64,000 nucleotides of DNA, from positions 64,001 to 128,000 of IMG/VR virus record IMGVR_UViG_3300008120_000059. One strand, given 5' to 3'. The notes beneath the pieces are model-generated. The model searched no databases. It was not told the DNA's origin and saw nothing but the letters and a program-made list of their open reading frames with translations. The translations under genes were made by a program, and so were the position numbers. Shown here piece after piece: positions 1-64,000 of the stretch. Source of the DNA: a virus. Within the stretch, counting starts at the first letter, position 1. Every line of letters begins with the position of its first letter.

Positions 1-1058
1 ATTTGTTTTTTATTTTCAACTCGAACCACGTCTTCATCGATATTATAAATATCCGCAAGTGTAGTTGGTTTATCAACTGTTTTTTTCTTACCTAAGTGTT
101 TTAATAATTTGTTAGATTCTTCAACACTTAGAGGTTCAAATTTATGTTCACAAATTAATCTACCCTTTCTCAGTAGGGCTTGGTCAATTTTTTCTTTTTT
201 CATATTGAAGGTAGCAACGATTTGAATATTCAAACAATCCCCAAGAATACCATCTGTTATGTTTAATATATTAGAAACACCAACAGAAGAACCGTTTAAT
301 TCTCTATCTGAAATTACTTTCTCGGCATCTTCAATAATCAGAATAGAGTTTTTATGTTCCATCAAGAATGGAATAATTGAGGGTTCTGAAAGAGATTCGG
401 CCATAGATGGTGGAATAAATAGTATCTCTTTATCGACAATCAATCTTGTAAGGTACTTTATATACGAAGTTTTGCCCGTGCCGGGGTCTCCATGAAATAA
501 CACAATACCTTTATCATTTTTCTTGTTCAGTCGAGTGACAATAGTATCGTGTAGTTTTACAAACTTATCACCGTAATTTAATTTTATGTCAACATCAGGT
601 ACATTTAATTCATATTCCTCGGTGTCCATATGACCATGTTCAGATTTTACTAAACTAATACCACTCTTTTTTAATTCAAACTCAAATCCTGATATTTTTT
701 TCAAATCAAAATTTGTATCAAATATACCATGAGATAATGTGTAATAAAATTCTAACTCAAATAATAATTCTTCTTTTTCATATTTTGATTTTAATAATAT
801 TGCAGTTTTATTATTATCATTAAGAAGAAAAATTTCTGTATTTGGTTTATGTACTCTTCTTTTAGAGGTTGAATTTAATTCACATATAGGTCTATATCCA
901 TCTGATATGAAATAATCCATTACATCTGATGTATACACCTTCTCCGTCTTATAAACAGATGGTATTTCATCAAAGGTGTGAAGATACAATTGATTCGTTG
1001 GTACGTCGGTACCATACGATGTTTCATAAATAAAATATTGGTCTGGTGTTTTTCTCAT
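1..1058 (-). CDS. AAA+ ATPase (partial, C-terminus outside window)
   Basis: I translated this frame by hand: it is open from an ATG at 1058 to the left edge, 352 codons, with the C-terminus missing. Around residues 188-197 it has the Walker A loop GDPGTGKTS. Around 241 is Walker B ILIIEDAE, around 281 a sensor-1 stretch VATFN, and near 297 LLRKGRLI, which looks like an arginine-finger/second-region segment. The arrangement is that of classical AAA ATPases of the FtsH/Bcs1/p97 type, with about 180 residues of unassigned N-terminal sequence that could be the substrate or adaptor domain. The start lies one base beyond the stop of the 96-aa gene, so the two are probably co-transcribed. The role is unknown; remodelling of a phage or host protein complex is an inference. 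Confidence 0.85.
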   Translation of the reverse strand, partial: MRKTPDQYFIYETSYGTDVPTNQLYLHTFDEIPSVYKTEKVYTSDVMDYFISDGYRPICELNSTSKRRVHKPNTEIFLLNDNNKTAILLKSKYEKEELLFELEFYYTLSHGIFDTNFDLKKISGFEFELKKSGISLVKSEHGHMDTEEYELNVPDVDIKLNYGDKFVKLHDTIVTRLNKKNDKGIVLFHGDPGTGKTSYIKYLTRLIVDKEILFIPPSMAESLSEPSIIPFLMEHKNSILIIEDAEKVISDRELNGSSVGVSNILNITDGILGDCLNIQIVATFNMKKEKIDQALLRKGRLICEHKFEPLSVEESNKLLKHLGKKKTVDKPTTLADIYNIDEDVVRVENKKQ

Positions 1059-1059
1059 T

Positions 1060-1350
1060 CTATTTGTAATAAAATTTTAAATCCGTTGATTCATAAAAGT
1101 AAATTCCATTAAATTCACTATCTTCTACTTTTTTAAAAATCATCAAAGATACTCTTAGAAATTCAAGTTGTTCCTGTGTTAATTGAGGTTCACCTGTTTT
1201 TCTAAAATTATTTTCAGCGACTTTTAAAATACTATTATAAAACTCATCTTCGTTCAAGTTTGATAAAAAATATTTTCTCGCTTCCTCATTACTTTCAAAG
1301 TAATTTTTAATTGTTTGCAAATATATCAAACTTTCAGGAGAAAAATCCAT
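1060..1350 (-). CDS. hypothetical protein, 96 aa
   Basis: A small acidic protein with predicted alpha-helical character and no family I recognise. Its ORF sits between the methyltransferase (2 nt upstream) and the AAA+ ATPase, whose ATG comes one base after this stop codon. Such tight packing argues for a genuine gene in a three-gene operon. No signal peptide, membrane segment or metal-binding motif is visible. Confidence 0.7.
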   Translation of the reverse strand: MDFSPESLIYLQTIKNYFESNEEARKYFLSNLNEDEFYNSILKVAENNFRKTGEPQLTQEQLEFLRVSLMIFKKVEDSEFNGIYFYESTDLKFYYK

Positions 1351-1352
1351 TT

Positions 1353-2243
1353 TTAATAATTCATAATCAGTAATTCAATACCTTCGTTTTGTGTTCCGTC
1401 TTTTTTAGCGGCAGCCGCCTTTTTGAAAGTTTCTTTAGCCCATTTGTAACCAGTTGGTTGAAACATCAAAAGTTGTCCATTTTTACCAATACCAACACCA
1501 TTTTCGGGGAACCAATCATGAAGTTGTTTAAACTCATAATAAGATAAACTAAATTTACCTTGTATACCCTTTAATGTGTTTGCCAACCTTTCATGGTCAT
1601 TACTATCAAAATCATGATTTGAATAATAATTTTCTGTTTTCCAATAAGGGGGGTCCATGTAAAAATATGTTTTTGGCGAATCATACTTTTCAACAACTTT
1701 TTGGAAATCCATGTTTTCGACAAACGTGATTCTATCTAAATGTGCTCTATATTCAGGATGTTTGAGTTTGTCCATAAAGATTAACACCTTACATCTGTAC
1801 TTACCCTTGTAATCAGTATAACTAGAAGTTTCGGGTTTGGAACCTGAGAAAACTTGAGTTAATACGTAAACGTATTTTGCGGCAACATCAAAATTGGGCT
1901 CATCCCCAATGACTAATTCTTCGTTGAATACTTCTTTTTGGTATGTACGGAACATTTGTTCATATTCAGGTGGGGTGTTTTCCACACCTAATTGTTGACA
2001 TGGGTATTTCGCGAGTTCATCCCATAACCTATCGTAATGTTTAGCACATTTAAAAAGGTTTGCGTTCAATCGATTAAAGTCATTGTAAACGACTGTTTTG
2101 AGATTGGGGTATTTCTTTAGGTCCATATTAAAAAAGACCCAAAACATACCCGAAAACCCCTCCACGTAGGTTTCAATATCATTAGGTATGAACGGAACAA
2201 TCCACTTACCTATTCTAGCTTTTCCTCCAATGTAAGATATCAT
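1353..2243 (-). CDS. dam: DNA adenine-N6 methyltransferase, D12 class (Dam-like)
   Basis: A 296-aa protein of the D12-class adenine methyltransferase family, which transfers a methyl group from S-adenosylmethionine to N6 of adenine in a specific DNA sequence. The N-terminal YIGGKARIGKWI matches the family's F/YxGGK SAM-binding start. YVEGFSGMFWVFFN follows as the motif I equivalent, and near residue 196 is the catalytic motif IV DPPYW. Length is close to T4 Dam (259 aa) and E. coli Dam (278 aa). The probable role is modification of phage DNA against host restriction, or marking DNA for replication or packaging. The recognition site cannot be told from sequence. No cognate restriction gene is visible, so it looks like an orphan methylase. 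Confidence 0.9.
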   Translation of the reverse strand: MISYIGGKARIGKWIVPFIPNDIETYVEGFSGMFWVFFNMDLKKYPNLKTVVYNDFNRLNANLFKCAKHYDRLWDELAKYPCQQLGVENTPPEYEQMFRTYQKEVFNEELVIGDEPNFDVAAKYVYVLTQVFSGSKPETSSYTDYKGKYRCKVLIFMDKLKHPEYRAHLDRITFVENMDFQKVVEKYDSPKTYFYMDPPYWKTENYYSNHDFDSNDHERLANTLKGIQGKFSLSYYEFKQLHDWFPENGVGIGKNGQLLMFQPTGYKWAKETFKKAAAAKKDGTQNEGIELLIMNY

Positions 2244-2328
2244 TTATAATTTTATATTTTGCGTTATTAGTCCTCTAACTATAAAAATATAAGAAACTTT
2301 TTTCAAAAATGGAAATCAGTGCGCACTT

Positions 2329-2496
2329 TTATTTTACCGGCTGAGATTTGGTCTTTCCACCTTTCTGTCTTTTTCTTCTCGCGGCGCAGTGGGCTTTTTG
2401 AGAAAAACCTTTTGGATTGCTACAATCTATGGTCTTTTTATATTTCATTGACCATTTTTCAACCACCATGTCTTCCAACAATTCAATCAATTTCAT
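2329..2496 (-). CDS. small basic protein, DUF6321/DUF5872-like
   Basis: A 55-aa ORF found by reading the gap between dam and the plus-strand island: ATG at 2496, TAA at 2331-2329. The N-terminus is MKLIELLEDMVVEKWSMKYK and the C-terminal half carries NPKGFSQKAHCAARRKRQ followed by GGKTKS. From memory, the GFSQKAHC...RKKR-GGKTKS signature is a short conserved motif in small phage and bacterial proteins (DUF6321/DUF5872-type). Its strong positive charge suggests a nucleic-acid contact. A TATTTAT element lies four bases upstream of the ATG. Its presence means the apparent N-terminal extension of the plus-strand neighbour is antisense to a real gene. Confidence 0.75.
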   Translation of the reverse strand: MKLIELLEDMVVEKWSMKYKKTIDCSNPKGFSQKAHCAARRKRQKGGKTKSQPVK

Positions 2497-2500
2497 ATTG

Positions 2501-2508
2501 ATAAATAC
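2501..2508 (-). promoter_or_regulatory. TATTTAT motif upstream of the 55-aa gene
   Basis: GTATTTAT on the coding strand, 4 nt before the ATG at 2496. On the plus strand the same site reads ATAAATAC, 25 nt before the start of the plus-strand island, so it could act in either direction. Confidence 0.4.
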
Positions 2509-2533
2509 TTATTTATTACTTATTTTTTGTATT

Positions 2534-2698
2534 ATGGGATGTTCTAATTGTAAACAGAAGAAAGAAATGGCTCCTCCAACAAAGGAGTCATTGGAAAGAT
2601 TAGCACAAAAGACAGAAAAGGTGATGTATGGTGCTTTTATTATTTGGAGTGTTTTCGCGGTTTACGGAATCTACTCCTTTGTTAAAAACTTTCTATGA
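2534..2698 (+). CDS. small membrane protein, 54 aa
   Basis: This and the next gene are the only convincing plus-strand genes. The open frame extends further upstream, but the ATG at 2534 (MGCSNCKQKKEMAPP) is preferred because the upstream part is antisense to the 55-aa gene. The protein has a Cys-x-x-Cys near its start, a charged middle and one C-terminal hydrophobic helix (AFIIWSVFAVYGIYSF), so a tail-anchored inner-membrane protein is likely. An alternative ATG at 2468 would create a lipobox-like CIMGC, but its n-region has no positive charge. Its stop overlaps the start of the next gene in an ATGA arrangement (2695-2698). Confidence 0.6.
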   Translation: MGCSNCKQKKEMAPPTKESLERLAQKTEKVMYGAFIIWSVFAVYGIYSFVKNFL

Positions 2699-3333
2699 AA
2701 AATGGAAAATACTTTGTAGTTCTCTTTTGTAACAAGAAAAGAGTTAAAATTCTATACAGGTGTCAAAAAAGGACAACTGTGTACGAGTATTGGCATGAAT
2801 ATAAGACAGAGAAAAAACCAAGATTTGTAAAAACACAAAACAGAAAAAGAAACAACGAAGTAGTTTATGAACTTGCGTTAATTTTTCCTAACAATAGGTG
2901 GGCGACTAAAACATTTGTCAAGGATAGTTTGGGGAGATTGATTGAGGCTAAGTACGAAGATGATAAATTCAGAATCAAAGAGATAATTCCTTATTGGAAA
3001 GAAGAACTAATATACGATTTTCAAAAGAAGGAAAGAATTAGATATCATGAATTGTTAGAACAAATAACATCTATAAATGAAATAGGTCAAATATTCACAT
3101 TGAATAATAAACTATTTGTTCAAAACGATGATAATATACTGTTGTTTGGAAATAAGAACATCCGTGACGCTAAAAGGTTGTTTGAATTGATAAGAGAGGA
3201 CGTTCTAAAAAAGAAGAAAGGTAATTTCATATTCATAAAAGACGTGTCAACCGCACAAAGAAAATTGTTATATCAACTACTTGAATCCAAAGGATTTAAA
3301 AAATCAGAATTATTTAGACACTACTCTTATTAA
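2695..3333 (+). CDS. hypothetical basic protein, 212 aa
   Basis: Second gene of the plus-strand island, translationally coupled to the small membrane protein through a 4-nt ATGA overlap. It is rich in Lys, Arg and Tyr, with no membrane segment or recognisable catalytic motif. The N-terminal half looks beta-rich (KYFVVLFCNKKRVKILYRC) and the C-terminal half helical. Its last 20 nt overlap the 3' end of the minus-strand gene at 3314-3553, so the two transcripts converge. Function unknown. Confidence 0.7.
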   Translation: MKNGKYFVVLFCNKKRVKILYRCQKRTTVYEYWHEYKTEKKPRFVKTQNRKRNNEVVYELALIFPNNRWATKTFVKDSLGRLIEAKYEDDKFRIKEIIPYWKEELIYDFQKKERIRYHELLEQITSINEIGQIFTLNNKLFVQNDDNILLFGNKNIRDAKRLFELIREDVLKKKKGNFIFIKDVSTAQRKLLYQLLESKGFKKSELFRHYSY

Positions 3334-3553
3334 AGATGATATCCACCTGACCAATTTTAATTGTAAAAGTTTTGTCGGGTTTAACCATTCGACTATTTTG
3401 TTTTTTTGAGATATAATCAAAAGTTTGTAGAAACTTTTCGTTTTCTAACTCAATAACCAATGTGCACGATTTAGTATCCAAATTAATTTTTTCAATTAAA
3501 TCTGATATTATTGCCAATTGATTTATCAAGTCACCTTTTTTTTCCATATCCAA
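3314..3553 (-). CDS. hypothetical protein, 79 aa
   Basis: Small protein with a predicted N-terminal helix (INQLAIISDLIEKIN) and a beta-rich C-terminal part (CTLVIELENEKFLQTFDYIS). Its start overlaps the end of the upstream gene by 23 nt and its 3' end overlaps the convergent plus-strand gene by 20 nt. An alternative ATG lies two codons in, at 3547. No recognised family. Confidence 0.6.
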   Translation of the reverse strand: MDMEKKGDLINQLAIISDLIEKINLDTKSCTLVIELENEKFLQTFDYISKKQNSRMVKPDKTFTIKIGQVDIIFNKSSV

Positions 3554-3743
3554 AAATTATAGAAAGTCTTTTAAAAAAAGAAAGTTTTTCTTTTTTAGGG
3601 GTCTCAAACATTTTGGTTTTATCCAATTTTTTGATTTCCTCAATCATTTGATTCTTGTGGGATTGTATCTCCTTGGAGTCCCTCTCCACTTCCCGATTCA
3701 ACCAATTTAATCCCTGTTGTATTCTCTTGTCTTGCATCCTCAA
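3531..3743 (-). CDS. hypothetical coiled-coil-like protein, 70 aa
   Basis: A highly charged, mostly helical small protein ending in a basic segment with a short hydrophobic patch (FFKRLSIIFGYGKKR). The long start at 3743 overlaps the upstream gene by 104 nt. A shorter start at 3647 (MIEEIKKLDKTKMF) overlaps it by only 8 nt and is a real alternative. I kept the long form because the helix looks continuous across the alternative Met. Function unknown. Confidence 0.5.
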   Translation of the reverse strand: MRMQDKRIQQGLNWLNREVERDSKEIQSHKNQMIEEIKKLDKTKMFETPKKEKLSFFKRLSIIFGYGKKR

Positions 3744-4095
3744 TAAATGATATTTCTTTTAACTTATCAAGTGTCTGGTGTTGAAACAAAACTTCTAACT
3801 CTTTAATCTTTTGTTGTAAGAGTCTTTGTTTCTCTTCCATTTCTTTATTCATGGTTATTATTTCTTTTGCACAAGAAAAAACAACATCATAACCATCAGC
3901 GGTTGCATTACTGATTAATGAAACCAAAGTAAATTTCTCATTTTTATCTTGTATCTTATATTTGATAGATTTGTATTGAGAAATTATTGATTCGATTTTC
4001 CAAGTAACAGGAAGTTTAATGTCTAAACTTACGTTATTGTCTATTTCTCTCAAAGAGAAAAAATATGGTCTTAAATGTCTTATATTGTCAAACAC
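3640..4095 (-). CDS. hypothetical protein with coiled-coil segment, 151 aa
   Basis: The N-terminal 75 residues look like a mixed alpha/beta domain. Residues about 80-115 form a likely coiled coil (EMEEKQRLLQQKIKELEVLF). The C-terminus is polar, Gly/Ser/Glu-rich and probably disordered. The gene starts 4 nt after the stop of the 60-aa membrane protein, in the same run of small genes. No family recognised. Confidence 0.6.
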   Translation of the reverse strand: MFDNIRHLRPYFFSLREIDNNVSLDIKLPVTWKIESIISQYKSIKYKIQDKNEKFTLVSLISNATADGYDVVFSCAKEIITMNKEMEEKQRLLQQKIKELEVLFQHQTLDKLKEISFIEDARQENTTGIKLVESGSGEGLQGDTIPQESND

Positions 4096-4099
4096 TAAA

Positions 4100-4282
4100 T
4101 TATATTATTAAAAATGTTATTATGTAAGAAACCGCAAGATAAAACAAAACAGATTCTATTTTGGTCAACTTTAATATTGAGGGTTGTTCTGAGAAGAATT
4201 TTATCAAAAATTCAACACAGAACCTTAGTACGTAAATGGTACTCAATACCATCAAAAAAATAAAGATATAATTAATCATCAT
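4100..4282 (-). CDS. small two-helix membrane protein, 60 aa
   Basis: Almost entirely hydrophobic apart from a short central polar loop. One helix spans about residues 3-20 (YIFIFLMVLSTIYVLRF) and a second about 44-60 (VLFYLAVSYIITFLII). It overlaps the upstream histone-like gene by 11 nt, implying translational coupling. This kind of protein could be an inner-membrane accessory or a holin-like protein, but no lysis gene is adjacent and the assignment is open. Confidence 0.6.
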   Translation of the reverse strand: MMINYIFIFLMVLSTIYVLRFCVEFLIKFFSEQPSILKLTKIESVLFYLAVSYIITFLII

Positions 4283-4454
4283 GTTTTTTTATTTCTTGTA
4301 ATAGTTCTTTTCTATAAAGAGGAATTAACTCTTTTATTTCTTGAGCATATTTTCTAGCTCGAATAGATGCACTTCTATTACCCTTTTCGAATACCTTGGT
4401 GGTATCAACAGACATTTTTTCCACCAAGTCTTTGATTTGTTTAAGTGTGTCCAT
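4272..4454 (-). CDS. histone H1-like small basic protein (Hc1-type)
   Basis: A 60-aa Lys/Arg-rich helical protein. The segment KGNRSASIRARKYAQEIKEL followed by IPLYRKELLQEIKKHD resembles the short histone-H1-like proteins common in Bacteroidetes, whose pattern from memory is EKGNKAAGxRARKxxLELxxLxKEFRKxSxE. Those proteins are thought to bind DNA non-specifically through basic helices. In a phage it could compact or protect DNA, or interfere with host nucleoid proteins. A 15-nt-loop inverted repeat (4455-4485) lies directly in front of its ATG. Resemblance is judged by eye, without an alignment score. Confidence 0.6.
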   Translation of the reverse strand: MDTLKQIKDLVEKMSVDTTKVFEKGNRSASIRARKYAQEIKELIPLYRKELLQEIKKHDD

Positions 4455-4485
4455 TTTTCCGTTTTTATATATAGTATACGGAAAA
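4455..4485. repeat. inverted repeat before the histone-like gene
   Basis: Perfect 8-bp arms (ttttccgt at 4455-4462 and acggaaaa at 4478-4485) with an AT-rich 15-nt loop. They fill the short space between the stop of the zinc-ribbon protein gene and the ATG of the histone-like gene. There is no T-tract after the stem on the transcribed strand, so it does not look like a terminator. An operator or an mRNA hairpin masking the start is possible. Confidence 0.4.
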
Positions 4486-4489
4486 TAAA

Positions 4490-6205
4490 CTACTTTTTCA
4501 AGTTTTGTTCGAATAATTTATAAATTTCTGTGAGAATGTCCAACTCGGACCTTGACTTTTGATATCTAAAATCAAATAACTTGTAAAAGTATTCAGATAT
4601 TCTATTTTCTTTTTCTTCCAATTTAACAAAATAGTACGCCTCATAGAAAAAATTCCACATATATTCATAGTGGGTTCCTTTCTCCTTGAAGAATATTTTT
4701 TCTTTATCAAAATTGGTGATTATTTTATTCCAACACCAATTAAAATGGTTTCGTTGGTCTATTTCGTCATAAAGTACATCAGAACCTAAAAAGGTTTCGT
4801 CTACTAAATCATATAAAGAAGATAGGAAATCATAAAATAATATTATTTTATCCCTATTAATGTTGTAGGTTCTATACCAAATCTGAGTACTTTCGTTGTA
4901 TCCGATGATTTTTTTCATTCTCGAGATTTCCTCATTCACAATTGAAGTCATTGTAGTTTTAGATTCATTCACACTCTTTACTTTTAAAGGTTGAACTCCT
5001 CTTGCTCCATGGAATGCTTCAGGTGCGTCTTTCTCTTTTTCTTTTTTTCTTTCAGCCGATTTACTTAATCTCTCTCCTGTTTTTGTTTTTATAACGTTAG
5101 CAGCATTTTGTGAGTTACCCATTTTTGAGTCACCTTCTAATGCCATTTTTAATCTTTTTTTGAATGATTCTGATGGTTCAAAATCATAATTTAAATCTAA
5201 AAGGGTACCACCCTTCATATTATCATCAATATACTCTTCTTGTTTCTCAGTTGGGTTTACCGCCATTTTTTCACCTTTACCAACTTGTTTTGGAAACTCA
5301 GGATTATCATTACCATCAAATGTTGATGCTTTTTTCAGTTTTTTCTGAACATCTTTAATTGCGTCGTCATTTTCTTTTTTAGAACCACTCTGAGCTTTCT
5401 TAGTTACCGCAATACCGGGTACCGCCTCACTTAGATTTTTTTTTGAATCAATTACCATTTTTTTAATCAAAGAAACCATTTCACTTTCAGTAAGTCTAAG
5501 AACCGATTTCTTAGATTCATACATACCAGTACCACACTCTGAACACATTCCTTCCTCATTCATGGGTGAACCACACTCACTACACGTACCCATTTCACCT
5601 TCATTTGTATCAATATCTTTAGTGATTGTTACTTTATGCATTTTACCACTTCCTTTAGGGAATTCGAATTCTTTTTTACCAGCATCTCTCGCTTTATCAG
5701 CAGCCAAAACAAACGCGCTTGATTCCTCCACATTTGTTTCTTCTTCCATATAACCTTGTCCACACTCATCACAAACACCTTCCTCTTCTTCAAGTTGTTT
5801 CCATGATTCTTCAACATTATGTACTTTTCCGTTAAATTTAATTTCTTTTAGACCTTTTTCTTTAGCGGATAAAATGGCTTCTGCCATGCTCGATACTTTA
5901 ATTTTTTTCATTTTTGTGGTTTCTTTATTTTCTTCTAATTCTTCTCCCATCTGGTCTAATTTATCAATCATTTCAGTTGGTGAATTATATTTTACTTTTT
6001 CGATTATGAACTCCTTTTTAGGATGTTTCTTTTTATAAATATCCAAATGTTGCATTGCAATTTCTTCGGATTCAAATGTTTCAACGGGTTCTCCCTCGCA
6101 AGTAATTTGAAACATATCTTGAGATTTTTTATTTTCTTTTAATATGGTTCTTTTTACTTCGTCAAATAATGACTCCGAAATGATATTTGATATATTCTTT
6201 TTCAT
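4490..6205 (-). CDS. zinc-ribbon repeat protein with fused C-terminal helical domain, 571 aa
   Basis: I recognise no family for the whole protein. Two related segments (about 101-140 and 163-200) share a pattern like A-x-K-x-x-G-x-K-E-x-x-F...K-x-H-x-V. Each is followed by cysteine pairs: C145/C148 after the first, and C208/C211 plus C221/C224 (a CxxC-x9-CxxC zinc ribbon) after the second. Short amphipathic peptides recur: NISNIISESLFDEVKRTILK at the N-terminus, RLTESEMVSLIKKMV near 238-251, NEEISRMKKIIGYNES near 424-439. The last 130 residues (from WYRTYNIN) form a separate aromatic-rich helical domain, suggesting a fusion. The middle is Lys/Glu-rich and probably disordered. Position among unknown genes gives no firm role; an internal head protein is one speculative option. 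Confidence 0.7.
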   Translation of the reverse strand: MKKNISNIISESLFDEVKRTILKENKKSQDMFQITCEGEPVETFESEEIAMQHLDIYKKKHPKKEFIIEKVKYNSPTEMIDKLDQMGEELEENKETTKMKKIKVSSMAEAILSAKEKGLKEIKFNGKVHNVEESWKQLEEEEGVCDECGQGYMEEETNVEESSAFVLAADKARDAGKKEFEFPKGSGKMHKVTITKDIDTNEGEMGTCSECGSPMNEEGMCSECGTGMYESKKSVLRLTESEMVSLIKKMVIDSKKNLSEAVPGIAVTKKAQSGSKKENDDAIKDVQKKLKKASTFDGNDNPEFPKQVGKGEKMAVNPTEKQEEYIDDNMKGGTLLDLNYDFEPSESFKKRLKMALEGDSKMGNSQNAANVIKTKTGERLSKSAERKKEKEKDAPEAFHGARGVQPLKVKSVNESKTTMTSIVNEEISRMKKIIGYNESTQIWYRTYNINRDKIILFYDFLSSLYDLVDETFLGSDVLYDEIDQRNHFNWCWNKIITNFDKEKIFFKEKGTHYEYMWNFFYEAYYFVKLEEKENRISEYFYKLFDFRYQKSRSELDILTEIYKLFEQNLKK

Positions 6206-6709
6206 TTACTTAATAAATATCTTATTTATTTCATTTATTACAATTTTCTCGACCTGAGAATACGGTAATCCTAATTTTTTTGATACATTATAAACGGATT
6301 CTTTCAATTCTTGGTCTTCAAAAAAATCTAAACTTTTGATATCACCCTGATTACAGTAAGGATATTTTTTACATCTTTCTTTTACCTTTACATAAACACC
6401 ACCAGGACCTCCCCATTTTGGGAAATTTTTATCTTTTACCGCTCGACTGTTCATGATACTATTGGGACCATTGATTTTTAATGGGTTCGACCTACCAGCA
6501 CTATAAGAAGTGTCATATTGTCCTGAAGAAGAAGAGTCTGTAACTTCACTTAATTCTTCTTCAAAATTATGAATCTTTTTTATTTTCCTTTTAACTAATG
6601 GACCGCTCAGAGCTCCCTCAAATGAACCTGAGGAATCTGCAGAAGTTTCATTTGTATCTTTTGGGGAAGATTTTTTCCCTCTCAATATTTTCTCGAAATT
6701 ATATGACAT
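6206..6709 (-). CDS. hypothetical protein, 167 aa
   Basis: Starts with a basic segment, then a Ser-rich low-complexity region (residues about 15-75). A folded part follows, with WGGPGGVYVKVKERCKKYPY and a second Cys just after, a possible but unproven metal pair. The C-terminal helix (LPYSQVEKIVINEINKIFI) is amphipathic. Its stop codon directly abuts the ATG of the 571-aa gene, and its start overlaps the previous stop by one base, so it belongs to the same operon. Function unknown. Confidence 0.65.
   Translation of the reverse strand: MSYNFEKILRGKKSSPKDTNETSADSSGSFEGALSGPLVKRKIKKIHNFEEELSEVTDSSSSGQYDTSYSAGRSNPLKINGPNSIMNSRAVKDKNFPKWGGPGGVYVKVKERCKKYPYCNQGDIKSLDFFEDQELKESVYNVSKKLGLPYSQVEKIVINEINKIFIK
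6213..6221 (-). promoter_or_regulatory. TATTTAT motif upstream of the 571-aa gene
   Basis: GATATTTAT on the coding strand, 7 nt before the ATG at 6205, inside the end of the upstream gene. One of eleven similarly placed copies in the window; proposed promoter or initiation element. Confidence 0.35.
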
Positions 6710-6948
6710 TATCTAACACTTTTTAAGGGTTGTTCCCAAAAAGACTTACGTTGCCATAGTGTTTTGAAAAGTTCCACAACAACTTTAGATGATAGGTCAA
6801 CGATTCTTTCATCAACTGACCTAGCACCTATCTCTTTTTGTATTATTTTCATTACAATGGTATGTGCTTGAGTGGTCTCAAGAAAATCTTTCATTTCTTT
6901 TCTTGCAATCTTTTCAATTTCTTTAACATCGGTGTTTGTAAGTGCCAT
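6709..6948 (-). CDS. hypothetical small helical protein, 79 aa
   Basis: An all-helical small protein, MALTNTDVKEIEKIARKEMK at the start and a Trp-containing basic end (FKTLWQRKSFW). It overlaps both neighbours by one base (start/stop sharing), so it is translationally coupled to the genes on either side. No recognised domain; co-conservation with its neighbours would be the best clue. Confidence 0.65.
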   Translation of the reverse strand: MALTNTDVKEIEKIARKEMKDFLETTQAHTIVMKIIQKEIGARSVDERIVDLSSKVVVELFKTLWQRKSFWEQPLKSVR

Positions 6949-7493
6949 TATGCGTTCATTCTATCTCTAATTAATGGCTCCATAGCCGATGTGAAAGTTG
7001 GTTCAAATTTTCTCAATTTTTCTAACATGTCCATTGTTTCGTCGTCTAATAATAACATGTCGCCATTTATGTATAACCCACTACCTTCACCCGAAATCAT
7101 AACAAAATTAATTTCTAAGTCTGTAATTTCACCATCAAGTCTGATTTCAGTCTCGGTTATGGTAATTCCAGGTTCTAAACTTGCAATTTGTGAAACTTGT
7201 TGTCTAAATGAATCAATTATTTGTGATAAGGCGGTTTTTTCTTCAGGTTTAAGTTTTATATCCTCTTGGTCAGAAGACAATAATTTAACATCCACATCAT
7301 TAACAACCTCCACGTTATCGTACTGTTTTTTGTTTAACTCGTTATCGGTATTTTGTGTATTGGTATTAGGTTGTTGAGTTTCATCCTCTTCCTTAATCAA
7401 ATTCTTGTTGGTGTACACGGTTTCATTAAGAGACCTTAACGTCTTTAACATACCTTTTATCTCGTCGTACCCCGATGTTTTTCTATTGTTCAT
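6948..7493 (-). CDS. hypothetical protein, 181 aa
   Basis: Acidic protein with a polar, Asn/Thr/Gln-rich stretch at residues about 35-60. A probable folded C-terminal region follows, with alternating beta strands (ITITETEIRLDGEITDLEI) and a final helix. No catalytic motif is seen. It overlaps the downstream gene by one base and the upstream amidase-fold gene by 11 nt. Function unknown. Confidence 0.65.
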   Translation of the reverse strand: MNNRKTSGYDEIKGMLKTLRSLNETVYTNKNLIKEEDETQQPNTNTQNTDNELNKKQYDNVEVVNDVDVKLLSSDQEDIKLKPEEKTALSQIIDSFRQQVSQIASLEPGITITETEIRLDGEITDLEINFVMISGEGSGLYINGDMLLLDDETMDMLEKLRKFEPTFTSAMEPLIRDRMNA

Positions 7494-8088
7494 TTTTAAA
7501 AATTAGTCTAAAATTAAATGATGGGTTTATATCTGTATAAATATTTGAGAAATTAGATTTACACACTACACCATTAAATTTAATAGCGCTTTCAAGATAT
7601 CCCTGAGAAGGTACTATATTTTTTGGTATACCGTGGGATTCACATATATGTTCACACAATGATGAAATTGATAATACTTGGTCATCATTATACCTATCCC
7701 AAAAATAATGGTTTCTCCAATTTCTAACGAAAGGTTCACATCTGTAAGGGTCTCCAATCCAATTATGCATGAAACCTGTTACGGTATTTTTACTTAACCA
7801 TCCTAAATTTTCAACCGCAATTTTAATAAATTGTTTGTCAATATAAGGTTCGTCAAATGTATTTGAATAATAGTTGGTATCGAAAAGTTGGTAGATTGTA
7901 CCTAATTTAGTGACAATAAAGTGTGGTATTTCGTCGTATTTACCACACTTCCTGTACTTTAATTTATTAATGAAATCGTCCGCACGTCTATTAGTGTCGT
8001 ACAGTAATATTTGGGTTTTTTTCGTTCTGCGACGAACAACATTTAAAGTTTTATCATCTAAACCTTCTACGTTGTGTATTTCCAACAT
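7483..8088 (-). CDS. amidase_2/PGRP-fold protein, apparently lacking zinc ligands
   Basis: The 201-aa sequence follows the order of elements in N-acetylmuramoyl-L-alanine amidase (Amidase_2/PGRP) domains: a first strand ILLYDTN (about 27-33), PHFIVTKLGTIYQLFDTN (about 55-72), IKIAVENLGWL (about 88-98), then VVCKSNFSNIYTDINPSFNF near the C-terminus. In active members the first strand ends in a zinc-binding His and the last element contains another His. Here these positions read Asp and Lys/Ser. It may therefore bind peptidoglycan without cleaving it, or be a diverged enzyme. An endolysin or tail-associated wall-recognition role is inference. If the neighbour's frame is extended, their coding regions overlap by 35 nt. 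Confidence 0.6.
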   Translation of the reverse strand: MLEIHNVEGLDDKTLNVVRRRTKKTQILLYDTNRRADDFINKLKYRKCGKYDEIPHFIVTKLGTIYQLFDTNYYSNTFDEPYIDKQFIKIAVENLGWLSKNTVTGFMHNWIGDPYRCEPFVRNWRNHYFWDRYNDDQVLSISSLCEHICESHGIPKNIVPSQGYLESAIKFNGVVCKSNFSNIYTDINPSFNFRLIFKNEQ

Positions 8089-8216
8089 TTCTAGTTAACC
8101 TTTTACTGATAACAGAAGAAATGTCGTTGTCTTCTGTATTATTTATTTCCCCATTGTCCAAACCAAAGTTTTCCAACGATTCCTCCTGTTGTGGGGACTC
8201 TTCTAATTTTTTTTTT
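8054..8216 (-). other. candidate frameshift site and C-terminal extension
   Basis: The A10 run on the coding strand (8216-8207) is followed in the -1 frame by an open stretch reading KLEESPQQEESLENFGLDN and so on, to TGA at 8056-8054. In the zero frame the gene stops immediately (KKN-stop), leaving an untranslated gap of more than 100 nt in an otherwise closely packed operon. Either the true sequence has 11 A or ribosomes slip here. Confidence 0.5.
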
Positions 8217-9312
8217 CTTCCTCAATGGGAAGTTGTTCATCTTGTATTGGTTCCTCAACAATCGGTTCAGGTGTTTCAATTATTTCCTCAACAATCGGTT
8301 CAGGTGTAACAATTGGTTCTTCAATTACTATCGGTTGTTCTTCAACTATTACAGGTTGTTCTTCAACAATTGGTTCTTCAATTACTATCGGTTGTTCTTC
8401 AACTATTACAGGTTGTTCTTCAACAATTGGTTCAGGAGTAATAGTTGTTTCTTCAATTACTATCGGTTGTTCTTCAACAATTGGTTCAGGTGCAATAGTT
8501 GGTTCAGGTGTGACAATTGGTTCTTCAACTATTACAGGTTGTTCTTCAACAATTGGTTCAGGAGTAATAGTTGTTTCTTTAACAACCACCGGTTCTTCTT
8601 TAATTAAATGGTCCTCAATTAAAAAAACATCTGATGAGTCATTATCCTCTTCTTCCTCAGGAGTTTCAACATCTTTTGGTTGGGGGGTTTTGTTAAGTAA
8701 TTTTTCTAAAATATCTAAATCTTCTTGAGAGATTCTAACTCGAGAGACTTCACCAACAATGTCTTTAGCATCTACCACCGGTGTTTCTTCACCAACGGGT
8801 TCAGGAGCGTCTTTTACCACTGGTTGTTCAACCTCTACAGTATTTTTCTCACTCTGAGTAAACTTAACTAACATATGTAGAAAAGAAAGTGAAATGATTG
8901 GTAACATACCTCCAGCGAAAAACGCTAAAAATCTTTTGTGACCAATCATGTCTGTAGGGTCAACACCAATATATTCTAAAAGTGGTGAAACTAACTCAAC
9001 CCAAGAAATAAATGCTTGACTCGTAATATCAATATATGAATAGGCGAAATAAATATTACCAATAAATTGAATGAGGGTTACAATACCAAATGGGAAATAT
9101 ACTTTTCTACCCATATCAGCTGATATTGCAGCCAACGCAGATAATGCGGCAATTTCGATACCTATTGATAAATAGATAGCCCAACTAATTGGGTTTGAAA
9201 TTCCGTACCATTTAGTTACGTGTGATATTGAAACCAACGCAACAGTTATAATTGGTATTAAAAACGCAGATACTATTAATGTTTTATAATTTTTATTAAT
9301 CCAATTTTTCAT
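8203..9312 (-). CDS. four-helix membrane protein with acidic Pro/Val/Glu repeat tail
   Basis: The N-terminal 150 residues hold about four hydrophobic helices: TLIVSAFLIPIITVALVSI, AIYLSIGIEIAALSALAAI, FGIVTLIQFIGNIYFAYSYI, FLAFFAGGMLPIISLSFL. A charged linker follows, then about 130 residues of a repeat built from variants of EPIVEEQPVIVEE and PIVTPEP. The product is probably an inner-membrane protein with a long stiff cytoplasmic or periplasmic arm. The frame ends at TAG just after a run of ten A (8216-8207). One base earlier the reading frame stays open for roughly 50 more codons to TGA at 8056-8054, with the same acidic composition. That leaves either a homopolymer error or a programmed -1 slip. 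Confidence 0.75.
   Translation of the reverse strand: MKNWINKNYKTLIVSAFLIPIITVALVSISHVTKWYGISNPISWAIYLSIGIEIAALSALAAISADMGRKVYFPFGIVTLIQFIGNIYFAYSYIDITSQAFISWVELVSPLLEYIGVDPTDMIGHKRFLAFFAGGMLPIISLSFLHMLVKFTQSEKNTVEVEQPVVKDAPEPVGEETPVVDAKDIVGEVSRVRISQEDLDILEKLLNKTPQPKDVETPEEEEDNDSSDVFLIEDHLIKEEPVVVKETTITPEPIVEEQPVIVEEPIVTPEPTIAPEPIVEEQPIVIEETTITPEPIVEEQPVIVEEQPIVIEEPIVEEQPVIVEEQPIVIEEPIVTPEPIVEEIIETPEPIVEEPIQDEQLPIEEEKKN
8234..8600 (-). repeat. degenerate tandem repeat encoding EEQPxVxEEPIVTPEP
   Basis: Imperfect repeat within the membrane-protein gene. Units such as EPIVEEQPVIVEE and PIVTPEP recur about ten times with small substitutions. The plus strand shows the recurring ttcttcaacaattggttc. 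Confidence 0.8.
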
Positions 9313-9596
9313 TTAACACTATTTTCCAACTTGCTTATTTCATTATCAATTTCAGTTTGACGGTTTACATCTAAAATTTTTCTATCAGTTGCTTGAATCA
9401 TTCTTTTTTCTGATTTCAATCCTTCAATTCTTAACCTAACATCCAATTCTTCTTTGGTGTAGGTAGAATCTTTAATTGACTCAATTTCCTTTCTCATTTT
9501 AGAGAGTTCTCTTCCGTCGCCACAACTTTTAAAAAATCCTAAAAGTGCAACAACCAAAACGATTATTGTGAAATTTTTTTGAATAAAATTTTTCAT
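9309..9596 (-). CDS. single-TM coiled-coil protein, 95 aa
   Basis: A hydrophobic helix at residues about 9-22 (FTIIVLVVALLGFF) is followed by SCGDG and then a long charged helix with heptad character (ELSKMRKEIESIKDSTYTKE and onward). The topology is an N-terminal anchor with a coiled-coil domain, as in many small phage membrane proteins including inner-membrane spanins. It overlaps the start of the four-helix membrane protein gene by 4 nt (ATGA). Function unknown. Confidence 0.65.
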   Translation of the reverse strand: MKNFIQKNFTIIVLVVALLGFFKSCGDGRELSKMRKEIESIKDSTYTKEELDVRLRIEGLKSEKRMIQATDRKILDVNRQTEIDNEISKLENSVK

Positions 9597-9605
9597 GTTT
9601 TTTAT

Positions 9606-10418
9606 TTATAAATAGTTTAATAATCCATAACTGTCGTTACGAAGTTTCTTTAGTGCTTTATCACGTAGTTGTCTAATACGTTCTTTAGTGCATCCGAATT
9701 CATCACCCAAGTCTTCTAAATTCATTTCAATACCGTTCAACCCATAAGACTTTTCAATAATGACCTTTTCTCTATCGTCAAGGATTGAAAGCATTTGAGA
9801 AACTCTTTTTTTAATTTCTTCAGACGTATTTAAAATGTCTTCAGGGTTATCAGCGTTGACATTAATGATGGTATCGATTAATTGGTCTCCCTCTTCATTT
9901 ATTTCATCATTCAAGTTTACACAATGAGGTAGTACTATTTCTGCCCCATTATCTTCATAATTGATAAAGAAAGGGTCATCAACATTTAACTGTTCATTTT
10001 TCTTTCTTTTTTGATTTTCCTGAATAATGTTTGACGGCAGTCTTATCATCCTTGAATTCTCGTTTAGAGAAGCCATAATAGATTGTTTAATCCACCAAAC
10101 AGCATATGAAATAAATTTGTAACCACTGTTAGGGTCAAATCTTTCGGCGGCTCGTATGAGACCGATATTACCTTCGGATATTAAATCAATTAAATCCATA
10201 CCATTGTTTTGATATGATTTAGCGACGGTGATTACAAAACGTAGATTACCCACTACGAGTTCGTTTAACAAATCGACTCTTTCCTTCTTAGGTAGGTCTT
10301 TATTTTTTAAGAGTTCGAAGACTTCATCCTGTCTTTGGTGAGTAATTACCTTAATCTTTCGGATGTCTTTGATGTAGTTCTGAATTTCTTCAGTGTTGAT
10401 TAGTAATGTTTTGGCCAT
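9606..10418 (-). CDS. RNA polymerase sigma-70 family factor
   Basis: A 270-aa sigma-70 family protein that would redirect host RNA polymerase to phage promoters. Region 2 (about 50-120) is strongly conserved: NLRFVITVAKSYQNNGMDL, then ISEGNIGLIRAAERFDP, then YKFISYAVWWIKQSIMASL. Region 4 near the C-terminus has the helix-turn-helix segment LEDLGDEFGCTKERIRQLRD. Region 1.1 is absent and region 3 is short with an acidic insert. The sequence is far closer to bacterial RpoD/RpoS-type factors than T4 gp55 is, suggesting capture from a host. It could recognise the recurrent TATTTAT element; that link is inference. Confidence 0.9.
   Translation of the reverse strand: MAKTLLINTEEIQNYIKDIRKIKVITHQRQDEVFELLKNKDLPKKERVDLLNELVVGNLRFVITVAKSYQNNGMDLIDLISEGNIGLIRAAERFDPNSGYKFISYAVWWIKQSIMASLNENSRMIRLPSNIIQENQKRKKNEQLNVDDPFFINYEDNGAEIVLPHCVNLNDEINEEGDQLIDTIINVNADNPEDILNTSEEIKKRVSQMLSILDDREKVIIEKSYGLNGIEMNLEDLGDEFGCTKERIRQLRDKALKKLRNDSYGLLNYL
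9608..9615 (-). promoter_or_regulatory. TATTTAT motif upstream of the 95-aa gene
   Basis: CTATTTAT on the coding strand, 11 nt before the ATG at 9596, overlapping the stop of the sigma-factor gene. The same place also reads TATAAATA on the coding strand, the T4 late-promoter core, so this copy is ambiguous. Confidence 0.4.
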
Positions 10419-10462
10419 GAATGTTCGGTTTGTGGTTCATGGGTAAAAATATGTAAAAAAAA

Positions 10463-10924
10463 TCAATTTTGGAAGCCATCCAAGAATTTTTTTTCGTCAG
10501 GAGTCAAACTGTCTATCCCCTCCTGTTCAATTTTCTCTAAAATATTATCAAGGTCCATTGTTTCGTTAGGGTTCTCGGTGTTTTCTTTTTTATTATATTC
10601 TAACCTTAATGAACTATATTCTTCACTTGGCTTAAACATAAAGTCCTTCATCTGTATAGGTAAATTGGCACTATATATACTTTCTCTTTCGAAGAGGAAG
10701 TAAAATTTCACATCCTCCATAGAAATAATATTGTGAAGTTCTTCAGAGAGCTCTTTTCTATTTGATTCGGATTCAAATATAACTATTATACTTTTAGACG
10801 TATCTTCAATAACAAACCTAACCTTGGCAATTTTTGGACTAACTCCAAGAACTTCCAAACAAAAAAATTCAATGTCTTCGTGGTCTTCGAAATTCGCGAA
10901 TAAAAATAAAAGATATGTCTTCAT
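10463..10924 (-). CDS. hypothetical protein, 153 aa
   Basis: The N-terminal about 90 residues look like a small alpha/beta domain (MKTYLLFLFANFEDHEDIEF at the start). The C-terminal 25 residues (LDNILEKIEQEGIDSLTPDE then KKFLD) resemble a short helical motif found at the ends of several Bacteroidetes proteins, where it appears as an appended docking-like peptide (DUF6576-type, recalled rather than searched). It lies between the sigma factor and the spanin-like pair. Specific function unknown. Confidence 0.65.
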   Translation of the reverse strand: MKTYLLFLFANFEDHEDIEFFCLEVLGVSPKIAKVRFVIEDTSKSIIVIFESESNRKELSEELHNIISMEDVKFYFLFERESIYSANLPIQMKDFMFKPSEEYSSLRLEYNKKENTENPNETMDLDNILEKIEQEGIDSLTPDEKKFLDGFQN

Positions 10925-10933
10925 TCAAATAAA

Positions 10934-11362
10934 TTACTGTACGATTAAAAATACGGATAAAATTGCAATAAGTCCACCCCCAACGATGGTTTTGAACTTA
11001 TTTTTCACCTTTTCTTTCTTCAACTGTAATTCTAAATTTTTTGTGTGATTTTCTAAAATTTGATATTTTTCGTCTTGAGATTTAATTATTGTTAAATAAT
11101 TTTCCTCTTTCTTCTGCATGGTAACAATTACACTATCTTTCAGTGAAACCTTTTCCTCTAATTTTGTGATTTGTTCATTTGATAATTTCAATTCAGCAAT
11201 CGCAGAATCACCTCTTAATAAGTCTTTAGCAATTGACTTAAATGTAGAAACCGGTAAACATTTTACTGGTTCGGGGGTTCGATTTTTATTATTTGTATCT
11301 GTCTGAGAAAAAGCTATCAAGCTCTGGCTCAGTAAAATTAGAAACACGATTAATTTTTTCAT
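10934..11362 (-). CDS. secreted coiled-coil protein with C-terminal TM, spanin-like
   Basis: A 142-aa protein with a clear signal peptide (KKLIVFLILLSQSLIAFSQT, probable cleavage after AFS, a Bacteroidetes-style site). A long charged coiled coil spans about residues 55-120, and a C-terminal hydrophobic helix (IVGGGLIAILSVFLIVQ) follows. Its first 74 nt overlap the end of the upstream coiled-coil membrane protein in another frame, recalling Rz/Rz1 spanin pairs that fuse inner and outer membranes at lysis. It has no lipobox Cys and keeps its C-terminal TM, so it fits neither a canonical o-spanin nor a u-spanin. Confidence 0.6.
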   Translation of the reverse strand: MKKLIVFLILLSQSLIAFSQTDTNNKNRTPEPVKCLPVSTFKSIAKDLLRGDSAIAELKLSNEQITKLEEKVSLKDSVIVTMQKKEENYLTIIKSQDEKYQILENHTKNLELQLKKEKVKNKFKTIVGGGLIAILSVFLIVQ

Positions 11363-11681
11363 GATATACTTCCTTTACTATTGTTTTTTGATTTTTAATT
11401 TTATCGATACTATTATCAACTTCTCCAATTTCTTTATTGATGTTGTCGATTTTATCGTCTAACATTTCTTGTTCTTTATACATGTTATTAATTACAACAT
11501 TCAAAGAATCAATCTTCGCCTTATCTTCAGGTGACATACCCACTCGAGGTGTTAAAATGAAAATCATCCAATACAGAACGAACAACCCGAACACAACCAT
11601 TAAAACGGTTTTATAGTTCTTTGCAAGAAAACCTGCAATTTTATTTGTATTTTCTTTTGCGTTTAAAAGTCTTTCGTCCAT
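11289..11681 (-). CDS. type II membrane coiled-coil protein, i-spanin-like
   Basis: A 130-aa protein with one TM helix at about residues 26-48 (TVLMVVFGLFVLYWMIFIL) after a short cytoplasmic N-terminus. A periplasmic coiled coil follows (IDSLNVVINNMYKEQEMLDD and onward). This is the topology of inner-membrane spanins. The next gene starts inside its coding region in a different frame (74-nt overlap) and also encodes a membrane-linked coiled coil. A spanin role is inferred from topology and overlap only. Confidence 0.6.
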   Translation of the reverse strand: MDERLLNAKENTNKIAGFLAKNYKTVLMVVFGLFVLYWMIFILTPRVGMSPEDKAKIDSLNVVINNMYKEQEMLDDKIDNINKEIGEVDNSIDKIKNQKTIVKEVYHEKINRVSNFTEPELDSFFSDRYK

Positions 11682-11686
11682 ATGAT

Positions 11687-11695
11687 ATAAATATT
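11687..11695 (-). promoter_or_regulatory. TATTTAT motif upstream of the i-spanin-like gene
   Basis: AATATTTAT on the coding strand, 5 nt before the ATG at 11681. Same placement as at ten other starts in the window. Confidence 0.4.
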
Positions 11696-11703
11696 AATAA
11701 TAA

Positions 11704-12378
11704 TTATTTTTTCTTTCTAATTATCTCATCGATAATGCCATAACTCAACGCATCTTCTGATGATAACCACAAATCTCTCGACGCATCCTCCATGACAACT
11801 TCGGATGGTTTGTTACAATATTCACCCAATAGGTCAAATAGAATTTTATTTAATTTTTCCCATTCTTTCATATTAATCTTAGCATCCTGAATATTACCTT
11901 CAAAACCTCCTGAAGACTGATGTAACATTGTTCTACTGAATCTTAGTGAACATCTCTTACCTTTTGTACCCGCACCAAGTAAAACCGAACCCATAGATGC
12001 TGCCATTCCAGTGTTGATTGTACGAATATCCGAGTTGATATAATCCATTACATCCACCATTGATAATCCACTTTTTACAGAACCACCAGGACTATCAATG
12101 TGCATTGTGATATCAGTATTATCGATACTGTCTAAAAACATAAGTTGAGCTTGAACCACTGTCGACATGTTATCGTTTACAACACCCGCAACCCATATGA
12201 TTCTTTCCATCATCAATCGTGAGAATACATCCATCACGGTTACGTTCATTTGTCTCTCTTCCAATATGTATGGAGTTAAACTGTCTTCAACTTGTTTGTT
12301 GTAGTGATGTAAATTTAAACCGCTAATCCCTTTGTCCTTAGCGAATAGTCCGAAGTCTTTATATAGTTTACTGTTCAT
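11704..12378 (-). CDS. ClpP-like serine protease (family S14)
   Basis: A 224-aa ClpP-fold peptidase with an intact catalytic triad. The nucleophile is Ser128 in TGMAASMGS, the His is His153 in MLHQSSGG and the Asp is Asp202 in SRDLWLSSEDALSYGIID. The oxyanion-loop segment HIDSPGGSV is also present. Length is like host ClpP (about 200 aa) plus a 25-residue N-terminal extension. It may join or compete with host ClpP rings, or process phage proteins, since S14-type enzymes act as prohead proteases in some phages. Its location beside recombination genes rather than capsid genes leaves the role open. No ClpX/ClpA-like partner is seen here, unless the AAA+ protein at the left edge serves. Confidence 0.9.
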   Translation of the reverse strand: MNSKLYKDFGLFAKDKGISGLNLHHYNKQVEDSLTPYILEERQMNVTVMDVFSRLMMERIIWVAGVVNDNMSTVVQAQLMFLDSIDNTDITMHIDSPGGSVKSGLSMVDVMDYINSDIRTINTGMAASMGSVLLGAGTKGKRCSLRFSRTMLHQSSGGFEGNIQDAKINMKEWEKLNKILFDLLGEYCNKPSEVVMEDASRDLWLSSEDALSYGIIDEIIRKKK

Positions 12379-12417
12379 GTGAATTATTTTTTTTAAATCT
12401 AAGAAAAAAAAGTGATA

Positions 12418-14784
12418 TTAAGAAATTTTTGGTGTGATAAAATCAATTGAACTAATGTTGTTATCTTTTTTGACCATAACCAAATTGTCCGACCAGTTTC
12501 TAATTAATGGGTTATGGGAAATAACAAATATGTGTTCAAAATAATCTTTAATTTTTTTGAAGAACTCTCCCACCATTTCCAAATTCTCATCCGCAATTTT
12601 ACCAAATACTTCATCCATTACAACAATATTTGGTTTGGGTAATGACGATATCTTGGTTAATACGCTTCGAAGGGCAAGTGATGAAATAGTTCTTTCATAA
12701 CCCGAACCACTAACGAGTGGTTTTACTACTCTAGTTTCAGTATCAATCATTATAAATTCAACCTCGTTTCTCTCGTTGATGTTCAATTCTAAAATAAAGT
12801 GACAACTATCAACTAAAAGTCTGTACAACTCTTGGTTAATTAGTGGGACCATATTTTTTAAAATAACCTTTGAGATTCCATTCTTACCGAAAACGGTTAG
12901 GTAAACCTTGAAGATAGATTGAGTTTCATTTTCAACTTTTATCTTTCTAATTAAATCCTTATTAGTTTCAATTTTTTCAGTTAAAGTTTGATTCTGATTT
13001 TTTAATCTTTCAATAGTAGTGCCATAACTTCTTAGATTTGCATTGAGGGTTTCAATTTGAGACTTTAAACCCACAATTTCAGCATCTATTCTTTGATTCT
13101 CTTCTAACTTTTGTTTGTTGCGGTCATAGTTATCAAGTTTTGTTTGTAACTTTTCAATTTCTATTTTTTTCTGCTCGACCTCCAACTCATACCTTGTCTT
13201 TTTAATTTTGTTTTTTTCGTACCCATCGTACTCTTTTTTCAAATCAATAAAGACCTTTTCCTTTTCAGTTAATTCATCATACTTCTTACGATTATCTGTT
13301 TGAATTTTCCTAATTGATTCGACCAATTCTTTTAATTTATTTATTTCATCAGTGTGGTCAACCTCAGCTAATGCTCTTTTACAGGTCGGACATATTTGTC
13401 CTTCCTCTAATTGTTTTATTAGTTCTTCGTTTCGTTTAATGGAGTCAGCATTTACTCTACCTTCCACAACTATTCCATTCATTTCATCTTTTAGTAACAA
13501 ATGATTTTCCTCAAGATAAAACTGTGAAGGTTCTTTTACATTAACAGAATCGGCGTTAGTAATTGAAACTTGTTTTTGTTTTTCCAAATTACTAATATCA
13601 ACCTTTATTTGACTTGTATTGGTACGAATTAAATCTTGGTCAATATCTGTGTTTCTTTTTGACAACAAATCATCTCTTTTATTTTCCGCATTTTTTAAGG
13701 TTGACTGAGTTTTTGTTGTTTCAATTTCTAATCTAGATATTTCTGATTTGTTTTCATCGATACCTTCTTGAAAAGAAGTAATCTCTGTTTCCAAATCATT
13801 CATATTATGATTATTGGAAATCAATTTTTTACTCCATTCACTTTGAATTGTTTTACAGATTTCTTCTTTTTCTTTAAGAATTTCTAAACCTAAAAACTTT
13901 GTAAGTATTAAACCTCTTGCAGTAGGTTTTGATTCAATGAGTTCTTCTAAATTATTTCCAGTTGTTAATATTGTTGATAGAAAATCTTCCTCTGTGCCGA
14001 TTGCCTTTGTTATAAAATCTTCAGTTTCTCTACGTTGTTCACCTGTTAAATTTTCAATCGTACCATCTTGATTTTTTTTATAAAAATCCAATTTATTTGT
14101 GACGGTATAATCACCACTTTTTGTTTTCTTACGTGAGCTTATTCTCTCAATAATGTAGTCCTCATTGTCTATGGTTATGTATCCCTTAACTTTTACTTCG
14201 TCATTGTTACTGAACCTATTGAAAATTTCTGAATTGGTTTTAGTTTTTGTGGTTTTATTAAAAAATAAAAACATCATTAAATCAACTGTTGCAGTTGACT
14301 TACCACCAAAATTTTTGGGTGTAGATTCTACAACTGTGATGCCGGGTAATATGGTAAAATCAATCTCATTGTTTCCCCCATAGGACAGGAAATTTGAAAA
14401 TTCAACCTTTTTGATATACCATTTAGTGTATTTGATTCTATCACCGTTTTTACGGATGAATTCTTCATTTACTTTATTGTCAAGATTATTAAGTCTTTCT
14501 AATGATATATTGATTTCATTCTCCTCAACGAAATCTTTCATCAAAGTTTTTTGGTACTGAAAATCAGAAATATTTTCTGTTATGTCTAATGACGCTAATT
14601 TTGTTTGGTCATCATTGGATATAACTTTAGTTATAATTTGAACGTACTTTGTGTTGTATTTCTTTTGAAAATATGATTTAACTCTATTGAGTTTTTCAGA
14701 GGTGAAGTTCTCATGTGTATCCTGCCATGTAACTTTAATGTAGGGATTTTTAAGATTGGTTACTTCTTTCTTTGTAGTGTCCAT
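12418..14784 (-). CDS. gp46-like recombination endonuclease subunit (SbcC/Rad50 family)
   Basis: A 788-aa SMC-like ATPase that pairs with the gp47-like nuclease to resect double-strand ends for recombination-dependent replication. It has an N-terminal ATPase lobe (VEFSNFLSYGG, P-loop about residue 157) and a coiled coil broken near 464 by the zinc hook CPTC. After more coiled coil come the signature region LVSGSGYERTISSLALRS, Walker B IVVMDEVF (about 723) and the His-loop VISHNP. Two oddities stand out. About 115 extra residues precede the ATPase start, where T4 gp46 begins almost directly. The P-loop reads PKNFGGKST, with Pro where the first Gly of GxxxxGKS is normal. Confidence 0.9.
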   Translation of the reverse strand: MDTTKKEVTNLKNPYIKVTWQDTHENFTSEKLNRVKSYFQKKYNTKYVQIITKVISNDDQTKLASLDITENISDFQYQKTLMKDFVEENEINISLERLNNLDNKVNEEFIRKNGDRIKYTKWYIKKVEFSNFLSYGGNNEIDFTILPGITVVESTPKNFGGKSTATVDLMMFLFFNKTTKTKTNSEIFNRFSNNDEVKVKGYITIDNEDYIIERISSRKKTKSGDYTVTNKLDFYKKNQDGTIENLTGEQRRETEDFITKAIGTEEDFLSTILTTGNNLEELIESKPTARGLILTKFLGLEILKEKEEICKTIQSEWSKKLISNNHNMNDLETEITSFQEGIDENKSEISRLEIETTKTQSTLKNAENKRDDLLSKRNTDIDQDLIRTNTSQIKVDISNLEKQKQVSITNADSVNVKEPSQFYLEENHLLLKDEMNGIVVEGRVNADSIKRNEELIKQLEEGQICPTCKRALAEVDHTDEINKLKELVESIRKIQTDNRKKYDELTEKEKVFIDLKKEYDGYEKNKIKKTRYELEVEQKKIEIEKLQTKLDNYDRNKQKLEENQRIDAEIVGLKSQIETLNANLRSYGTTIERLKNQNQTLTEKIETNKDLIRKIKVENETQSIFKVYLTVFGKNGISKVILKNMVPLINQELYRLLVDSCHFILELNINERNEVEFIMIDTETRVVKPLVSGSGYERTISSLALRSVLTKISSLPKPNIVVMDEVFGKIADENLEMVGEFFKKIKDYFEHIFVISHNPLIRNWSDNLVMVKKDNNISSIDFITPKIS

Positions 14785-15266
14785 TTGTTCTTCTTTAAGT
14801 TATAGGTTTGAACGTGTTCTTTTTTAAATGACATCCATTTTTCTATCTCTTCACTATTGTTTGGTTTGAATTCTGTGAAAAGTATTTTGTCTTTATTCTT
14901 AATTGTGGTTGGTTTTATTAATATAACTTGAGTAAAATCTCTGTTTGTTCTAATAAACCAATGCTTATTTTTGTTTGGGGTTATAGTATCACCTACTTTA
15001 TCGTACCAATACTTTACCTTCCGTATTGGAATATTAACAGTCCTAAAATCATAACCACTAATCAAGGAATATTCATTCTCCCAAAAATCACCAATCCAAC
15101 CCCCTCTTTCCAACTCCACACCAAATGAATTATCGTCAACACAAATTAAATCAATTGCTTTTGAATTAGGATGTGACTCGAACAAAATGTTAAAAACTTC
15201 TTTAATGAAAATTTTAGCAAAATTTCTTACTTCAGTGTCATCAAAACTTCTTTTTATGTAACCCAT
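14760..15266 (-). CDS. hypothetical protein, 168 aa
   Basis: Alpha/beta protein with a Trp-rich middle. The N-terminal part (IDLICVDDNSFGVELERGGW) has acidic residues on adjacent strands, a faint echo of nuclease folds but without a proven PD-(D/E)XK signature. The C-terminal half is basic. It overlaps the gp46-like gene start by 25 nt, so it is coupled to recombination genes. Function unknown. Confidence 0.6.
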   Translation of the reverse strand: MGYIKRSFDDTEVRNFAKIFIKEVFNILFESHPNSKAIDLICVDDNSFGVELERGGWIGDFWENEYSLISGYDFRTVNIPIRKVKYWYDKVGDTITPNKNKHWFIRTNRDFTQVILIKPTTIKNKDKILFTEFKPNNSEEIEKWMSFKKEHVQTYNLKKNKWTLQRKK

Positions 15267-15294
15267 TTAAAATTTTTGAACATCCCGTCAGGGT

Positions 15295-15639
15295 TTATTT
15301 ATTGAATCTACTTTCTTCAAAGAATTCAACTATTCCATTTATAGCCCATACACTTCCCGCGGTAAACATACCGTCAAAGAAAATAGATGGTAACCAATGA
15401 ATACCAAAATGAGTTGTCATTCCCCCGAGACAGATTGAAAAGAAGAATCCAACCCATGTTGATGTACATAACATACAACTAATCAATCCTGAAATAAAAT
15501 TTCCAACTCCTTGTAAAGGAGCGTATTCATTTTTGGCCCAATTATGTATGGAATCTCTTACAGAGTCAAAAATAGAACCGTAAACGATTATAGTGCTCAT
15601 TCCATATGCTGCCATAATCCAAATAAAAATGTTTGTCAT
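15295..15639 (-). CDS. DUF1360-like small membrane protein, 114 aa
   Basis: Three hydrophobic segments with the motifs YGMSTIIVYGSIFD near the start and ISCMLCTSTWVGFFFSI in the middle. These resemble the paired-Cys, W-V-G motif of DUF1360 membrane proteins known from phages and Bacillus (recalled pattern; roles poorly known). A function in the host inner membrane during infection is inferred. It sits within the gp46-gp47 interval. Confidence 0.6.
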   Translation of the reverse strand: MTNIFIWIMAAYGMSTIIVYGSIFDSVRDSIHNWAKNEYAPLQGVGNFISGLISCMLCTSTWVGFFFSICLGGMTTHFGIHWLPSIFFDGMFTAGSVWAINGIVEFFEESRFNK

Positions 15640-15687
15640 GTTTGAATGTATTTTATAAAATATATGAAAAAAAAATCAATAAAAAAA

Positions 15688-16209
15688 TTATTCACCATAT
15701 AAAGATGAGAGGTTACTGTCCTTCATAAATTTACCCTTTCTGCCGAGACCCTCTAATGATTTTGTTAGACTTTCCAATTCAGACTTTAATTTCTCATTTT
15801 CAACTTTTAAAGTGTTTAATTCTTCGTCATTTTTTACCTCAATAATCTTTTCAATTGGGACTTCTTTTATAACCTCTCTTACTACAATCTGAGTATCCCC
15901 TTTTATCTCCACCGGTACCTCTTTAATAACTTCAACAGGTACCTCTTTAATAACTTCTCGAATAATTTCAATTGGTTTTTCAATTATCCTATCTACGGGA
16001 ATCTCTTTAATAATTTCTTTGATTACTTCCTTCTCTACTATCTTTTCACCAGATGAAAATCCAAATGGTACTTCACCGTACTTTACAATATTGAAACCTT
16101 TTTTAAAAACTTGTTCCGCAAATTCTTGAGGATTCTCAATTTTGTTTAATTCACAATACTTTATGAATTCATTATCTAATATTAAGTAGTTTTTCTGATT
16201 CATTGTCAA
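15688..16209 (-). CDS. Val/Ile/Lys/Glu/Pro-repeat protein, 173 aa
   Basis: An N-terminal domain of about 50 residues (YLILDNEFIKYCELNKIENP) is followed by about 75 residues of a repeat based on EVIKEVPVE (EKEVIKEIIKEIPVDRIIEK and similar). A helical coiled-coil segment (LNTLKVENEKLKSELESLTK) and a basic tail come last. The repeat alternates charged and branched residues with a Pro every nine or so, giving an extended spacer. The gene overlaps the end of the gp47-like gene by 38 nt. Function unknown; an oligomeric adaptor is one possibility. Confidence 0.65.
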   Translation of the reverse strand: MTMNQKNYLILDNEFIKYCELNKIENPQEFAEQVFKKGFNIVKYGEVPFGFSSGEKIVEKEVIKEIIKEIPVDRIIEKPIEIIREVIKEVPVEVIKEVPVEIKGDTQIVVREVIKEVPIEKIIEVKNDEELNTLKVENEKLKSELESLTKSLEGLGRKGKFMKDSNLSSLYGE

Positions 16210-16978
16210 TATCTAATATGTCAGATATGGAGAAATGTAGAAAAGGTTGTTCATTCTCTATATCATAAGTATGGTATTCATCGTTTACCACGTCATAAAC
16301 ACCGTATCCGTGATAATTAACTGTCTCACCAAAATTTTGTTGAATCAGAGAACCAATCATGATAGCTTTACCTCCGTTGGGTAAGTCAAACATTTGTCTT
16401 TTATGGATATCACCACAAAGTAATAAATCCAAACCAACAAAGTTTAATGGTGAGTAGGCATTTTCAAACTCGAACCCTAAATCAGTGGACAAACCTTGTA
16501 TTGGTCCATGAAATAAACCAACATAAAATTTATTATCCTCTTTTTCAAAATCGGGTTTTTGATTGTGTTGATATAAAGAGTAAACCACCCAATTAATGTT
16601 CTCATCCTCATATACCCCACTGTTTTTGAAATATTTGACATTTTCATTATTCAACATTTCAACAATTGGGGTAATACTATCCAATCTACTCACATTATTT
16701 TCTAAAAAATCATGGTTTCCTGGTATTATTATAACAGGTCCGATGTTTTCGTGTAACTGTGTTAGGAACCAAGATGTGAGCATCATTTGTTCGTTTGAGA
16801 TATTAATTTTTTGATGAGCAATGTCACCAGTAATGACCACTCTTATCTCATCGTAATTACAATCTTCCACTCTTCTCATCGCATCGTCAATTACCATCTT
16901 GAATTGTTTCTTATACATGTCATGTAATTGAAAGGTCCTGATGTGTAAATCAGATATGTGTATAATTTTTCTTATCAT
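16172..16978 (-). CDS. gp47-like recombination endonuclease subunit (SbcD/Mre11 family)
   Basis: A 268-aa calcineurin-like metallophosphoesterase. All metal-binding motifs are visible: ISDLHI (about 8-13), VVITGDIAH (about 47-55), IIIPGNHDF (about 84-92), GLFHGP and LLCGDIHKRQ. This is the nuclease half of the Rad50/Mre11-type complex with the gp46-like protein, processing DNA ends for recombination and replication restart. It is shorter than T4 gp47 (about 340 aa), lacking part of the C-terminal capping region. It overlaps the upstream PD-(D/E)XK nuclease gene by 4 nt. Confidence 0.92.
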   Translation of the reverse strand: MIRKIIHISDLHIRTFQLHDMYKKQFKMVIDDAMRRVEDCNYDEIRVVITGDIAHQKINISNEQMMLTSWFLTQLHENIGPVIIIPGNHDFLENNVSRLDSITPIVEMLNNENVKYFKNSGVYEDENINWVVYSLYQHNQKPDFEKEDNKFYVGLFHGPIQGLSTDLGFEFENAYSPLNFVGLDLLLCGDIHKRQMFDLPNGGKAIMIGSLIQQNFGETVNYHGYGVYDVVNDEYHTYDIENEQPFLHFSISDILDIDNESEKLLNIR

Positions 16979-17829
16979 TTTAAGTATTTTTTTATATCCA
17001 TTTGTAAAATCGAATTGGTCATGTCCGATGGGACTTTGTATTCCGTAAACGTCCCATTATCTTTAAGATGTGTAATGACACAACCTAATAATTTGATATC
17101 TGAAAACTTACTACCTTCCAACATTTTTAATAATAGTTTACCATACAATGGTAGTTGAACATAATAGTGACTTAGAGCGGTATCATAATAGTTTTCAAAA
17201 GGGTGTAACATTTTTGAAGTATAGGGTTGTATTTGAAAATTCTTTTCTTGGTTTGTTTTCCAATCCGTAACAACAATTCCAAATCCGTCTTTTTGTTTGT
17301 TCATCATCAGCCAGCATTTATCAGGTTGACCAACATATCCTAGTTCAGGGTCACCCAACACCATTTCAGTATCTAAGAGTACCGCACCTCTTTCTTCCAT
17401 CAAGGTTAAAAAATCTTTACCCGCTGATATCATACTGTCACTCTTCATGATTTGTTGATTGTCACATTCAAAAATTGGTTGTCTCACATCTTTATAATTA
17501 CCATATCTACCAACTAAATCAGTTTCTAACATGTAATGAACCCTACTACCTAAATTTGTAGAGTAATCACCCGCTTTCTTCCATTTTTCTAACAATAAAC
17601 GAGTTTCTTCCTCGTCACCATCTGTCATTTGGTAAGCTTTAGATTCTGCATCAAATGGGATGTAAAATTTTTTAATGACTTTTGATACGGATGGAAAATT
17701 ATTTCTATGTTTTCCATCTAAATCTCTCATAAAATAAATGTGTTCATCTTCATAAAAAGTAAGTTCTAACTCCTTTTTTCTAATTTCAACACACTCTCTG
17801 ATTTCCTGTGCTATTTCTGTTAAATTCAT
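16975..17829 (-). CDS. PD-(D/E)XK nuclease (RecB/Cas4-like)
   Basis: A 284-aa protein with the RecB-type nuclease arrangement: GSRVHYMLE (His98), then GYVGQPDKCW (Asp170) and VVTDWKTN (Asp189-x-Lys191). A later helix YYVQLPLYGKLLLK matches the Q-x-x-x-Y motif of this clade. Such phage enzymes act as 5'-3' exonucleases or structure-specific nucleases in recombination. The gene lies between primase and the gp47-like gene with 1-nt or 4-nt junctions, which supports a replication/recombination role. No four-Cys Fe-S cluster as in Cas4 is evident. Confidence 0.85.
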   Translation of the reverse strand: MNLTEIAQEIRECVEIRKKELELTFYEDEHIYFMRDLDGKHRNNFPSVSKVIKKFYIPFDAESKAYQMTDGDEEETRLLLEKWKKAGDYSTNLGSRVHYMLETDLVGRYGNYKDVRQPIFECDNQQIMKSDSMISAGKDFLTLMEERGAVLLDTEMVLGDPELGYVGQPDKCWLMMNKQKDGFGIVVTDWKTNQEKNFQIQPYTSKMLHPFENYYDTALSHYYVQLPLYGKLLLKMLEGSKFSDIKLLGCVITHLKDNGTFTEYKVPSDMTNSILQMDIKKYLK

Positions 17830-17830
17830 T

Positions 17831-18769
17831 TTAATCTAATTTAAATTCTTTGTATTCGGTTAAGTTTCCTTGTAAATCTGCAATGTCTTTGTCTTTAGGT
17901 AGTTTCACGATGTTTATCTTACCCAATAGTTTACCACAATTTAATTTGTGATATAATTTTTCTGCGTCGTCCCACGCATCACCATCTAACAATATTGTCA
18001 CTTCACATCTAAGGTCATATATTTTATTAAAGAGTAAATCACTTATGTACTTACCTAACATTGGGACGGCATTATCTAAAAAAATAGAGTCAAACGCACC
18101 CTCGACTAAATAAATTTTTTTTGACCAATCTATCAAACTTTCATTAAAAATAATTGTCTCTTTTTGTACGTCAGGATTTTTATATTTTAATTTAGTTTTT
18201 GACAAAAATGAACGTGCAACAAAGTAATTGATTTGTCTCCATTCATTATAAGATGGAATTATTATTCTATTCTCATATGGTCCTGAGAATGCAAACCCTA
18301 TATTGTGTTTTCTTATTATTTTGTCAGTAACGTTTCTCTTTTTTAGATACGCCATGGCTTGTCTATAGTGGTGAGTCAATTTAACACCGTCACTTGGATT
18401 GTTAAGTGCAATAAATTCTTTGGGTAATTCAACTTGTTTGAATTGTTTTACCACAAGTTCTACCTCATCAGGTTTTAATAACTCATATCTTTTTAGATGT
18501 TTTTCGTTTCCATATTTTTTTATGAGTTTGTAAACCGAGCCATGGGTATTGTATAATTCAGAACATGACCAACACTTATAAACCAACATTTTGTAATTGA
18601 TTTCCAAGTTACCTTTACCATCACCGTGGTCTAATCCTTTGATTTCGTGGGAACATACTGGACAATCAAACGCCAACTGTCCTTTGTATTCGTTGTGCAT
18701 TCTACAGTCACCAAGAATATCTTCAAGGATGTCAATAACAGGTTTGTATTCAATGGCAACTGATGGCAT
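17831..18769 (-). CDS. DNA primase (DnaG-type, Toprim)
   Basis: Start chosen at 18769 (MPSVAIEYKPVIDILEDILG). The frame opens at 18811, but that ATG sits directly on the T-tract of a terminator and would add an unlikely hydrophobic leader. The zinc-binding domain has CPVC and, 30-odd residues later, CWSC. The middle carries RNVTDKIIRKHNIGFAFSG, typical of the primase core. The Toprim acidic motifs are IYLVEGAFDSIF and ILLDGDAWDDA. The enzyme makes RNA primers for lagging-strand synthesis, the role of gp61 in T4. It heads the run primase, PD-(D/E)XK nuclease, gp47. Confidence 0.88.
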   Translation of the reverse strand: MPSVAIEYKPVIDILEDILGDCRMHNEYKGQLAFDCPVCSHEIKGLDHGDGKGNLEINYKMLVYKCWSCSELYNTHGSVYKLIKKYGNEKHLKRYELLKPDEVELVVKQFKQVELPKEFIALNNPSDGVKLTHHYRQAMAYLKKRNVTDKIIRKHNIGFAFSGPYENRIIIPSYNEWRQINYFVARSFLSKTKLKYKNPDVQKETIIFNESLIDWSKKIYLVEGAFDSIFLDNAVPMLGKYISDLLFNKIYDLRCEVTILLDGDAWDDAEKLYHKLNCGKLLGKINIVKLPKDKDIADLQGNLTEYKEFKLD

Positions 18770-18811
18770 AGATAAAATATACAAAATAAAAATTGTAAAA
18801 CCAAACCGCAT

Positions 18812-18848
18812 AAAAAAAGGTGGGGGTTATACACCAAAACCTCCCACC
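18812..18848 (-). terminator. intrinsic terminator after the resolvase gene
   Basis: On the minus strand a GC-rich stem GGTGGG-A-GG (18848-18840) pairs with CCCCCACC (18826-18819). The single A is bulged and the loop is 13 nt. Seven T (18818-18812) follow at once. It lies between the RuvC-like gene and primase, so primase needs its own promoter or antitermination. Confidence 0.75.
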
Positions 18849-18940
18849 TTATGTCAAAATACTAATGCTATCTTGACATTATTAGTTATTGAATCAAATT
18901 CTTTTCAAAGTATACACAATCATTTTCATAAAAACAAATT

Positions 18941-19549
18941 TTAATTGGAAATACCTAATTTTTGCATGTTCACAAATCCAATCACCGCTGTTGCCGCATC
19001 ACTCATATCGTAGTTTTCTTTTTTCAATTGACCGTTTTTACCATACAACCACTCTACCTCAGGACAAACGGTATTTACGTTTTCCCATATAATGTGTTTC
19101 TTGTCTATATCTTTAGGTAAACCACCAAATAAAACATTCTTACCCTTATCGTTTTTACCAACTAAGCTTGGAAATGCATATTTTCTTGCATTGTAGGTGG
19201 TAATGAAAGTAGGTACAATACCTAAAATCTCATAACACGATTTGAGAATCATTGTGTTGTATCTCAATAATGTTCCAACAGTGTAAATGTTATTTGAATT
19301 TAATAGTGGTTCCTCAATAACAACTCGTGTTATCCCCACATCTTTATAATCTTCTAAATGTTTTTTAAACGCCTGTGCCTTCTTTAGAAGTTCCTCAATC
19401 TTATCTTCAGGTTGAGGTTTTATTTTAGGAGAAAAGTGTGTCAATTCTAAAAGTCGCGAAGAATTAACATCAAATAGCGCCCATCCGATGGTCTTGGTTG
19501 AAATGTCTAATCCCAAAATTTTGGGTGCATTCTTAAATTTTATACTCAT
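18941..19549 (-). CDS. RuvC-like Holliday-junction resolvase
   Basis: A 202-aa RNase H-fold nuclease. The four catalytic acids of RuvC are in place: Asp15 in ILGLDISTKTIGWALFD, Glu79/Glu80 in RVVIEEPLL, and the C-terminal pair Asp181/Asp184 in NYDMSDAATAVIGF. It would cleave branched recombination or replication intermediates before packaging, the job done in T4 by the unrelated gp49. It is the last gene before the terminator at 18848-18812, with about 90 nt of gene-free sequence holding that terminator. Confidence 0.85.
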   Translation of the reverse strand: MSIKFKNAPKILGLDISTKTIGWALFDVNSSRLLELTHFSPKIKPQPEDKIEELLKKAQAFKKHLEDYKDVGITRVVIEEPLLNSNNIYTVGTLLRYNTMILKSCYEILGIVPTFITTYNARKYAFPSLVGKNDKGKNVLFGGLPKDIDKKHIIWENVNTVCPEVEWLYGKNGQLKKENYDMSDAATAVIGFVNMQKLGISN

Positions 19550-19587
19550 ATAAAAATTATATGAGATATCATTTAAATTGTAAAGAG

Positions 19588-21738
19588 TTAGAAATCTATT
19601 TTTATTGCGAATACTTGTGTTCCGCTTCTTTTTACAGGATTGGCGGTCTTACCTATTGCCAACACTTCTTTATTTTCGTTCAATAAAGCAACTTCTGTAA
19701 TTCTCTTATCTTGACCTGTAGTATACGTTGGATTTTGTGTAACATTAAATTGACTAGCCGGTAAGTTCACCAAGAAATTCATTTTCTCAATATCCGTTGC
19801 TCTTACCAATTTAATACTACCAGGAAAAGGTTGTTCATCACCAAACTGTGGTGCTGTTGATGGTTGATTTGGTATCTCACCAATATAAGATTCTAAATCA
19901 AATATTGTAGTATCATTATCGTACATGTCAAAAGTAACTTGAAATGAATAATCAACTAAGTTCGCAGGGTTAATTGTGTTACCAACAGTATGATTTGGTA
20001 TATATTGAGTCATATCCAATAATTTCCAAAGATTTGGTTCAGGTAAATCACCATAATTGGTAACTTGAATTAATAATTGGAACTGATTAGCTATAAACCC
20101 ATTTTTAAAATTACAAGTACTACCTGTTACCATATCTGTGAAATAACCATTTGCGAACTTGACATATAACTGACAGGGAGTTGTATAATAGGTACTACCT
20201 GTTGTTGTTTCGAATTTAGTATAGTAGTTACAAGGTAATCCATTCATTTGGGTATCACCCGTGTAGTTTAACATGTATGTTAACCATATAGTCTGTTCAG
20301 TTGAACCAGAATAAAAAGATTGTGCGGCTGGTAAATCACTTGGTAATAAGTTTATTTTTGGTGAAGGTAGTGTGTACTTTCTGTTAGATTTATAATCCAT
20401 AACAGCAACCAACTCTTGGTCGTCAATGACAACTACTTTATTGTTTACGAAAATTTTACCAACTCTATTTCCAATCTCATCTAATAGATATCTGTACTTG
20501 ATTTTTTGGTATGCGTTTTTCTTCGAACTAACAAAGTAATCTGTTGTGTCCATAGTAAGTAAAGCACCTATTGTTGTACCAGTATTTCTATGGTATTGAA
20601 TAAATGGGATATATACTTCAAAATATTCTAAATCTGTTATCGTGTTACCAATTGAGTCTTCTAACAATGCTTGAGATTCCGTATTATTTGTGCTTATATA
20701 ATCGTCGTACTTATAGAATCTTTCAGGGTCATTTTTTAAATCTCCGAGTTCTGAATAATGGATTACAGCAATACATCTTTGTTCCTCAGGAGTAACTTCA
20801 ATCACTTCATTATATGAATTTTTATAAGAAGTGGGGTTAGTTACCGTGGTACCTGAACTTGTTGTAAATGTTTGACCACTTGATGTTGTATAACCTAAAA
20901 ATTGTTTAGTTGATACGTGTTTGTTTGATGTAAAACCTGTTATGTTTTCGTCCACACCATTAACGTCAAAACCGATTGGTTTCATACCCCAAACGACATT
21001 CATGGTCCATGAATTTAATTGTTGTGTTGGGTCAATTTCCGCGGGTTTACAGTTTGGATTATATGTTACACTTACAGGATATTCATTTTCACAAGAATTA
21101 CATACCACTTGAGCGGGACCTGTACATCCTGAAAAATTAGGTGTCGCTCTATCAAGATAAAGTGTATTTCCTGTTACACCTGTAATTTTATATGTTAAAC
21201 TGTTTGTTTCACCAGTGATTACAGGATGATTTGGGTCATTACCACAAAATCCACCATAAACTATTGTAATATACTCACAGTCATTAAAACTAGCACCTGT
21301 TAATACGGTCACACTATTATCACCTGTCATCGCGGATAATGATATTTGTTGAGTTTCACACTCAACACTCGTTCCTGTACAATTACTACTATCATAATCA
21401 ATATACTCGGTTACAAAACCGGCAGGACCCATAACGTTTCTTAAAGTATCGGTGGTTGAAGATTGTACGGGAATACCATAAACCGTAGAACCCGTGTTAC
21501 TACTATCTAATTTATAGGGATATTTTACACCCCCTTCTTTATCAAAGGGTGCAAAGACCATTTGAAATGGTTGTGAGTTTAATCCTGTAAAATTATCAAA
21601 CGGTGATGTGTAATCAAATTCAGAATCCCCAATTTGAAAATATGCGATGTTAAAACTACCTTTTGCAATAGAATTTCTACCCTTTTGGGTGATTCTAACT
21701 GATAAAAATTCTGAATTATTATTACTTAAAAAACTCAT
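19588..21738 (-). CDS. virion structural protein (tail/baseplate-associated), 716 aa
   Basis: Large beta-rich protein full of Thr, Ser, Asn, Gly and Tyr, typical of tail or fibre proteins. The first 50 residues (SEFLSVRITQKGRNSIAKGS then FNIAYFQIGDSEFDY) look like a compact attachment domain. The middle has several Cys pairs (CEYITIVYGGFCG, CNSCENEYPVSV) like those in the neighbouring fibre cassette. The C-terminus returns to a beta strand ending KRSGTQVFAIKIDF. It has its own upstream TATTTAT element and ends before the resolvase gene. The exact structural role is not recognised. Confidence 0.7.
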   Translation of the reverse strand: MSFLSNNNSEFLSVRITQKGRNSIAKGSFNIAYFQIGDSEFDYTSPFDNFTGLNSQPFQMVFAPFDKEGGVKYPYKLDSSNTGSTVYGIPVQSSTTDTLRNVMGPAGFVTEYIDYDSSNCTGTSVECETQQISLSAMTGDNSVTVLTGASFNDCEYITIVYGGFCGNDPNHPVITGETNSLTYKITGVTGNTLYLDRATPNFSGCTGPAQVVCNSCENEYPVSVTYNPNCKPAEIDPTQQLNSWTMNVVWGMKPIGFDVNGVDENITGFTSNKHVSTKQFLGYTTSSGQTFTTSSGTTVTNPTSYKNSYNEVIEVTPEEQRCIAVIHYSELGDLKNDPERFYKYDDYISTNNTESQALLEDSIGNTITDLEYFEVYIPFIQYHRNTGTTIGALLTMDTTDYFVSSKKNAYQKIKYRYLLDEIGNRVGKIFVNNKVVVIDDQELVAVMDYKSNRKYTLPSPKINLLPSDLPAAQSFYSGSTEQTIWLTYMLNYTGDTQMNGLPCNYYTKFETTTGSTYYTTPCQLYVKFANGYFTDMVTGSTCNFKNGFIANQFQLLIQVTNYGDLPEPNLWKLLDMTQYIPNHTVGNTINPANLVDYSFQVTFDMYDNDTTIFDLESYIGEIPNQPSTAPQFGDEQPFPGSIKLVRATDIEKMNFLVNLPASQFNVTQNPTYTTGQDKRITEVALLNENKEVLAIGKTANPVKRSGTQVFAIKIDF

Positions 21739-21747
21739 GGTTATAAT

Positions 21748-21755
21748 ATAAATAC
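21748..21755 (-). promoter_or_regulatory. TATTTAT motif upstream of the 716-aa structural gene
   Basis: GTATTTAT on the coding strand, 9 nt before the ATG at 21738. Confidence 0.45.
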
Positions 21756-21775
21756 TTTAGTTGAGATAATCAATT

Positions 21776-24697
21776 TTAATTACATGTTCCAGTGCTTGTA
21801 AAAGTACCGTCACCATCATTCGTAACTTGAGGTGTTGGTGTTAAATAACCACAGTATGTCTCAGTTGTACCATTCCCAACAGTAATAAATTGAAGGGTAC
21901 CGGTACAGTCAGTATAACTAAATGTGGTATGACCTCCTGTTCCTGTCGTTCCTCCATCGAATTCCCATAGTATGTCACATGGAGTAGCCGAACTGGTTGG
22001 GGTGAGTGTTGGTGTTGGGGTATTTGTTGGTGTTACTGTATTGGTAGAAGTCACGGTCGGTGTTGGTGTTACAGTTTCAGTTGGTGTAACTGTATTAGTA
22101 GGTGTTACAGTATTCGTTGGGGTTACGGTCGGTGTTGGTGTTACAGTTTCAGTTGGTGTAACTGTATTAGTAGGTGTTATTGTTGGTGTTGATGTGGGCG
22201 AACCACCGGGTGATGTTGTAATTGTTGGAGTTACTGTATTAGTAGGTGTTACAGTATTCGTTGGGGTTACGGTCGGTGTTGGTGTTAAAGTATTGGTGGG
22301 TGTGGGTGTTACAAGTGGTATGATTGAATCGGAGCAAATACCCACCCTAGAACCTGAGGCACCACCATTACCTGATATGGTCATCGAGATAAATGGTGTT
22401 GAATTTGTTATTATGAATTTTCCACCACCATTGACAAAAAGTGGTGCGGTTGAGCCACCAATAATTGTGTTACCTGTTATTGTTACATAACAACTTAACG
22501 GTGAAGATATTGTGGGGGTACCTGTATTTGTTGTAAATGTGAAATCTTCATCACTAGTACCACCCATACCGGTTATAAAAACAACTAAATCATTTACTGG
22601 TGAACTAAAATTGTATCTATATGAGAAAGGTCCTGAATTTCCTAAAAAGTTATGATAGTCGGTCATTACAATAGTGTCACCAACACAGGATGACGTGTAT
22701 CCAGATGTATTTTCGGTAACACTACCACTATATGTTGATGTTATAGAAACACCGTTCACTGTCGAGGGGACATAAACGCTATCGTTACAAGTATACCCTG
22801 TTGATGGTGTACTACTAACAGTTGGTGTTGGGGTAAGTGTTGGTGTATTCGTAGGAGTCGCACTCTGAGTCGGTGTTACTGTTGGGGTGGGTGATGATAT
22901 CGGTGTCGACGAACTATCACAACAATCATCCAAATTAACTCTAAAAACTTGTTCACAACAACCTTCACAATCAATTCTAACATATATCTCCATTAATGTT
23001 GGGTCTATACCTGTAATATCACAAATATCTCCTGTGGACATACTTGTACATGAAGTTATACCTGTTATGTTAGTTGAAGTTAATCCGGTATAGACCGTAC
23101 AATTTGTATAATTAGAACCGGAATTAAATGAAATCTTAACGCCTTTTGGGGTGACCAAATCGTTTACACAACCTGAAGGTGTAACAGTAGGTGTAGGGGT
23201 TTTTGTTGGGGTGTTGGTGGGTGTTGGGGTTGGCGAACCACCAGGTGTTGATGTAACTGATGGTGTAACGCTAGGTGTTAGAGTCGGTGTTGATGTTACT
23301 GTAAGTGTAACTGTCGGTGTTAAAGACGGAGTTGTTGAAGGTGTTTCACTTGGTGTATTAGAGGGTGTTGCCGATGGTGAAGTAGTTGGTGTGGGCGAAC
23401 CTCCTGGTGATGAAGTAACTGTAGGTGTAACTGTATTTGTAGGGGTTGATGTATTGGTTGGAGTTACTGATGGTGAGGTAGTTGGTGTGGGTGTAGGTGA
23501 ATCGCCTGGTGATGAAGTAACTGTAGGTGTAACTGTATTTGTGGGAGTTGATGTATTGGTTGGTGTAGGTGAACCGCCAGGTGAAGTTGTGACTGTAGGT
23601 GTAACTGTATTTGTAGGAGTTACTGTTGGTGTGACAGATACAGTTGAAACCGGCGAACTTGTTGGTGTTACTGTTGGTGTTACTGTTGGTGTGACAGATA
23701 CAGTTGAAGCTGGTGAACTTGTTGGTTCAGGAGTGACTGTAGGTGTGACTGTCGGAGTACTAGTTAATGTAGGTGTTGGGACCGGTAGTGAGTCACAATT
23801 TTGGTAGTCCTCACAACCACCATTAGGATTCACAACTATATTAGTTGGGTCACTGAATGTAATTGTTTGATTGTCAAAACATACACATTGATAAACCGTA
23901 GCAAAAGGTGCGATGGTTCCGGAAGTTTGAAGCAAACCATAACAATCAGTATATGAATATGTAATTGTATTTCCATCTTCACTTATGATTTGTTTACACA
24001 CACAATCCGTACATATTGATGGTGTTGGTGTTGGGGTGGGGGATAGTGTTGGTGTTACAGTGTTAGTTGGTGTGGGTGTAACTGTTTTAGTAAGTGTTGG
24101 AGTTGGGGTTGGGGTTTCTGTGGGTGTTTCTGAAGGTGTTGGGGTTGGGGTTTCTGTGGGTGTTTCTGTTGGAGTTGGGGTTTCTGTGGGTGTTTCTGTT
24201 GGAGTTGGTGTCGGGGTTGGTGAAGGACATGATGGACACTCACCAGCTGTACAACTTGGTTGTGAAACCCACGTCCCAGTGTCGTCAACTGTTGCGGTTG
24301 AAGGGCCCGACGCAACCGCAATATAACAATCCGTATTGTCAGTGTATACACTACCTACTATATAATTTAATCCACTTTGTACTTCATAAATAGTGCCTCC
24401 TTGTTCACAACATTTTTCAAAAAAAGTGGTTTCTTGACATTGTGAACCACTATCATTTGCAGTACTATTCGATGCGGTTAATGGAGAATCGTTTTTAAAA
24501 TAATATAAACTAGGTAATCCATTTTGTATGTCGGTACAAATAGTATAACTACCATTTGAAAAACTTGTTGTTGTAAGTACACCATTACAGTTGTAATAAG
24601 CAACATACACCTTACCATTATTAACAGGGTTAGTGTTACCGGTGGCATTACCGGTATCCAATGAACTTATTGTGACGTTATATAATTGACAAGCCAT
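21776..24697 (-). CDS. Thr/Pro-linker fibre or adhesin protein, 973 aa
   Basis: A mosaic protein. The N-terminal domain of about 150 residues has YVAYYNCNGVLTTTSF and paired Cys. After it come blocks of [10 protein letters not shown]-type linker separating at least four folded modules: one around TYSYTDCYGLLQTSG, one with RIDCEGCCEQVFRVNLDDCC, a beta-rich Gly/Ser domain (DLVVFITGMGGTSDEDFTF), and a C-terminal module with TTFSYTDCTGTLQF. The Y-T-D-C-x-G-x-L-Q element recurs, showing module duplication. Linkers here are more varied (S, E, G) than in the giant gene. No signal peptide or membrane helix is seen. A receptor-binding or surface-attachment function is inferred from location among tail genes and composition. 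Confidence 0.75.
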   Translation of the reverse strand: MACQLYNVTISSLDTGNATGNTNPVNNGKVYVAYYNCNGVLTTTSFSNGSYTICTDIQNGLPSLYYFKNDSPLTASNSTANDSGSQCQETTFFEKCCEQGGTIYEVQSGLNYIVGSVYTDNTDCYIAVASGPSTATVDDTGTWVSQPSCTAGECPSCPSPTPTPTPTETPTETPTPTETPTETPTPTPSETPTETPTPTPTLTKTVTPTPTNTVTPTLSPTPTPTPSICTDCVCKQIISEDGNTITYSYTDCYGLLQTSGTIAPFATVYQCVCFDNQTITFSDPTNIVVNPNGGCEDYQNCDSLPVPTPTLTSTPTVTPTVTPEPTSSPASTVSVTPTVTPTVTPTSSPVSTVSVTPTVTPTNTVTPTVTTSPGGSPTPTNTSTPTNTVTPTVTSSPGDSPTPTPTTSPSVTPTNTSTPTNTVTPTVTSSPGGSPTPTTSPSATPSNTPSETPSTTPSLTPTVTLTVTSTPTLTPSVTPSVTSTPGGSPTPTPTNTPTKTPTPTVTPSGCVNDLVTPKGVKISFNSGSNYTNCTVYTGLTSTNITGITSCTSMSTGDICDITGIDPTLMEIYVRIDCEGCCEQVFRVNLDDCCDSSSTPISSPTPTVTPTQSATPTNTPTLTPTPTVSSTPSTGYTCNDSVYVPSTVNGVSITSTYSGSVTENTSGYTSSCVGDTIVMTDYHNFLGNSGPFSYRYNFSSPVNDLVVFITGMGGTSDEDFTFTTNTGTPTISSPLSCYVTITGNTIIGGSTAPLFVNGGGKFIITNSTPFISMTISGNGGASGSRVGICSDSIIPLVTPTPTNTLTPTPTVTPTNTVTPTNTVTPTITTSPGGSPTSTPTITPTNTVTPTETVTPTPTVTPTNTVTPTNTVTPTETVTPTPTVTSTNTVTPTNTPTPTLTPTSSATPCDILWEFDGGTTGTGGHTTFSYTDCTGTLQFITVGNGTTETYCGYLTPTPQVTNDGDGTFTSTGTCN

Positions 24698-24700
24698 TTA

Positions 24701-25051
24701 TTACGTTATTTGAACAACATTAACATTAAATGCACATGGGTAGTAACAATCACTACATCTTAAATCAACTAATGCTAATTGATAACCACCTTGCAATTTT
24801 GGTACCGATGATGGTACAGGGTTTATGTGTCCGTCACAGTGTTCCACAAATACAAAAATTTGTGGTATGTTATCCAATAAACTTATATTAAACGTATATC
24901 CCGTTGATATTGGAATTAAAACTTCAACCCCATTGATATAATTTGCATCATCAATATTATGTGTTAACCCTGTGTAGATATAGTACCCGTTACAAGGTGT
25001 TTGTCCTGAAAAATTTGATATTGTTACTGAGTATGTTACTAATGACGGCAT
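24701..25051 (-). CDS. small beta-rich cassette protein, 116 aa
   Basis: Compact protein without Thr/Pro linker. It begins VTYSVTISNFSGQTPCNGYY and ends in a Cys-containing strand region (LVDLRCSDCYYPCAFNVNVV). The N-terminal pattern and paired Cys resemble the folded modules of the large neighbours. It may be a free-standing module, fibre subunit or tip. It sits 3 nt upstream of the 973-aa gene's start. Confidence 0.65.
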   Translation of the reverse strand: MPSLVTYSVTISNFSGQTPCNGYYIYTGLTHNIDDANYINGVEVLIPISTGYTFNISLLDNIPQIFVFVEHCDGHINPVPSSVPKLQGGYQLALVDLRCSDCYYPCAFNVNVVQIT

Positions 25052-25057
25052 TATTTC

Positions 25058-25066
25058 ATAAATATA
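25058..25066 (-). promoter_or_regulatory. TATTTAT motif upstream of the 116-aa gene
   Basis: TATATTTAT on the coding strand, 6 nt before the ATG at 25051. Confidence 0.4.
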
Positions 25067-25076
25067 AATTCAATGT

Positions 25077-25925
25077 TTAATTACAATAATCGGGATTTAA
25101 ATCACAATCTATAAATGCAATACCACAATAGTTAGGGTCTGTTATGGTTCCACTTAAACCGGTTTGTGCAACTAAGTATTCACCAGCACTTGGATTGAGT
25201 GTAATATTTCCACTATCCTGTGATGAACCAATGAATATTTGCCATTGTGGTGATGTGTATACCGCAATTACCACCCCTGAACTATTAACCTTATAAAAAG
25301 TAATTGGGATATTTGAAGTGGCGGTTGTTACACTACCTAAATTATCTTTTAGTGTCCAAGTAACTTCATATTGTATATTTTCATCTATCGTTTCAATACT
25401 GTACCATAAACAATATGATGAAGGGGTGTTTTGTGTTGGAGTAGGAGTTGGAGTCTTGGTAACTGTTGGGGTTGGTGATAAACCAGGAGTTTTTGTTGGA
25501 GTAGGGGTTGGTGTAATTGAAGCGTTCGGTGTCTTAGATGGTGTAGCGGTAACTGTTGGTGTTTTTGTAACTGTAGGTGTTGGGGTTGGGGTTCTTGTAA
25601 CTGTAGGTGTTGGAGTTGGACTTATTGGTGGGTCACACTGTACCTCAACACTAAAACATAGTGTATCATAACAAGGAAACGCTTTACTATCGTGAGTGTA
25701 AATATTTTTAATTATATAACGACCTGTAGTGTCGTCTGTCATTTTAACCCAATATTGAGTATTAAAACTTAAGTTTGTAATTGTAACAGCTGTAAGAGTT
25801 AAACCTGTTGCGTAAAGTGTAAATGTTGAATTGTTCGTTTCAGGATACGGGCTATCACCGGACTTGTATCTAATTGAGTACGTACCATCATTGATTATAT
25901 TGTATAAACGAACATTTAATCCCAT
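25077..25925 (-). CDS. two-domain Thr/Pro-linker protein, 282 aa
   Basis: An N-terminal beta-sandwich-like domain of about 100 residues contains [20 protein letters not shown], reminiscent of fibronectin-III-type strands. A linker of about 65 residues built from [10 protein letters not shown] units follows. The C-terminal domain is about 110 residues ([20 protein letters not shown]) and ends in a Cys-rich tail, [16 protein letters not shown]. It is the simplest member of the cassette and shows the design clearly: folded head, extended linker, folded tip. Fibre or decoration function is inferred. Confidence 0.7.
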
Positions 25926-25951
25926 TTTTTAATTATTGATTTCTATATTTG

Positions 25952-25959
25952 ATAAATAT
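25952..25959 (-). promoter_or_regulatory. TATTTAT motif upstream of the 282-aa gene
   Basis: ATATTTAT on the coding strand, 26 nt before the ATG at 25925, the longest spacing among the copies. Confidence 0.35.
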
Positions 25960-25988
25960 AAAAAATCCTATTTTATAGTAAAGTTATT

Positions 25989-28553
25989 TTAACATCCATC
26001 ACCAATTGTATACTGAGTAGTTACCGAACCAGAAACTACTTCATAAATTACACTTCCAATTTGAAAAAACCCATCAAATGTTGTTGTTAAGTTATTATTC
26101 GTGTAGATGGTAACACCTGAATCATAAATATTGACCACATTTGGTAATGTGTATAATGTTACACTATACGAACCTGAACACAACACAACCCCACTACAGT
26201 AATTTGTACATCCAACCATATTCCATTCTTGATATGTCGGACTAGGTGTTGGTGTAACTGATGGAGTTTTAGTTGGGGTTGGGGTTTTAGTTAAAGTAGG
26301 GGTTGGGGTTGGGGAAACCGCTACCAAGGATGAACCACAAATTTCGTATAGAGCATTATCATTTATACCATATATTGTATTTGTCGGTACATACAAAGGT
26401 TTAGAAATACCGTCACCAATAATTTCACTAAATATACCTGTTGTCGGGTCTAGAACACCTAAGAATCCATCTGACAATGTTGAATATCTGCTAATATATA
26501 ATTTACCGTTATCAGGATTATATATCATAGACCTTGTTGAGCCAAAAATCCAAGTTGCTCCCGATATTGAATTTAAAGTAAGTGTGGTGTTTGTTGCAAC
26601 ATCTATTTTGTATACCGTAGACGCACTAACTAAATAAATAATATTGTTCGTCACATCCAAAGCAATTAAACTTGCTGAGGTGATTGGTAGTGATGTACCA
26701 TCTAACGAAATAGTATTACCAGAACAAGAATATATTCTACCACTCTGAGCGAAATATAATTTATTATTATTAGGATTGTAAACAGTCGCTTCAGGGTTTG
26801 ATAAAGTTATACCTGTAATTTGGTTTGTAAAAGTATCTGTTGAACCATCTATGACACTAATTTGTGAAACTGAAAAATTTCCACCTGTTTGACTAAATGC
26901 ATAAATTTTATTTAAAACAGAATTATATTCAATTTTTCCTAAACCTGATGTTATTCCCGAAATTGATATTGACGATGTTGTGTTTGTGTTTAAATTTCTT
27001 ATTAACATTTTAACAGGAAATGATGATTCCCAACTGTATAATTTGTTGTTAGTTGAGTTATATCCTAATAATAAACTACTTCCTGACCATGTAAATTCAT
27101 TTGTTAAACTTGTTGAATTTGGGACAAAAGATTGTACAACACTTGATGCGTTTAGAACGTATGCTTTGTTATTTGATGATGAATAAACCATACCTTGTCT
27201 ACCAACGGCAGAATATGAATTCGTTGCGGCAAGAGTATTTCTAACTGAATCACTACAACCACCTGATGGTGTTGGGGTCAGGGTCGGGGTTACGGTATTA
27301 GTAGGTGTTACACTTGGGGTCGCAACTGGATTACCGGATGGACTTGGTGTTGGGGTTTTTGTTGGGGTCGGGGTTGGAGATACAATAGGTACAGGTAATG
27401 TAAAATTCACAGAATTAGTACACGTACCAGTACTTTGAACTGTAAATGTTGTTATTGAATAACACACAAGTGCGGTATACCCAGATAATAATTGAGATGT
27501 TGTCACACCAGTTGCAATTAATACTATAGTTCCTCCTGTTGTTGTTCCCGAAATATTATAAGGTCCGGCTTGCGTTAAAAAATAAATTGGGTGTAATGAG
27601 AATGTATATTGAGTACATCCTGTAGGTACTAGTGAAGGTGATGGGGTTACTGTGGGTGTTACACTAACAGTTACCGAAGGTGTTAATGAAGGGGTATTTG
27701 TGGGTGTATTTGTTGGTGTAACCGAAGGTGTCGAACCTAACGTACTTGACGGTGTATTTGTGGGTGTATTTGTTGGTGTAACCGAAGGTGTCGGAGTTAG
27801 ACTTGGAGTTTTTGTTGGAGTTACAGTATTTGTTGGGGTTGGGGTTTCGGAAGGAGTTTCGGAAGGAGTTTGTGTTAATGTGGGTGTTGGAGTTGGGGTC
27901 ACACTCGGACAAACTACAGTACAGAAACCATTGAAAGATATCCCTGCATATGGGTAACTCGGGTCGTAACAAACATATGTTGGTGAAAATGAACCACTAT
28001 GATATACACCACAACAGTCCGTATAATACCAATTTGGTGAATCGGTTATACCTGAGTAACATAAAGTTGGTGTGGGTGTTGGAGTAGGGGTAGGAGTTGG
28101 ACTTGGTGGTGTTAAACAGTCAATACAATTTGTAAAAAGAGCATTTTCAGAAATTAATTGTGCAACAGTATAATTGTAAGTGGTGCTACCAGTGCCTTGT
28201 TCATAAACTCCTGTATAGTTGTAACATGTACCATCATAAGAAATTGTTGCACCTGTACTTTGGAAATACTGATTAACTTCTGAATTTTTTAAACCAAAGT
28301 AAACAAATGCCCCTGGTATTTGGCAATGTTCAAATTGCCACCCATTAAAATCGTCGTTACATTGTTCACAGGTTGTATAACCACTAAAAATAACCGTACC
28401 TGACGGTCCACCTCCGACATTTCCTGTTGAAGACCAACATTGGTAATCAGCAAAAATCGTGTCACCCGATAATACTAAACTGTCATCGACGACAAAATCA
28501 TAGTATGACGCTGGGTCTAAACAATTTTGAAATGTTATTATTTGTGCTGGCAT
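25989..28553 (-). CDS. Thr/Pro-linker fibre protein with beta-propeller, 854 aa
   Basis: The N-terminal part (about 150 residues) has Cys-containing beta modules (CEQCNDDFNGWQFEHCQ). Next come a short linker, a module with YYTDCCGVYHSGS and a long TPTPTLTQTP-type linker. After a further small domain, residues about 430-740 form a repeat of about 45-50 residues: YNSTNNKLYSWESS, YNSVLNKIYAFSQTG, YNPNNNKLYFAQSG, YNPDNGKLYISRYS, YVPTNTIYGINDNALY. This is the blade pattern of YVTN/NHL-type beta-propellers, with six or seven blades likely. A final linker and a C-terminal module with Cys complete it. Propellers in phage fibres commonly bind sugars or proteins; receptor binding here is inference. Confidence 0.75.
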   Translation of the reverse strand: MPAQIITFQNCLDPASYYDFVVDDSLVLSGDTIFADYQCWSSTGNVGGGPSGTVIFSGYTTCEQCNDDFNGWQFEHCQIPGAFVYFGLKNSEVNQYFQSTGATISYDGTCYNYTGVYEQGTGSTTYNYTVAQLISENALFTNCIDCLTPPSPTPTPTPTPTPTLCYSGITDSPNWYYTDCCGVYHSGSFSPTYVCYDPSYPYAGISFNGFCTVVCPSVTPTPTPTLTQTPSETPSETPTPTNTVTPTKTPSLTPTPSVTPTNTPTNTPSSTLGSTPSVTPTNTPTNTPSLTPSVTVSVTPTVTPSPSLVPTGCTQYTFSLHPIYFLTQAGPYNISGTTTGGTIVLIATGVTTSQLLSGYTALVCYSITTFTVQSTGTCTNSVNFTLPVPIVSPTPTPTKTPTPSPSGNPVATPSVTPTNTVTPTLTPTPSGGCSDSVRNTLAATNSYSAVGRQGMVYSSSNNKAYVLNASSVVQSFVPNSTSLTNEFTWSGSSLLLGYNSTNNKLYSWESSFPVKMLIRNLNTNTTSSISISGITSGLGKIEYNSVLNKIYAFSQTGGNFSVSQISVIDGSTDTFTNQITGITLSNPEATVYNPNNNKLYFAQSGRIYSCSGNTISLDGTSLPITSASLIALDVTNNIIYLVSASTVYKIDVATNTTLTLNSISGATWIFGSTRSMIYNPDNGKLYISRYSTLSDGFLGVLDPTTGIFSEIIGDGISKPLYVPTNTIYGINDNALYEICGSSLVAVSPTPTPTLTKTPTPTKTPSVTPTPSPTYQEWNMVGCTNYCSGVVLCSGSYSVTLYTLPNVVNIYDSGVTIYTNNNLTTTFDGFFQIGSVIYEVVSGSVTTQYTIGDGC

Positions 28554-28570
28554 TTATTACTATTCTTTCT

Positions 28571-28578
28571 ATAAATAC
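28571..28578 (-). promoter_or_regulatory. TATTTAT motif upstream of the propeller protein gene
   Basis: GTATTTAT on the coding strand, 17 nt before the ATG at 28553. Confidence 0.45.
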
Positions 28579-28597
28579 TTAAATCATTATTTTATCA

Positions 28598-31500
28598 TTA
28601 ACATGCTTCTCCACAAAATGTGTTACAATAATCACCACAACCAGTACCGTATGTATATTGCGAAGTATATATTGGTGGTACGAAGTTTCCTCTAAACAAT
28701 ATAAACACATTTGTCACTCTCATAAGACAAACGCTATAATTACCAGGGGCGTTATAACCTTGTGTTGTGAATGTACCATCACAACATTGGTATGCAAAGT
28801 ATACTTGATTATCATCTGAGGCTGTTAAATCATTAATATCAACAAAAAAGTCTGTACACAAACAATCACCACAAGCACCATCATACGTTATCTCCCCACC
28901 ATAAGGACCTAATACACTTGGAATACTACATGAACATATCTCAATTGTACCACTTGCTGGGTACACATTTGGGTCAAGTATTTCTGTGGGTGTTCCTCCA
29001 CCGCAACAAGTGGTATAGTTAACTATATTACCAGGTCCTAATCCTGTAATAATATATGACTCACAAACACATGGTGGAGTTGGGGTTGGGGTCGGAGTTG
29101 GAGTTGGGGTTGGGGTTGATGACGGATTTGAAACCGGAGATGGTGTTGGAGTGTTTGTTGGAGTGTTTGTTGGAGTTACAGTCTTGGTTGGTGTATTTGT
29201 AGGAGTATTGGTTGGTGTTAAAGTTGGAGTAACTGTCCTTGTTGGAGTATTTGTAGGGGTAAAGGTTGGAGTTACAGTCTTGGTTGGAGTATTTGTAGGG
29301 GTAAAGGTTGGAGTTACAGTCTTGGTTGGTGTATTTGTAGGGGTAAAGGTTGGAGTTACAGTCTTGGTTGGTGTATTTGTAGGAGTATTGGTTGGTGTTA
29401 AAGTTGGAGTAACTGTCCTTGTTGGTGTATTTGTCGGTGTTTTTGTTGGGGTTAAAGTTGGTGTAACTGTTGGTGTAACTGTTGGGGTTGGTGAAGGACA
29501 AGGGTGATAAGTTTCACATTCAGTACATGTATTGTATGTACCATACGCAGTGATTGCGGAACCAGGTACTCCTGGTCCGACTGAGTTTGTAACAAAATAA
29601 CAACAACCATTAATTGATATATAACGGTTTACTAAAAGATTTGGGTTAAATCCATTTTGACAACCAAATTGAATTGTATATTGTCCTGTTGTACCACAAC
29701 ATCCACATCTTTGTAAATCGAAAATCCAAGTGGCGCATGGGTTAGCTCCAATACATGTTTCACATGTATCAACACTAAATGATGATGGTGGATAATACCC
29801 GTCAACCCCACTAAAGTTTGGTGGTGAGTAGGTTTGACTATAACCTTCAACAAAATAACAACATCCATTTATAACAATAGTTTGACCTTGTGAAATACCG
29901 CTTTGAACATAGGTCAAATTAGTTGTTATACTTAAATAAGAAATAGTATTACCTAAAATACCACCATCACAACATGGTAATAAATAAACATAACCAACCT
30001 GTAAGGATGGTGATGGTGTTACTGTGCTTGTTGGTGTTAATGTAGGAGTTAAAGTTGGTGTAACTGTTTTTGTTGGTGTATTGGTAGGGGTTACGGATGG
30101 TGTTCTCGTAGGAGTAACACTATTGGTTGGGGTGTTAGTCGGGGTTAAAGTTGGTGTAACTGTTCTTGTTGGTGTATTGGTAGGGGTTACCGTAGGGCTA
30201 ACAGTGGCGGCTGGAGTTCTTGTTGGAGTAACAGTATTTGTTGGGGTATTGGTTGGTGTGAGAGTTGGTGTAACTGTTCTTGTTGGTGTATTGGTAGGGG
30301 TTACCGTATTCGTAGGTGTAACAGTTCTGGTTGGTGTTGGTGTCGGGGTTGGTGATGGACAAAAATTTAGAGTTTCTCCTAAACATTGTGCACAACTTGT
30401 CTGAACAGTAGTGTAAATCGTACCTCCAGGTCCTACCTGTTGCACATACGTTGCACATAACTGAATGTCTTGTAAATAAAATACCGTACCTAACAATGTA
30501 CCTAATGGTACTTGACCATAATAAACATTGGTGTCACCAGGACAACATGATTCAAATCTAGCAGCAACATACTGAGGACTAGCCGTTGGGGTTACTGTTT
30601 TGGTTGGTGTCAATGTTGGTGTAACAGTATTTGTTGGAGTGTTAGTTGGTGTTACGGTTGGACTAACTGTGGCAGCCGGTGTTCTTGTTGGTGTAACAGT
30701 ATTTGTTGGGGTATTTGTTGGAGTTACCGTAGGACTAACAGTGGCTGCTGGAGTTCTTGTTGGGGTATTGGTTGGGGTAACAGTATTTGTGGGGGTTACT
30801 GTGTTCGTTGGGGTATTGGTAGGTGTATTTGTTGGTGTTAATGTTGGACTAACAGTAGCCGCTGGTGTTCTTGTTGGTGTAACAGTATTTGTTGGGGTAT
30901 TTGTTGGAGTTACCGTATTTGTTGGAGTATTAGTTGGGGTGTTAGTTGGTGTTACAGTGTTGGTTGGTGTATTAGTTGGAGTTAAAGTTGGTGTAACTGT
31001 TCTTGTTGGTGTATTGGTAGGTGTAACTGTATTCGTAGGGGTGACTGTATTAGTTGGAGTGTTGGTTGGAGTATTAGTTGGAGTTAAGGTTGGACTAACA
31101 GTGGCAGCTGGTGTTCTTGTCGGGGTTACGGTATTAGTAGGGGTATTGGTTGGAGTTACCGTATTTGTTGGAGTATTAGTTGGGGTGTTGGTTGGAGTAA
31201 CAGTGTTGGTTGGGGTGTTAGTAGGGGTGTTGGTCGGTGTAACTGTATTTGTTGGAGTAACAGTATTAGTAGGTGTGTTTGTTGGTGTGTTAGTCGGTGT
31301 TAATGTTGGACTAACAGTAGCCGCTGGTGTTCTCGTAGGAGTTACAGTATTGGTAGGAGTATTGGTAGGAGTAACGGTGTTTGTTGGGGTGTTTGTAGGA
31401 GTATTGGTTGGTGTTACAGTATTGGTTGGAGTATTGGTTGGTGTAAAAGTTGGTGTAACAGTTTTTGTTGGTGTATTAGTAGGAGTATTGGTCGGTGTGA

Positions 31501-31819
31501 CAGTGTTGGTTGGTGTTACTGTATTTGTTGGAGTATTGGTTGGGGTATTGGTTGGTGTAAGGGTAGGACTAACAGTGGCTGCCGGAGTTCTTGTTGGAGT
31601 AACAGTATTGGTTGGGGTATTGGTTGGTGTAACAGTATTAGTCGGCGTATTGGTTGGAGTATTTGTTGGTGTGACTGTATTCGTTGGAGTGTTAGTAGGT
31701 GTAAAAGTTGGTGTGACGGTTCTTGTTGGTGTATTGGTTGGTGTAACGGTATTGGTTGGGGTGTTTGTGGGTGTAAGGGTAGGACTAACAGTGGCGGCCG
31801 GAGTTCTTGTTGGAGTCAC
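28598..31819 (-). CDS. C-terminal part of giant Thr/Pro-repeat fibre protein
   Basis: An ATG at 31819 opens this 1,073-aa ORF, but it lies inside the repeat. The frame is open further upstream to a stop at 32101-32099 created by the 20-nt duplication, so this is best read as the downstream part of the giant gene. It has (P-T-x-T)n with a recurring [11 protein letters not shown] motif. Folded Cys modules follow: [16 protein letters not shown] (about 30350-30570), then [13 protein letters not shown] and [14 protein letters not shown] with [10 protein letters not shown] (about 29490-30000). After another linker come two C-terminal modules (28600-29075) with [14 protein letters not shown] and [12 protein letters not shown]. 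These C-terminal modules probably form the tip. Confidence 0.75.
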
Positions 31820-31959
31820 TGTATTGGTCGGTGTGTTGGTGGGTGTGACTGTGTTAGTAGGTGTATTTGTAGGTGTATTAGTTGGTGTGACTGTATTTGT
31901 TGGAGTGTTTGTTGGGGTGTTTGTGGGTGTAACAGTATTAGTAGGAGTATTGGTTGGTG

Positions 31960-34900
31960 TTACAGTTTTGGTTGGAGTGTTAGTAGGTGTAACAGTATTA
32001 GTAGGTGTATTGGTAGGTGTATTGGTTGGTGTAACAGTATTCGTAGGAGTATTTGTTGGAGTATTTGTTGGACTAACAGTAGCTGCTGGTGTTCTTGTTT
32101 AGCTGCTGGTGTTCTTGTTGGGGTTACGGTATTAGTTGGGGTTACAGTGTTAGTCGGAGTGTTAGTTGGTGTATTCGTTGGTGTAACGGTATTTGTTGGG
32201 GTGTTAGTTGGTGTATTTGTTGGTGTTACTGTATTGGTAGGAGTATTTGTAGGACTCAATGTAGGTGTAACTGTATTGGTCGGTGTTAAAGTTGGTGTAA
32301 CTGTCTTTGTTGGTGTATTAGTAGGTGTCTGAGTTGGTGTAACTGTATTAGTCGGAGTATTAGTAGGCGTAACAGTGTTTGTTGGAGTATTGGTTGGGGT
32401 ATTTGTAGGAGTTACCGTATTGGTTGGGGTGTTTGTAGGAGTATTGGTAGGGGTGACAGTCTTGGTTGGAGTATTTGTGGGGGTAACAGTATTTGTTGGG
32501 GTAACCGTATTAGTTGGTGTGTTGGTTGGAGTATTTGTTGGGGTTAGAGTTGGTGTAACAGTTTTTGTTGGTGTATTAGTTGGAGTAACGGTATTTGTTG
32601 GGGTATTGGTTGGGGTATTTGTAGGAGTTACCGTATTAGTCGGGGTATTAGTAGGCGTAACAGTGTTTGTTGGAGTATTGGTTGGGGTGTTTGTAGGAGT
32701 TAAGGTAGGTGTAACAGTCTTGGTTGGGGTGTTGGTTGGTGTAACTGTATTAGTAGGTGTGTTAGTTGGTGTAACTGTATTAGTAGGTGTATTTGTTGGA
32801 GTATTTGTTGGGGTAACAGTATTCGTAGGAGTATTGGTCGGTGTTAATGTAGGAGTAACAGTTCTTGTTGGAGTATTTGTTGGGGTAACAGTATTCGTAG
32901 GAGTATTAGTAGGTGTTAATGTAGGTGTAACAGTCTTGGTCGGAGTGTTTGTAGGAGTATTTGTTGGTGTAACAGTGTTTGTTGGTGTTACCGTGTTTGT
33001 AGGAGTATTGGTAGGAGTGTTCGTTGGAGTATTGGTTGGTGTTAATGTAGGTGTAACAGTATTAGTAGGTGTTAATGTAGGTGTAACAGTCTTGGTTGGG
33101 GTGTTTGTAGGAGTATTTGTTGGTGTAACGGTGTTCGTAGGGGTAACTGTAGGACTCAATGTAGGGGTTACAGTATTGGTCGGAGTATTAGTAGGTGTTA
33201 ATGTAGGTGTAACAGTCTTGGTTGGTGTATTGGTTGGGGTAACCGTGTTAGTTGGTGTGTTGGTGGGTGTTACTGTATTAGTAGGAGTAACTGTAGGACT
33301 CAATGTAGGAGTTACAGTCTTGGTTGGTGTATTAGTGGGTGTGTTTGTTGGTGTAACAGTATTGGTTGGGGTAACCGTGTTAGTTGGTGTGTTGGTTGGA
33401 GTATTTGTTGGGGTATTGGTTGGGGTGACTGTCTTAGTCGGTGTATTAGTTGGGGTTACTGTATTTGTTGGTGTAACCGTATTTGTTGGTGTATTTGTGG
33501 GTGTATTGGTTGGAGTTAAAGTTGGTGTTACAGTTTTTGTTGGTGTGTTGGTCGGTGTAACTGTATTTGTTGGTGTATTTGTGGGTGTATTGGTCGGTGT
33601 AACTGTATTTGTTGGAGTATTTGTTGGGGTGTTAGTGGGTGTAACAGTATTAGTAGGAGTATTTGTGGGCGTATTGGTCGGTGTAACTGTATTTGTCGGA
33701 GTATTGGTTGGGGTATTTGTTGGTGTAACGGTGTTCGTAGGGGTAACTGTAGGACTCAATGTAGGGGTTACAGTGTTTGTAGGAGTGTTTGTGGGAGTGT
33801 TGGTTGGGGTAACTGTATTAGTAGGAGTAACTGTAGGGGTGACAGTTTTAGTAGGTGTATTAGTTGGAGTATTGGTAGGGGTTACAGTATTAGTAGGGGT
33901 ATTTGTAGGAGTTAATGTAGGAGTTACAGTCTTGGTTGGGGTATTTGTTGGTGTAACGGTGTTCGTAGGGGTAACTGTAGGACTCAATGTGGGAGTCACC
34001 GTATTGGTCGGAGTATTGGTGGGGGTTACTGTATTAGTAGGAGTATTAGTAGGAGTATTGGTTGGGGTTACCGTGTTGGTCGGAGTTAAAGTTGGTGTAA
34101 CAGTTTTTGTTGGTGTATTGGTTGGAGTTACAGTGTTCGTAGGGGTATTTGTTGGTGTTAGAGTTGGTGTAACAGTTTTTGTTGGTGTATTAGTAGGAGT
34201 TACGGTGTTAGTTGGAGTGTTGGTAGGTGTGTTAGTTGGTGTTACAGTGTTGGTTGGTGTATTAGTAGGTGTCTGAGTTGGTGTAACTGTCTTGGTTGGG
34301 GTATTAGTTGGCGTTACAGTATTGGTTGGGGTTACCGTATTTGTAGGAGTTACGGTATTGGTTGGAGTAACAGTATTAGTCGGCGTTACTGTGTTAGTTG
34401 GGGTGTTAGTGGGGGTAACAGTATTAGTAGGAGTAACGGAATTCGTGGGAGTGTTTGTAGGAGTGTTTGTTGGTGTTAATGTAGGTGTTACGGTTTTTGT
34501 TGGTGTATTGGTTGGGGTTACTGTATTTGTAGGAGTATTTGTAGGAGTTAAGGTAGGTGTAACAGTATTGGTTGGGGTATTGGTAGGTGTGTTGGTCGGG
34601 GTGACTGTGTTAGTTGGTGTAACTGTATTAGTTGGTGTATTCGTAGGGGTTTGAGTTGGTGTAACAGTATTGGTTGGGGTATTTGTTGGAGTTAAAGTTG
34701 GTGTGACAGTTTTTGTTGGTGTATTGGTAGGAGTTACGGTATTTGTAGGAGTATTAGTCGGTGTCTGAGTTGGTGTTACGGTGTTTGTTGGAGTATTGGT
34801 TGGAGTTAATGTAGGTGTTACAGTCTTGGTTGGTGTATTAGTTGGTGTTACAGTATTAGTAGGTGTAACAGTATTAGTAGGTGTAACAGTGTTTGTAGGT

Positions 34901-37900
34901 GTAACGGTATTGGTGGGAGTCACCGTATTAGTTGGTGTGTTAGTTGGGGTTACGGTGTTGGTTGGAGTAACGGTATTTGTTGGGGTGTTTGTAGGAGTGT
35001 TTGTTGGTGTTAATGTAGGTGTTACGGTTTTTGTTGGTGTATTGGTTGGTGTAACAGTATTTGTTGGTGTGTTGGTGGGTGTGTTGGTGGGTGTTACAGT
35101 ATTAGTTGGGGTATTAGTAGGACTCAATGTTGGGGTAACAGTATTCGTTGGTGTTACAGTATTGGTTGGAGTGTTTGTTGGGGTATTTGTTGGGGTTACG
35201 GTATTAGTAGGGGTATTGGTTGGAGTTAATGTAGGAGTAACAGTCTTGGTTGGTGTATTAGTTGGCGTAACAGTGTTTGTTGGGGTGTTAGTTGGGGTAT
35301 TTGTAGGGGTTACCGTATTGGTCGGAGTGTTGGTTGGTGTTAATGTAGGAGTAACAGTCTTGGTTGGAGTGTTTGTTGGGGTAACAGTATTGGTTGGAGT
35401 CACTGTATTAGTTGGTGTGTTGGTCGGTGTATTTGTTGGGGTTAAAGTTGGTGTGACAGTTTTTGTTGGTGTATTGGTTGGGGTTACTGTGTTAGTAGGA
35501 GTGTTTGTAGGTGTATTAGTAGGGGTATTAGTATTAGTCGGGGTATTGGTCGGTGTAACTGTATTCGTTGGAGTAACGGTAGGAGTTAATGTAGGAGTAA
35601 CAGTCTTGGTTGGTGTATTAGTAGGTGTGTTAGTAGGGGTTACCGTATTGGTTGGGGTGTTAGTCGGGGTAACTGTGTTAGTTGGTGTGTTAGTTGGTGT
35701 GTTGGTCGGAGTTACCGTATTTGTTGGAGTATTTGTAGGGGTTAAGGTAGGCGTAACAGTTCTTGTTGGAGTATTGGTCGGTGTAACTGTATTCGTTGGA
35801 GTTACAGTGTTAGTGGGGGTTACGGTATTGGTCGGCGTTACAGTGTTAGTCGGTGTTACCGTATTAGTTGGAGTATTTGTTGGCGTAACAGTGTTTGTTG
35901 GAGTTACAGTGTTTGTGGGGGTATTGGTTGGAGTATTGGTGGGAGTCTGAGTTGGGGTGACTGTCTTAGTTGGGGTATTGGTCGGGGTAACTGTGTTGGT
36001 TGGAGTAACGGTATTTGTTGGGGTATTGGTCGGGGTATTGGTTGGAGTTAAAGTTGGCGTAACAGTGTTTGTTGGTGTATTGGTAGGTGTTACAGTATTA
36101 GTTGGGGTATTGGTTGGAGTTAAAGTTGGTGTAACAGTTTTTGTTGGTGTATTAGTTGGCGTTACAGTATTAGTTGGTGTGTTAGTTGGTGTGTTTGTTG
36201 GGGTTACCGTATTGGTCGGAGTTACCGTAGGACTCAATGTAGGAGTTACAGTATTAGTTGGTGTGTTGGTTGGTGTGACTGTATTCGTTGGAGTGTTAGT
36301 AGGTGTCTGAGTTGGGGTAACAGTATTTGTTGGAGTATTGGTAGGAGTATTGGTAGGGGTTACAGTATTGGTAGGAGTATTGGTAGGGGTTACAGTATTG
36401 GTAGGAGTATTCGTTGGGGTTAGAGTTGGTGTAACAGTTTTGGTAGGAGTATTAGTAGGGGTTACAGTATTTGTAGGAGTTACCGTAGGACTCAATGTGG
36501 GAGTCACCGTATTAGTTGGTGTATTGGTTGGGGTTACGGTGTTGGTTGGAGTGTTTGTAGGTGTATTAGTTGGAGTAACAGTATTTGTAGGTGTATTAGT
36601 CGGGGTATTGGTTGGTGTTACGGTGTTGGTTGGGGTTAAAGTTGGTGTGACAGTTTTTGTTGGTGTATTGGTTGGCGTAACAGTGTTTGTCGGAGTATTA
36701 GTTGGGGTGTTGGTTGGTGTATTAGTTGGAGTTACAGTGTTGGTTGGAGTGTTAGTTGGTGTTACGGTATTGGTTGGGGTTACTGTGTTTGTAGGAGTAT
36801 TGGTCGGTGTATTCGTTGGGGTTAGAGTTGGTGTAACAGTTTTGGTAGGAGTATTAGTAGGAGTTATAGTATTCGTTGGTGTGTTGGTCGGTGTAACAGT
36901 ATTAGTTGGGGTGTTGGTTGGGGTGTTGGTTGGAGTAACAGTATTAGTTGGAGTATTAGTTGGGGTGTTGGTTGGAGTAACAGTGTTTGTTGGGGTTACC
37001 GTAGGGCTCAATGTGGGAGTTACAGTTTTAGTAGGGGTGTTTGTTGGAGTTACGGTGTTGGTTGGGGTATTGGTTGGTGTGTTAGTTGGTGTAACTGTAT
37101 TAGTGGGAGTCACTGTAGGGCTCAATGTTGGAGTTACAGTGTTGGTTGGGGTGTTAGTTGGTGTATTGGTTGGTGTAACTGTATTCGTTGGAGTGTTTGT
37201 AGGAGTGTTGGTTGGGGTTACAGTATTAGTTGGTGTGTTGGTTGGAGTTAATGTAGGTGTAACGGTTCTTGTGGGGGTGTTGGTAGGGGTTACGGTATTA
37301 GTTGGAGTGTTTGTTGGGGTATTTGTTGGGGTTACGGTATTAGTTGGAGTGTTTGTTGGGGTATTTGTTGGGGTTACGGTATTAGTAGGGGTATTGGTTG
37401 GGGTATTTGTTGGGGTTACGGTATTAGTAGGGGTATTGGTTGGAGTTAATGTAGGTGTAACGGTTCTTGTGGGGGTGCTGGTAGGGGTTACGGTGTTAGT
37501 TGGAGTGTTGGTAGGTGTGTTAGTTGGCGTAACGGTGTTAGTTGGAGTCACAGTCGGACTCAATGTAGGTGTTACTGTATTTGTTGGGGTGTTGGTAGGG
37601 GTATTTGTAGGTGTTACGGTGTTGGTAGGTGTAACTGTTGGACTCAATGTAGGAGTCACAGTATTTGTTGGTGTATTTGTAGGTGTGTTAGTTGGGGTAA
37701 CGGTATTAGTTGGAGTGTTGGTTGGTGTATTTGTTGGTGTTACTGTGTTAGTAGGGGTATTTGTGGGAGTATTTGTAGGTGTTACGGTGTTGGTAGGTGT
37801 AACTGTTGGACTCAATGTGGGAGTCACAGTTTTAGTAGGAGTATTTGTAGGTGTTACGGTGTTGGTAGGTGTGTTTGTTGGGGTATTGGTTGGAGTTACC

Positions 37901-40900
37901 GTATTCGTCGGAGTATTAGTAGGGGTGTTAGTTGGAGTTACAGTGTTTGTTGGTGTGTTTGTAGGGGTATTGGTAGGTGTTACTGTGTTAGTAGGAGTAT
38001 TTGTAGGAGTATTGGTTGGTGTTACGGTATTTGTAGGAGTTACAGTTGGTGTTAATGTAGGAGTCACCGTGTTTGTTGGGGTATTGGTGGGAGTATTTGT
38101 AGGGGTTACCGTATTTGTCGGTGTATTGGTTGGTGTTAAAGTAGGTGTAACCGTTCTTGTTGGAGTGTTAGTTGGTGTAACCGTATTTGTAGGAGTATTA
38201 GTAGGGGTGTTGGTAGGGGTTACAGTATTCGTAGGGGTATTGGTTGGTGTATTCGTGGGTGTGACAGTATTAGTTGGTGTTACGGTTGGACTCAGTGTAG
38301 GGGTTACTGTATTGGTTGGAGTGTTAGTTGGGGTATTTGTAGGTGTAACTGTATTTGTTGGGGTGTTTGTAGGTGTATTAGTTGGTGTAACTGTATTAGT
38401 TGGTGTATTCGTAGGGGTTTGAGTTGGTGTAACAGTATTTGTAGGAGTCACAGTCGGACTCAATGTGGGAGTCACGGTCTTAGTCGGTGTGTTAGTAGGG
38501 GTAACTGTGTTCGTAGGAGTTACCGTAGGACTCAATGTAGGGGTGACAGTGTTGGTTGGAGTATTGGTTGGTGTGTTGGTTGGTGTTACGGTGTTTGTAG
38601 GAGTTACTGTATTAGTAGGAGTGTTCGTAGGGGTATTGGTAGGGGTTACTGTGTTAGTTGGAGTGTTAGTAGGTGTATTGGTAGGAGTAACTGTATTGGT
38701 TGGTGTATTTGTGGGTGTAACAGTGTTAGTTGGTGTGTTAGTTGGTGTGTTGGTAGGAGTTACGGTGTTAGTTGGAGTATTTGTAGGTGTCTGAGTTGGT
38801 GTAACTGTATTCGTAGGGGTTACAGTCGGACTCAGTGTAGGTGTTACTGTGTTAGTCGGGGTAACTGTAGGTGTATTTGTTGGAGTTACAGTGTTGGTTG
38901 GGGTGTTGGTTGGAGTTACGGTGTTCGTTGGAGTATTGGTTGGTGTATTAGTTGGGGTTACTGTATTAGTTGGAGTATTGGTTGGGGTATTGGTTGGAGT
39001 TACAGTCTTGGTTGGTGTGTTGGTTGGTGTTACGGTGTTTGTTGGAGTATTGGTTGGAGTGTTTGTGGGGGTGTTGGTTGGTGTTACGGTGTTTGTTGGG
39101 GTGACTGTATTGGTTGGAGTGTTTGTTGGGGTGTTGGTGGGAGTATTTGTAGGGGTTACCGTATTTGTCGGTGTATTGGTTGGTGTTAAAGTAGGTGTAA
39201 CCGTTCTTGTTGGAGTTACAGTCGGACTCAATGTTGGAGTTACTGTATTGGTTGGTGTTAGTGTCGGGCTTAATGTTGGTGTAACAGTACTAGTTGGGGT
39301 ATTGGTTGGGGTGTTGGTTGGAGTTACCGTATTGGTTGGTGTATTCGTCGGTGTATTTGTAGGTGTAACAGTATTCGTAGGTGTTACAGTTGGAGTATTG
39401 GTTGGGGTTACTGTGTTAGTTGGAGTATTGGTGGGGGTATTGGTTGGAGTAACAGTATTTGTTGGTGTCACAGTCGGACTCAATGTTGGTGTAACAGTTT
39501 TTGTTGGGGTATTTGTCGGTGTCTGAGTTGGTGTTACGGTATTGGTTGGCGTATTGGTAGGAGTATTGGTTGGCGTATTTGTTGGAGTTACGGTATTAGT
39601 TGGTGTGACTGTATTGGTTGGGGTGTTAGTCGGCGTGTTCGTAGGGGTGTTGGTTGGTGTTACCGTATTTGTTGGTGTATTAGTAGGTGTGTTAGTAGGT
39701 GTTACTGTATTTGTAGGCGTGTTCGTGGGAGTCTGAGTTGGTGTTACAGTGTTAGTAGGAGTGTTAGTTGGCGTGTTAGTGGGTGTAACAGTATTAGTAG
39801 GAGTCACCGTTGGACTCAATGTAGGTGTAACAGTATTGGTTGGTGTGTTGGTCGGAGTGTTGGTAGGAGTTACAGTATTAGTAGGAGTCACCGTTGGACT
39901 CAATGTAGGTGTAACTGTATTTGTTGGGGTATTTGTTGGGGTATTGGTAGGAGTTACTGTATTAGTCGGAGTGTTGGTCGGGGTGTTGGTTGGAGTAACA
40001 GTGTTGGTGGGAGTATTGGTTGGAGTGTTAGTTGGTGTATTTGTTGGGGTTACGGTGTTGGTTGGAGATACCGTATTTGTAGGAGTATTGGTTGGAGTGT
40101 TAGTTGGGGTTAGTGTTGGGGTTACGGTGTTTGTTGGGGTATTGGTAGGTGTATTGGTTGGTGTAACGGTATTTGTAGGAGTAACAGTGTTGGTTGGAGT
40201 ATTGGTAGGACTTAATGTTGGCGTATTAGTTGGGGTTACGGTGCTGGTTGGAGTCACTGTTGGACTCAATGTAGGTGTAACTGTATTTGTTGGTGTGTTG
40301 GTAGGAGTGTTTGTAGGAGTCACAGTATTAGTAGGAGTCACAGTTGGACTTAATGTGGGAGTTACTGTATTAGTTGGAGTGTTGGTAGGTGTGTTAGTTG
40401 GGGTTACTGTATTTGTCGGGGTATTGGTTGGGGTATTTGTTGGTGTAACGGTGTTGGTCGGAGTGTTTGTGGGAGTATTTGTAGGAGTTACTGTGTTCGT
40501 AGGAGTTACTGTAGGACTCAATGTTGGTGTTACTGTATTTGTTGGGGTGTTAGTAGGAGTGTTTGTTGGAGTCACCGTGTTTGTTGGGGTATTGGTGGGA
40601 GTATTTGTTGGTGTAACAGTATTTGTTGGGGTGTTAGTTGGGGTGTTGGTAGGAGTTACCGTATTGGTTGGTGTGTTAGTTGGGGTGTTGGTAGGAGTTA
40701 CCGTATTGGTTGGTGTGTTAGTAGGAGTGTTTGTTGGTGTAACAGTATTGGTTGGTGTGTTAGTAGGAGTGTTTGTTGGTGTAACAGTATTGGTAGGAGT
40801 TACAGTTGGGGTGTTGGTTGGAGTTACAGTATTAGTAGGCGTATTGGTAGGAGTATTAGTTGGAGTTACTGTATTTGTAGAAGTATTGGTAGGAGTATTG

Positions 40901-43900
40901 GTAGGGGTGACAGTATTGGTGGGCGTATTGGTAGGAGTATTGGTTGGGGTGACTGTATTTGTTGGAGTATTTGTTGGGGTGTTAGTTGGAGTTACTGTAT
41001 TTGTAGGAGTATTGGTAGGAGTATTGGTAGGGGTGACAGTATTGGTGGGGGTGTTTGTAGGAGTATTGGTAGGGGTGACAGTATTGGTTGGAGTATTAGT
41101 TGGGGTGACTGTATTTGTTGGAGTATTTGTTGGGGTGTTGGTAGGGGTGTTGGTAGGAGTTACAGTATTGGTTGGAGTAACTGTATTGGTTGGAGTGTTT
41201 GTCGGGGTATTTGTAGGTGTCAGTGTCGGTGTTACGGTATTTGTTGGAGTATTAGTAGGAGTGTTAGTTGGTGTAACCGTATTTGTTGGTGTATTTGTGG
41301 GTGTATTGGTAGGAGTAACTGTATTGGTAGCCGTATTGGTAGGAGTGTTGGTTGGTGTATTAGTTGGTGTGACTGTATTGGTCGGAGTTACCGTCGGTGT
41401 ATTTGTTGGGGTTACGGTATTGGTAGGGGTTACTGTTGGTGTATTCGTAGGCGTGTTTGTTGGGGTTACGGTATTTGTTGGAGTATTAGTGGGGGTATTC
41501 GTAGGTGTATTGGTTGGTGTTACGGTGTTAGTTGGGGTATTTGTAGGGGTTTGAGTTGGTGTAACGGTATTGGTTGGAGTCACTGTTGGACTCAATGTTG
41601 GCGTTACCGTATTGGTAGGAGTATTAGTTGGCGTATTGGTAGGAGTAACTGTGTTGGTTGGGGTGTTGGTAGGAGTGTTAGTTGGTGTTACAGTATTAGT
41701 TGGTGTGTTAGTTGGTGTGTTTGTTGGTGTTACGGTGTTCGTAGGGGTGTTAGTAGGTGTCAGTGTTGGGGATACCGTATTGGTAGGAGTGTTAGTTGGT
41801 GTATTTGTAGGGGTTACCGTATTGGTAGGAGTATTAGTTGGTGTATTTGTAGGAGTAGCAGTATTAGTAGGGGTATTTGTTGGAGTATTGGTCGGTGTTA
41901 CAGTGTTTGTTGGAGTGTTGGTTGGTGTTACAGTGTTTGTTGGGGTGTTTGTCGGAGTGTTGGTTGGGGTATTCGTTGGTGTTACAGTATTTGTAGGGGT
42001 TACGGTGTTGGTTGGAGTATTGGTGGGGCTTAATGTTGGGGTATTTGTAGGGGTTACGGTGTTGGTTGGGGTCGCTGTTGGAGTCAATGTAGGTGTAACT
42101 GTATTGGTTGGGGTATTGGTAGGAGTATTGGTTGGGGTAACAGTATTGGTAGGAGTAACTGTTGGACTCAATGTAGGAGTAACTGTATTGGTAGGAGTGT
42201 TTGTTGGTGTATTGGTTGGTGTTACAGTATTAGTTGGAGTATTTGTTGGAGTTAAAGTTGGTGTAACAGTTTTTGTTGGTGTATTAGTTGGGGTGTTAGT
42301 AGGAGTTACTGTATTGGTTGGTGTGTTTGTGGGAGTATTGGTTAATGTAACGGATGGTGTTACAGTGTTGGTTGGTGTTACCGTTGGAGTATTGGTGGGT
42401 GTTGGGGTGCTCGTTGGAGTTGGTGAGGGTAACATTGTATAATCAATGTCACAAGAAGGTGCTGGTGTTGGTGAAACCGTCACAGTTACACTTGGTGTAT
42501 TTGTTGGAGTTACAGTATTGGTTGGAGTTACAGTATTTGTCGGGGTGTTTGTGGGGGTAACTGTATTGGTTGGAGTCACTGTTGGACTCAATGTTGGTGT
42601 TACAGTGTTAGTAGGAGTGTTGGTCGGCGTGTTAGTTGGAGTATTGGTTGGTGTTACGGTGTTAGTTGGTGTTACCGTAGGACTCAATGTAGGAGTCACA
42701 GTATTGGTAGGTGTATTGGTTGGAGTATTGGTTGGTGTTACGGTGTTAGTTGGTGTTACCGTAGGACTCAATGTAGGAGTCACAGTATTCGTTGGTGTGT
42801 TTGTAGGTGTATTAGTCGGAGTTACGGTGTTGGTTGGAGTTACGGTATTTGTGGGAGTGTTTGTAGGAGTGTTGGTAGGAGTGTTTGTTGGAGTTACGGT
42901 GTTGGTTGGGGTATTGGTTGGGGTATTGGTTGGTGTAACGGTATTTGTAGGAGTATTTGTAGGTGTCTGAGTTGGAGTTACTGTATTCGTCGGTGTGTTT
43001 GTTGGGGTGTTGGTAGGAGTTACGGTATTGGTAGGACTTAATGTTGGAGTGTTAGTTGGAGTATTTGTTGGAGTTACTGTGTTGGTTGGAGTATTCGTAG
43101 GTGTAACCGTATTTGTTGGTGTATTAGTTGGGGTGTTTGTAGGTGTATTAGTTGGTGTCACAGTTTCTGTTGGAGTCACTGTAACAGTATTGGTTGGTGT
43201 GACTGTATTGGTAGGGGTTACGGTGTTGGTTGGTGTAAGTGTTGGTGTTTCTGTGGGAGTATTTGTTGGTGTGTTGGTGGGGGTATTTGTTGGTGTTTCG
43301 GTTGGTGTATTTGTAGGTGTATTAGTTGGAGCTACCGTATTTGTTGGAGTTACAGTTGGAGTGTTAGTTGGGGTAACCGTTGGTGTAACAGTATTGGTAG
43401 GAGTATTGGTTGGGGTTTGAGTTGGTGTAACGGTTGCAGTATTTGTTGGTGTTAGGGTAGGTGTTTCAGTTTGTGTTACAGTGGGTGTATTGGTTGGAGT
43501 TACAGTATTGGTTGGAGTTACAGTTGAGGTATTAGTCGGAGTGTTAGTTGGTGTTATGGTGTTGGTTGGGGTATTGGTAGGTGTTTCGGTAGGGGTAACG
43601 GTTGGACTCAGTGTTGGTGTTACTGTGTTAGTCGGAGTATTAGTTGGGGTGTTGGTTGGTGTTTCGGTAGGGGTAACGGTTAGGGTTACGGTGTTGGTTG
43701 GAGTATTGGTTGGTGTTTCGGTTGGTGTTTCGGTTGGTGTATTAGTTGGGGTAACAGTATTGGTTGGAGTTACAGTTGGGGTAACAGTTGGGGTAACAGT
43801 TGGAGTTACGGTGTTGGTTGGGGTATTGGTTGGTGTTTCGGTTGGTGTTTCGGTTGGTGTATTAGTTGGGGTAACAGTATTTGTTGGGGTGTTAGTGGGT

Positions 43901-44748
43901 GTTTCAGTCGGTGTATTAGTTGGGGTATTGGTTGGTGTTTCGGTAGGGGTTACTGTATGAGTTGGTGTATTGGTAGGTGTTTCGGTAGGGGTTACCGTAT
44001 TTGTTGGAGTTACAGTTGGAGTTTCGGTAGGGGTAACTGTATTTGTTGGGGTGTTGGTAGGTGTTTCAGTTGGTGTATTGGTTGGGGTTACCGTATTTGT
44101 TGGGGTTACAGTTGGAGTTTCGGTCGGAGTAACAGTTGGTGTCTCGGTTGGTGTAACTGTATTCGTAGGAGTTACAGTAGGTGTGTTGGCTGGTGATTCG
44201 GTTGGAGTTACTGTGTTAGTTGGGGTAACTGTAGGAGTTTCAGTTGGGGTAACCGTTGGGGTATTTGTTGGGGTATTGGTTGGAGTTACTGTGTTAGTTG
44301 GAGTAACTGTAGGAGTTTCAGTTGGGGTAACTGTAGGCTCGTTTGTTGGAGTATTAGTCGGAGTTACGGTATTCGTAGGAGTATTTGTTGGAGTGATAGT
44401 ATTGGTTGGGGTAACAGTAGGTGTTTTTGTAACCGTAGGTGTAACAGTAGGGGTTTTGGTAACTGTTGGGGTTGGGGTATTTGAAGTAAAGGTTGTTGGT
44501 GTTGGTGTTAATGATGGTGTAAGTGTTGGTGAAGGTGTAGGTGAAGGTGTAGGGCAAGGAATCTCAGCCACACAAGTTTTATCAAGTGACGGAAAATAAA
44601 CTGAGTAAGTACCTAAGTAGTAGTTTGTGTCGTAATAATATGGCATCACGACAGTACCTAAATTCAAGGTACCGCCAGTACAAGGATAAAATGTGATAAC
44701 ACCAATTTCACCATCAAAATTACCTGTGTTTATTTTTATTAATGCCAT
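31960..44748 (-). CDS. N-terminal part of giant Thr/Pro-repeat fibre protein, 4,262-aa ORF
   Basis: About 66 N-terminal residues form a folded domain ([37 protein letters not shown]). More than 4,000 residues of nearly unbroken x-T dipeptides follow, mostly [10 protein letters not shown]. The only break is [15 protein letters not shown] (42430-42462). The first few hundred repeat residues are more varied (E, S, H, I). The last 46 residues ([20 protein letters not shown] and on) are out of frame because of the duplication at 32081-32120. Removing 20 nt would restore one frame from 44748 to 28598, 5,377 codons including stop. A stalk-like tail fibre or surface filament is inferred. The role is not established. 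Confidence 0.75.
32081..32120. repeat. 20-nt tandem duplication that breaks the giant ORF
   Basis: agctgctggtgttcttgttt at 32081-32100 is followed by agctgctggtgttcttgttg at 32101-32120, differing only at the last base. Because 20 is not a multiple of three it shifts the frame and creates a TAA in the downstream frame. Deleting one copy reads [12 protein letters not shown] in frame, a motif found repeatedly nearby. Confidence 0.9.
37289..37414. repeat. exact 42-nt tandem copies inside the giant repeat
   Basis: Units 37289-37330 and 37331-37372 are identical, and 37373-37414 differs at a few bases. Each encodes 14 residues ([14 protein letters not shown] in register). This is a recent expansion within a region that is otherwise diverged at synonymous sites. 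Confidence 0.8.
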
Positions 44749-44838
44749 TTAAATCTACAGTCTTATCTATATCTATTTTTATTATAAAAATATACTCATT
44801 TATTCGGGTATTGTCAACGTCTATTTTTACAGTTTTTA
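44749..44838 (-). other. AT-rich intergenic stretch upstream of the giant gene
   Basis: 90 nt between the giant gene and the 1,414-aa structural gene, with runs such as tatctatatctattttta. It probably holds the giant gene's promoter or leader. No exact TATTTAT copy and no convincing hairpin was found. Confidence 0.35.
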
Positions 44839-47800
44839 TCATGGACAATCAAAAATGGAACTACTTAATTCCTCATTAGTTGGTTCTGTAGGACAATGGT
44901 TGGCATCGATATAATATTGACCGAGGTTGAATCCAATATTTGGATGTTTATCGTATTTGTGTTTCATCAGAATTTGGTCGCTGTTATTTCCATTGAAAAC
45001 AACAACAAATTCATCAGTTAGTGGTGTATTGTCTAATTCAAAATTTAGATTGAAGTATAATCCTGTATCGCAATAATTTAAGTCGACATCAATTACTTCT
45101 ATGGTTTTACCATATTTGTTTATTAAATAATCCCCATGGTTATATAATTCTTTCGGATGGTCACAACAAGGTTCAATAAAATCTGTTGGTTTTTTTTGTA
45201 ATTCCTCTGGGAACCTATCGTCAAAAAAGTAAACACTATTTGTAGGTGTTCCAAAATTTTCAATGATTCTATTTGTATAAACTCTTAGTTGTGTTGTTGG
45301 TAAAACTTCAAAAACTTCATAAGTATTATTTTGGGTTAATCCTGTAATGATACTTTTCTTGATTGATGCTAAACATTCAATGTCTGTAATTTCAAGTTTT
45401 TGATAGTTGTACGTAAATGAATACCCTGATACAGGTCCATTCACAATTTGTTGGTGACTATATTCTGTACATTGTTTGTAAGATGCAGATAAAACATATT
45501 CCCCAACATTTAAATCACAAACACTTTTACCACTTATCGTACCACCACTAATATAACTTTCAATATTGTCATCTGTAGTTTGGTTGTCAATGGTTAATCC
45601 GCTATCAACTACTAAAACTATAGAGTCACATTTTAAACCATAGTTAAAGTTTGATTTGTATTCAACTTTTGGTTGTATTGTGTAACCTGTGTAATTGTCA
45701 CAATATGTTGCACCTGAAACAACTGAAATTGGGGATGATATTGTTCCTTGGTAACCAACAATACTAAATAATTCTACGTGACTTTTTCCTGATGGTGTTG
45801 GACATGGGTCATGTTCAATTTTGGGTTGTAGACCTTCAATTTTGAATTTTACTTCTTTATTTGCTGCATCTACAATATTAAAATCTATTACATCATTTTC
45901 TGAAAAACCAGTTAATTTATATACACAATCACTAACTTTTTGAATGTAAACATCCGCATTTTCATTTGTTCCACTTACACAATTAGCATAAATGTTAAAT
46001 GGCCATGTTGAACCTTGTTGGATACCTGTTTTGTATCCAATTACTTCAAAAAACACATCACTCACTAATGTACATCCACTGTTTGAGTCGCAATAAACGG
46101 TATTATCAGTATAAACTTTAACACTGATTCCATTTGTATTTTTTGTGATTTTGTAATCGGCATCAAATCGATAATCAAAATAGTCGACCACTGAACATTC
46201 GTTTGGACCTAATTTTACGGATGAAAACTTAACTTTTTCAACACCATTTTCATCAGTGTATGTTGTGTATTTTATTAATGGTATTGTTTCTGAAAAATAT
46301 GTTTGGCCTGTGGTTCCCGTGAAAGCAGAATAGGGTTCATACCCTGCACTATTTCTTGTAATAGTTACGTCATCAATCAATACAGATAACGCCGATAACC
46401 ATAGTTCTTTAATTTTAGTAACATCAGGTTCAAGATAATCTTTATAATCACATATTAAGGAAAGATTTACCGTATCACCACTGGTGACCCCACTTGTACA
46501 TCCTGTAAATGGTTGTGCATCAAATAATTTTGCACTGTTTGAAGTGTTACTTGTTCCACTAACAATCACATACATAGAGGATGTTAGACCCGTGTAGTCG
46601 GCCCCACCATAAACTGTTCCATCAATTTCAATTACAGGATAGTAAGTAACACCTGTAAGGTTTATTAAACCTCTAAAATTATTTTCTTCACCTAAAATAT
46701 TTTCTAAATCTTCCTCAATTACATTTTCAAAATCAGGGTATAGTTCCTCAATAAATTCTAATGGTTGACAATCATATCTATATTGATATTTTGGTCTACC
46801 AAACACGTTATTTTCTATTAAATTACCGCCGGTCCATTGAGTGGTTGATGGTACTAATTGTTCAACTAATTGTGGCCAATAAGGTGATAATTTATTAACA
46901 AATTCAATAACATTTATTTGATTATATGGTGTAAAACCTGTTGTTTGTGATATATAATCTCTATAGACATCTTCTAATTGAATATAATTTTTTTTGTAAC
47001 GAATTTTGTTAGAATTTGTTACAAGTCCATGAATAAAGGTGTCTAAAAATTCAGCAAAAGTTTTACCTGTTTGGGGTAATAAAGTATTTGTACCAAAACT
47101 TATTAATAATTCTCTACTTTGTCTAAAGATATCATAATCTATACCTCGTGATGGTGAGATATAAATTCCAATGTTTTTTCTATTTAAAATTAATAAATAA
47201 TCATCCTCAATTGGTTTTCCGTCTTTATTATCGACCGCGGAAACCAATTCATAACCGGTATCTAAACCTGGTAATGTTCTATATAAATCAAAGTATTCTT
47301 CTCCGTATGTGTAGTTTTTATTCTTTGTTTTAATTGTTTTGGTGTTACCCGTTAGTATTGAGTTACTACTGTCTAAAACGAGTGGAGTACGGTGTGATAA
47401 TGTAATATCGTACCATCCTGAACCTTTACCAAAGAATATGTTTTCAGTTTCGTTATATGCTCTTCTTGGTAGTCCAGTTTTTTCGTCTACAGGGTAACCC
47501 TCTCTGTCAAATGTTGTTGACGCTGAGTAGTAAACTTTAGAATATGTGAAACCTGTACTATCAAAGGTGGCGTAAGAATATCTTTTGTTACCTTGAATCG
47601 CATCGTATATGTCTTGTTGTAAATTAAAACTAGATGGAATTGACGTTACTTTATAAATGTATTCATCAATCCTAATCAAAGGCTCGGGTGCCCCCAAAAA
47701 TTTTAAAAAGAAATCAATAGAGGATTTTGTTCCTTTTGATTTATAAATGTGAGCAAGATTTATAAGTAATCTTCGATAAAACTCATACTCAGCTTCAATT

Positions 47801-49083
47801 AAATTCGTACCGGTTGATACTCCGTCATAATTTGATTGTAATCTTGAATATAAAACATCATTTAGACTATTTTCATCGAATAAATTTAATGTTGATAAAC
47901 CTAAATTTTCTGCTAAGTTTTTTAAAAGTACATCAGGTAAATTATTAATTCCATCATAACTTACGTTTCTCATATAAGCTATGTTGTCTATGTATTTCTT
48001 TACACTATCAAAGCTTTGACCATATAATTGAAATACACTTTCAGCTCTTTTATCTTCGGTGTCAAATTCAAATAACTGTGGTGCGGCTAAAAATCTAACC
48101 ATTAGATTAGATTTATACACATCTATCTCATCAGCAATATCTTTTAATTTACCAACATATAAATCGTAATCAAAACCGGTTATTTGTATGTTATAACCAT
48201 CATTAGATATTGGCCAAGTTATTACAACATCAACCAAAGATGTTTTTGAATTGTCTTGAACATCTCTCGGTACTTTAAATGATGAAGTATAAATTGGATT
48301 TGTTTCTCTATTTAAAAGTGATTCCTCTAAATCGTCTAACCCTTCGAAAAATTCTTCAACTAAACCATCGTTTGGTCTTATCAATAAATTTTCTGAATAT
48401 GTTGAACCAGTAAATGGTTGTCCATATACCTTTAAGTAAATTCTATTGTTTGTATTCGGTTCGCTGTATTCTAAAATTGGATATGGTGTGTTATTTGTAA
48501 CAACAACATATTTTGTATAAGACGAATAAAAATTTCTTAATTCGTTTTCAGTTTCTGGTTTAACTACTGAATTAGGCTCAACAAAAACTAAATCAAAAGG
48601 ATTGAATATTTTACTTCTTTCGATGTAAAAAGTTGTGGTATTGGTGCTATCGTTATATGTTATTCCACTAGCACTGTAATTAGAAACACCTATAGGACTG
48701 TCCGATAAGATTGAAATTCCACCCGGAAACTTGTTTATAATTCTAGTTAATGAAACTAAAATTCTACTTGTTAACGAACCAAATAAAGATTTATCGGCAT
48801 ATTTTTTGTTGCCCTTAAACCTTACTTCGTCAGTTCTCTTTTTTCTTGGTGTTGCTGATGTTGTTTGAATACCCTCAACCTCTTTTAACGTATCTAATGT
48901 TAAAAATTGAGAGAATGGGTTACTCGTAAAATTTTTAGAATCTTTGTCAGGGATAGACTTATCAAGCGCAAATACGGTGTTGGTTAGTGCAGATGAACCA
49001 TCAGTTATCTGTCTACCAACTAAGAAATCATTAAATGTTTCCGCTCCGCTTGACGCTTGACTCGGTACTTTTCTCCTTGCCAT
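44839..49083 (-). CDS. large baseplate/tail structural protein, 1,414 aa
   Basis: A very large beta-rich virion protein. Residues about 330-480 are more helical, with INLAHIYKSKGTKSSIDFFL then KFLGAPEPL. This resembles the segment in phage tail protein I/baseplate wedge proteins that precedes the fibre-attachment region. The C-terminal 500 residues contain many Cys-containing beta modules akin to the fibre cassette (CDNYTGYTIQPKVEYKSNFN and similar). That combination suggests a baseplate-fibre connector, an inference supported by its place directly upstream of the giant fibre gene. It overlaps the 305-aa gene's stop by one base. Confidence 0.7.
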   Translation of the reverse strand: MARRKVPSQASSGAETFNDFLVGRQITDGSSALTNTVFALDKSIPDKDSKNFTSNPFSQFLTLDTLKEVEGIQTTSATPRKKRTDEVRFKGNKKYADKSLFGSLTSRILVSLTRIINKFPGGISILSDSPIGVSNYSASGITYNDSTNTTTFYIERSKIFNPFDLVFVEPNSVVKPETENELRNFYSSYTKYVVVTNNTPYPILEYSEPNTNNRIYLKVYGQPFTGSTYSENLLIRPNDGLVEEFFEGLDDLEESLLNRETNPIYTSSFKVPRDVQDNSKTSLVDVVITWPISNDGYNIQITGFDYDLYVGKLKDIADEIDVYKSNLMVRFLAAPQLFEFDTEDKRAESVFQLYGQSFDSVKKYIDNIAYMRNVSYDGINNLPDVLLKNLAENLGLSTLNLFDENSLNDVLYSRLQSNYDGVSTGTNLIEAEYEFYRRLLINLAHIYKSKGTKSSIDFFLKFLGAPEPLIRIDEYIYKVTSIPSSFNLQQDIYDAIQGNKRYSYATFDSTGFTYSKVYYSASTTFDREGYPVDEKTGLPRRAYNETENIFFGKGSGWYDITLSHRTPLVLDSSNSILTGNTKTIKTKNKNYTYGEEYFDLYRTLPGLDTGYELVSAVDNKDGKPIEDDYLLILNRKNIGIYISPSRGIDYDIFRQSRELLISFGTNTLLPQTGKTFAEFLDTFIHGLVTNSNKIRYKKNYIQLEDVYRDYISQTTGFTPYNQINVIEFVNKLSPYWPQLVEQLVPSTTQWTGGNLIENNVFGRPKYQYRYDCQPLEFIEELYPDFENVIEEDLENILGEENNFRGLINLTGVTYYPVIEIDGTVYGGADYTGLTSSMYVIVSGTSNTSNSAKLFDAQPFTGCTSGVTSGDTVNLSLICDYKDYLEPDVTKIKELWLSALSVLIDDVTITRNSAGYEPYSAFTGTTGQTYFSETIPLIKYTTYTDENGVEKVKFSSVKLGPNECSVVDYFDYRFDADYKITKNTNGISVKVYTDNTVYCDSNSGCTLVSDVFFEVIGYKTGIQQGSTWPFNIYANCVSGTNENADVYIQKVSDCVYKLTGFSENDVIDFNIVDAANKEVKFKIEGLQPKIEHDPCPTPSGKSHVELFSIVGYQGTISSPISVVSGATYCDNYTGYTIQPKVEYKSNFNYGLKCDSIVLVVDSGLTIDNQTTDDNIESYISGGTISGKSVCDLNVGEYVLSASYKQCTEYSHQQIVNGPVSGYSFTYNYQKLEITDIECLASIKKSIITGLTQNNTYEVFEVLPTTQLRVYTNRIIENFGTPTNSVYFFDDRFPEELQKKPTDFIEPCCDHPKELYNHGDYLINKYGKTIEVIDVDLNYCDTGLYFNLNFELDNTPLTDEFVVVFNGNNSDQILMKHKYDKHPNIGFNLGQYYIDANHCPTEPTNEELSSSIFDCP

Positions 49084-50000
49084 TATTCTGTTATAGTATC
49101 AAAGTTTAAGGTTTCGTCTACGTCATTTCTTTCTTCACGAATCTCATATAATGTTTCATTAAATTCGTCTTTAACTTCGTAAAGATTGTATTGTCTATAG
49201 ATGTTATTATTATTGTCATAGATGGTATAGATACCTTGTGAAACCGCTTTACTTTGATTACCATAAAGAGCATGTGCCAATGTTGAAGCATCATGTTCAA
49301 CCATTTCTACCTCAATTGTGGTGGGATTTAAATATGTGTTTGTTAATATGATTTTTTGTGATGGTACACCAATAAATGGAACCGTATTTGGTTTATTTGT
49401 TGGTGCTGAAGATGGTGTTACTGTTAAAAACATCAAATTGGTTGCCTGTTCACTATACTGATATCTGATAGCTTTTTGTGATGTACTTGTTAAATTTGAA
49501 ACAATTGGTGTACAGTAGAACGAAGATGTTACGATTCTATAAAAATTTGGAATTTTTTTATTGTCAGATGAATTAATGTACTCAATTCTATATCCAACAA
49601 GTCCTTGTGGTGTAAATTTATTTCTATCATCAGCAGGAACATTGGATAAGTCAATGACCAATCCTCTAACTGAAGGTAGAGACGCTAAAATTCCACAATC
49701 AGTAATTGAAGTTCTTATTTGTTTTGGTCTTATATGGAGTGTGTATACACCTAAATCCGCAAAATCGGATGCGGTTAATTTTAAGTTGTACAATCCACCT
49801 AAGATTTCAACATTAGGTGCTGAAGTATCATCCGTGGTGTTCGAATTATGATAAACAGGGGTTAATACTTCAGCTGAACTTAATTTCTTAAGAGTAACAG
49901 TCGAAGTGCTATTTCTATCCGCAACGTAATGAAAATAAATTTCAACGTCTTCGGGTGACACATCTGATGGTCTAATTATACCGTAACTACCTACTGCCAT
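49083..50000 (-). CDS. tail/baseplate structural protein, 305 aa
   Basis: Beta-rich protein starting AVGSYGIIRPSDVSPEDVEI, with several Ig-like strand patterns (LYNLKLTASDFADLGVYTLH). The C-terminus is polar and acidic. It shares a base with the 1,414-aa gene and has its own TATTTAT element upstream, so it may start a late transcript that includes the next gene. The short Thr/Pro-like element VTPSSAPTNKPN appears once. No specific family recognised; location implies baseplate or fibre assembly. Confidence 0.65.
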   Translation of the reverse strand: MAVGSYGIIRPSDVSPEDVEIYFHYVADRNSTSTVTLKKLSSAEVLTPVYHNSNTTDDTSAPNVEILGGLYNLKLTASDFADLGVYTLHIRPKQIRTSITDCGILASLPSVRGLVIDLSNVPADDRNKFTPQGLVGYRIEYINSSDNKKIPNFYRIVTSSFYCTPIVSNLTSTSQKAIRYQYSEQATNLMFLTVTPSSAPTNKPNTVPFIGVPSQKIILTNTYLNPTTIEVEMVEHDASTLAHALYGNQSKAVSQGIYTIYDNNNNIYRQYNLYEVKDEFNETLYEIREERNDVDETLNFDTITE

Positions 50001-50011
50001 GTTTTTTTATA

Positions 50012-50020
50012 ATAAATATG
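50012..50020 (-). promoter_or_regulatory. TATTTAT motif upstream of the 305-aa gene
   Basis: CATATTTAT on the coding strand, 11 nt before the ATG at 50000. Confidence 0.4.
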
Positions 50021-50024
50021 AAAA

Positions 50025-51191
50025 TTATTGTTTTCTAATATTAAAATATCCGTTTCCATAAATTGATAATTCACCTGTGTTGTCAATTTCAGATAATCGT
50101 AATGTTTTTTCCATTACACCTTGTTTTCCTCTTTCAACAAAAATGTCAGAATAGATTACTGGTTCATCAATAAATCCTAAGAAATGTTCATTTCTTGTAA
50201 TAACCTTATTGATGACTTCTTCTTTTGTAAATCCTGATGTTGTACCAGTAATTGTAGTGATTCCATCCTCAAAATCTTGATAATACAAATTATCAATTGT
50301 GTATGCACTGTAAGCCACACCATTTGTTACTCCTGTAGTTACACCTGAGTATGTATTTGAACCGTATAATTTTAATTCGCTAATTTTACTTTTACCAATT
50401 GCAGCATATGTAAATGTGGTATAACCTGTGTTGGTTCCATTATAGTCTAAATCGTTTAGATAATTTTGACTTTGACCCGATATGTTGGTGTATGGTATTG
50501 TGAACCCGGAGAATGTCCCTAATGGGTTAGAGACAGTGGTATTTGAAGGTACTTGTACTTTCTTTTTAGTTTCAAACTGACTCCATGGTGTGTTGATTGA
50601 AATTGATATGGTTGTTTCGCCGGTGGATGAATATGTTTTTGTTGCGGTAATTCCAGTTGTTGATAGAATACTTGTAGTCCCGTCTCCCCAACTGACAGTA
50701 AAATCGATAAAATGTATTTCAGAAACTTTACTCGTGTCCACCGTATTGTAAACCTGAACTGTGTTACCGGTCTGAGTATAAGAAAAGTTACAAATTTGTT
50801 CAACTTGTTCAAGTTCCCCATCAAAACCAACCATTACACCCATTTCGTCAACGTGTGTTTCTAAAAATATCGGTAACATGTGTTCACCATACGCCTCCCC
50901 TTTTGTAATATTGTTCCAACCATATAGTTCTAAAGTTAAATCACAACCAGCGTCTCCGTAAGAGTTGGTTGGTATGGTGGTTCCCGTCCACATGTAGTAT
51001 CCATTACTAACAGTACCACCAGTGACGTTATACACTATAAAACCATCTAAAGGGTCAAGATATTGAGACTCCGACCACGATATTAAACTACCCAAACTAT
51101 TGTACCAATATGGACCATCGTTTGAATACAATTTAACATTAGGAATATTTTTCCTAAGTATTTCGTATTTTGTTGGTGATTTAATATCCAT
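50025..51191 (-). CDS. structural protein with PKD-like domain, 388 aa
   Basis: The middle of this protein (about residues 165-210) reads FTVSWGDGTTSILS followed by ATKTYSSTGETTISISIN, the WGDG...Y-x-x-x-G pattern of PKD/Ig-like domains found in surface proteins. The N-terminal part (about 1-120) is beta-rich with YNVTGGTVSNGYYMWTG. The C-terminus resembles a small conserved tail-protein segment (FLGFIDEPVIYSDIFVERG). It abuts the next gene within one base, in a coupled series. A baseplate-associated fibre or collar role is inferred. Confidence 0.65.
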   Translation of the reverse strand: MDIKSPTKYEILRKNIPNVKLYSNDGPYWYNSLGSLISWSESQYLDPLDGFIVYNVTGGTVSNGYYMWTGTTIPTNSYGDAGCDLTLELYGWNNITKGEAYGEHMLPIFLETHVDEMGVMVGFDGELEQVEQICNFSYTQTGNTVQVYNTVDTSKVSEIHFIDFTVSWGDGTTSILSTTGITATKTYSSTGETTISISINTPWSQFETKKKVQVPSNTTVSNPLGTFSGFTIPYTNISGQSQNYLNDLDYNGTNTGYTTFTYAAIGKSKISELKLYGSNTYSGVTTGVTNGVAYSAYTIDNLYYQDFEDGITTITGTTSGFTKEEVINKVITRNEHFLGFIDEPVIYSDIFVERGKQGVMEKTLRLSEIDNTGELSIYGNGYFNIRKQ

Positions 51192-52024
51192 TATTGTTTT
51201 CTTTCATAAAAATTTATTGGTGCGGTTACTATTCCTTTTCTTGTACCTAATGAACCATTATACGCATAAACTATGTATGAATAATTTGTTCTATCTATAA
51301 TTACTTTATAGTAGACATCTTCTTCTTCAGCATACGGTGTTGTTGCATTTACATTTTTTGATTTATTTACAAAATCAATAACACTTCCGTCTTTTGCATT
51401 ATAGTACTTGGCGGTCATATAAAATGTATTTCCCGTAATATTTGTTTCATCAAATGGTGAATCATCCGCAAACCAAAAAAAGTACATATTTTCCGTATTT
51501 CTGTAGTTTGAACCAGTGAAAACAGGGACATAAACAAAATCGTTTAGAGGTAACGTAGCTCCCGACGGTGTGCCTGTATAATATATTCTTTCACCAAGAG
51601 GGAGTGATAAATTCTTTGCAAAAACCAATCTTCTATTCGTTTGATTTGGTGATGCGTCATTATTAGTTTTGTAAAACTCTAATCTGAAAAAACTTTCTGT
51701 TGACTGTTTTAACATTTTAGAATTTTCTTCCATTGTTATTCCAACGTCTTCATAATTTTGTGAGTAATTACCAAAACTATTCAAAAAATAAAAATTATAC
51801 CATATGTCCGTTTGGTTAAAAGTATTATCAGTTACCGGTGAAACTTGGTCATATGCGGTATGTATGTATCTTACAGTTTCATAATTTTCAGTTGGGTTGA
51901 TGATTTCATATAAAATCTCTTGCTCCATCTGCTCAGCATTATCAGTCCAACCCAAATCTGTTTTAAACATTTGGTTTGATGGAATTATAATTGTTTGGTC
52001 ATTATTTTTAGCAAGAATTTTCAT
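51191..52024 (-). CDS. tail/baseplate structural protein, 277 aa
   Basis: Mixed beta protein beginning KILAKNNDQTIIIPSNQMFK, rich in Asn, Tyr and Thr. It lies between the 586-aa and 388-aa genes with one-base junctions, so all three are translationally coupled. The N-terminal phrase is also echoed at the start of the 586-aa protein (RIILPSKKFF), hinting at a shared attachment domain. No known family identified. Confidence 0.65.
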   Translation of the reverse strand: MKILAKNNDQTIIIPSNQMFKTDLGWTDNAEQMEQEILYEIINPTENYETVRYIHTAYDQVSPVTDNTFNQTDIWYNFYFLNSFGNYSQNYEDVGITMEENSKMLKQSTESFFRLEFYKTNNDASPNQTNRRLVFAKNLSLPLGERIYYTGTPSGATLPLNDFVYVPVFTGSNYRNTENMYFFWFADDSPFDETNITGNTFYMTAKYYNAKDGSVIDFVNKSKNVNATTPYAEEEDVYYKVIIDRTNYSYIVYAYNGSLGTRKGIVTAPINFYERKQ

Positions 52025-52025
52025 A

Positions 52026-53786
52026 TTAACATTTAAACTTGTTTACGTTCTTAACTTTATCTTGTTTATTCCTGTAGATATTTTCGTTTCGTAAATAAAA
52101 ATCAATATCACTTTTTACATAATGTATATTATTAATAAAAGGAAAGTTGGTACCGAAACCATCAGGGTCAATAAATCCATGGTCGTATAAATCTCTCCAT
52201 TTCCATAACGCCTCGTCTTCAAAATATTTTGAATTCTGTGGTAATCCGTATACTTGATTTGTTGTTGAAGTTTCAATATATGGTGACAATTGTCTTAGTT
52301 TTACTCTATGGTGTGGTTGATAATAAAGACCATACATGTTTGTCATTGAACCACCTGAAAAGGTTACAGTTGTACCCGTTTGTCCATAATCAAAAACAAA
52401 TAAAGGATTAGAGAATCTGTGATATGATTCACTTATAATTCTTTCTTTTAATTCTGAACGATTGTATTCAACAAAGGCACCATGTAAAACTGTACCAACA
52501 GGTAAATCTACACCTGTTGTAAAATTATAGGTTGTTGCACTAATCGTTCTCGAGAAACCACTTGTTAATATGGACGTTTCAGTAGTTCCTGTACCATTAA
52601 AATGTTCGTCAACCCATGTATCATGAAAATTGAATTTCCAACCAACTTTAGGTGGGTATTCAAAATAACCGTTTCTATTGGCCAAAATGGTACTTACATA
52701 AACTTCAGTTGGTAAATAACCTAAATTATTAGTTAATCCCGTAAGAACAAATGGTTCTTTGAAATCATAAATTAATGATTCCATCATATTCCTTTCAACC
52801 AAAACATCAGAAACACCAGCACTATTTTCTAAAAGTAATTTTCTTTCGTTTTCCCAAATAGATGACTCAAATCCAATTTTGTCTAATATATAATCTTCCC
52901 TTTCTGTTAGTGTTTTGTGTTTGTGAACGTAATAATTAGATGTGGAACCTGTTATGTCATTTCTGTCAAGACATCGTTTACCAAAAACAACTGTTGAAAG
53001 TGTTGAACCAGAGGGTAATTCGGATTTAGATATTTCTAAAACATATTTTTCAGAATTATATATTGAGTCACCAACACTTATAATTGTGAATGTTTTACCC
53101 GTGACATTTACCGCGTTATTAAAACTACCTCCGCTTAGTGTAATAAATTCACCCGATAACATTCCGTGTTCTACAGGACTTGTTAACTTGTATGTGTTAC
53201 CATTGCTTTCAACCCTAAAAGGTATTCCATCGCCTGATGTAAAACTAAAATAAGTTCCACCACTTAATGAATATTTCATCGGATAAGCACTGTCTTGACC
53301 ATAAACATATGAAAGGTATATGTTCCAATTGTGATATGGTGCTTGTATGGACGATATTGAGGTGTGTTCAGTTTCTCCTGAATAAGCAAAAATGGGACTG
53401 TACGTTGTTAATGATGAAATAGTTTGTATAGTGTTTATTTGTCTTACCACATCTTTTCTTAAAAAAGCAAATTCTTGGTAGGGTATGAAACCTGTAAAAT
53501 CATTATTACCACCGTCACCAACCAAATACAGTCTTTTTAATAATGGATTATATTCAGATGAACCACTATAAAGATTTCTAAAAACCATTTTTAGTTTACC
53601 ATGAATTTTATAGCTATTACTTTCGTTCCTTTCTTTATTAAAGAGCTCCGCGTTACTTAGAATAATTGTTCTGTCACCTTCTCTTAAAAGATTCTCAGTT
53701 TCCTCTAACCCAACACGAATTGTTTGGTCTTCATTGATTGAACCAAAAAATTTTTTAGATGGTAATATAATCCTTTTTTTATCCAT
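52026..53786 (-). CDS. tail/baseplate structural protein, 586 aa
   Basis: Large beta-rich protein starting DKKRIILPSKKFFGSINEDQ. A central region with GEFITLSGGSFNNAVNVTGK is typical of fibre or baseplate proteins, and the C-terminal part is Tyr/Phe-rich. It shares one base with the upstream 1,374-aa gene. The role is unknown beyond being part of the baseplate gene run. Confidence 0.65.
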   Translation of the reverse strand: MDKKRIILPSKKFFGSINEDQTIRVGLEETENLLREGDRTIILSNAELFNKERNESNSYKIHGKLKMVFRNLYSGSSEYNPLLKRLYLVGDGGNNDFTGFIPYQEFAFLRKDVVRQINTIQTISSLTTYSPIFAYSGETEHTSISSIQAPYHNWNIYLSYVYGQDSAYPMKYSLSGGTYFSFTSGDGIPFRVESNGNTYKLTSPVEHGMLSGEFITLSGGSFNNAVNVTGKTFTIISVGDSIYNSEKYVLEISKSELPSGSTLSTVVFGKRCLDRNDITGSTSNYYVHKHKTLTEREDYILDKIGFESSIWENERKLLLENSAGVSDVLVERNMMESLIYDFKEPFVLTGLTNNLGYLPTEVYVSTILANRNGYFEYPPKVGWKFNFHDTWVDEHFNGTGTTETSILTSGFSRTISATTYNFTTGVDLPVGTVLHGAFVEYNRSELKERIISESYHRFSNPLFVFDYGQTGTTVTFSGGSMTNMYGLYYQPHHRVKLRQLSPYIETSTTNQVYGLPQNSKYFEDEALWKWRDLYDHGFIDPDGFGTNFPFINNIHYVKSDIDFYLRNENIYRNKQDKVKNVNKFKC

Positions 53787-56700
53787 TATTCTTGAGATGG
53801 GAACGCACCTTTTGGTCCAAATAATTTTATAAATTTATCAACCGCAGTTGCGCCTGGTCTTAATCCAAAATAAAATAAGAATGGTGTTGATAATATTTGT
53901 TTATTACCAGTATAATTTACTTGTGTTGGTTTTAATATAAAATCAACATCATTATTCCACGGTTTTGAAGCCCATCCCCCCACCTCTCCAACTCTAATCC
54001 ACAAAGTACCTGCATCCGGTGATAAAGTGGTTCCTGATGTTATATGTAAAACAGTAAACCCTTCCTCTTGATTGTTGTAGTTTAGATGCACGTCGTTTGT
54101 ATCTTCAACATCAAACGAACCATCGTTAACATCAGCACCTGCGATTGTGAATGTATCTCCCGAATATGTTTTTGTCATCGGAAATAAAACATAATTATAT
54201 GTTGAATCACCCGTAAACGCATAATTATACGTCATTCCTTGTAATCTCTGAGAAACAACAGTGGCATAATCCCAAGATTGTCCATATCCTTCACCAAAAC
54301 CTTGTCCGTCCTTATCCCAATAAAAAAATGGAACAATTTGTGACGATTCTGTTAACCTACCTGGTTCATTTAGACAAACTCTAACCCTATAACCGTCATC
54401 GTCTAAAACAAAATTTATCGGCATTGGTCCATTCGTTGTTCCGGATTGTGATTTAAATAATTGAACATAATCATCAGGGTCAAGAATTACAGGACTGTAT
54501 TGACCATAATATCTATTTTGTAAATCAAATTCCTCAATACCGGCTTCATTGTTAATTGATATTAATTGTAAAACGTCACCATTTAATATTTCTTTATTAG
54601 TGTTAAACGGGTAGTATGAAGTGTATCCATTATTAGAGAAAAAATCTTTATAATTATAATTGGCGTTTGTGTCAAGTCTGTAATTAATGTAAAGACCCAA
54701 CATTTCTTTAAAATTTTGATACGATGTTGAACCTATACTTCTAACAATAGAGCAATTTGGGTCTAATGTTGGGTCTACACAAATTTCTTTAATAAATTCA
54801 TCTCTTGGACCTAAATCCATTATTGTTGTTGGGTGTCTTAGGGTACTGAATTCAGAACCTGATGCCGTTTTTTGGAAAATCGAGCCGTTCCATTTTGTGG
54901 ACCTGTAATAAAATTTTTTTACTGCGTCATTTGATGTTTTTTCTGAAACTTTATAATATAGTAAATTTTGACAGTAATTGGTCCCTCTGACGTTCAAATC
55001 TAAAGTTTCTTCATTGTCCCATCTCACTCTAGCTTTGAAAGGGAACATATAAAGAGAACCCGCTAACCAGTTGTCAAAAAAGGAATAATTAGCAATACCT
55101 TCGCAGAAAACTTTATTTACCAATTTTCTTCTTGCATATTCTCTGATTAATTTAAATTGTACATCTCTATTGTCTGTATGAGCCGCGGGAATTACTGTGT
55201 AAACACCAAATCTAAATTCAGAAAAACCACTTCTCGTGTCACATTTTATCGAACAAGGGTTTTTGGACAAGTCATTAGCTGCTGCTTGTCCAACTACCAT
55301 TAAGTTTAAATTATTACAATTTGTACCAGGGTTTGCCGTTGTTCCACTATAATCGGCAGTAGTACCGCTTGCACAGTAACTTATTTTTACAATACCACTA
55401 TCGTCATATATTGTATTTTGAGATAAACACCCTTCGGGTAAAGATGTGGAATCAAACGAGCTTGTTGTTGAACCGGTTATCGGGTAATTTGAATCGTATA
55501 TTTCGTAAGTGAATCCCGACCAAACATAATCTTTTGGGATTGTTGGGTCGTTCCATTGTAACCACGAATTTGCGGACGCTAAATCTCTACCTAAAACACC
55601 TGTTGTTGAACCACAAGTATAGTTTCTGTAAAGAAAAGTATAACTATTTCCTGTTGTTAATCCACTTAATGCTGTAATATCGGCCGTTTGTGCACCTGAA
55701 TGAGCTAGATAAGAAGTAACCCTTATGTAATAATTTCTATTAGGATTTACTATTATATTGTTTATAATTGTTGATAATGATTGTCCATACGTGTAACCCG
55801 TATAATAATAAGATGTTAAACCACTTGAGGGTGATTCACTTAAAAAATATTCTCTTTCAGTTGGGTCATAGTCACATATAAAAATATCTGTCACCGTGGA
55901 ATCACAGGTTCCTGTTACCACGGGTACACCATCTCCACCAGCGTAGGACATAGAACCATCTCTAGCGCAAACACCTGTAACTGATGACCCACTAAATGGT
56001 ATTGATTGGGATTGAATTGAGTTATTAGTACAATCTCTCCAAGTATAGGTGGTTGTGCCAGTAGTTGGTGGTGGTAAAGTGTATGTTGTACAATTAACCA
56101 AAAAAGTAAGTTTGTCTCGAACCGCGGTACCACTAGCGACTTTTTGATATATGTTAGAAGGGTCGGTGTCAGTCGACGAATCTTCCGTAAAAACTTGAAT
56201 TTCATCACAAGATTCACATTCGGGATATATTGTTAAACTTAATCTTACTGTTCCCAATGCTTGTAATGGTTCAATAATTGATTCATCCCACCCGTCAAAA
56301 GGTGCCCAATAAAAAGTCCATCCTAAAATATTCCAAGGACCAATTCTAACTTTTTCATAAATTAATTGAAATGGAGCAATGATAATTTGAACAGCACCAA
56401 CAAAGGCGGTATATATGACTCTTTCGAACGCATTAATAATAATCGCCAAAAGAATTGCAAAACTAAACTTTCTCCACGCATAATTTATTGGTGGGGTGAC
56501 AACACTTGATTCGCAATCTTCTTCCGCTTTTGGTGCAATATCTTTTATACCTAAAAAGTTGTCTTTACCACCTTTAAAATGCCCACCCATGTAAGATGTT
56601 ACAGTGTAGACTTTGTTATATGTAAATCTATAGAAATAATCCTCAGGATAATAACTTCCATAAGTCTGATTGAATATTACTGATGAACTTGTGGCTGAAG

Positions 56701-57910
56701 TTGGGTAGTCGTCCCAATTTAATGAAAACGCATATGAACCATCAACGTCGGAATTGTACTCCCTAATGTTTGGTATCAAATAACTAGCAACATATCTAAC
56801 CCTACCTAAAGTTTCATTTTTACCTGATATTCTGAATCTATAACAAGCCGATGTTGGTATTCCTTTGTTAGGGTCATTTGTTGTTTCATTTTCACCAAAT
56901 TCATTTGTGTACACAAAATCCATGTTCATGGGTAATGGGACCACAAATGAACCATCGTCCTCGATATCTTCTTGTATTTCGTATCTCTCAAGTATTGGTC
57001 GACCACTACTGTCTTTATTTGGTGTAAACCTTATTATTTCAATAACAGCATCAAATGTGGTTAAATCACATTTTCGACCCATCTCACCTCTTGGTCTACA
57101 ATTTTTATTTATTGTATTTTTACCTTTATCCGAATATATTGAACCTAATAGATACGCTTTTGGCTCTACTTTAACCCCTTTACTTGATAAATCAAAATCA
57201 GTTCTGGTTAATCCAATTTCACATAAATCTTCGTTACCCCAAAAAGGATAAACTTCTATAGTTTGATTAAAAGAAACTATTTGAGGTAAAGTGTCTAAAT
57301 CATTTGACGCTTTGTACGAATATGTATTTTTGAATTTGTCAACACCTAAACCTTGTCTAATAAAATCGTCAGGTCTAAGTGAAAAACACCCAATATCAGA
57401 TAAATCTACATCAACATGAATTGTTTGTGTCCCTACAGGAACACCCCAAATCATGAAGTCACCAGCATCGTTTGTTTTTACAGTGTATTTGTAATATTTT
57501 TCATAAACCTCAAGAACCTCTTCTCTCGTTAAAATATCTTTTTGGTCAGGGAATGTACCGGTTGGTTCGTGTCCACCGTGTTGTTTTCGACTTGGTAAAA
57601 GATTATATCTATATCCTTCATCATTTTTACTATCTACCGTGGTAAATGGATATAACTCAGAAATTACGGGGTCGTTTGAATCTTCTTCGGATATTGGAAT
57701 GAAAATAGAAACTCTAGCATTTGGAACACCGAATCCATTGTTTACAAAGATTCTTCCACAAACAACACCATAGTCCGCACACATTGAGGAGTATACCTCC
57801 GTCTGTGTGAATTTAAGGGATAATATTTCCAATAAGTCAAAGTCGTTTTTTAATTCGACAACAACTTTTTGGTCTTTACCTATATTTGTGGAAATTCTGT
57901 GTTTCTGCAT
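53786..57910 (-). CDS. large baseplate-region structural protein with hydrophobic segment, 1,374 aa
   Basis: Positionally this gene follows gp6 as gene 7 does in T4, but no sequence relation to gp7 is visible. The N-terminal part has a carboxypeptidase-regulatory-like/prealbumin-type beta domain: GRIFVNNGFGVPNARVSIFI, then NDAGDFMIWGVPVGTQTIHV. Residues about 477-520 are strikingly hydrophobic (FSFAILLAIIINAF, then VIYTAFVGAVQIIIAPFQLI), enough for one or two membrane helices, unusual in a virion wedge protein. The following 400 residues carry Cys-rich beta modules (CNNLNLMVVGQ, CSIKCDTRSG). An upstream TATTTAT element lies 6 nt from the ATG. Confidence 0.7.
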   Translation of the reverse strand: MQKHRISTNIGKDQKVVVELKNDFDLLEILSLKFTQTEVYSSMCADYGVVCGRIFVNNGFGVPNARVSIFIPISEEDSNDPVISELYPFTTVDSKNDEGYRYNLLPSRKQHGGHEPTGTFPDQKDILTREEVLEVYEKYYKYTVKTNDAGDFMIWGVPVGTQTIHVDVDLSDIGCFSLRPDDFIRQGLGVDKFKNTYSYKASNDLDTLPQIVSFNQTIEVYPFWGNEDLCEIGLTRTDFDLSSKGVKVEPKAYLLGSIYSDKGKNTINKNCRPRGEMGRKCDLTTFDAVIEIIRFTPNKDSSGRPILERYEIQEDIEDDGSFVVPLPMNMDFVYTNEFGENETTNDPNKGIPTSACYRFRISGKNETLGRVRYVASYLIPNIREYNSDVDGSYAFSLNWDDYPTSATSSSVIFNQTYGSYYPEDYFYRFTYNKVYTVTSYMGGHFKGGKDNFLGIKDIAPKAEEDCESSVVTPPINYAWRKFSFAILLAIIINAFERVIYTAFVGAVQIIIAPFQLIYEKVRIGPWNILGWTFYWAPFDGWDESIIEPLQALGTVRLSLTIYPECESCDEIQVFTEDSSTDTDPSNIYQKVASGTAVRDKLTFLVNCTTYTLPPPTTGTTTYTWRDCTNNSIQSQSIPFSGSSVTGVCARDGSMSYAGGDGVPVVTGTCDSTVTDIFICDYDPTEREYFLSESPSSGLTSYYYTGYTYGQSLSTIINNIIVNPNRNYYIRVTSYLAHSGAQTADITALSGLTTGNSYTFLYRNYTCGSTTGVLGRDLASANSWLQWNDPTIPKDYVWSGFTYEIYDSNYPITGSTTSSFDSTSLPEGCLSQNTIYDDSGIVKISYCASGTTADYSGTTANPGTNCNNLNLMVVGQAAANDLSKNPCSIKCDTRSGFSEFRFGVYTVIPAAHTDNRDVQFKLIREYARRKLVNKVFCEGIANYSFFDNWLAGSLYMFPFKARVRWDNEETLDLNVRGTNYCQNLLYYKVSEKTSNDAVKKFYYRSTKWNGSIFQKTASGSEFSTLRHPTTIMDLGPRDEFIKEICVDPTLDPNCSIVRSIGSTSYQNFKEMLGLYINYRLDTNANYNYKDFFSNNGYTSYYPFNTNKEILNGDVLQLISINNEAGIEEFDLQNRYYGQYSPVILDPDDYVQLFKSQSGTTNGPMPINFVLDDDGYRVRVCLNEPGRLTESSQIVPFFYWDKDGQGFGEGYGQSWDYATVVSQRLQGMTYNYAFTGDSTYNYVLFPMTKTYSGDTFTIAGADVNDGSFDVEDTNDVHLNYNNQEEGFTVLHITSGTTLSPDAGTLWIRVGEVGGWASKPWNNDVDFILKPTQVNYTGNKQILSTPFLFYFGLRPGATAVDKFIKLFGPKGAFPSQE

Positions 57911-57916
57911 TATTCT

Positions 57917-57924
57917 ATAAATAG
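57917..57924 (-). promoter_or_regulatory. TATTTAT motif upstream of the 1,374-aa gene
   Basis: CTATTTAT on the coding strand, 6 nt before the ATG at 57910. Confidence 0.45.
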
Positions 57925-57962
57925 AAAATTATGGATTTCCAGAAAAATAAATAAAAATTAAA

Positions 57963-59795
57963 TTAGAATGTAGTCGTTCCTAATGTTTTTACTCTAACTT
58001 TTATATCTTTCTGAGGAAATCTTATTTGATATATTTGGTTAGATTTCATATAGATAGTCATATCGGATTGAGCAATTTCTTTTGTGGTTGGGTCAATATA
58101 TGATTGTAACACTTCAGAAGATGAATATTCTCCACCTACGTTATTGAAAACTCTTATATCGACAGCGTTTACCACTCCATTTACTTCACCTATTGTTTTA
58201 TATAAATCACCAACAAATAATGGGTCACCCATTTTTCTTTTTTCAATTGAAAAATAACTAACAGTATCCTCGATAATAGTTTTAACAATCTCTGTTTGGT
58301 TACCATTTTTATCAATAACAACGTCAATCTCTAGTGTGAAATCAACCACTTCACCGCTTTGAACTTCTAAAAAGTCATTAACCATTCGGTACTCGGCTAA
58401 GTAAGATAAAATGTTGTTTTTTAATGTGTTTGAAACAGTATCAATAAGATTACCATTCTCATCATATGACAATAATTTAATTTTTATTTTATTGTCTTCT
58501 TCCATCACGTTTACCTTAGCGGGAGCCCCATATGTTGATGGCATTGTCTCAATTAAAGATTTATAATCATTAAGAGTTACCGCCCTATTTTGTGCAGAGA
58601 AGTTATATGCTATCATGTTTCTAACTTCTTCAATTGTGGGTTGGTCCGCACCTCCAACAGCTGGTGTTACGTTGGTTACGGTTAAAGAATTTTGTACTTG
58701 AGTGTTCGTTGATGAGTTAGGTCCATTAATAGAAAATTCAACATTATCTACACTTGTAATAATATCAATACCGAGATTACTATCCTTACCTCCTCCAATT
58801 CTATATTTTATGAATAACGTTGTATTTGATTTCGGTAAAGCACCTAATGATAGGTTATTCAAATACGTTCCAAGACTTACTCTTAAAGTACCTTGGTTAT
58901 AGTTGTCCAAATTATCCAATGGATTAACATTACCAGAACCAAATGTTACCGAAAAATAATTTTCGGGAGTATATTCTGTAATAAATTTATTTGTAACTGG
59001 AACGTATGTTCCCGATATGAAATTATCACTATCAGATGCCGATGTTGGGTCGGGCACAAATACTTTATCTTGTATTAATGATTTTACTTCGTACCATTTA
59101 TTTTCAGAACTTAAAAATTCAGAGTTAGTTGGATTATTTACAAAGTTTGTTCCCTCTTTATGAATTACTCCACTCACCCCTAATATGTTTTGTTCAGGTA
59201 AGAATATTTTTAAGAAAGGTTTTTGGTCAACTTCTGTTATAACTTTTCTATATATTCTTGTTACACCATTTACAACAGCTTCTCTTTTTACAATTGAGTA
59301 TGATATGAGTCTATTATTACCATCAAAATTTGGGATTTTTAATCTGTTTGGTTCACCTCTTTTATTGAAGGGATTTGAGAAATCAATATCGTCGATGGTT
59401 TCAAAAACTTGTCCCCCACCCGATACTTGTGCACCTGATTTTATAGTCCCCAAATAACGCTCATCTTCTTTATCTCCTCTAACAGGTACTTGTATTGTAA
59501 AATCACACAAAGAAACCGATGGTCTATTACCTGGTATTCTCATACCATATGTTTTGGCAATATGATACAATGATTGTCTTTGTTGTGCAAAATCTAGCAT
59601 TGTCTCTTGCCAAACCCTATCAATGTGAAAATGTAAATTGTCTGTCACAGCGGCATTTAAATCCAATAAAACAGAATAAATTGATGCGTCATTTGTATTC
59701 TTAATCAAATCGGGATAATATTCCCTTGTGAGATTAACTAGTTCCTGTCTTAAACTCGCAAAGTCTCTGACGGCGTATGATATTTTTTTAGCCAT
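57963..59795 (-). CDS. baseplate wedge protein, gp6/baseplate J-like
   Basis: A 610-aa protein with the baseplate J/gp6 pattern. An N-terminal helical segment (SYAVRDFASLRQELVNLTRE then YYPDLIKNTNDASIYSVLLD) is followed by NLHFHIDRVWQETMLDFAQQ. Further on, residues about 385-430 (PTIEEVRNMIAYNFSAQNRA then VTLNDYKSLIETMPS) match the conserved J-family core. T4 gp6 (660 aa) forms the wedge ring that rearranges on contraction. It begins one base from the end of the gp25-like gene, the usual pairing in contractile phages, and is followed by about 50 nt before the 1,374-aa gene. Confidence 0.88.
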   Translation of the reverse strand: MAKKISYAVRDFASLRQELVNLTREYYPDLIKNTNDASIYSVLLDLNAAVTDNLHFHIDRVWQETMLDFAQQRQSLYHIAKTYGMRIPGNRPSVSLCDFTIQVPVRGDKEDERYLGTIKSGAQVSGGGQVFETIDDIDFSNPFNKRGEPNRLKIPNFDGNNRLISYSIVKREAVVNGVTRIYRKVITEVDQKPFLKIFLPEQNILGVSGVIHKEGTNFVNNPTNSEFLSSENKWYEVKSLIQDKVFVPDPTSASDSDNFISGTYVPVTNKFITEYTPENYFSVTFGSGNVNPLDNLDNYNQGTLRVSLGTYLNNLSLGALPKSNTTLFIKYRIGGGKDSNLGIDIITSVDNVEFSINGPNSSTNTQVQNSLTVTNVTPAVGGADQPTIEEVRNMIAYNFSAQNRAVTLNDYKSLIETMPSTYGAPAKVNVMEEDNKIKIKLLSYDENGNLIDTVSNTLKNNILSYLAEYRMVNDFLEVQSGEVVDFTLEIDVVIDKNGNQTEIVKTIIEDTVSYFSIEKRKMGDPLFVGDLYKTIGEVNGVVNAVDIRVFNNVGGEYSSSEVLQSYIDPTTKEIAQSDMTIYMKSNQIYQIRFPQKDIKVRVKTLGTTTF

Positions 59796-59796
59796 A

Positions 59797-60249
59797 TTAT
59801 ATGTTAATAATTATAAAATCGGACGAAACAAAAGGTTCGTTATTTATGTCATAGTCAATTCGAACTTTTGCGGTATATGGTTTGGTTGAATAATCAGAAA
59901 CTCTAAACAATCTTGAGTCCTCATCTTCTTGTGGGCTCATAGATTCTTCAGGGTCTTGGTCAGCGGGTGTAACTCTAATTGATTTTATTTCTAAATTAGG
60001 TATGTATAATTTCACCGCAGTTCTTATTTCATCTTCTATCTGACCCCATGTTACAGCGTCATTTGGTTCAAAAATAAATTCATATAATCTAGTCCCAAAA
60101 TCAGGTAAATAATATCTTGAACCCTTTCTTGTTAATAACAAGTGAATCAAGTTTGCACGAATCTCTCTCTCAGGGGTTTCGGTCATAACCAAAAAATCAC
60201 CCTTAGGACTAATTCTGAATGGAAAATCTATACCATATGTAATCGCCAT
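59797..60249 (-). CDS. baseplate wedge protein, gp25-like
   Basis: A 150-aa gp25/lysozyme-like-family wedge protein that links the wedge to the tail tube/sheath start. The family core is clear: ETPEREIRANLIHLLLTRKG, then SRYYLPDFGTRLYEFIFEPND (the R-x-x-P-x-FG...EPND pattern), and IKSIRVTPADQDP. It is followed within two bases by the gp6-like gene. Upstream is a TATTTAT element, and then a terminator for the nrd genes. Confidence 0.9.
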   Translation of the reverse strand: MAITYGIDFPFRISPKGDFLVMTETPEREIRANLIHLLLTRKGSRYYLPDFGTRLYEFIFEPNDAVTWGQIEDEIRTAVKLYIPNLEIKSIRVTPADQDPEESMSPQEDEDSRLFRVSDYSTKPYTAKVRIDYDINNEPFVSSDFIIINI

Positions 60250-60253
60250 ACTA

Positions 60254-60262
60254 ATAAATATA
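60254..60262 (-). promoter_or_regulatory. TATTTAT motif upstream of the gp25-like gene
   Basis: TATATTTAT on the coding strand, 4 nt before the ATG at 60249, immediately after the nrd terminator. This is consistent with a fresh transcription start for the baseplate genes. Confidence 0.45.
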
Positions 60263-60286
60263 ACTAAAGAACAAATACTAATAAAT

Positions 60287-60313
60287 AAAAAAATCCCAAC
60301 CGAAGTTGGGATT
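60287..60313 (-). terminator. UUCG-loop intrinsic terminator after nrdA
   Basis: On the minus strand AATCCCAAC-TTCG-GTTGGGATT forms a 9-bp stem with a stable UUCG tetraloop and is followed by T residues (60291-60287 and beyond). It closes the nrdB-nrdA unit ahead of the baseplate genes. Confidence 0.9.
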
Positions 60314-60318
60314 ATATA

Positions 60319-60353
60319 TTGTTTGATTTTTTTGCTCCTGTATAATCAAACAA
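60319..60353. repeat. second inverted repeat beside the nrd terminator
   Basis: Arms ttgtttgatt (60319-60328) and aatcaaacaa (60344-60353) with a 15-nt loop. It lies between the nrdA stop and the terminator, with no T-tract of its own. It could be an mRNA-stabilising 3' hairpin or a protein-binding site. Confidence 0.5.
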
Positions 60354-60399
60354 AGTAGATGTATGGTTAATTATAAAATATCAATGGAGCCACCTACAG

Positions 60400-62832
60400 T
60401 TACGAGCCACAACCTTCACATTCAAAAGGAGAATCTGTTGGTCTTGATGGTATTGACATCTCCACGACTTCTTCTTCTTTTTGATTATTTTGGTTGTATG
60501 AAGTATTTTGTACTTCTTTAGCTTCAACTGTGGGTTTTGCTGTTGAGGTGTCGATTCCTAAACCCTTTAATGGGTCAACAGCAGCTCTGGTTCGTAAATA
60601 ATACATACCCGTTTTTAAACCAAGTTTCCATCCATAAAGATGTGCGGCTAAAACTTTGGTTTTGTTTGCGTTGTCAATAAATAAATTTAAAGACTGTGAT
60701 TGGTCAATGTAAATTGACCTGTTTGCCGCCATGGTTAAGATTCTTTTTTGAGACATTTCCCAAACTGTTTTGTAAACTTCTTTCACATCAACAGGTACCT
60801 CAGGAATGTTTTGAACAGAACCATTTTCCATGATTAGTTTTTTCTTTAATTCGTCAGACCACAATCCTCTTTCAAGTAATTCATTTACGAGATGTTTATT
60901 GATTACAATAAATTCACCTCCTAATGTTCTTCTTGAGTAAAGGTTAGATGTAAATGGTTCAAATGCTTCATTATTACCAAGAATTTGTGCGGTAGATGCT
61001 GTTGGCATAGGAGCAACTAATAGAGAGTTTCTTACACCATGTTTAACAACATCTTTTCTTAGTGACTTCCAATCCCATCTTCCACTTGTGTCCTTGTCTG
61101 TTTTACCCCATAACTCGTATTGAAATTGACCTTTAGATAACGGAGAACCTTCAAATGAAGAGTACGCCCCGTTTTCAACAGCCAAGTCTTTAGACGATGT
61201 GAGAGCCGCGAAATAAATTGTTTCAAATATTTCTACTTGTAATTTGTCCGAATCCTCACTTTCAAAAGGTAATTTTAACATACAAAACACATCCGCCAAT
61301 CCTTGTACACCTAAACCAACTGGTCTATGTTTCATGTTTGAAAGTTTTGTTTCCTCAGTAGGGTAAAAATTCAAATCAATAACGTTGTTTAGGTTTTTCA
61401 CAACTTGATATACATTATCATAAAGTAGTTCATGATTAAATTCTTTATTAATGATGTATTTTGGTAATGCGATTGACGCTAAATTACAAACCGCTTGTTC
61501 TGTTGGGCTTGAGTACTCAATAATCTCGGTACACAAATTAGATGATTTAATTGTACCTAAGTTCTTTTGGTTTGATTTGTAATTAGCAGCATCCTTGTAC
61601 AACATGTATGGGGTACCGGTCTCAATTTGTGCCGTTAAAATTGCGTCCATTAATTTTCTCGCTTTAACAACTTTTCTTGCTCGACCCTCTTTCTCATACC
61701 TTTCGTACAATTCTGTGAATTCTTGAGTAAAAGAAAATGGGTCATCATAAGCGTCTGACAAACCAGGAGCTTCATCAGGTGAAAATAGTGACCACTCCCC
61801 GTCTTCCTCAACTCTTTTCATAAAAAGATTGGGTGTCCACATCGCTAAGAATAAATCACGAGCCCTTAATTCTTCTTTACCGTGATTTTTTCTCAAATCA
61901 ATAAATTCAAAAACATCTGCGTGCCATGGCTCAAGATAAATCGCGAAAGAACCTTTTCTTTTACCACCCTGATTAATCCAACGAGCGACTTCATTGTATG
62001 TTTTCATCATCGGGAGTAGTCCGTCTGATTCACCACCTGTTCCTTTAATATATGAACCCTTGGCTCTAACATCATGAACATGTAGTCCGATACCACCAGC
62101 CCATTTTGAAATTTTAGCAACATCTTTAATTGTGTCAAACAAACCATCAATGTCATCACCTTTATTACCAATTAAGAAACAAGAAGACATTTGTGGTCTA
62201 CGAGTACCGGCATTAAACAAAGTTGGAGTTGCGTGAGTGTAAAAATGTTGTGATAAATCGTCATAAATTCTCAAAGCAGTTTCTAAGTCACCATTACAAA
62301 TACCAACAGCAACTCTCATGTACATATATTGAGGTCTTTCAACGATTCTTCTTCCGATTTTCAAAAGGTAAGAACGTTCAAGAGTTTTAAATCCAAAATA
62401 ATCAAAATCAAAATCTCTCTCTTGAACAATCGCACCATCTAAAGATTCTTTGTTTTGAATCACAAATTGATAAACCTCATCTGATATTAAAGATGAATCT
62501 TTTCCTGTTCTTGGTTCAATAAATGAGTGAAGTTCTTTAATACATTGGGAAAACTTTTTTGGTGTCGTTTTATGTAGATTTGACACCGCCAATCTTCCAG
62601 CTAATTTAGCATAGTCTGAATGTGTTGTTACCATAGACGCAGCCGTCTCGGCTGCTAATGTGTCCAACTCAGTTGTAGATATACCATCGTAAATCCCTTG
62701 AGTAACTTTAAGAGTCACTAATGTTGGGTCAATGTATTCTAAATTCAAATCATCACAGAAATATTGTATTCTTCTGGTGATTTTGTCATATCTCATTTCT
62801 TCCAATGAGCCATCTCTCTTTTTTACTTTCAT
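60400..62832 (-). CDS. nrdA: ribonucleoside-diphosphate reductase alpha subunit, class Ia
   Basis: An 810-aa NrdA that reduces ribonucleotides to deoxyribonucleotides for phage DNA synthesis. The N-terminus (KVKKRDGSLEEMRYDKITRR) is an ATP-cone. Active-site pieces are SSCFLIGNKGDD (first redox Cys), SSNLCTEIIEYSS (Asn, Cys, Glu) with AVCNLASIAL nearby, and PMPTASTAQILGNNEAFEPF. The tail ends ECEGCGS, carrying the CxxC pair that passes electrons from thioredoxin or glutaredoxin. Length matches bacterial NrdA (about 760 aa) and no intein is visible. It lies 7 nt after nrdB. Confidence 0.95.
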   Translation of the reverse strand: MKVKKRDGSLEEMRYDKITRRIQYFCDDLNLEYIDPTLVTLKVTQGIYDGISTTELDTLAAETAASMVTTHSDYAKLAGRLAVSNLHKTTPKKFSQCIKELHSFIEPRTGKDSSLISDEVYQFVIQNKESLDGAIVQERDFDFDYFGFKTLERSYLLKIGRRIVERPQYMYMRVAVGICNGDLETALRIYDDLSQHFYTHATPTLFNAGTRRPQMSSCFLIGNKGDDIDGLFDTIKDVAKISKWAGGIGLHVHDVRAKGSYIKGTGGESDGLLPMMKTYNEVARWINQGGKRKGSFAIYLEPWHADVFEFIDLRKNHGKEELRARDLFLAMWTPNLFMKRVEEDGEWSLFSPDEAPGLSDAYDDPFSFTQEFTELYERYEKEGRARKVVKARKLMDAILTAQIETGTPYMLYKDAANYKSNQKNLGTIKSSNLCTEIIEYSSPTEQAVCNLASIALPKYIINKEFNHELLYDNVYQVVKNLNNVIDLNFYPTEETKLSNMKHRPVGLGVQGLADVFCMLKLPFESEDSDKLQVEIFETIYFAALTSSKDLAVENGAYSSFEGSPLSKGQFQYELWGKTDKDTSGRWDWKSLRKDVVKHGVRNSLLVAPMPTASTAQILGNNEAFEPFTSNLYSRRTLGGEFIVINKHLVNELLERGLWSDELKKKLIMENGSVQNIPEVPVDVKEVYKTVWEMSQKRILTMAANRSIYIDQSQSLNLFIDNANKTKVLAAHLYGWKLGLKTGMYYLRTRAAVDPLKGLGIDTSTAKPTVEAKEVQNTSYNQNNQKEEEVVEMSIPSRPTDSPFECEGCGS

Positions 62833-62839
62833 AATCTAA

Positions 62840-63817
62840 TTAAAAATCTATATCTTCAAATGATGTATCCATATCTTCAATGGAAACGTTATTATTCACA
62901 CCAGCTTTTTGATATTCAGCAACTCTTTTTTCAAAGAAATTAGTCTTACCTTGAAGAGCAATATTTTGCATGAAATCAAATGGATTTTCAACATTGTAGA
63001 CCTTTGAACAATTTAATGACATTAATAGTCTATCGGTCACAAATTCCAAATATTGAGACATCAAATCTGAATTCATACCAATTAGTTTAACAGGTAGTGC
63101 CTCTAAAATAAATTCTTTTTCAATCTCTAAAGCTCCACAGATAATGTCTTTAATTCTCTTCTCACTTAATTTATTTTCAATATGGTGATTAAACAAATGA
63201 CAAGCAAAGTCACAGTGCATTCCTTCATCTCTTGAAATAAGCTCATTTGAAAAGGTTAAACCCGGCATTAAACCACGTTTTTTGAGCCAGAAAATAGAAC
63301 AGAATGAGCCAGAAAAGAAAATACCCTCAACAGCAGCAAAGGCAATAAGTCTTTCAACGAAGGTACCCTTTTCAATATACTTTAACGCCCATTCCGCCTT
63401 TTTCTTAACAGCAGGGATTGTGTCAATTGCATTAAATAATCTACCTTGTTCTTGTTTATCCTTGATATATGTATCAATCAACAAAGAATAAGTTTCACTG
63501 TGAATATTTTCCATCATGATTTGGAAACCATAAAACATTTTAGCTTCCGTATATTGTACCGCATTCACAAAATTCATTGCAATGTTTTCATTTACAATAC
63601 CATCCGAAGCGGCGAAAAATGCTAATACGTTTTTAACAAAATGTTGTTCATCTTCATTTAGTTTGTTTTCCCAATCATAAATGTCTTGAGCTAAATCAAT
63701 TTCTTCAGCAGTCCAAAAACATGCTTCTTGTTGTTTGTAAAGTTTCCAAATGTCGTGGTGTTCGATTGGAAAAAGGACAAAACGTCCTGGATTTTCTTTC
63801 AAAATCTTCTCTGTCAT
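62840..63817 (-). CDS. nrdB: ribonucleoside-diphosphate reductase beta subunit, class Ia
   Basis: A 325-aa NrdB carrying the di-iron/tyrosyl radical centre. Metal ligands and radical site are visible: Asp72 in [14 protein letters not shown], Glu103/His106 and Tyr110 in [15 protein letters not shown], and the later pair in [16 protein letters not shown]. The sequence closely follows the eukaryote/large-DNA-virus type of R2 ([14 protein letters not shown]). The C-terminus ([13 protein letters not shown]) is the acidic tail that docks on NrdA. It is followed at once by nrdA and preceded by a partial unknown gene. Confidence 0.95.
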
Positions 63818-63831
63818 GGTGATAATAATTA

Positions 63832-64000
63832 TTAATTTCTGTTTAAAGTTTCCTGTCTTTTGGTGAAAGCTTCTCTCACCCTGTCAGCAGCGTTTTTTTG
63901 TTTCTCCTCTTTATGACCAAGGAGTGTTGTTTGAGACTCAGTATCAATGACTAACAGTCTATTGTCAAATTTACAATTCTGCCAAATAATTCCGTCACGA
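63832..64000 (-). CDS. partial hypothetical protein (N-terminus outside window)
   Basis: The frame is open from the right edge to TAA at 63834-63832, giving the last 55 residues. These include [20 protein letters not shown] and a basic helical end ([19 protein letters not shown]). No family recognised. It lies 14 nt upstream of nrdB and may be in the same transcript. Confidence 0.65.

Follow-up and report, generated by a model that had tools for sequence, protein, structure and literature searches.

A giant (Ser/Thr)-X stalk gene in the baseplate locus of a contractile-tailed phage, with a frameshift that is most likely a mis-join at its longest exact repeat

Long phage proteins, P/T-rich repeats and tail fibres

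In the Thermus phage P23-45, the tape measure protein gp96 is 5,002 residues long (549.6 kDa) and is present in virions (PMC10770324), and the protein described here, 5,472 aa in its intact form, is alike in being a single phage protein of similar size. The first-pass annotation of this locus had called such a length exceptional in a phage tail, which is fair as a description but does not make the protein unique, given gp96. In contrast to the stalk protein, gp96 serves as a tape measure, part of it is an RNA polymerase, and the paper's account of it mentions no low-complexity stalk (PMC10770324). A second likeness is to the amino-acid tandem repeats of Borgs, which are also P/T-enriched, have units divisible by three, and are mostly predicted to be disordered and possibly modified; they are described as nearly all perfect and recently formed (PMC9879509), whereas the stalk copies are near random at third codon positions and are kept at the protein level.

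With the fibres of contractile-tailed phages generally, the protein has in common an N-terminal domain, a shaft and a C-terminal tip, but the shaft here is an (S/T)-X polymer 4,777 aa long. Its gene stands after gp25- and gp6-like baseplate genes, a position like that of the fibre or receptor-binding protein genes of Flavobacterium phage immuto and Microcystis phage Mel-JY01; the stretches of these two phages that were examined held no P/T-rich plus-strand ORF of at least 150 aa. Among the literature matches listed, with subscription papers mostly outside their scope, there was no description of this stalk protein family. We consider it probable, at roughly 0.74, that the locus holds a single gene, 5,473 codons long and unbroken in nature, which encodes a giant fibre of a contractile-tailed phage, presumably of freshwater origin judging from the kind of IMG samples, and that the frameshift seen in one record is a mis-join.

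The gene and its interruption

The window, a 64,000-nt stretch of the record IMGVR_UViG_3300008120_000059, carries two large Thr/Pro-rich ORFs on its minus strand, at 31960-44748 (4,262 aa) and at 28598-31819 (1,073 aa from the first GTG). The parts of the gene are as follows.

28598..44748, minus strand: giant stalk gene as in the window, one gene probably interrupted by a mis-join; apart from the junction, identical to the 16,419-nt ORF that six contigs carry intact
44554..44748, minus strand: N-terminal domain, ~65 aa, with six predicted beta strands and relatives in viral contigs
32100..44553, minus strand: (S/T)-X stalk before the junction, with every other residue Thr or Ser by alternate-position counts
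32080..32119, minus strand: 20-nt perfect duplication, most likely a mis-join, intact-gene nt 12,649 to 12,917 with 268 nt absent (TRF and contig alignment)
30587..32099, minus strand: stalk after the junction, read in the true frame of the gene; its translation contains [12 protein letters not shown] motifs
30341..30586, minus strand: Cys module A, 82 aa; similar segments, by eye, in homologous loci L022 and L023
29480..30013, minus strand: Cys module B, 178 aa in two halves; 53-61% identical in L022, L054 and L055
28601..29077, minus strand: C-terminal Cys-rich tip, 159 aa; 35-46% identical in L022, L023 and L054

The proposal of the first-pass annotation that the two ORFs are one gene is borne out by six of the nine other IMG/VR contigs that span both gene ends, which carry a byte-identical intact ORF of 16,419 nt (5,472 aa), and by L022 and L023, which are single ORFs of like architecture (homologue lengths 2,737 and 2,940 aa). 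The intact contigs and these homologues speak against two separate genes. The flanks of the six intact contigs, 10,000 and 9,997 nt, are identical to those of the window. It had also been reasoned that removing one copy of a 20-nt duplication would restore a frame of 16,131 nt, and the arithmetic is right (44748-28598+1 = 16,151; minus 20 = 16,131 = 3 x 5,377). However, the resulting 5,377 codons, and the 5,376-aa protein, fall short of the 5,473 codons with stop and 5,472 aa of the relatives' allele, because the window is without 268 nt at the junction. The repeat itself, earlier put at 32081-32120, is found by TRF one base over, as a perfect 2.0-copy tandem of a 20-nt unit at 32080-32119. 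Among the 12 perfect abutting duplications in the window with units of 15-60 nt, this is the sole one whose unit is indivisible by 3, the remaining 11 having units of 18, 30, 42 and 57 nt.

Aligned to the intact allele, the window tracks it to nt 12,649 and then picks up at 12,917, and the apparent duplication is two ends abutted with their shared 20-mer left untrimmed. The break site is the longest exact repeat of the gene, 116 nt at 12,627 and 12,915, 288 nt apart, and the jump in the window falls inside both copies. Two further contigs, 3300008108_000023 and 3300008107_000074, jump there too, both resuming at base 12,917, and 3300008116_000055 jumps from 12,741 to 12,992; 3300008259_000003 begins at 12,917 as a bare contig end, 3300021598_001198 begins at 12,940, and 3300021598_001798 and 3300008111_000027 end at 12,718 and 12,741. 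The most likely interpretation of these alignments is that the frameshift in the window arose when the assembly was wrongly joined at this repeat, and does not reflect a genetic switch. The artefact that the first-pass annotation had offered as one of two explanations is thus upheld by the 268-nt loss, the untrimmed 20-mer and the several contigs broken at the same 116-nt repeat, but a pure 20-nt duplication was wrong in detail, since the join also lost 268 nt.

The other explanation offered was an on/off state, in which a 20-nt duplication toggles between one and two copies and so switches off the tip domains. The window does hold a perfect out-of-frame tandem duplication, and 20 nt is a size of unit that slippage might expand or contract. 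Nevertheless, slippage would be expected to leave both repeat-number states among relatives, differing by whole units only, and when both states were sought in related genomes the single form alone was found besides the window. The single-copy junction DNA matched exactly in 10 contigs (an eleventh, 3300031787_000004, came from a separate search) and the duplicated junction, in its exact form, in 0 other contigs of the IMG/VR scan, where the counts are of assembled contigs, do not imply independent source metagenomes, and come from scans in which the record of the window, or a record very close to it, may be missing. The three of nine spanning contigs that are aberrant have other jumps, other records break differently at the same repeat, and slippage of a 20-nt unit cannot explain the 268 nt that are also absent. 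Phase variation is thus extremely unlikely.

Only slightly less remote is a real strain variant, in which a biological deletion took 268 nt out of the stalk, putting the junction out of frame and shortening the protein to a form that lacks the tip. The resume point at 12,917 is common to the window, 3300008108_000023 and 3300008107_000074, as a shared deletion would have it, but the same base is also a bare contig end. Recombination between the two copies of the 116-nt repeat would delete 288 nt and keep the frame, whereas the jumps at the repeat are of 268, 310, 240 and 253 nt, and therefore the joins are not between matching positions. Moreover, not one base differs in the 19,997 nt of flank, and the surroundings of the gene thus show no sign of a different strain. 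The three spanning contigs of odd length (15,989, 16,109 and 16,166 nt), along with 3300008452_007696, whose alignment to the allele shows two gaps, 42 and 258 nt long, are provisionally read as more assembly faults.

Composition of the stalk

Upstream of the junction (aa 101-4,200), Ser and Thr make up 99.7% of 2,050 alternate positions, and downstream of it 97.1% of 244, where heterozygosity is 0.68 at codon position 3 and 0.06 at positions 1 and 2. In the seven long stalks examined, Ser/Thr fill 99.3-100% of every second position; the 1,250 alternate positions of L023, for example, are 681 Thr and 569 Ser with 0 of any other residue. Pro is found only on the X parity (856 vs 0, aa 735-4,819). 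The (S/T)-X rule holds in the relatives too, although they differ in what occupies X and in the ratio of T to S. When a 666-aa piece of stalk from the window and another of that length from L024 were compared with Pfam, no family matched at E 0.01.

It could be argued that such a stalk is passive low-complexity sequence, produced by slippage or unequal exchange, whose register simply follows from units that are multiples of 6 nt. The repeat units are indeed nearly all of this kind (12, 18, 30, 42, 72 nt etc., among the 150 of 346 TRF rows listed), and in-register duplication preserves parity without selection. However, copies within the main gene are old, their third codon positions agreeing just 29-36% at the lags tested, and the alternation in the long stalks is near-complete all the same, which argues for strong selection for an (S/T)-X polymer; Thr and Ser are exchanged for each other, and drift alone would not retain hydroxyl residues only. 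A purely passive stalk is therefore unlikely. Passive processes may nonetheless have given rise to the repeats, even if the retention of Ser/Thr is selected.

The stalk may perhaps be glycosylated, and it is a tract dense in Ser, Thr and Pro, as in mucin-like proteins. A glycosyltransferase cluster lies in the same record as the stalk gene, and of 18 records, 16 have a GT2 match at E 0.001 and 14 have one over the cut-off. As a marker of long stalks these genes failed to discriminate: they are present in 8 of 8 short-linker records and 8 of 10 long-stalk records, and being equally common in the former, they are no pointer to the stalk in particular. In place of a glycosylated extended chain, the stalk could be an ordered beta fibre such as a ribbon or spiral of several chains, which at about one chance in four is rather improbable. 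Beta fibres are usual in phage tails, and the stalk has a strict two-residue period and carries its Pro on the X parity alone, an arrangement in which one edge of a strand would stay open for pairing; but the stalk has Pro every 4 or 6 residues, a spacing that disfavours sheets, and stalk pieces modelled together with the tip score a pLDDT near 30.

The tail locus and the putative fibre

Upstream of the stalk gene lie the following genes, and beyond its 3' end a set of further proteins.

59797..60249, minus strand: baseplate wedge protein, gp25-like, by sequence search
57963..59795, minus strand: baseplate wedge subunit, Pfam Baseplate_J just under the cut-off
49083..57910, minus strand: tail-locus block conserved by synteny, encoding proteins of 305, 388, 277, 586 and 1,374 aa
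44839..49083, minus strand: 1,414-aa protein; each of the nine long-stalk loci tested has it upstream of the stalk gene
21776..28553, minus strand: proteins of 854, 282 and 973 aa with short P/T linkers (the last judged from repeats) and one of 116 aa without a linker, from ORFs and repeats

The stalk gene thus follows a gp25-like gene, wedge genes and the conserved block, within the tail/baseplate cluster, and tail sheath and baseplate hub genes are also in the record. By this gene content the phage is contractile-tailed, with the stalk gene in its baseplate locus. The distance from the 1,414-aa gene to the stalk gene is within 450 nt in eight of nine loci and ~1.2 kb in L019. Six proteins upstream of the stalk gene gave no Pfam or PHROG match, and the 1,414- and 305-aa neighbours had none in phage records.

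The protein is built as a modular fibre, with a conserved N-terminal part, a shaft and a variable C-terminal tip. The ~65-aa N-terminal domain is modelled with six beta strands at a mean pLDDT of 82.3, and 102 relatives were found in viral contigs (80 kept). It had no match among 50,697 phage records, and Foldseek against PDB and BFVD gave nothing at E 0.001; its profile against solved structures gave one match, untrusted at E 0.95, and a pattern search through genomes of 84,980 species of bacteria and archaea picked up 112 stretches, none of which was confirmed. Pfam matched neither this domain nor the tip modules. The module B profile hit the solved structure 7ong_A over 31 residues (E 0.00026, with no stretch passing alone) and another at E 0.15, neither trusted. 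The model of the tip has low confidence (mean pLDDT 51.6), and the tip diverges faster than its neighbours, L023 being 97% identical in the 1,414-aa neighbour vs 38% in the tip.

From the position of the gene in the tail locus, we infer that the product is a giant tail-fibre stalk present in the virion. The small N-terminal beta domain would be the virion anchor, the 4,777-residue (S/T)-X stalk would hold the tip far from the tail, with a contour of ~1.5 um if fully extended, and the Cys-rich C-terminal modules would form the receptor-binding tip. The regular hydroxyls may be kept because they are glycosylated, or because they form a regular extended structure.

These alignments show how assemblies break giant repetitive phage genes, the longest exact repeat being where they jump from one position to another that does not match it, and a tempting but unsupported story of phase variation is removed. 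What is left is real and odd: a phage protein of great length in which, for thousands of residues, almost every second one bears a hydroxyl. A tentative suggestion, which we hold to be rather doubtful, is that it represents a new class of virion appendage, of single-gene, micrometre-scale fibres of strictly alternating (Ser/Thr)-X polymer, which would be selected over >2,000 dipeptides, re-grown to differing lengths (~2,000 to 4,800 residues) in a freshwater phage clade, and perhaps decorated by phage-encoded glycosyltransferases.

The split gene and its intact counterpart

The window, bases 64,001-128,000 of an IMG/VR virus record of 162,907 bases, contains the following features:

31960-44748, minus strand: 4,262-aa ORF (ORF listing of the window)
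28598-31819, minus strand: 1,073-aa ORF, behind the 4,262-aa ORF (same listing)
32080-32119: perfect 20-nt tandem duplication (tandem-repeat search)

The first-pass annotation had read the two Thr/Pro-rich ORFs as one gene broken by this duplication, either through an artefact or as an on/off state of the phage. The duplication and the split frame were confirmed, and the frame arithmetic is correct; among the 12 perfect abutting duplications in the window with units of 15-60 nt, the 20-nt unit alone is no multiple of three. Searching with the junction and with pieces of both termini, and combining the matches by coordinates, placed the same gene in 16 other IMG/VR contigs, a count of contigs rather than of independent samples. 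Nine span both gene ends and seven have one end alone. Six of the nine (3300005527_000042, 3300031784_000011, 3300031787_000004, 3300031963_000003, 3300027816_000051 and 3300031758_000017) are byte-identical over 16,419 nt, a single open frame of 5,473 codons, referred to here as the intact allele, while the remaining three have other lengths and another net frame (15,989, 16,109 and 16,166 nt). The flanks of the window equal those of 3300005527_000042 at 10,000/10,000 and 9,997/9,997 bases, and those of the other contigs are likewise equal as far as they extend, with three exceptions: 3300008111_000027 and 3300021598_001798 (each 9,999/10,000 upstream) and 3300008113_000438 (9,823/10,000 in an ungapped comparison). 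It is practically certain that the two ORFs are one giant gene.

In 0-based positions, the window follows the intact allele from 0 to 12,649 and picks it up again at 12,917, from where it continues to the end; 268 nt are missing in between. The longest exact repeat of the gene, 116 nt, has copies at 12,627 and 12,915, 288 nt apart, and the 20-mer of the duplication occurs in the intact allele only at 12,629 and 12,917. The apparent duplication is thus what would result if a piece ending within the first copy were abutted to a piece starting within the second, with the shared 20 bases left untrimmed. Other contigs jump here too: 3300008108_000023 (12,607 to 12,917), 3300008116_000055 (12,741 to 12,992) and 3300008107_000074 (12,677 to 12,917). 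Still others start at the repeat (3300008259_000003 at 12,917, 3300021598_001198 at 12,940) or end at it (3300021598_001798 at 12,718, 3300008111_000027 at 12,741). In a hand-made list of ten break coordinates, with 3300008107_000074 left out, all ten fall no more than 25 nt from a copy of the repeat, and the copies account for 2% of the gene. Three one-ended contigs break away from the repeat: 3300032093_000031 starts at 8,169, 3300008452_007696 stops after 7,890 nt with alignment gaps of 42 and 258 nt, and 3300008113_000438 is identical over the 10,234 nt compared. Assemblies of this phage repeatedly fault the gene, as in 3300008107_000074 (L041, L063 and L082), a single contig with three separate stalk jumps, the other two being 11,628 to 11,777 and 13,345 to 13,386. 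Recombination of the 116-nt copies is predicted to remove 288 nt, in frame; the jumps observed at this repeat are of 268, 310, 240 and 253 nt. Exact matches to the junction with a single copy were found in ten contigs, whereas a scan for the duplicated form found it exactly in no other contig. We therefore consider the break in the window an assembly error, with a probability of roughly nine in ten.

The protein, its setting and its proposed working

The intact protein has 5,472 aa (~564 kDa; 2,471 Thr, 1,095 Pro) and is comparable in size to P23-45 gp96, given as 5,002 residues in PMC10770324. Its 65-aa N-terminal domain (N-domain) has six predicted beta strands (structure model, mean pLDDT 82.3), and a fold search with it gave no significant match. 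After it comes the T-rich stretch (aa 54-4,830, 4,777 residues), or stalk, followed by Cys-rich modules with short stalk pieces between them; the modules are beta-rich in the model, at low model confidence.

A 1,414-aa neighbour lies upstream in 9/9 long-stalk loci (tblastn; one of the same species), 66-100% identical, at less than 450 nt in eight and ~1.2 kb in the ninth, L019, and the rest of the conserved block is present as far as each stretch extends. The block is also found in the short-linker locus L028 (41-71%), with the N-domain gene ~2.9 kb beyond, and none of the 15 query proteins was found by tblastn in the other fifteen remote loci tested. The record encodes tail sheath, baseplate hub and baseplate wedge genes, and thus belongs to a contractile-tailed phage. 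Microcystis phage Mel-JY01, whose baseplate cluster is a distant relative, has an annotated prolyl 4-hydroxylase gene (L068, 3084-3683) upstream of that cluster. The window also encodes a 369-aa ORF (8203-9312) having tandem repeats of 18-126 nt period, including a perfect 57-nt duplication, and no Pfam or PHROG match, and a sigma-70-like factor with regions 2 and 4 (9606-10418). At L071:6439-7764, the profile match of a thymidylate synthase falls into two or three separate segments, a pattern that an insertion could give.

A role as a fibre is likely for the giant protein. The N-domain would be attached to the baseplate, and the stalk would keep the Cys-rich tip distant; from a simple rise per residue, 4,777 fully extended residues would reach 1.5-1.6 um, which is an upper bound.

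Alternating hydroxyl residues in the stalk

Between aa 101 and 4,800 of the intact protein, 2,282 Thr and 52 Ser stand at the 2,350 positions of one parity, and the other parity has 0.3% Ser/Thr. In the main stalk (aa 735-4,819), each of the 855 spacings between prolines is even; among four relatives, L022, L023 and L024 have one odd distance each and L093 none. Downstream of the junction in the window, the gene's real frame gives a like pattern (Ser+Thr 97.1% of 244). In six relatives (L016, L022, L023, L024, L089 and L093) Ser+Thr make up 99.4-100% of one parity and 0.5-15% of the other, with wide variation in the T:S ratio and in the intervening residues, so the conserved trait is the hydroxyl every second residue. 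A known comparator of the stalk repeats is the Borg tandem repeats (PMC9879509).

Heterozygosity at codon positions 1, 2 and 3 of the Ser/Thr parity is 0.02, 0.04 and 0.70, and third positions agree between copies in just 29-36% (18 lags tested, 6-288 nt), indicating that the stalk copies are old. Duplication in register would be enough to maintain the period, but could hardly confine one parity to Ser and Thr after such synonymous divergence; judged from its sequence, the stalk is therefore subject to selection. The even spacing of the hydroxyls suggests that the stalk is O-glycosylated or takes up an extended structure of regular form. A run of genes, many with sugar-related matches, lies outside the window:

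51,259-63,368 of the window's record G000 (L071:13259 to L072:6368), plus strand: 15 genes in a run (Pfam matches)

At an E limit of 0.01, Pfam links ten of the 15, two of them solely below the curated cut-off, to glycosyltransferases, sugar epimerases (UDP-GlcNAc 2-epimerase, NAD epimerase) and FkbM methyltransferases. The run is on the plus strand, whereas 113 of the 152 listed ORFs of the record are on the minus strand. Since GT2 genes occur in 8/10 long-stalk and 8/8 short-linker records, the run is compatible with stalk glycosylation but is not evidence for it.

The wider N-domain family

Viral contigs gave 102 relatives of the N-domain, of which 80 were kept; there was no match at E 0.01 in 50,697 phage records, and the collection of bacterial and archaeal genomes yielded no confirmed one. 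We inspected 72 loci (the 80, minus 11 same-species loci, plus three from another search). With two same-species loci set aside, the N-domain is at least 70% identical in 17 loci, and a P/T/S stalk follows in all of them: 14 run past the end of the available stretch, which in some cases lies just 100-200 residues into the stalk, one ends at 255 aa, and two, of 2,737 and 2,940 aa, are complete and carry similar modules. The other 53 have remote N-domains (at most 54% identity), with no more than 292 residues lying in alternating runs. They are not independent, since 20 of them (L112-L131) represent one 800-aa protein, judged by its length and ends. One short-linker relative (L133:6960-9632) has a weak C-terminal intein-splicing-like match (E 0.00073, below cut-off). 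In the loci sampled, then, the giant stalk is the mark of one clade within a wider family of short-linker proteins.
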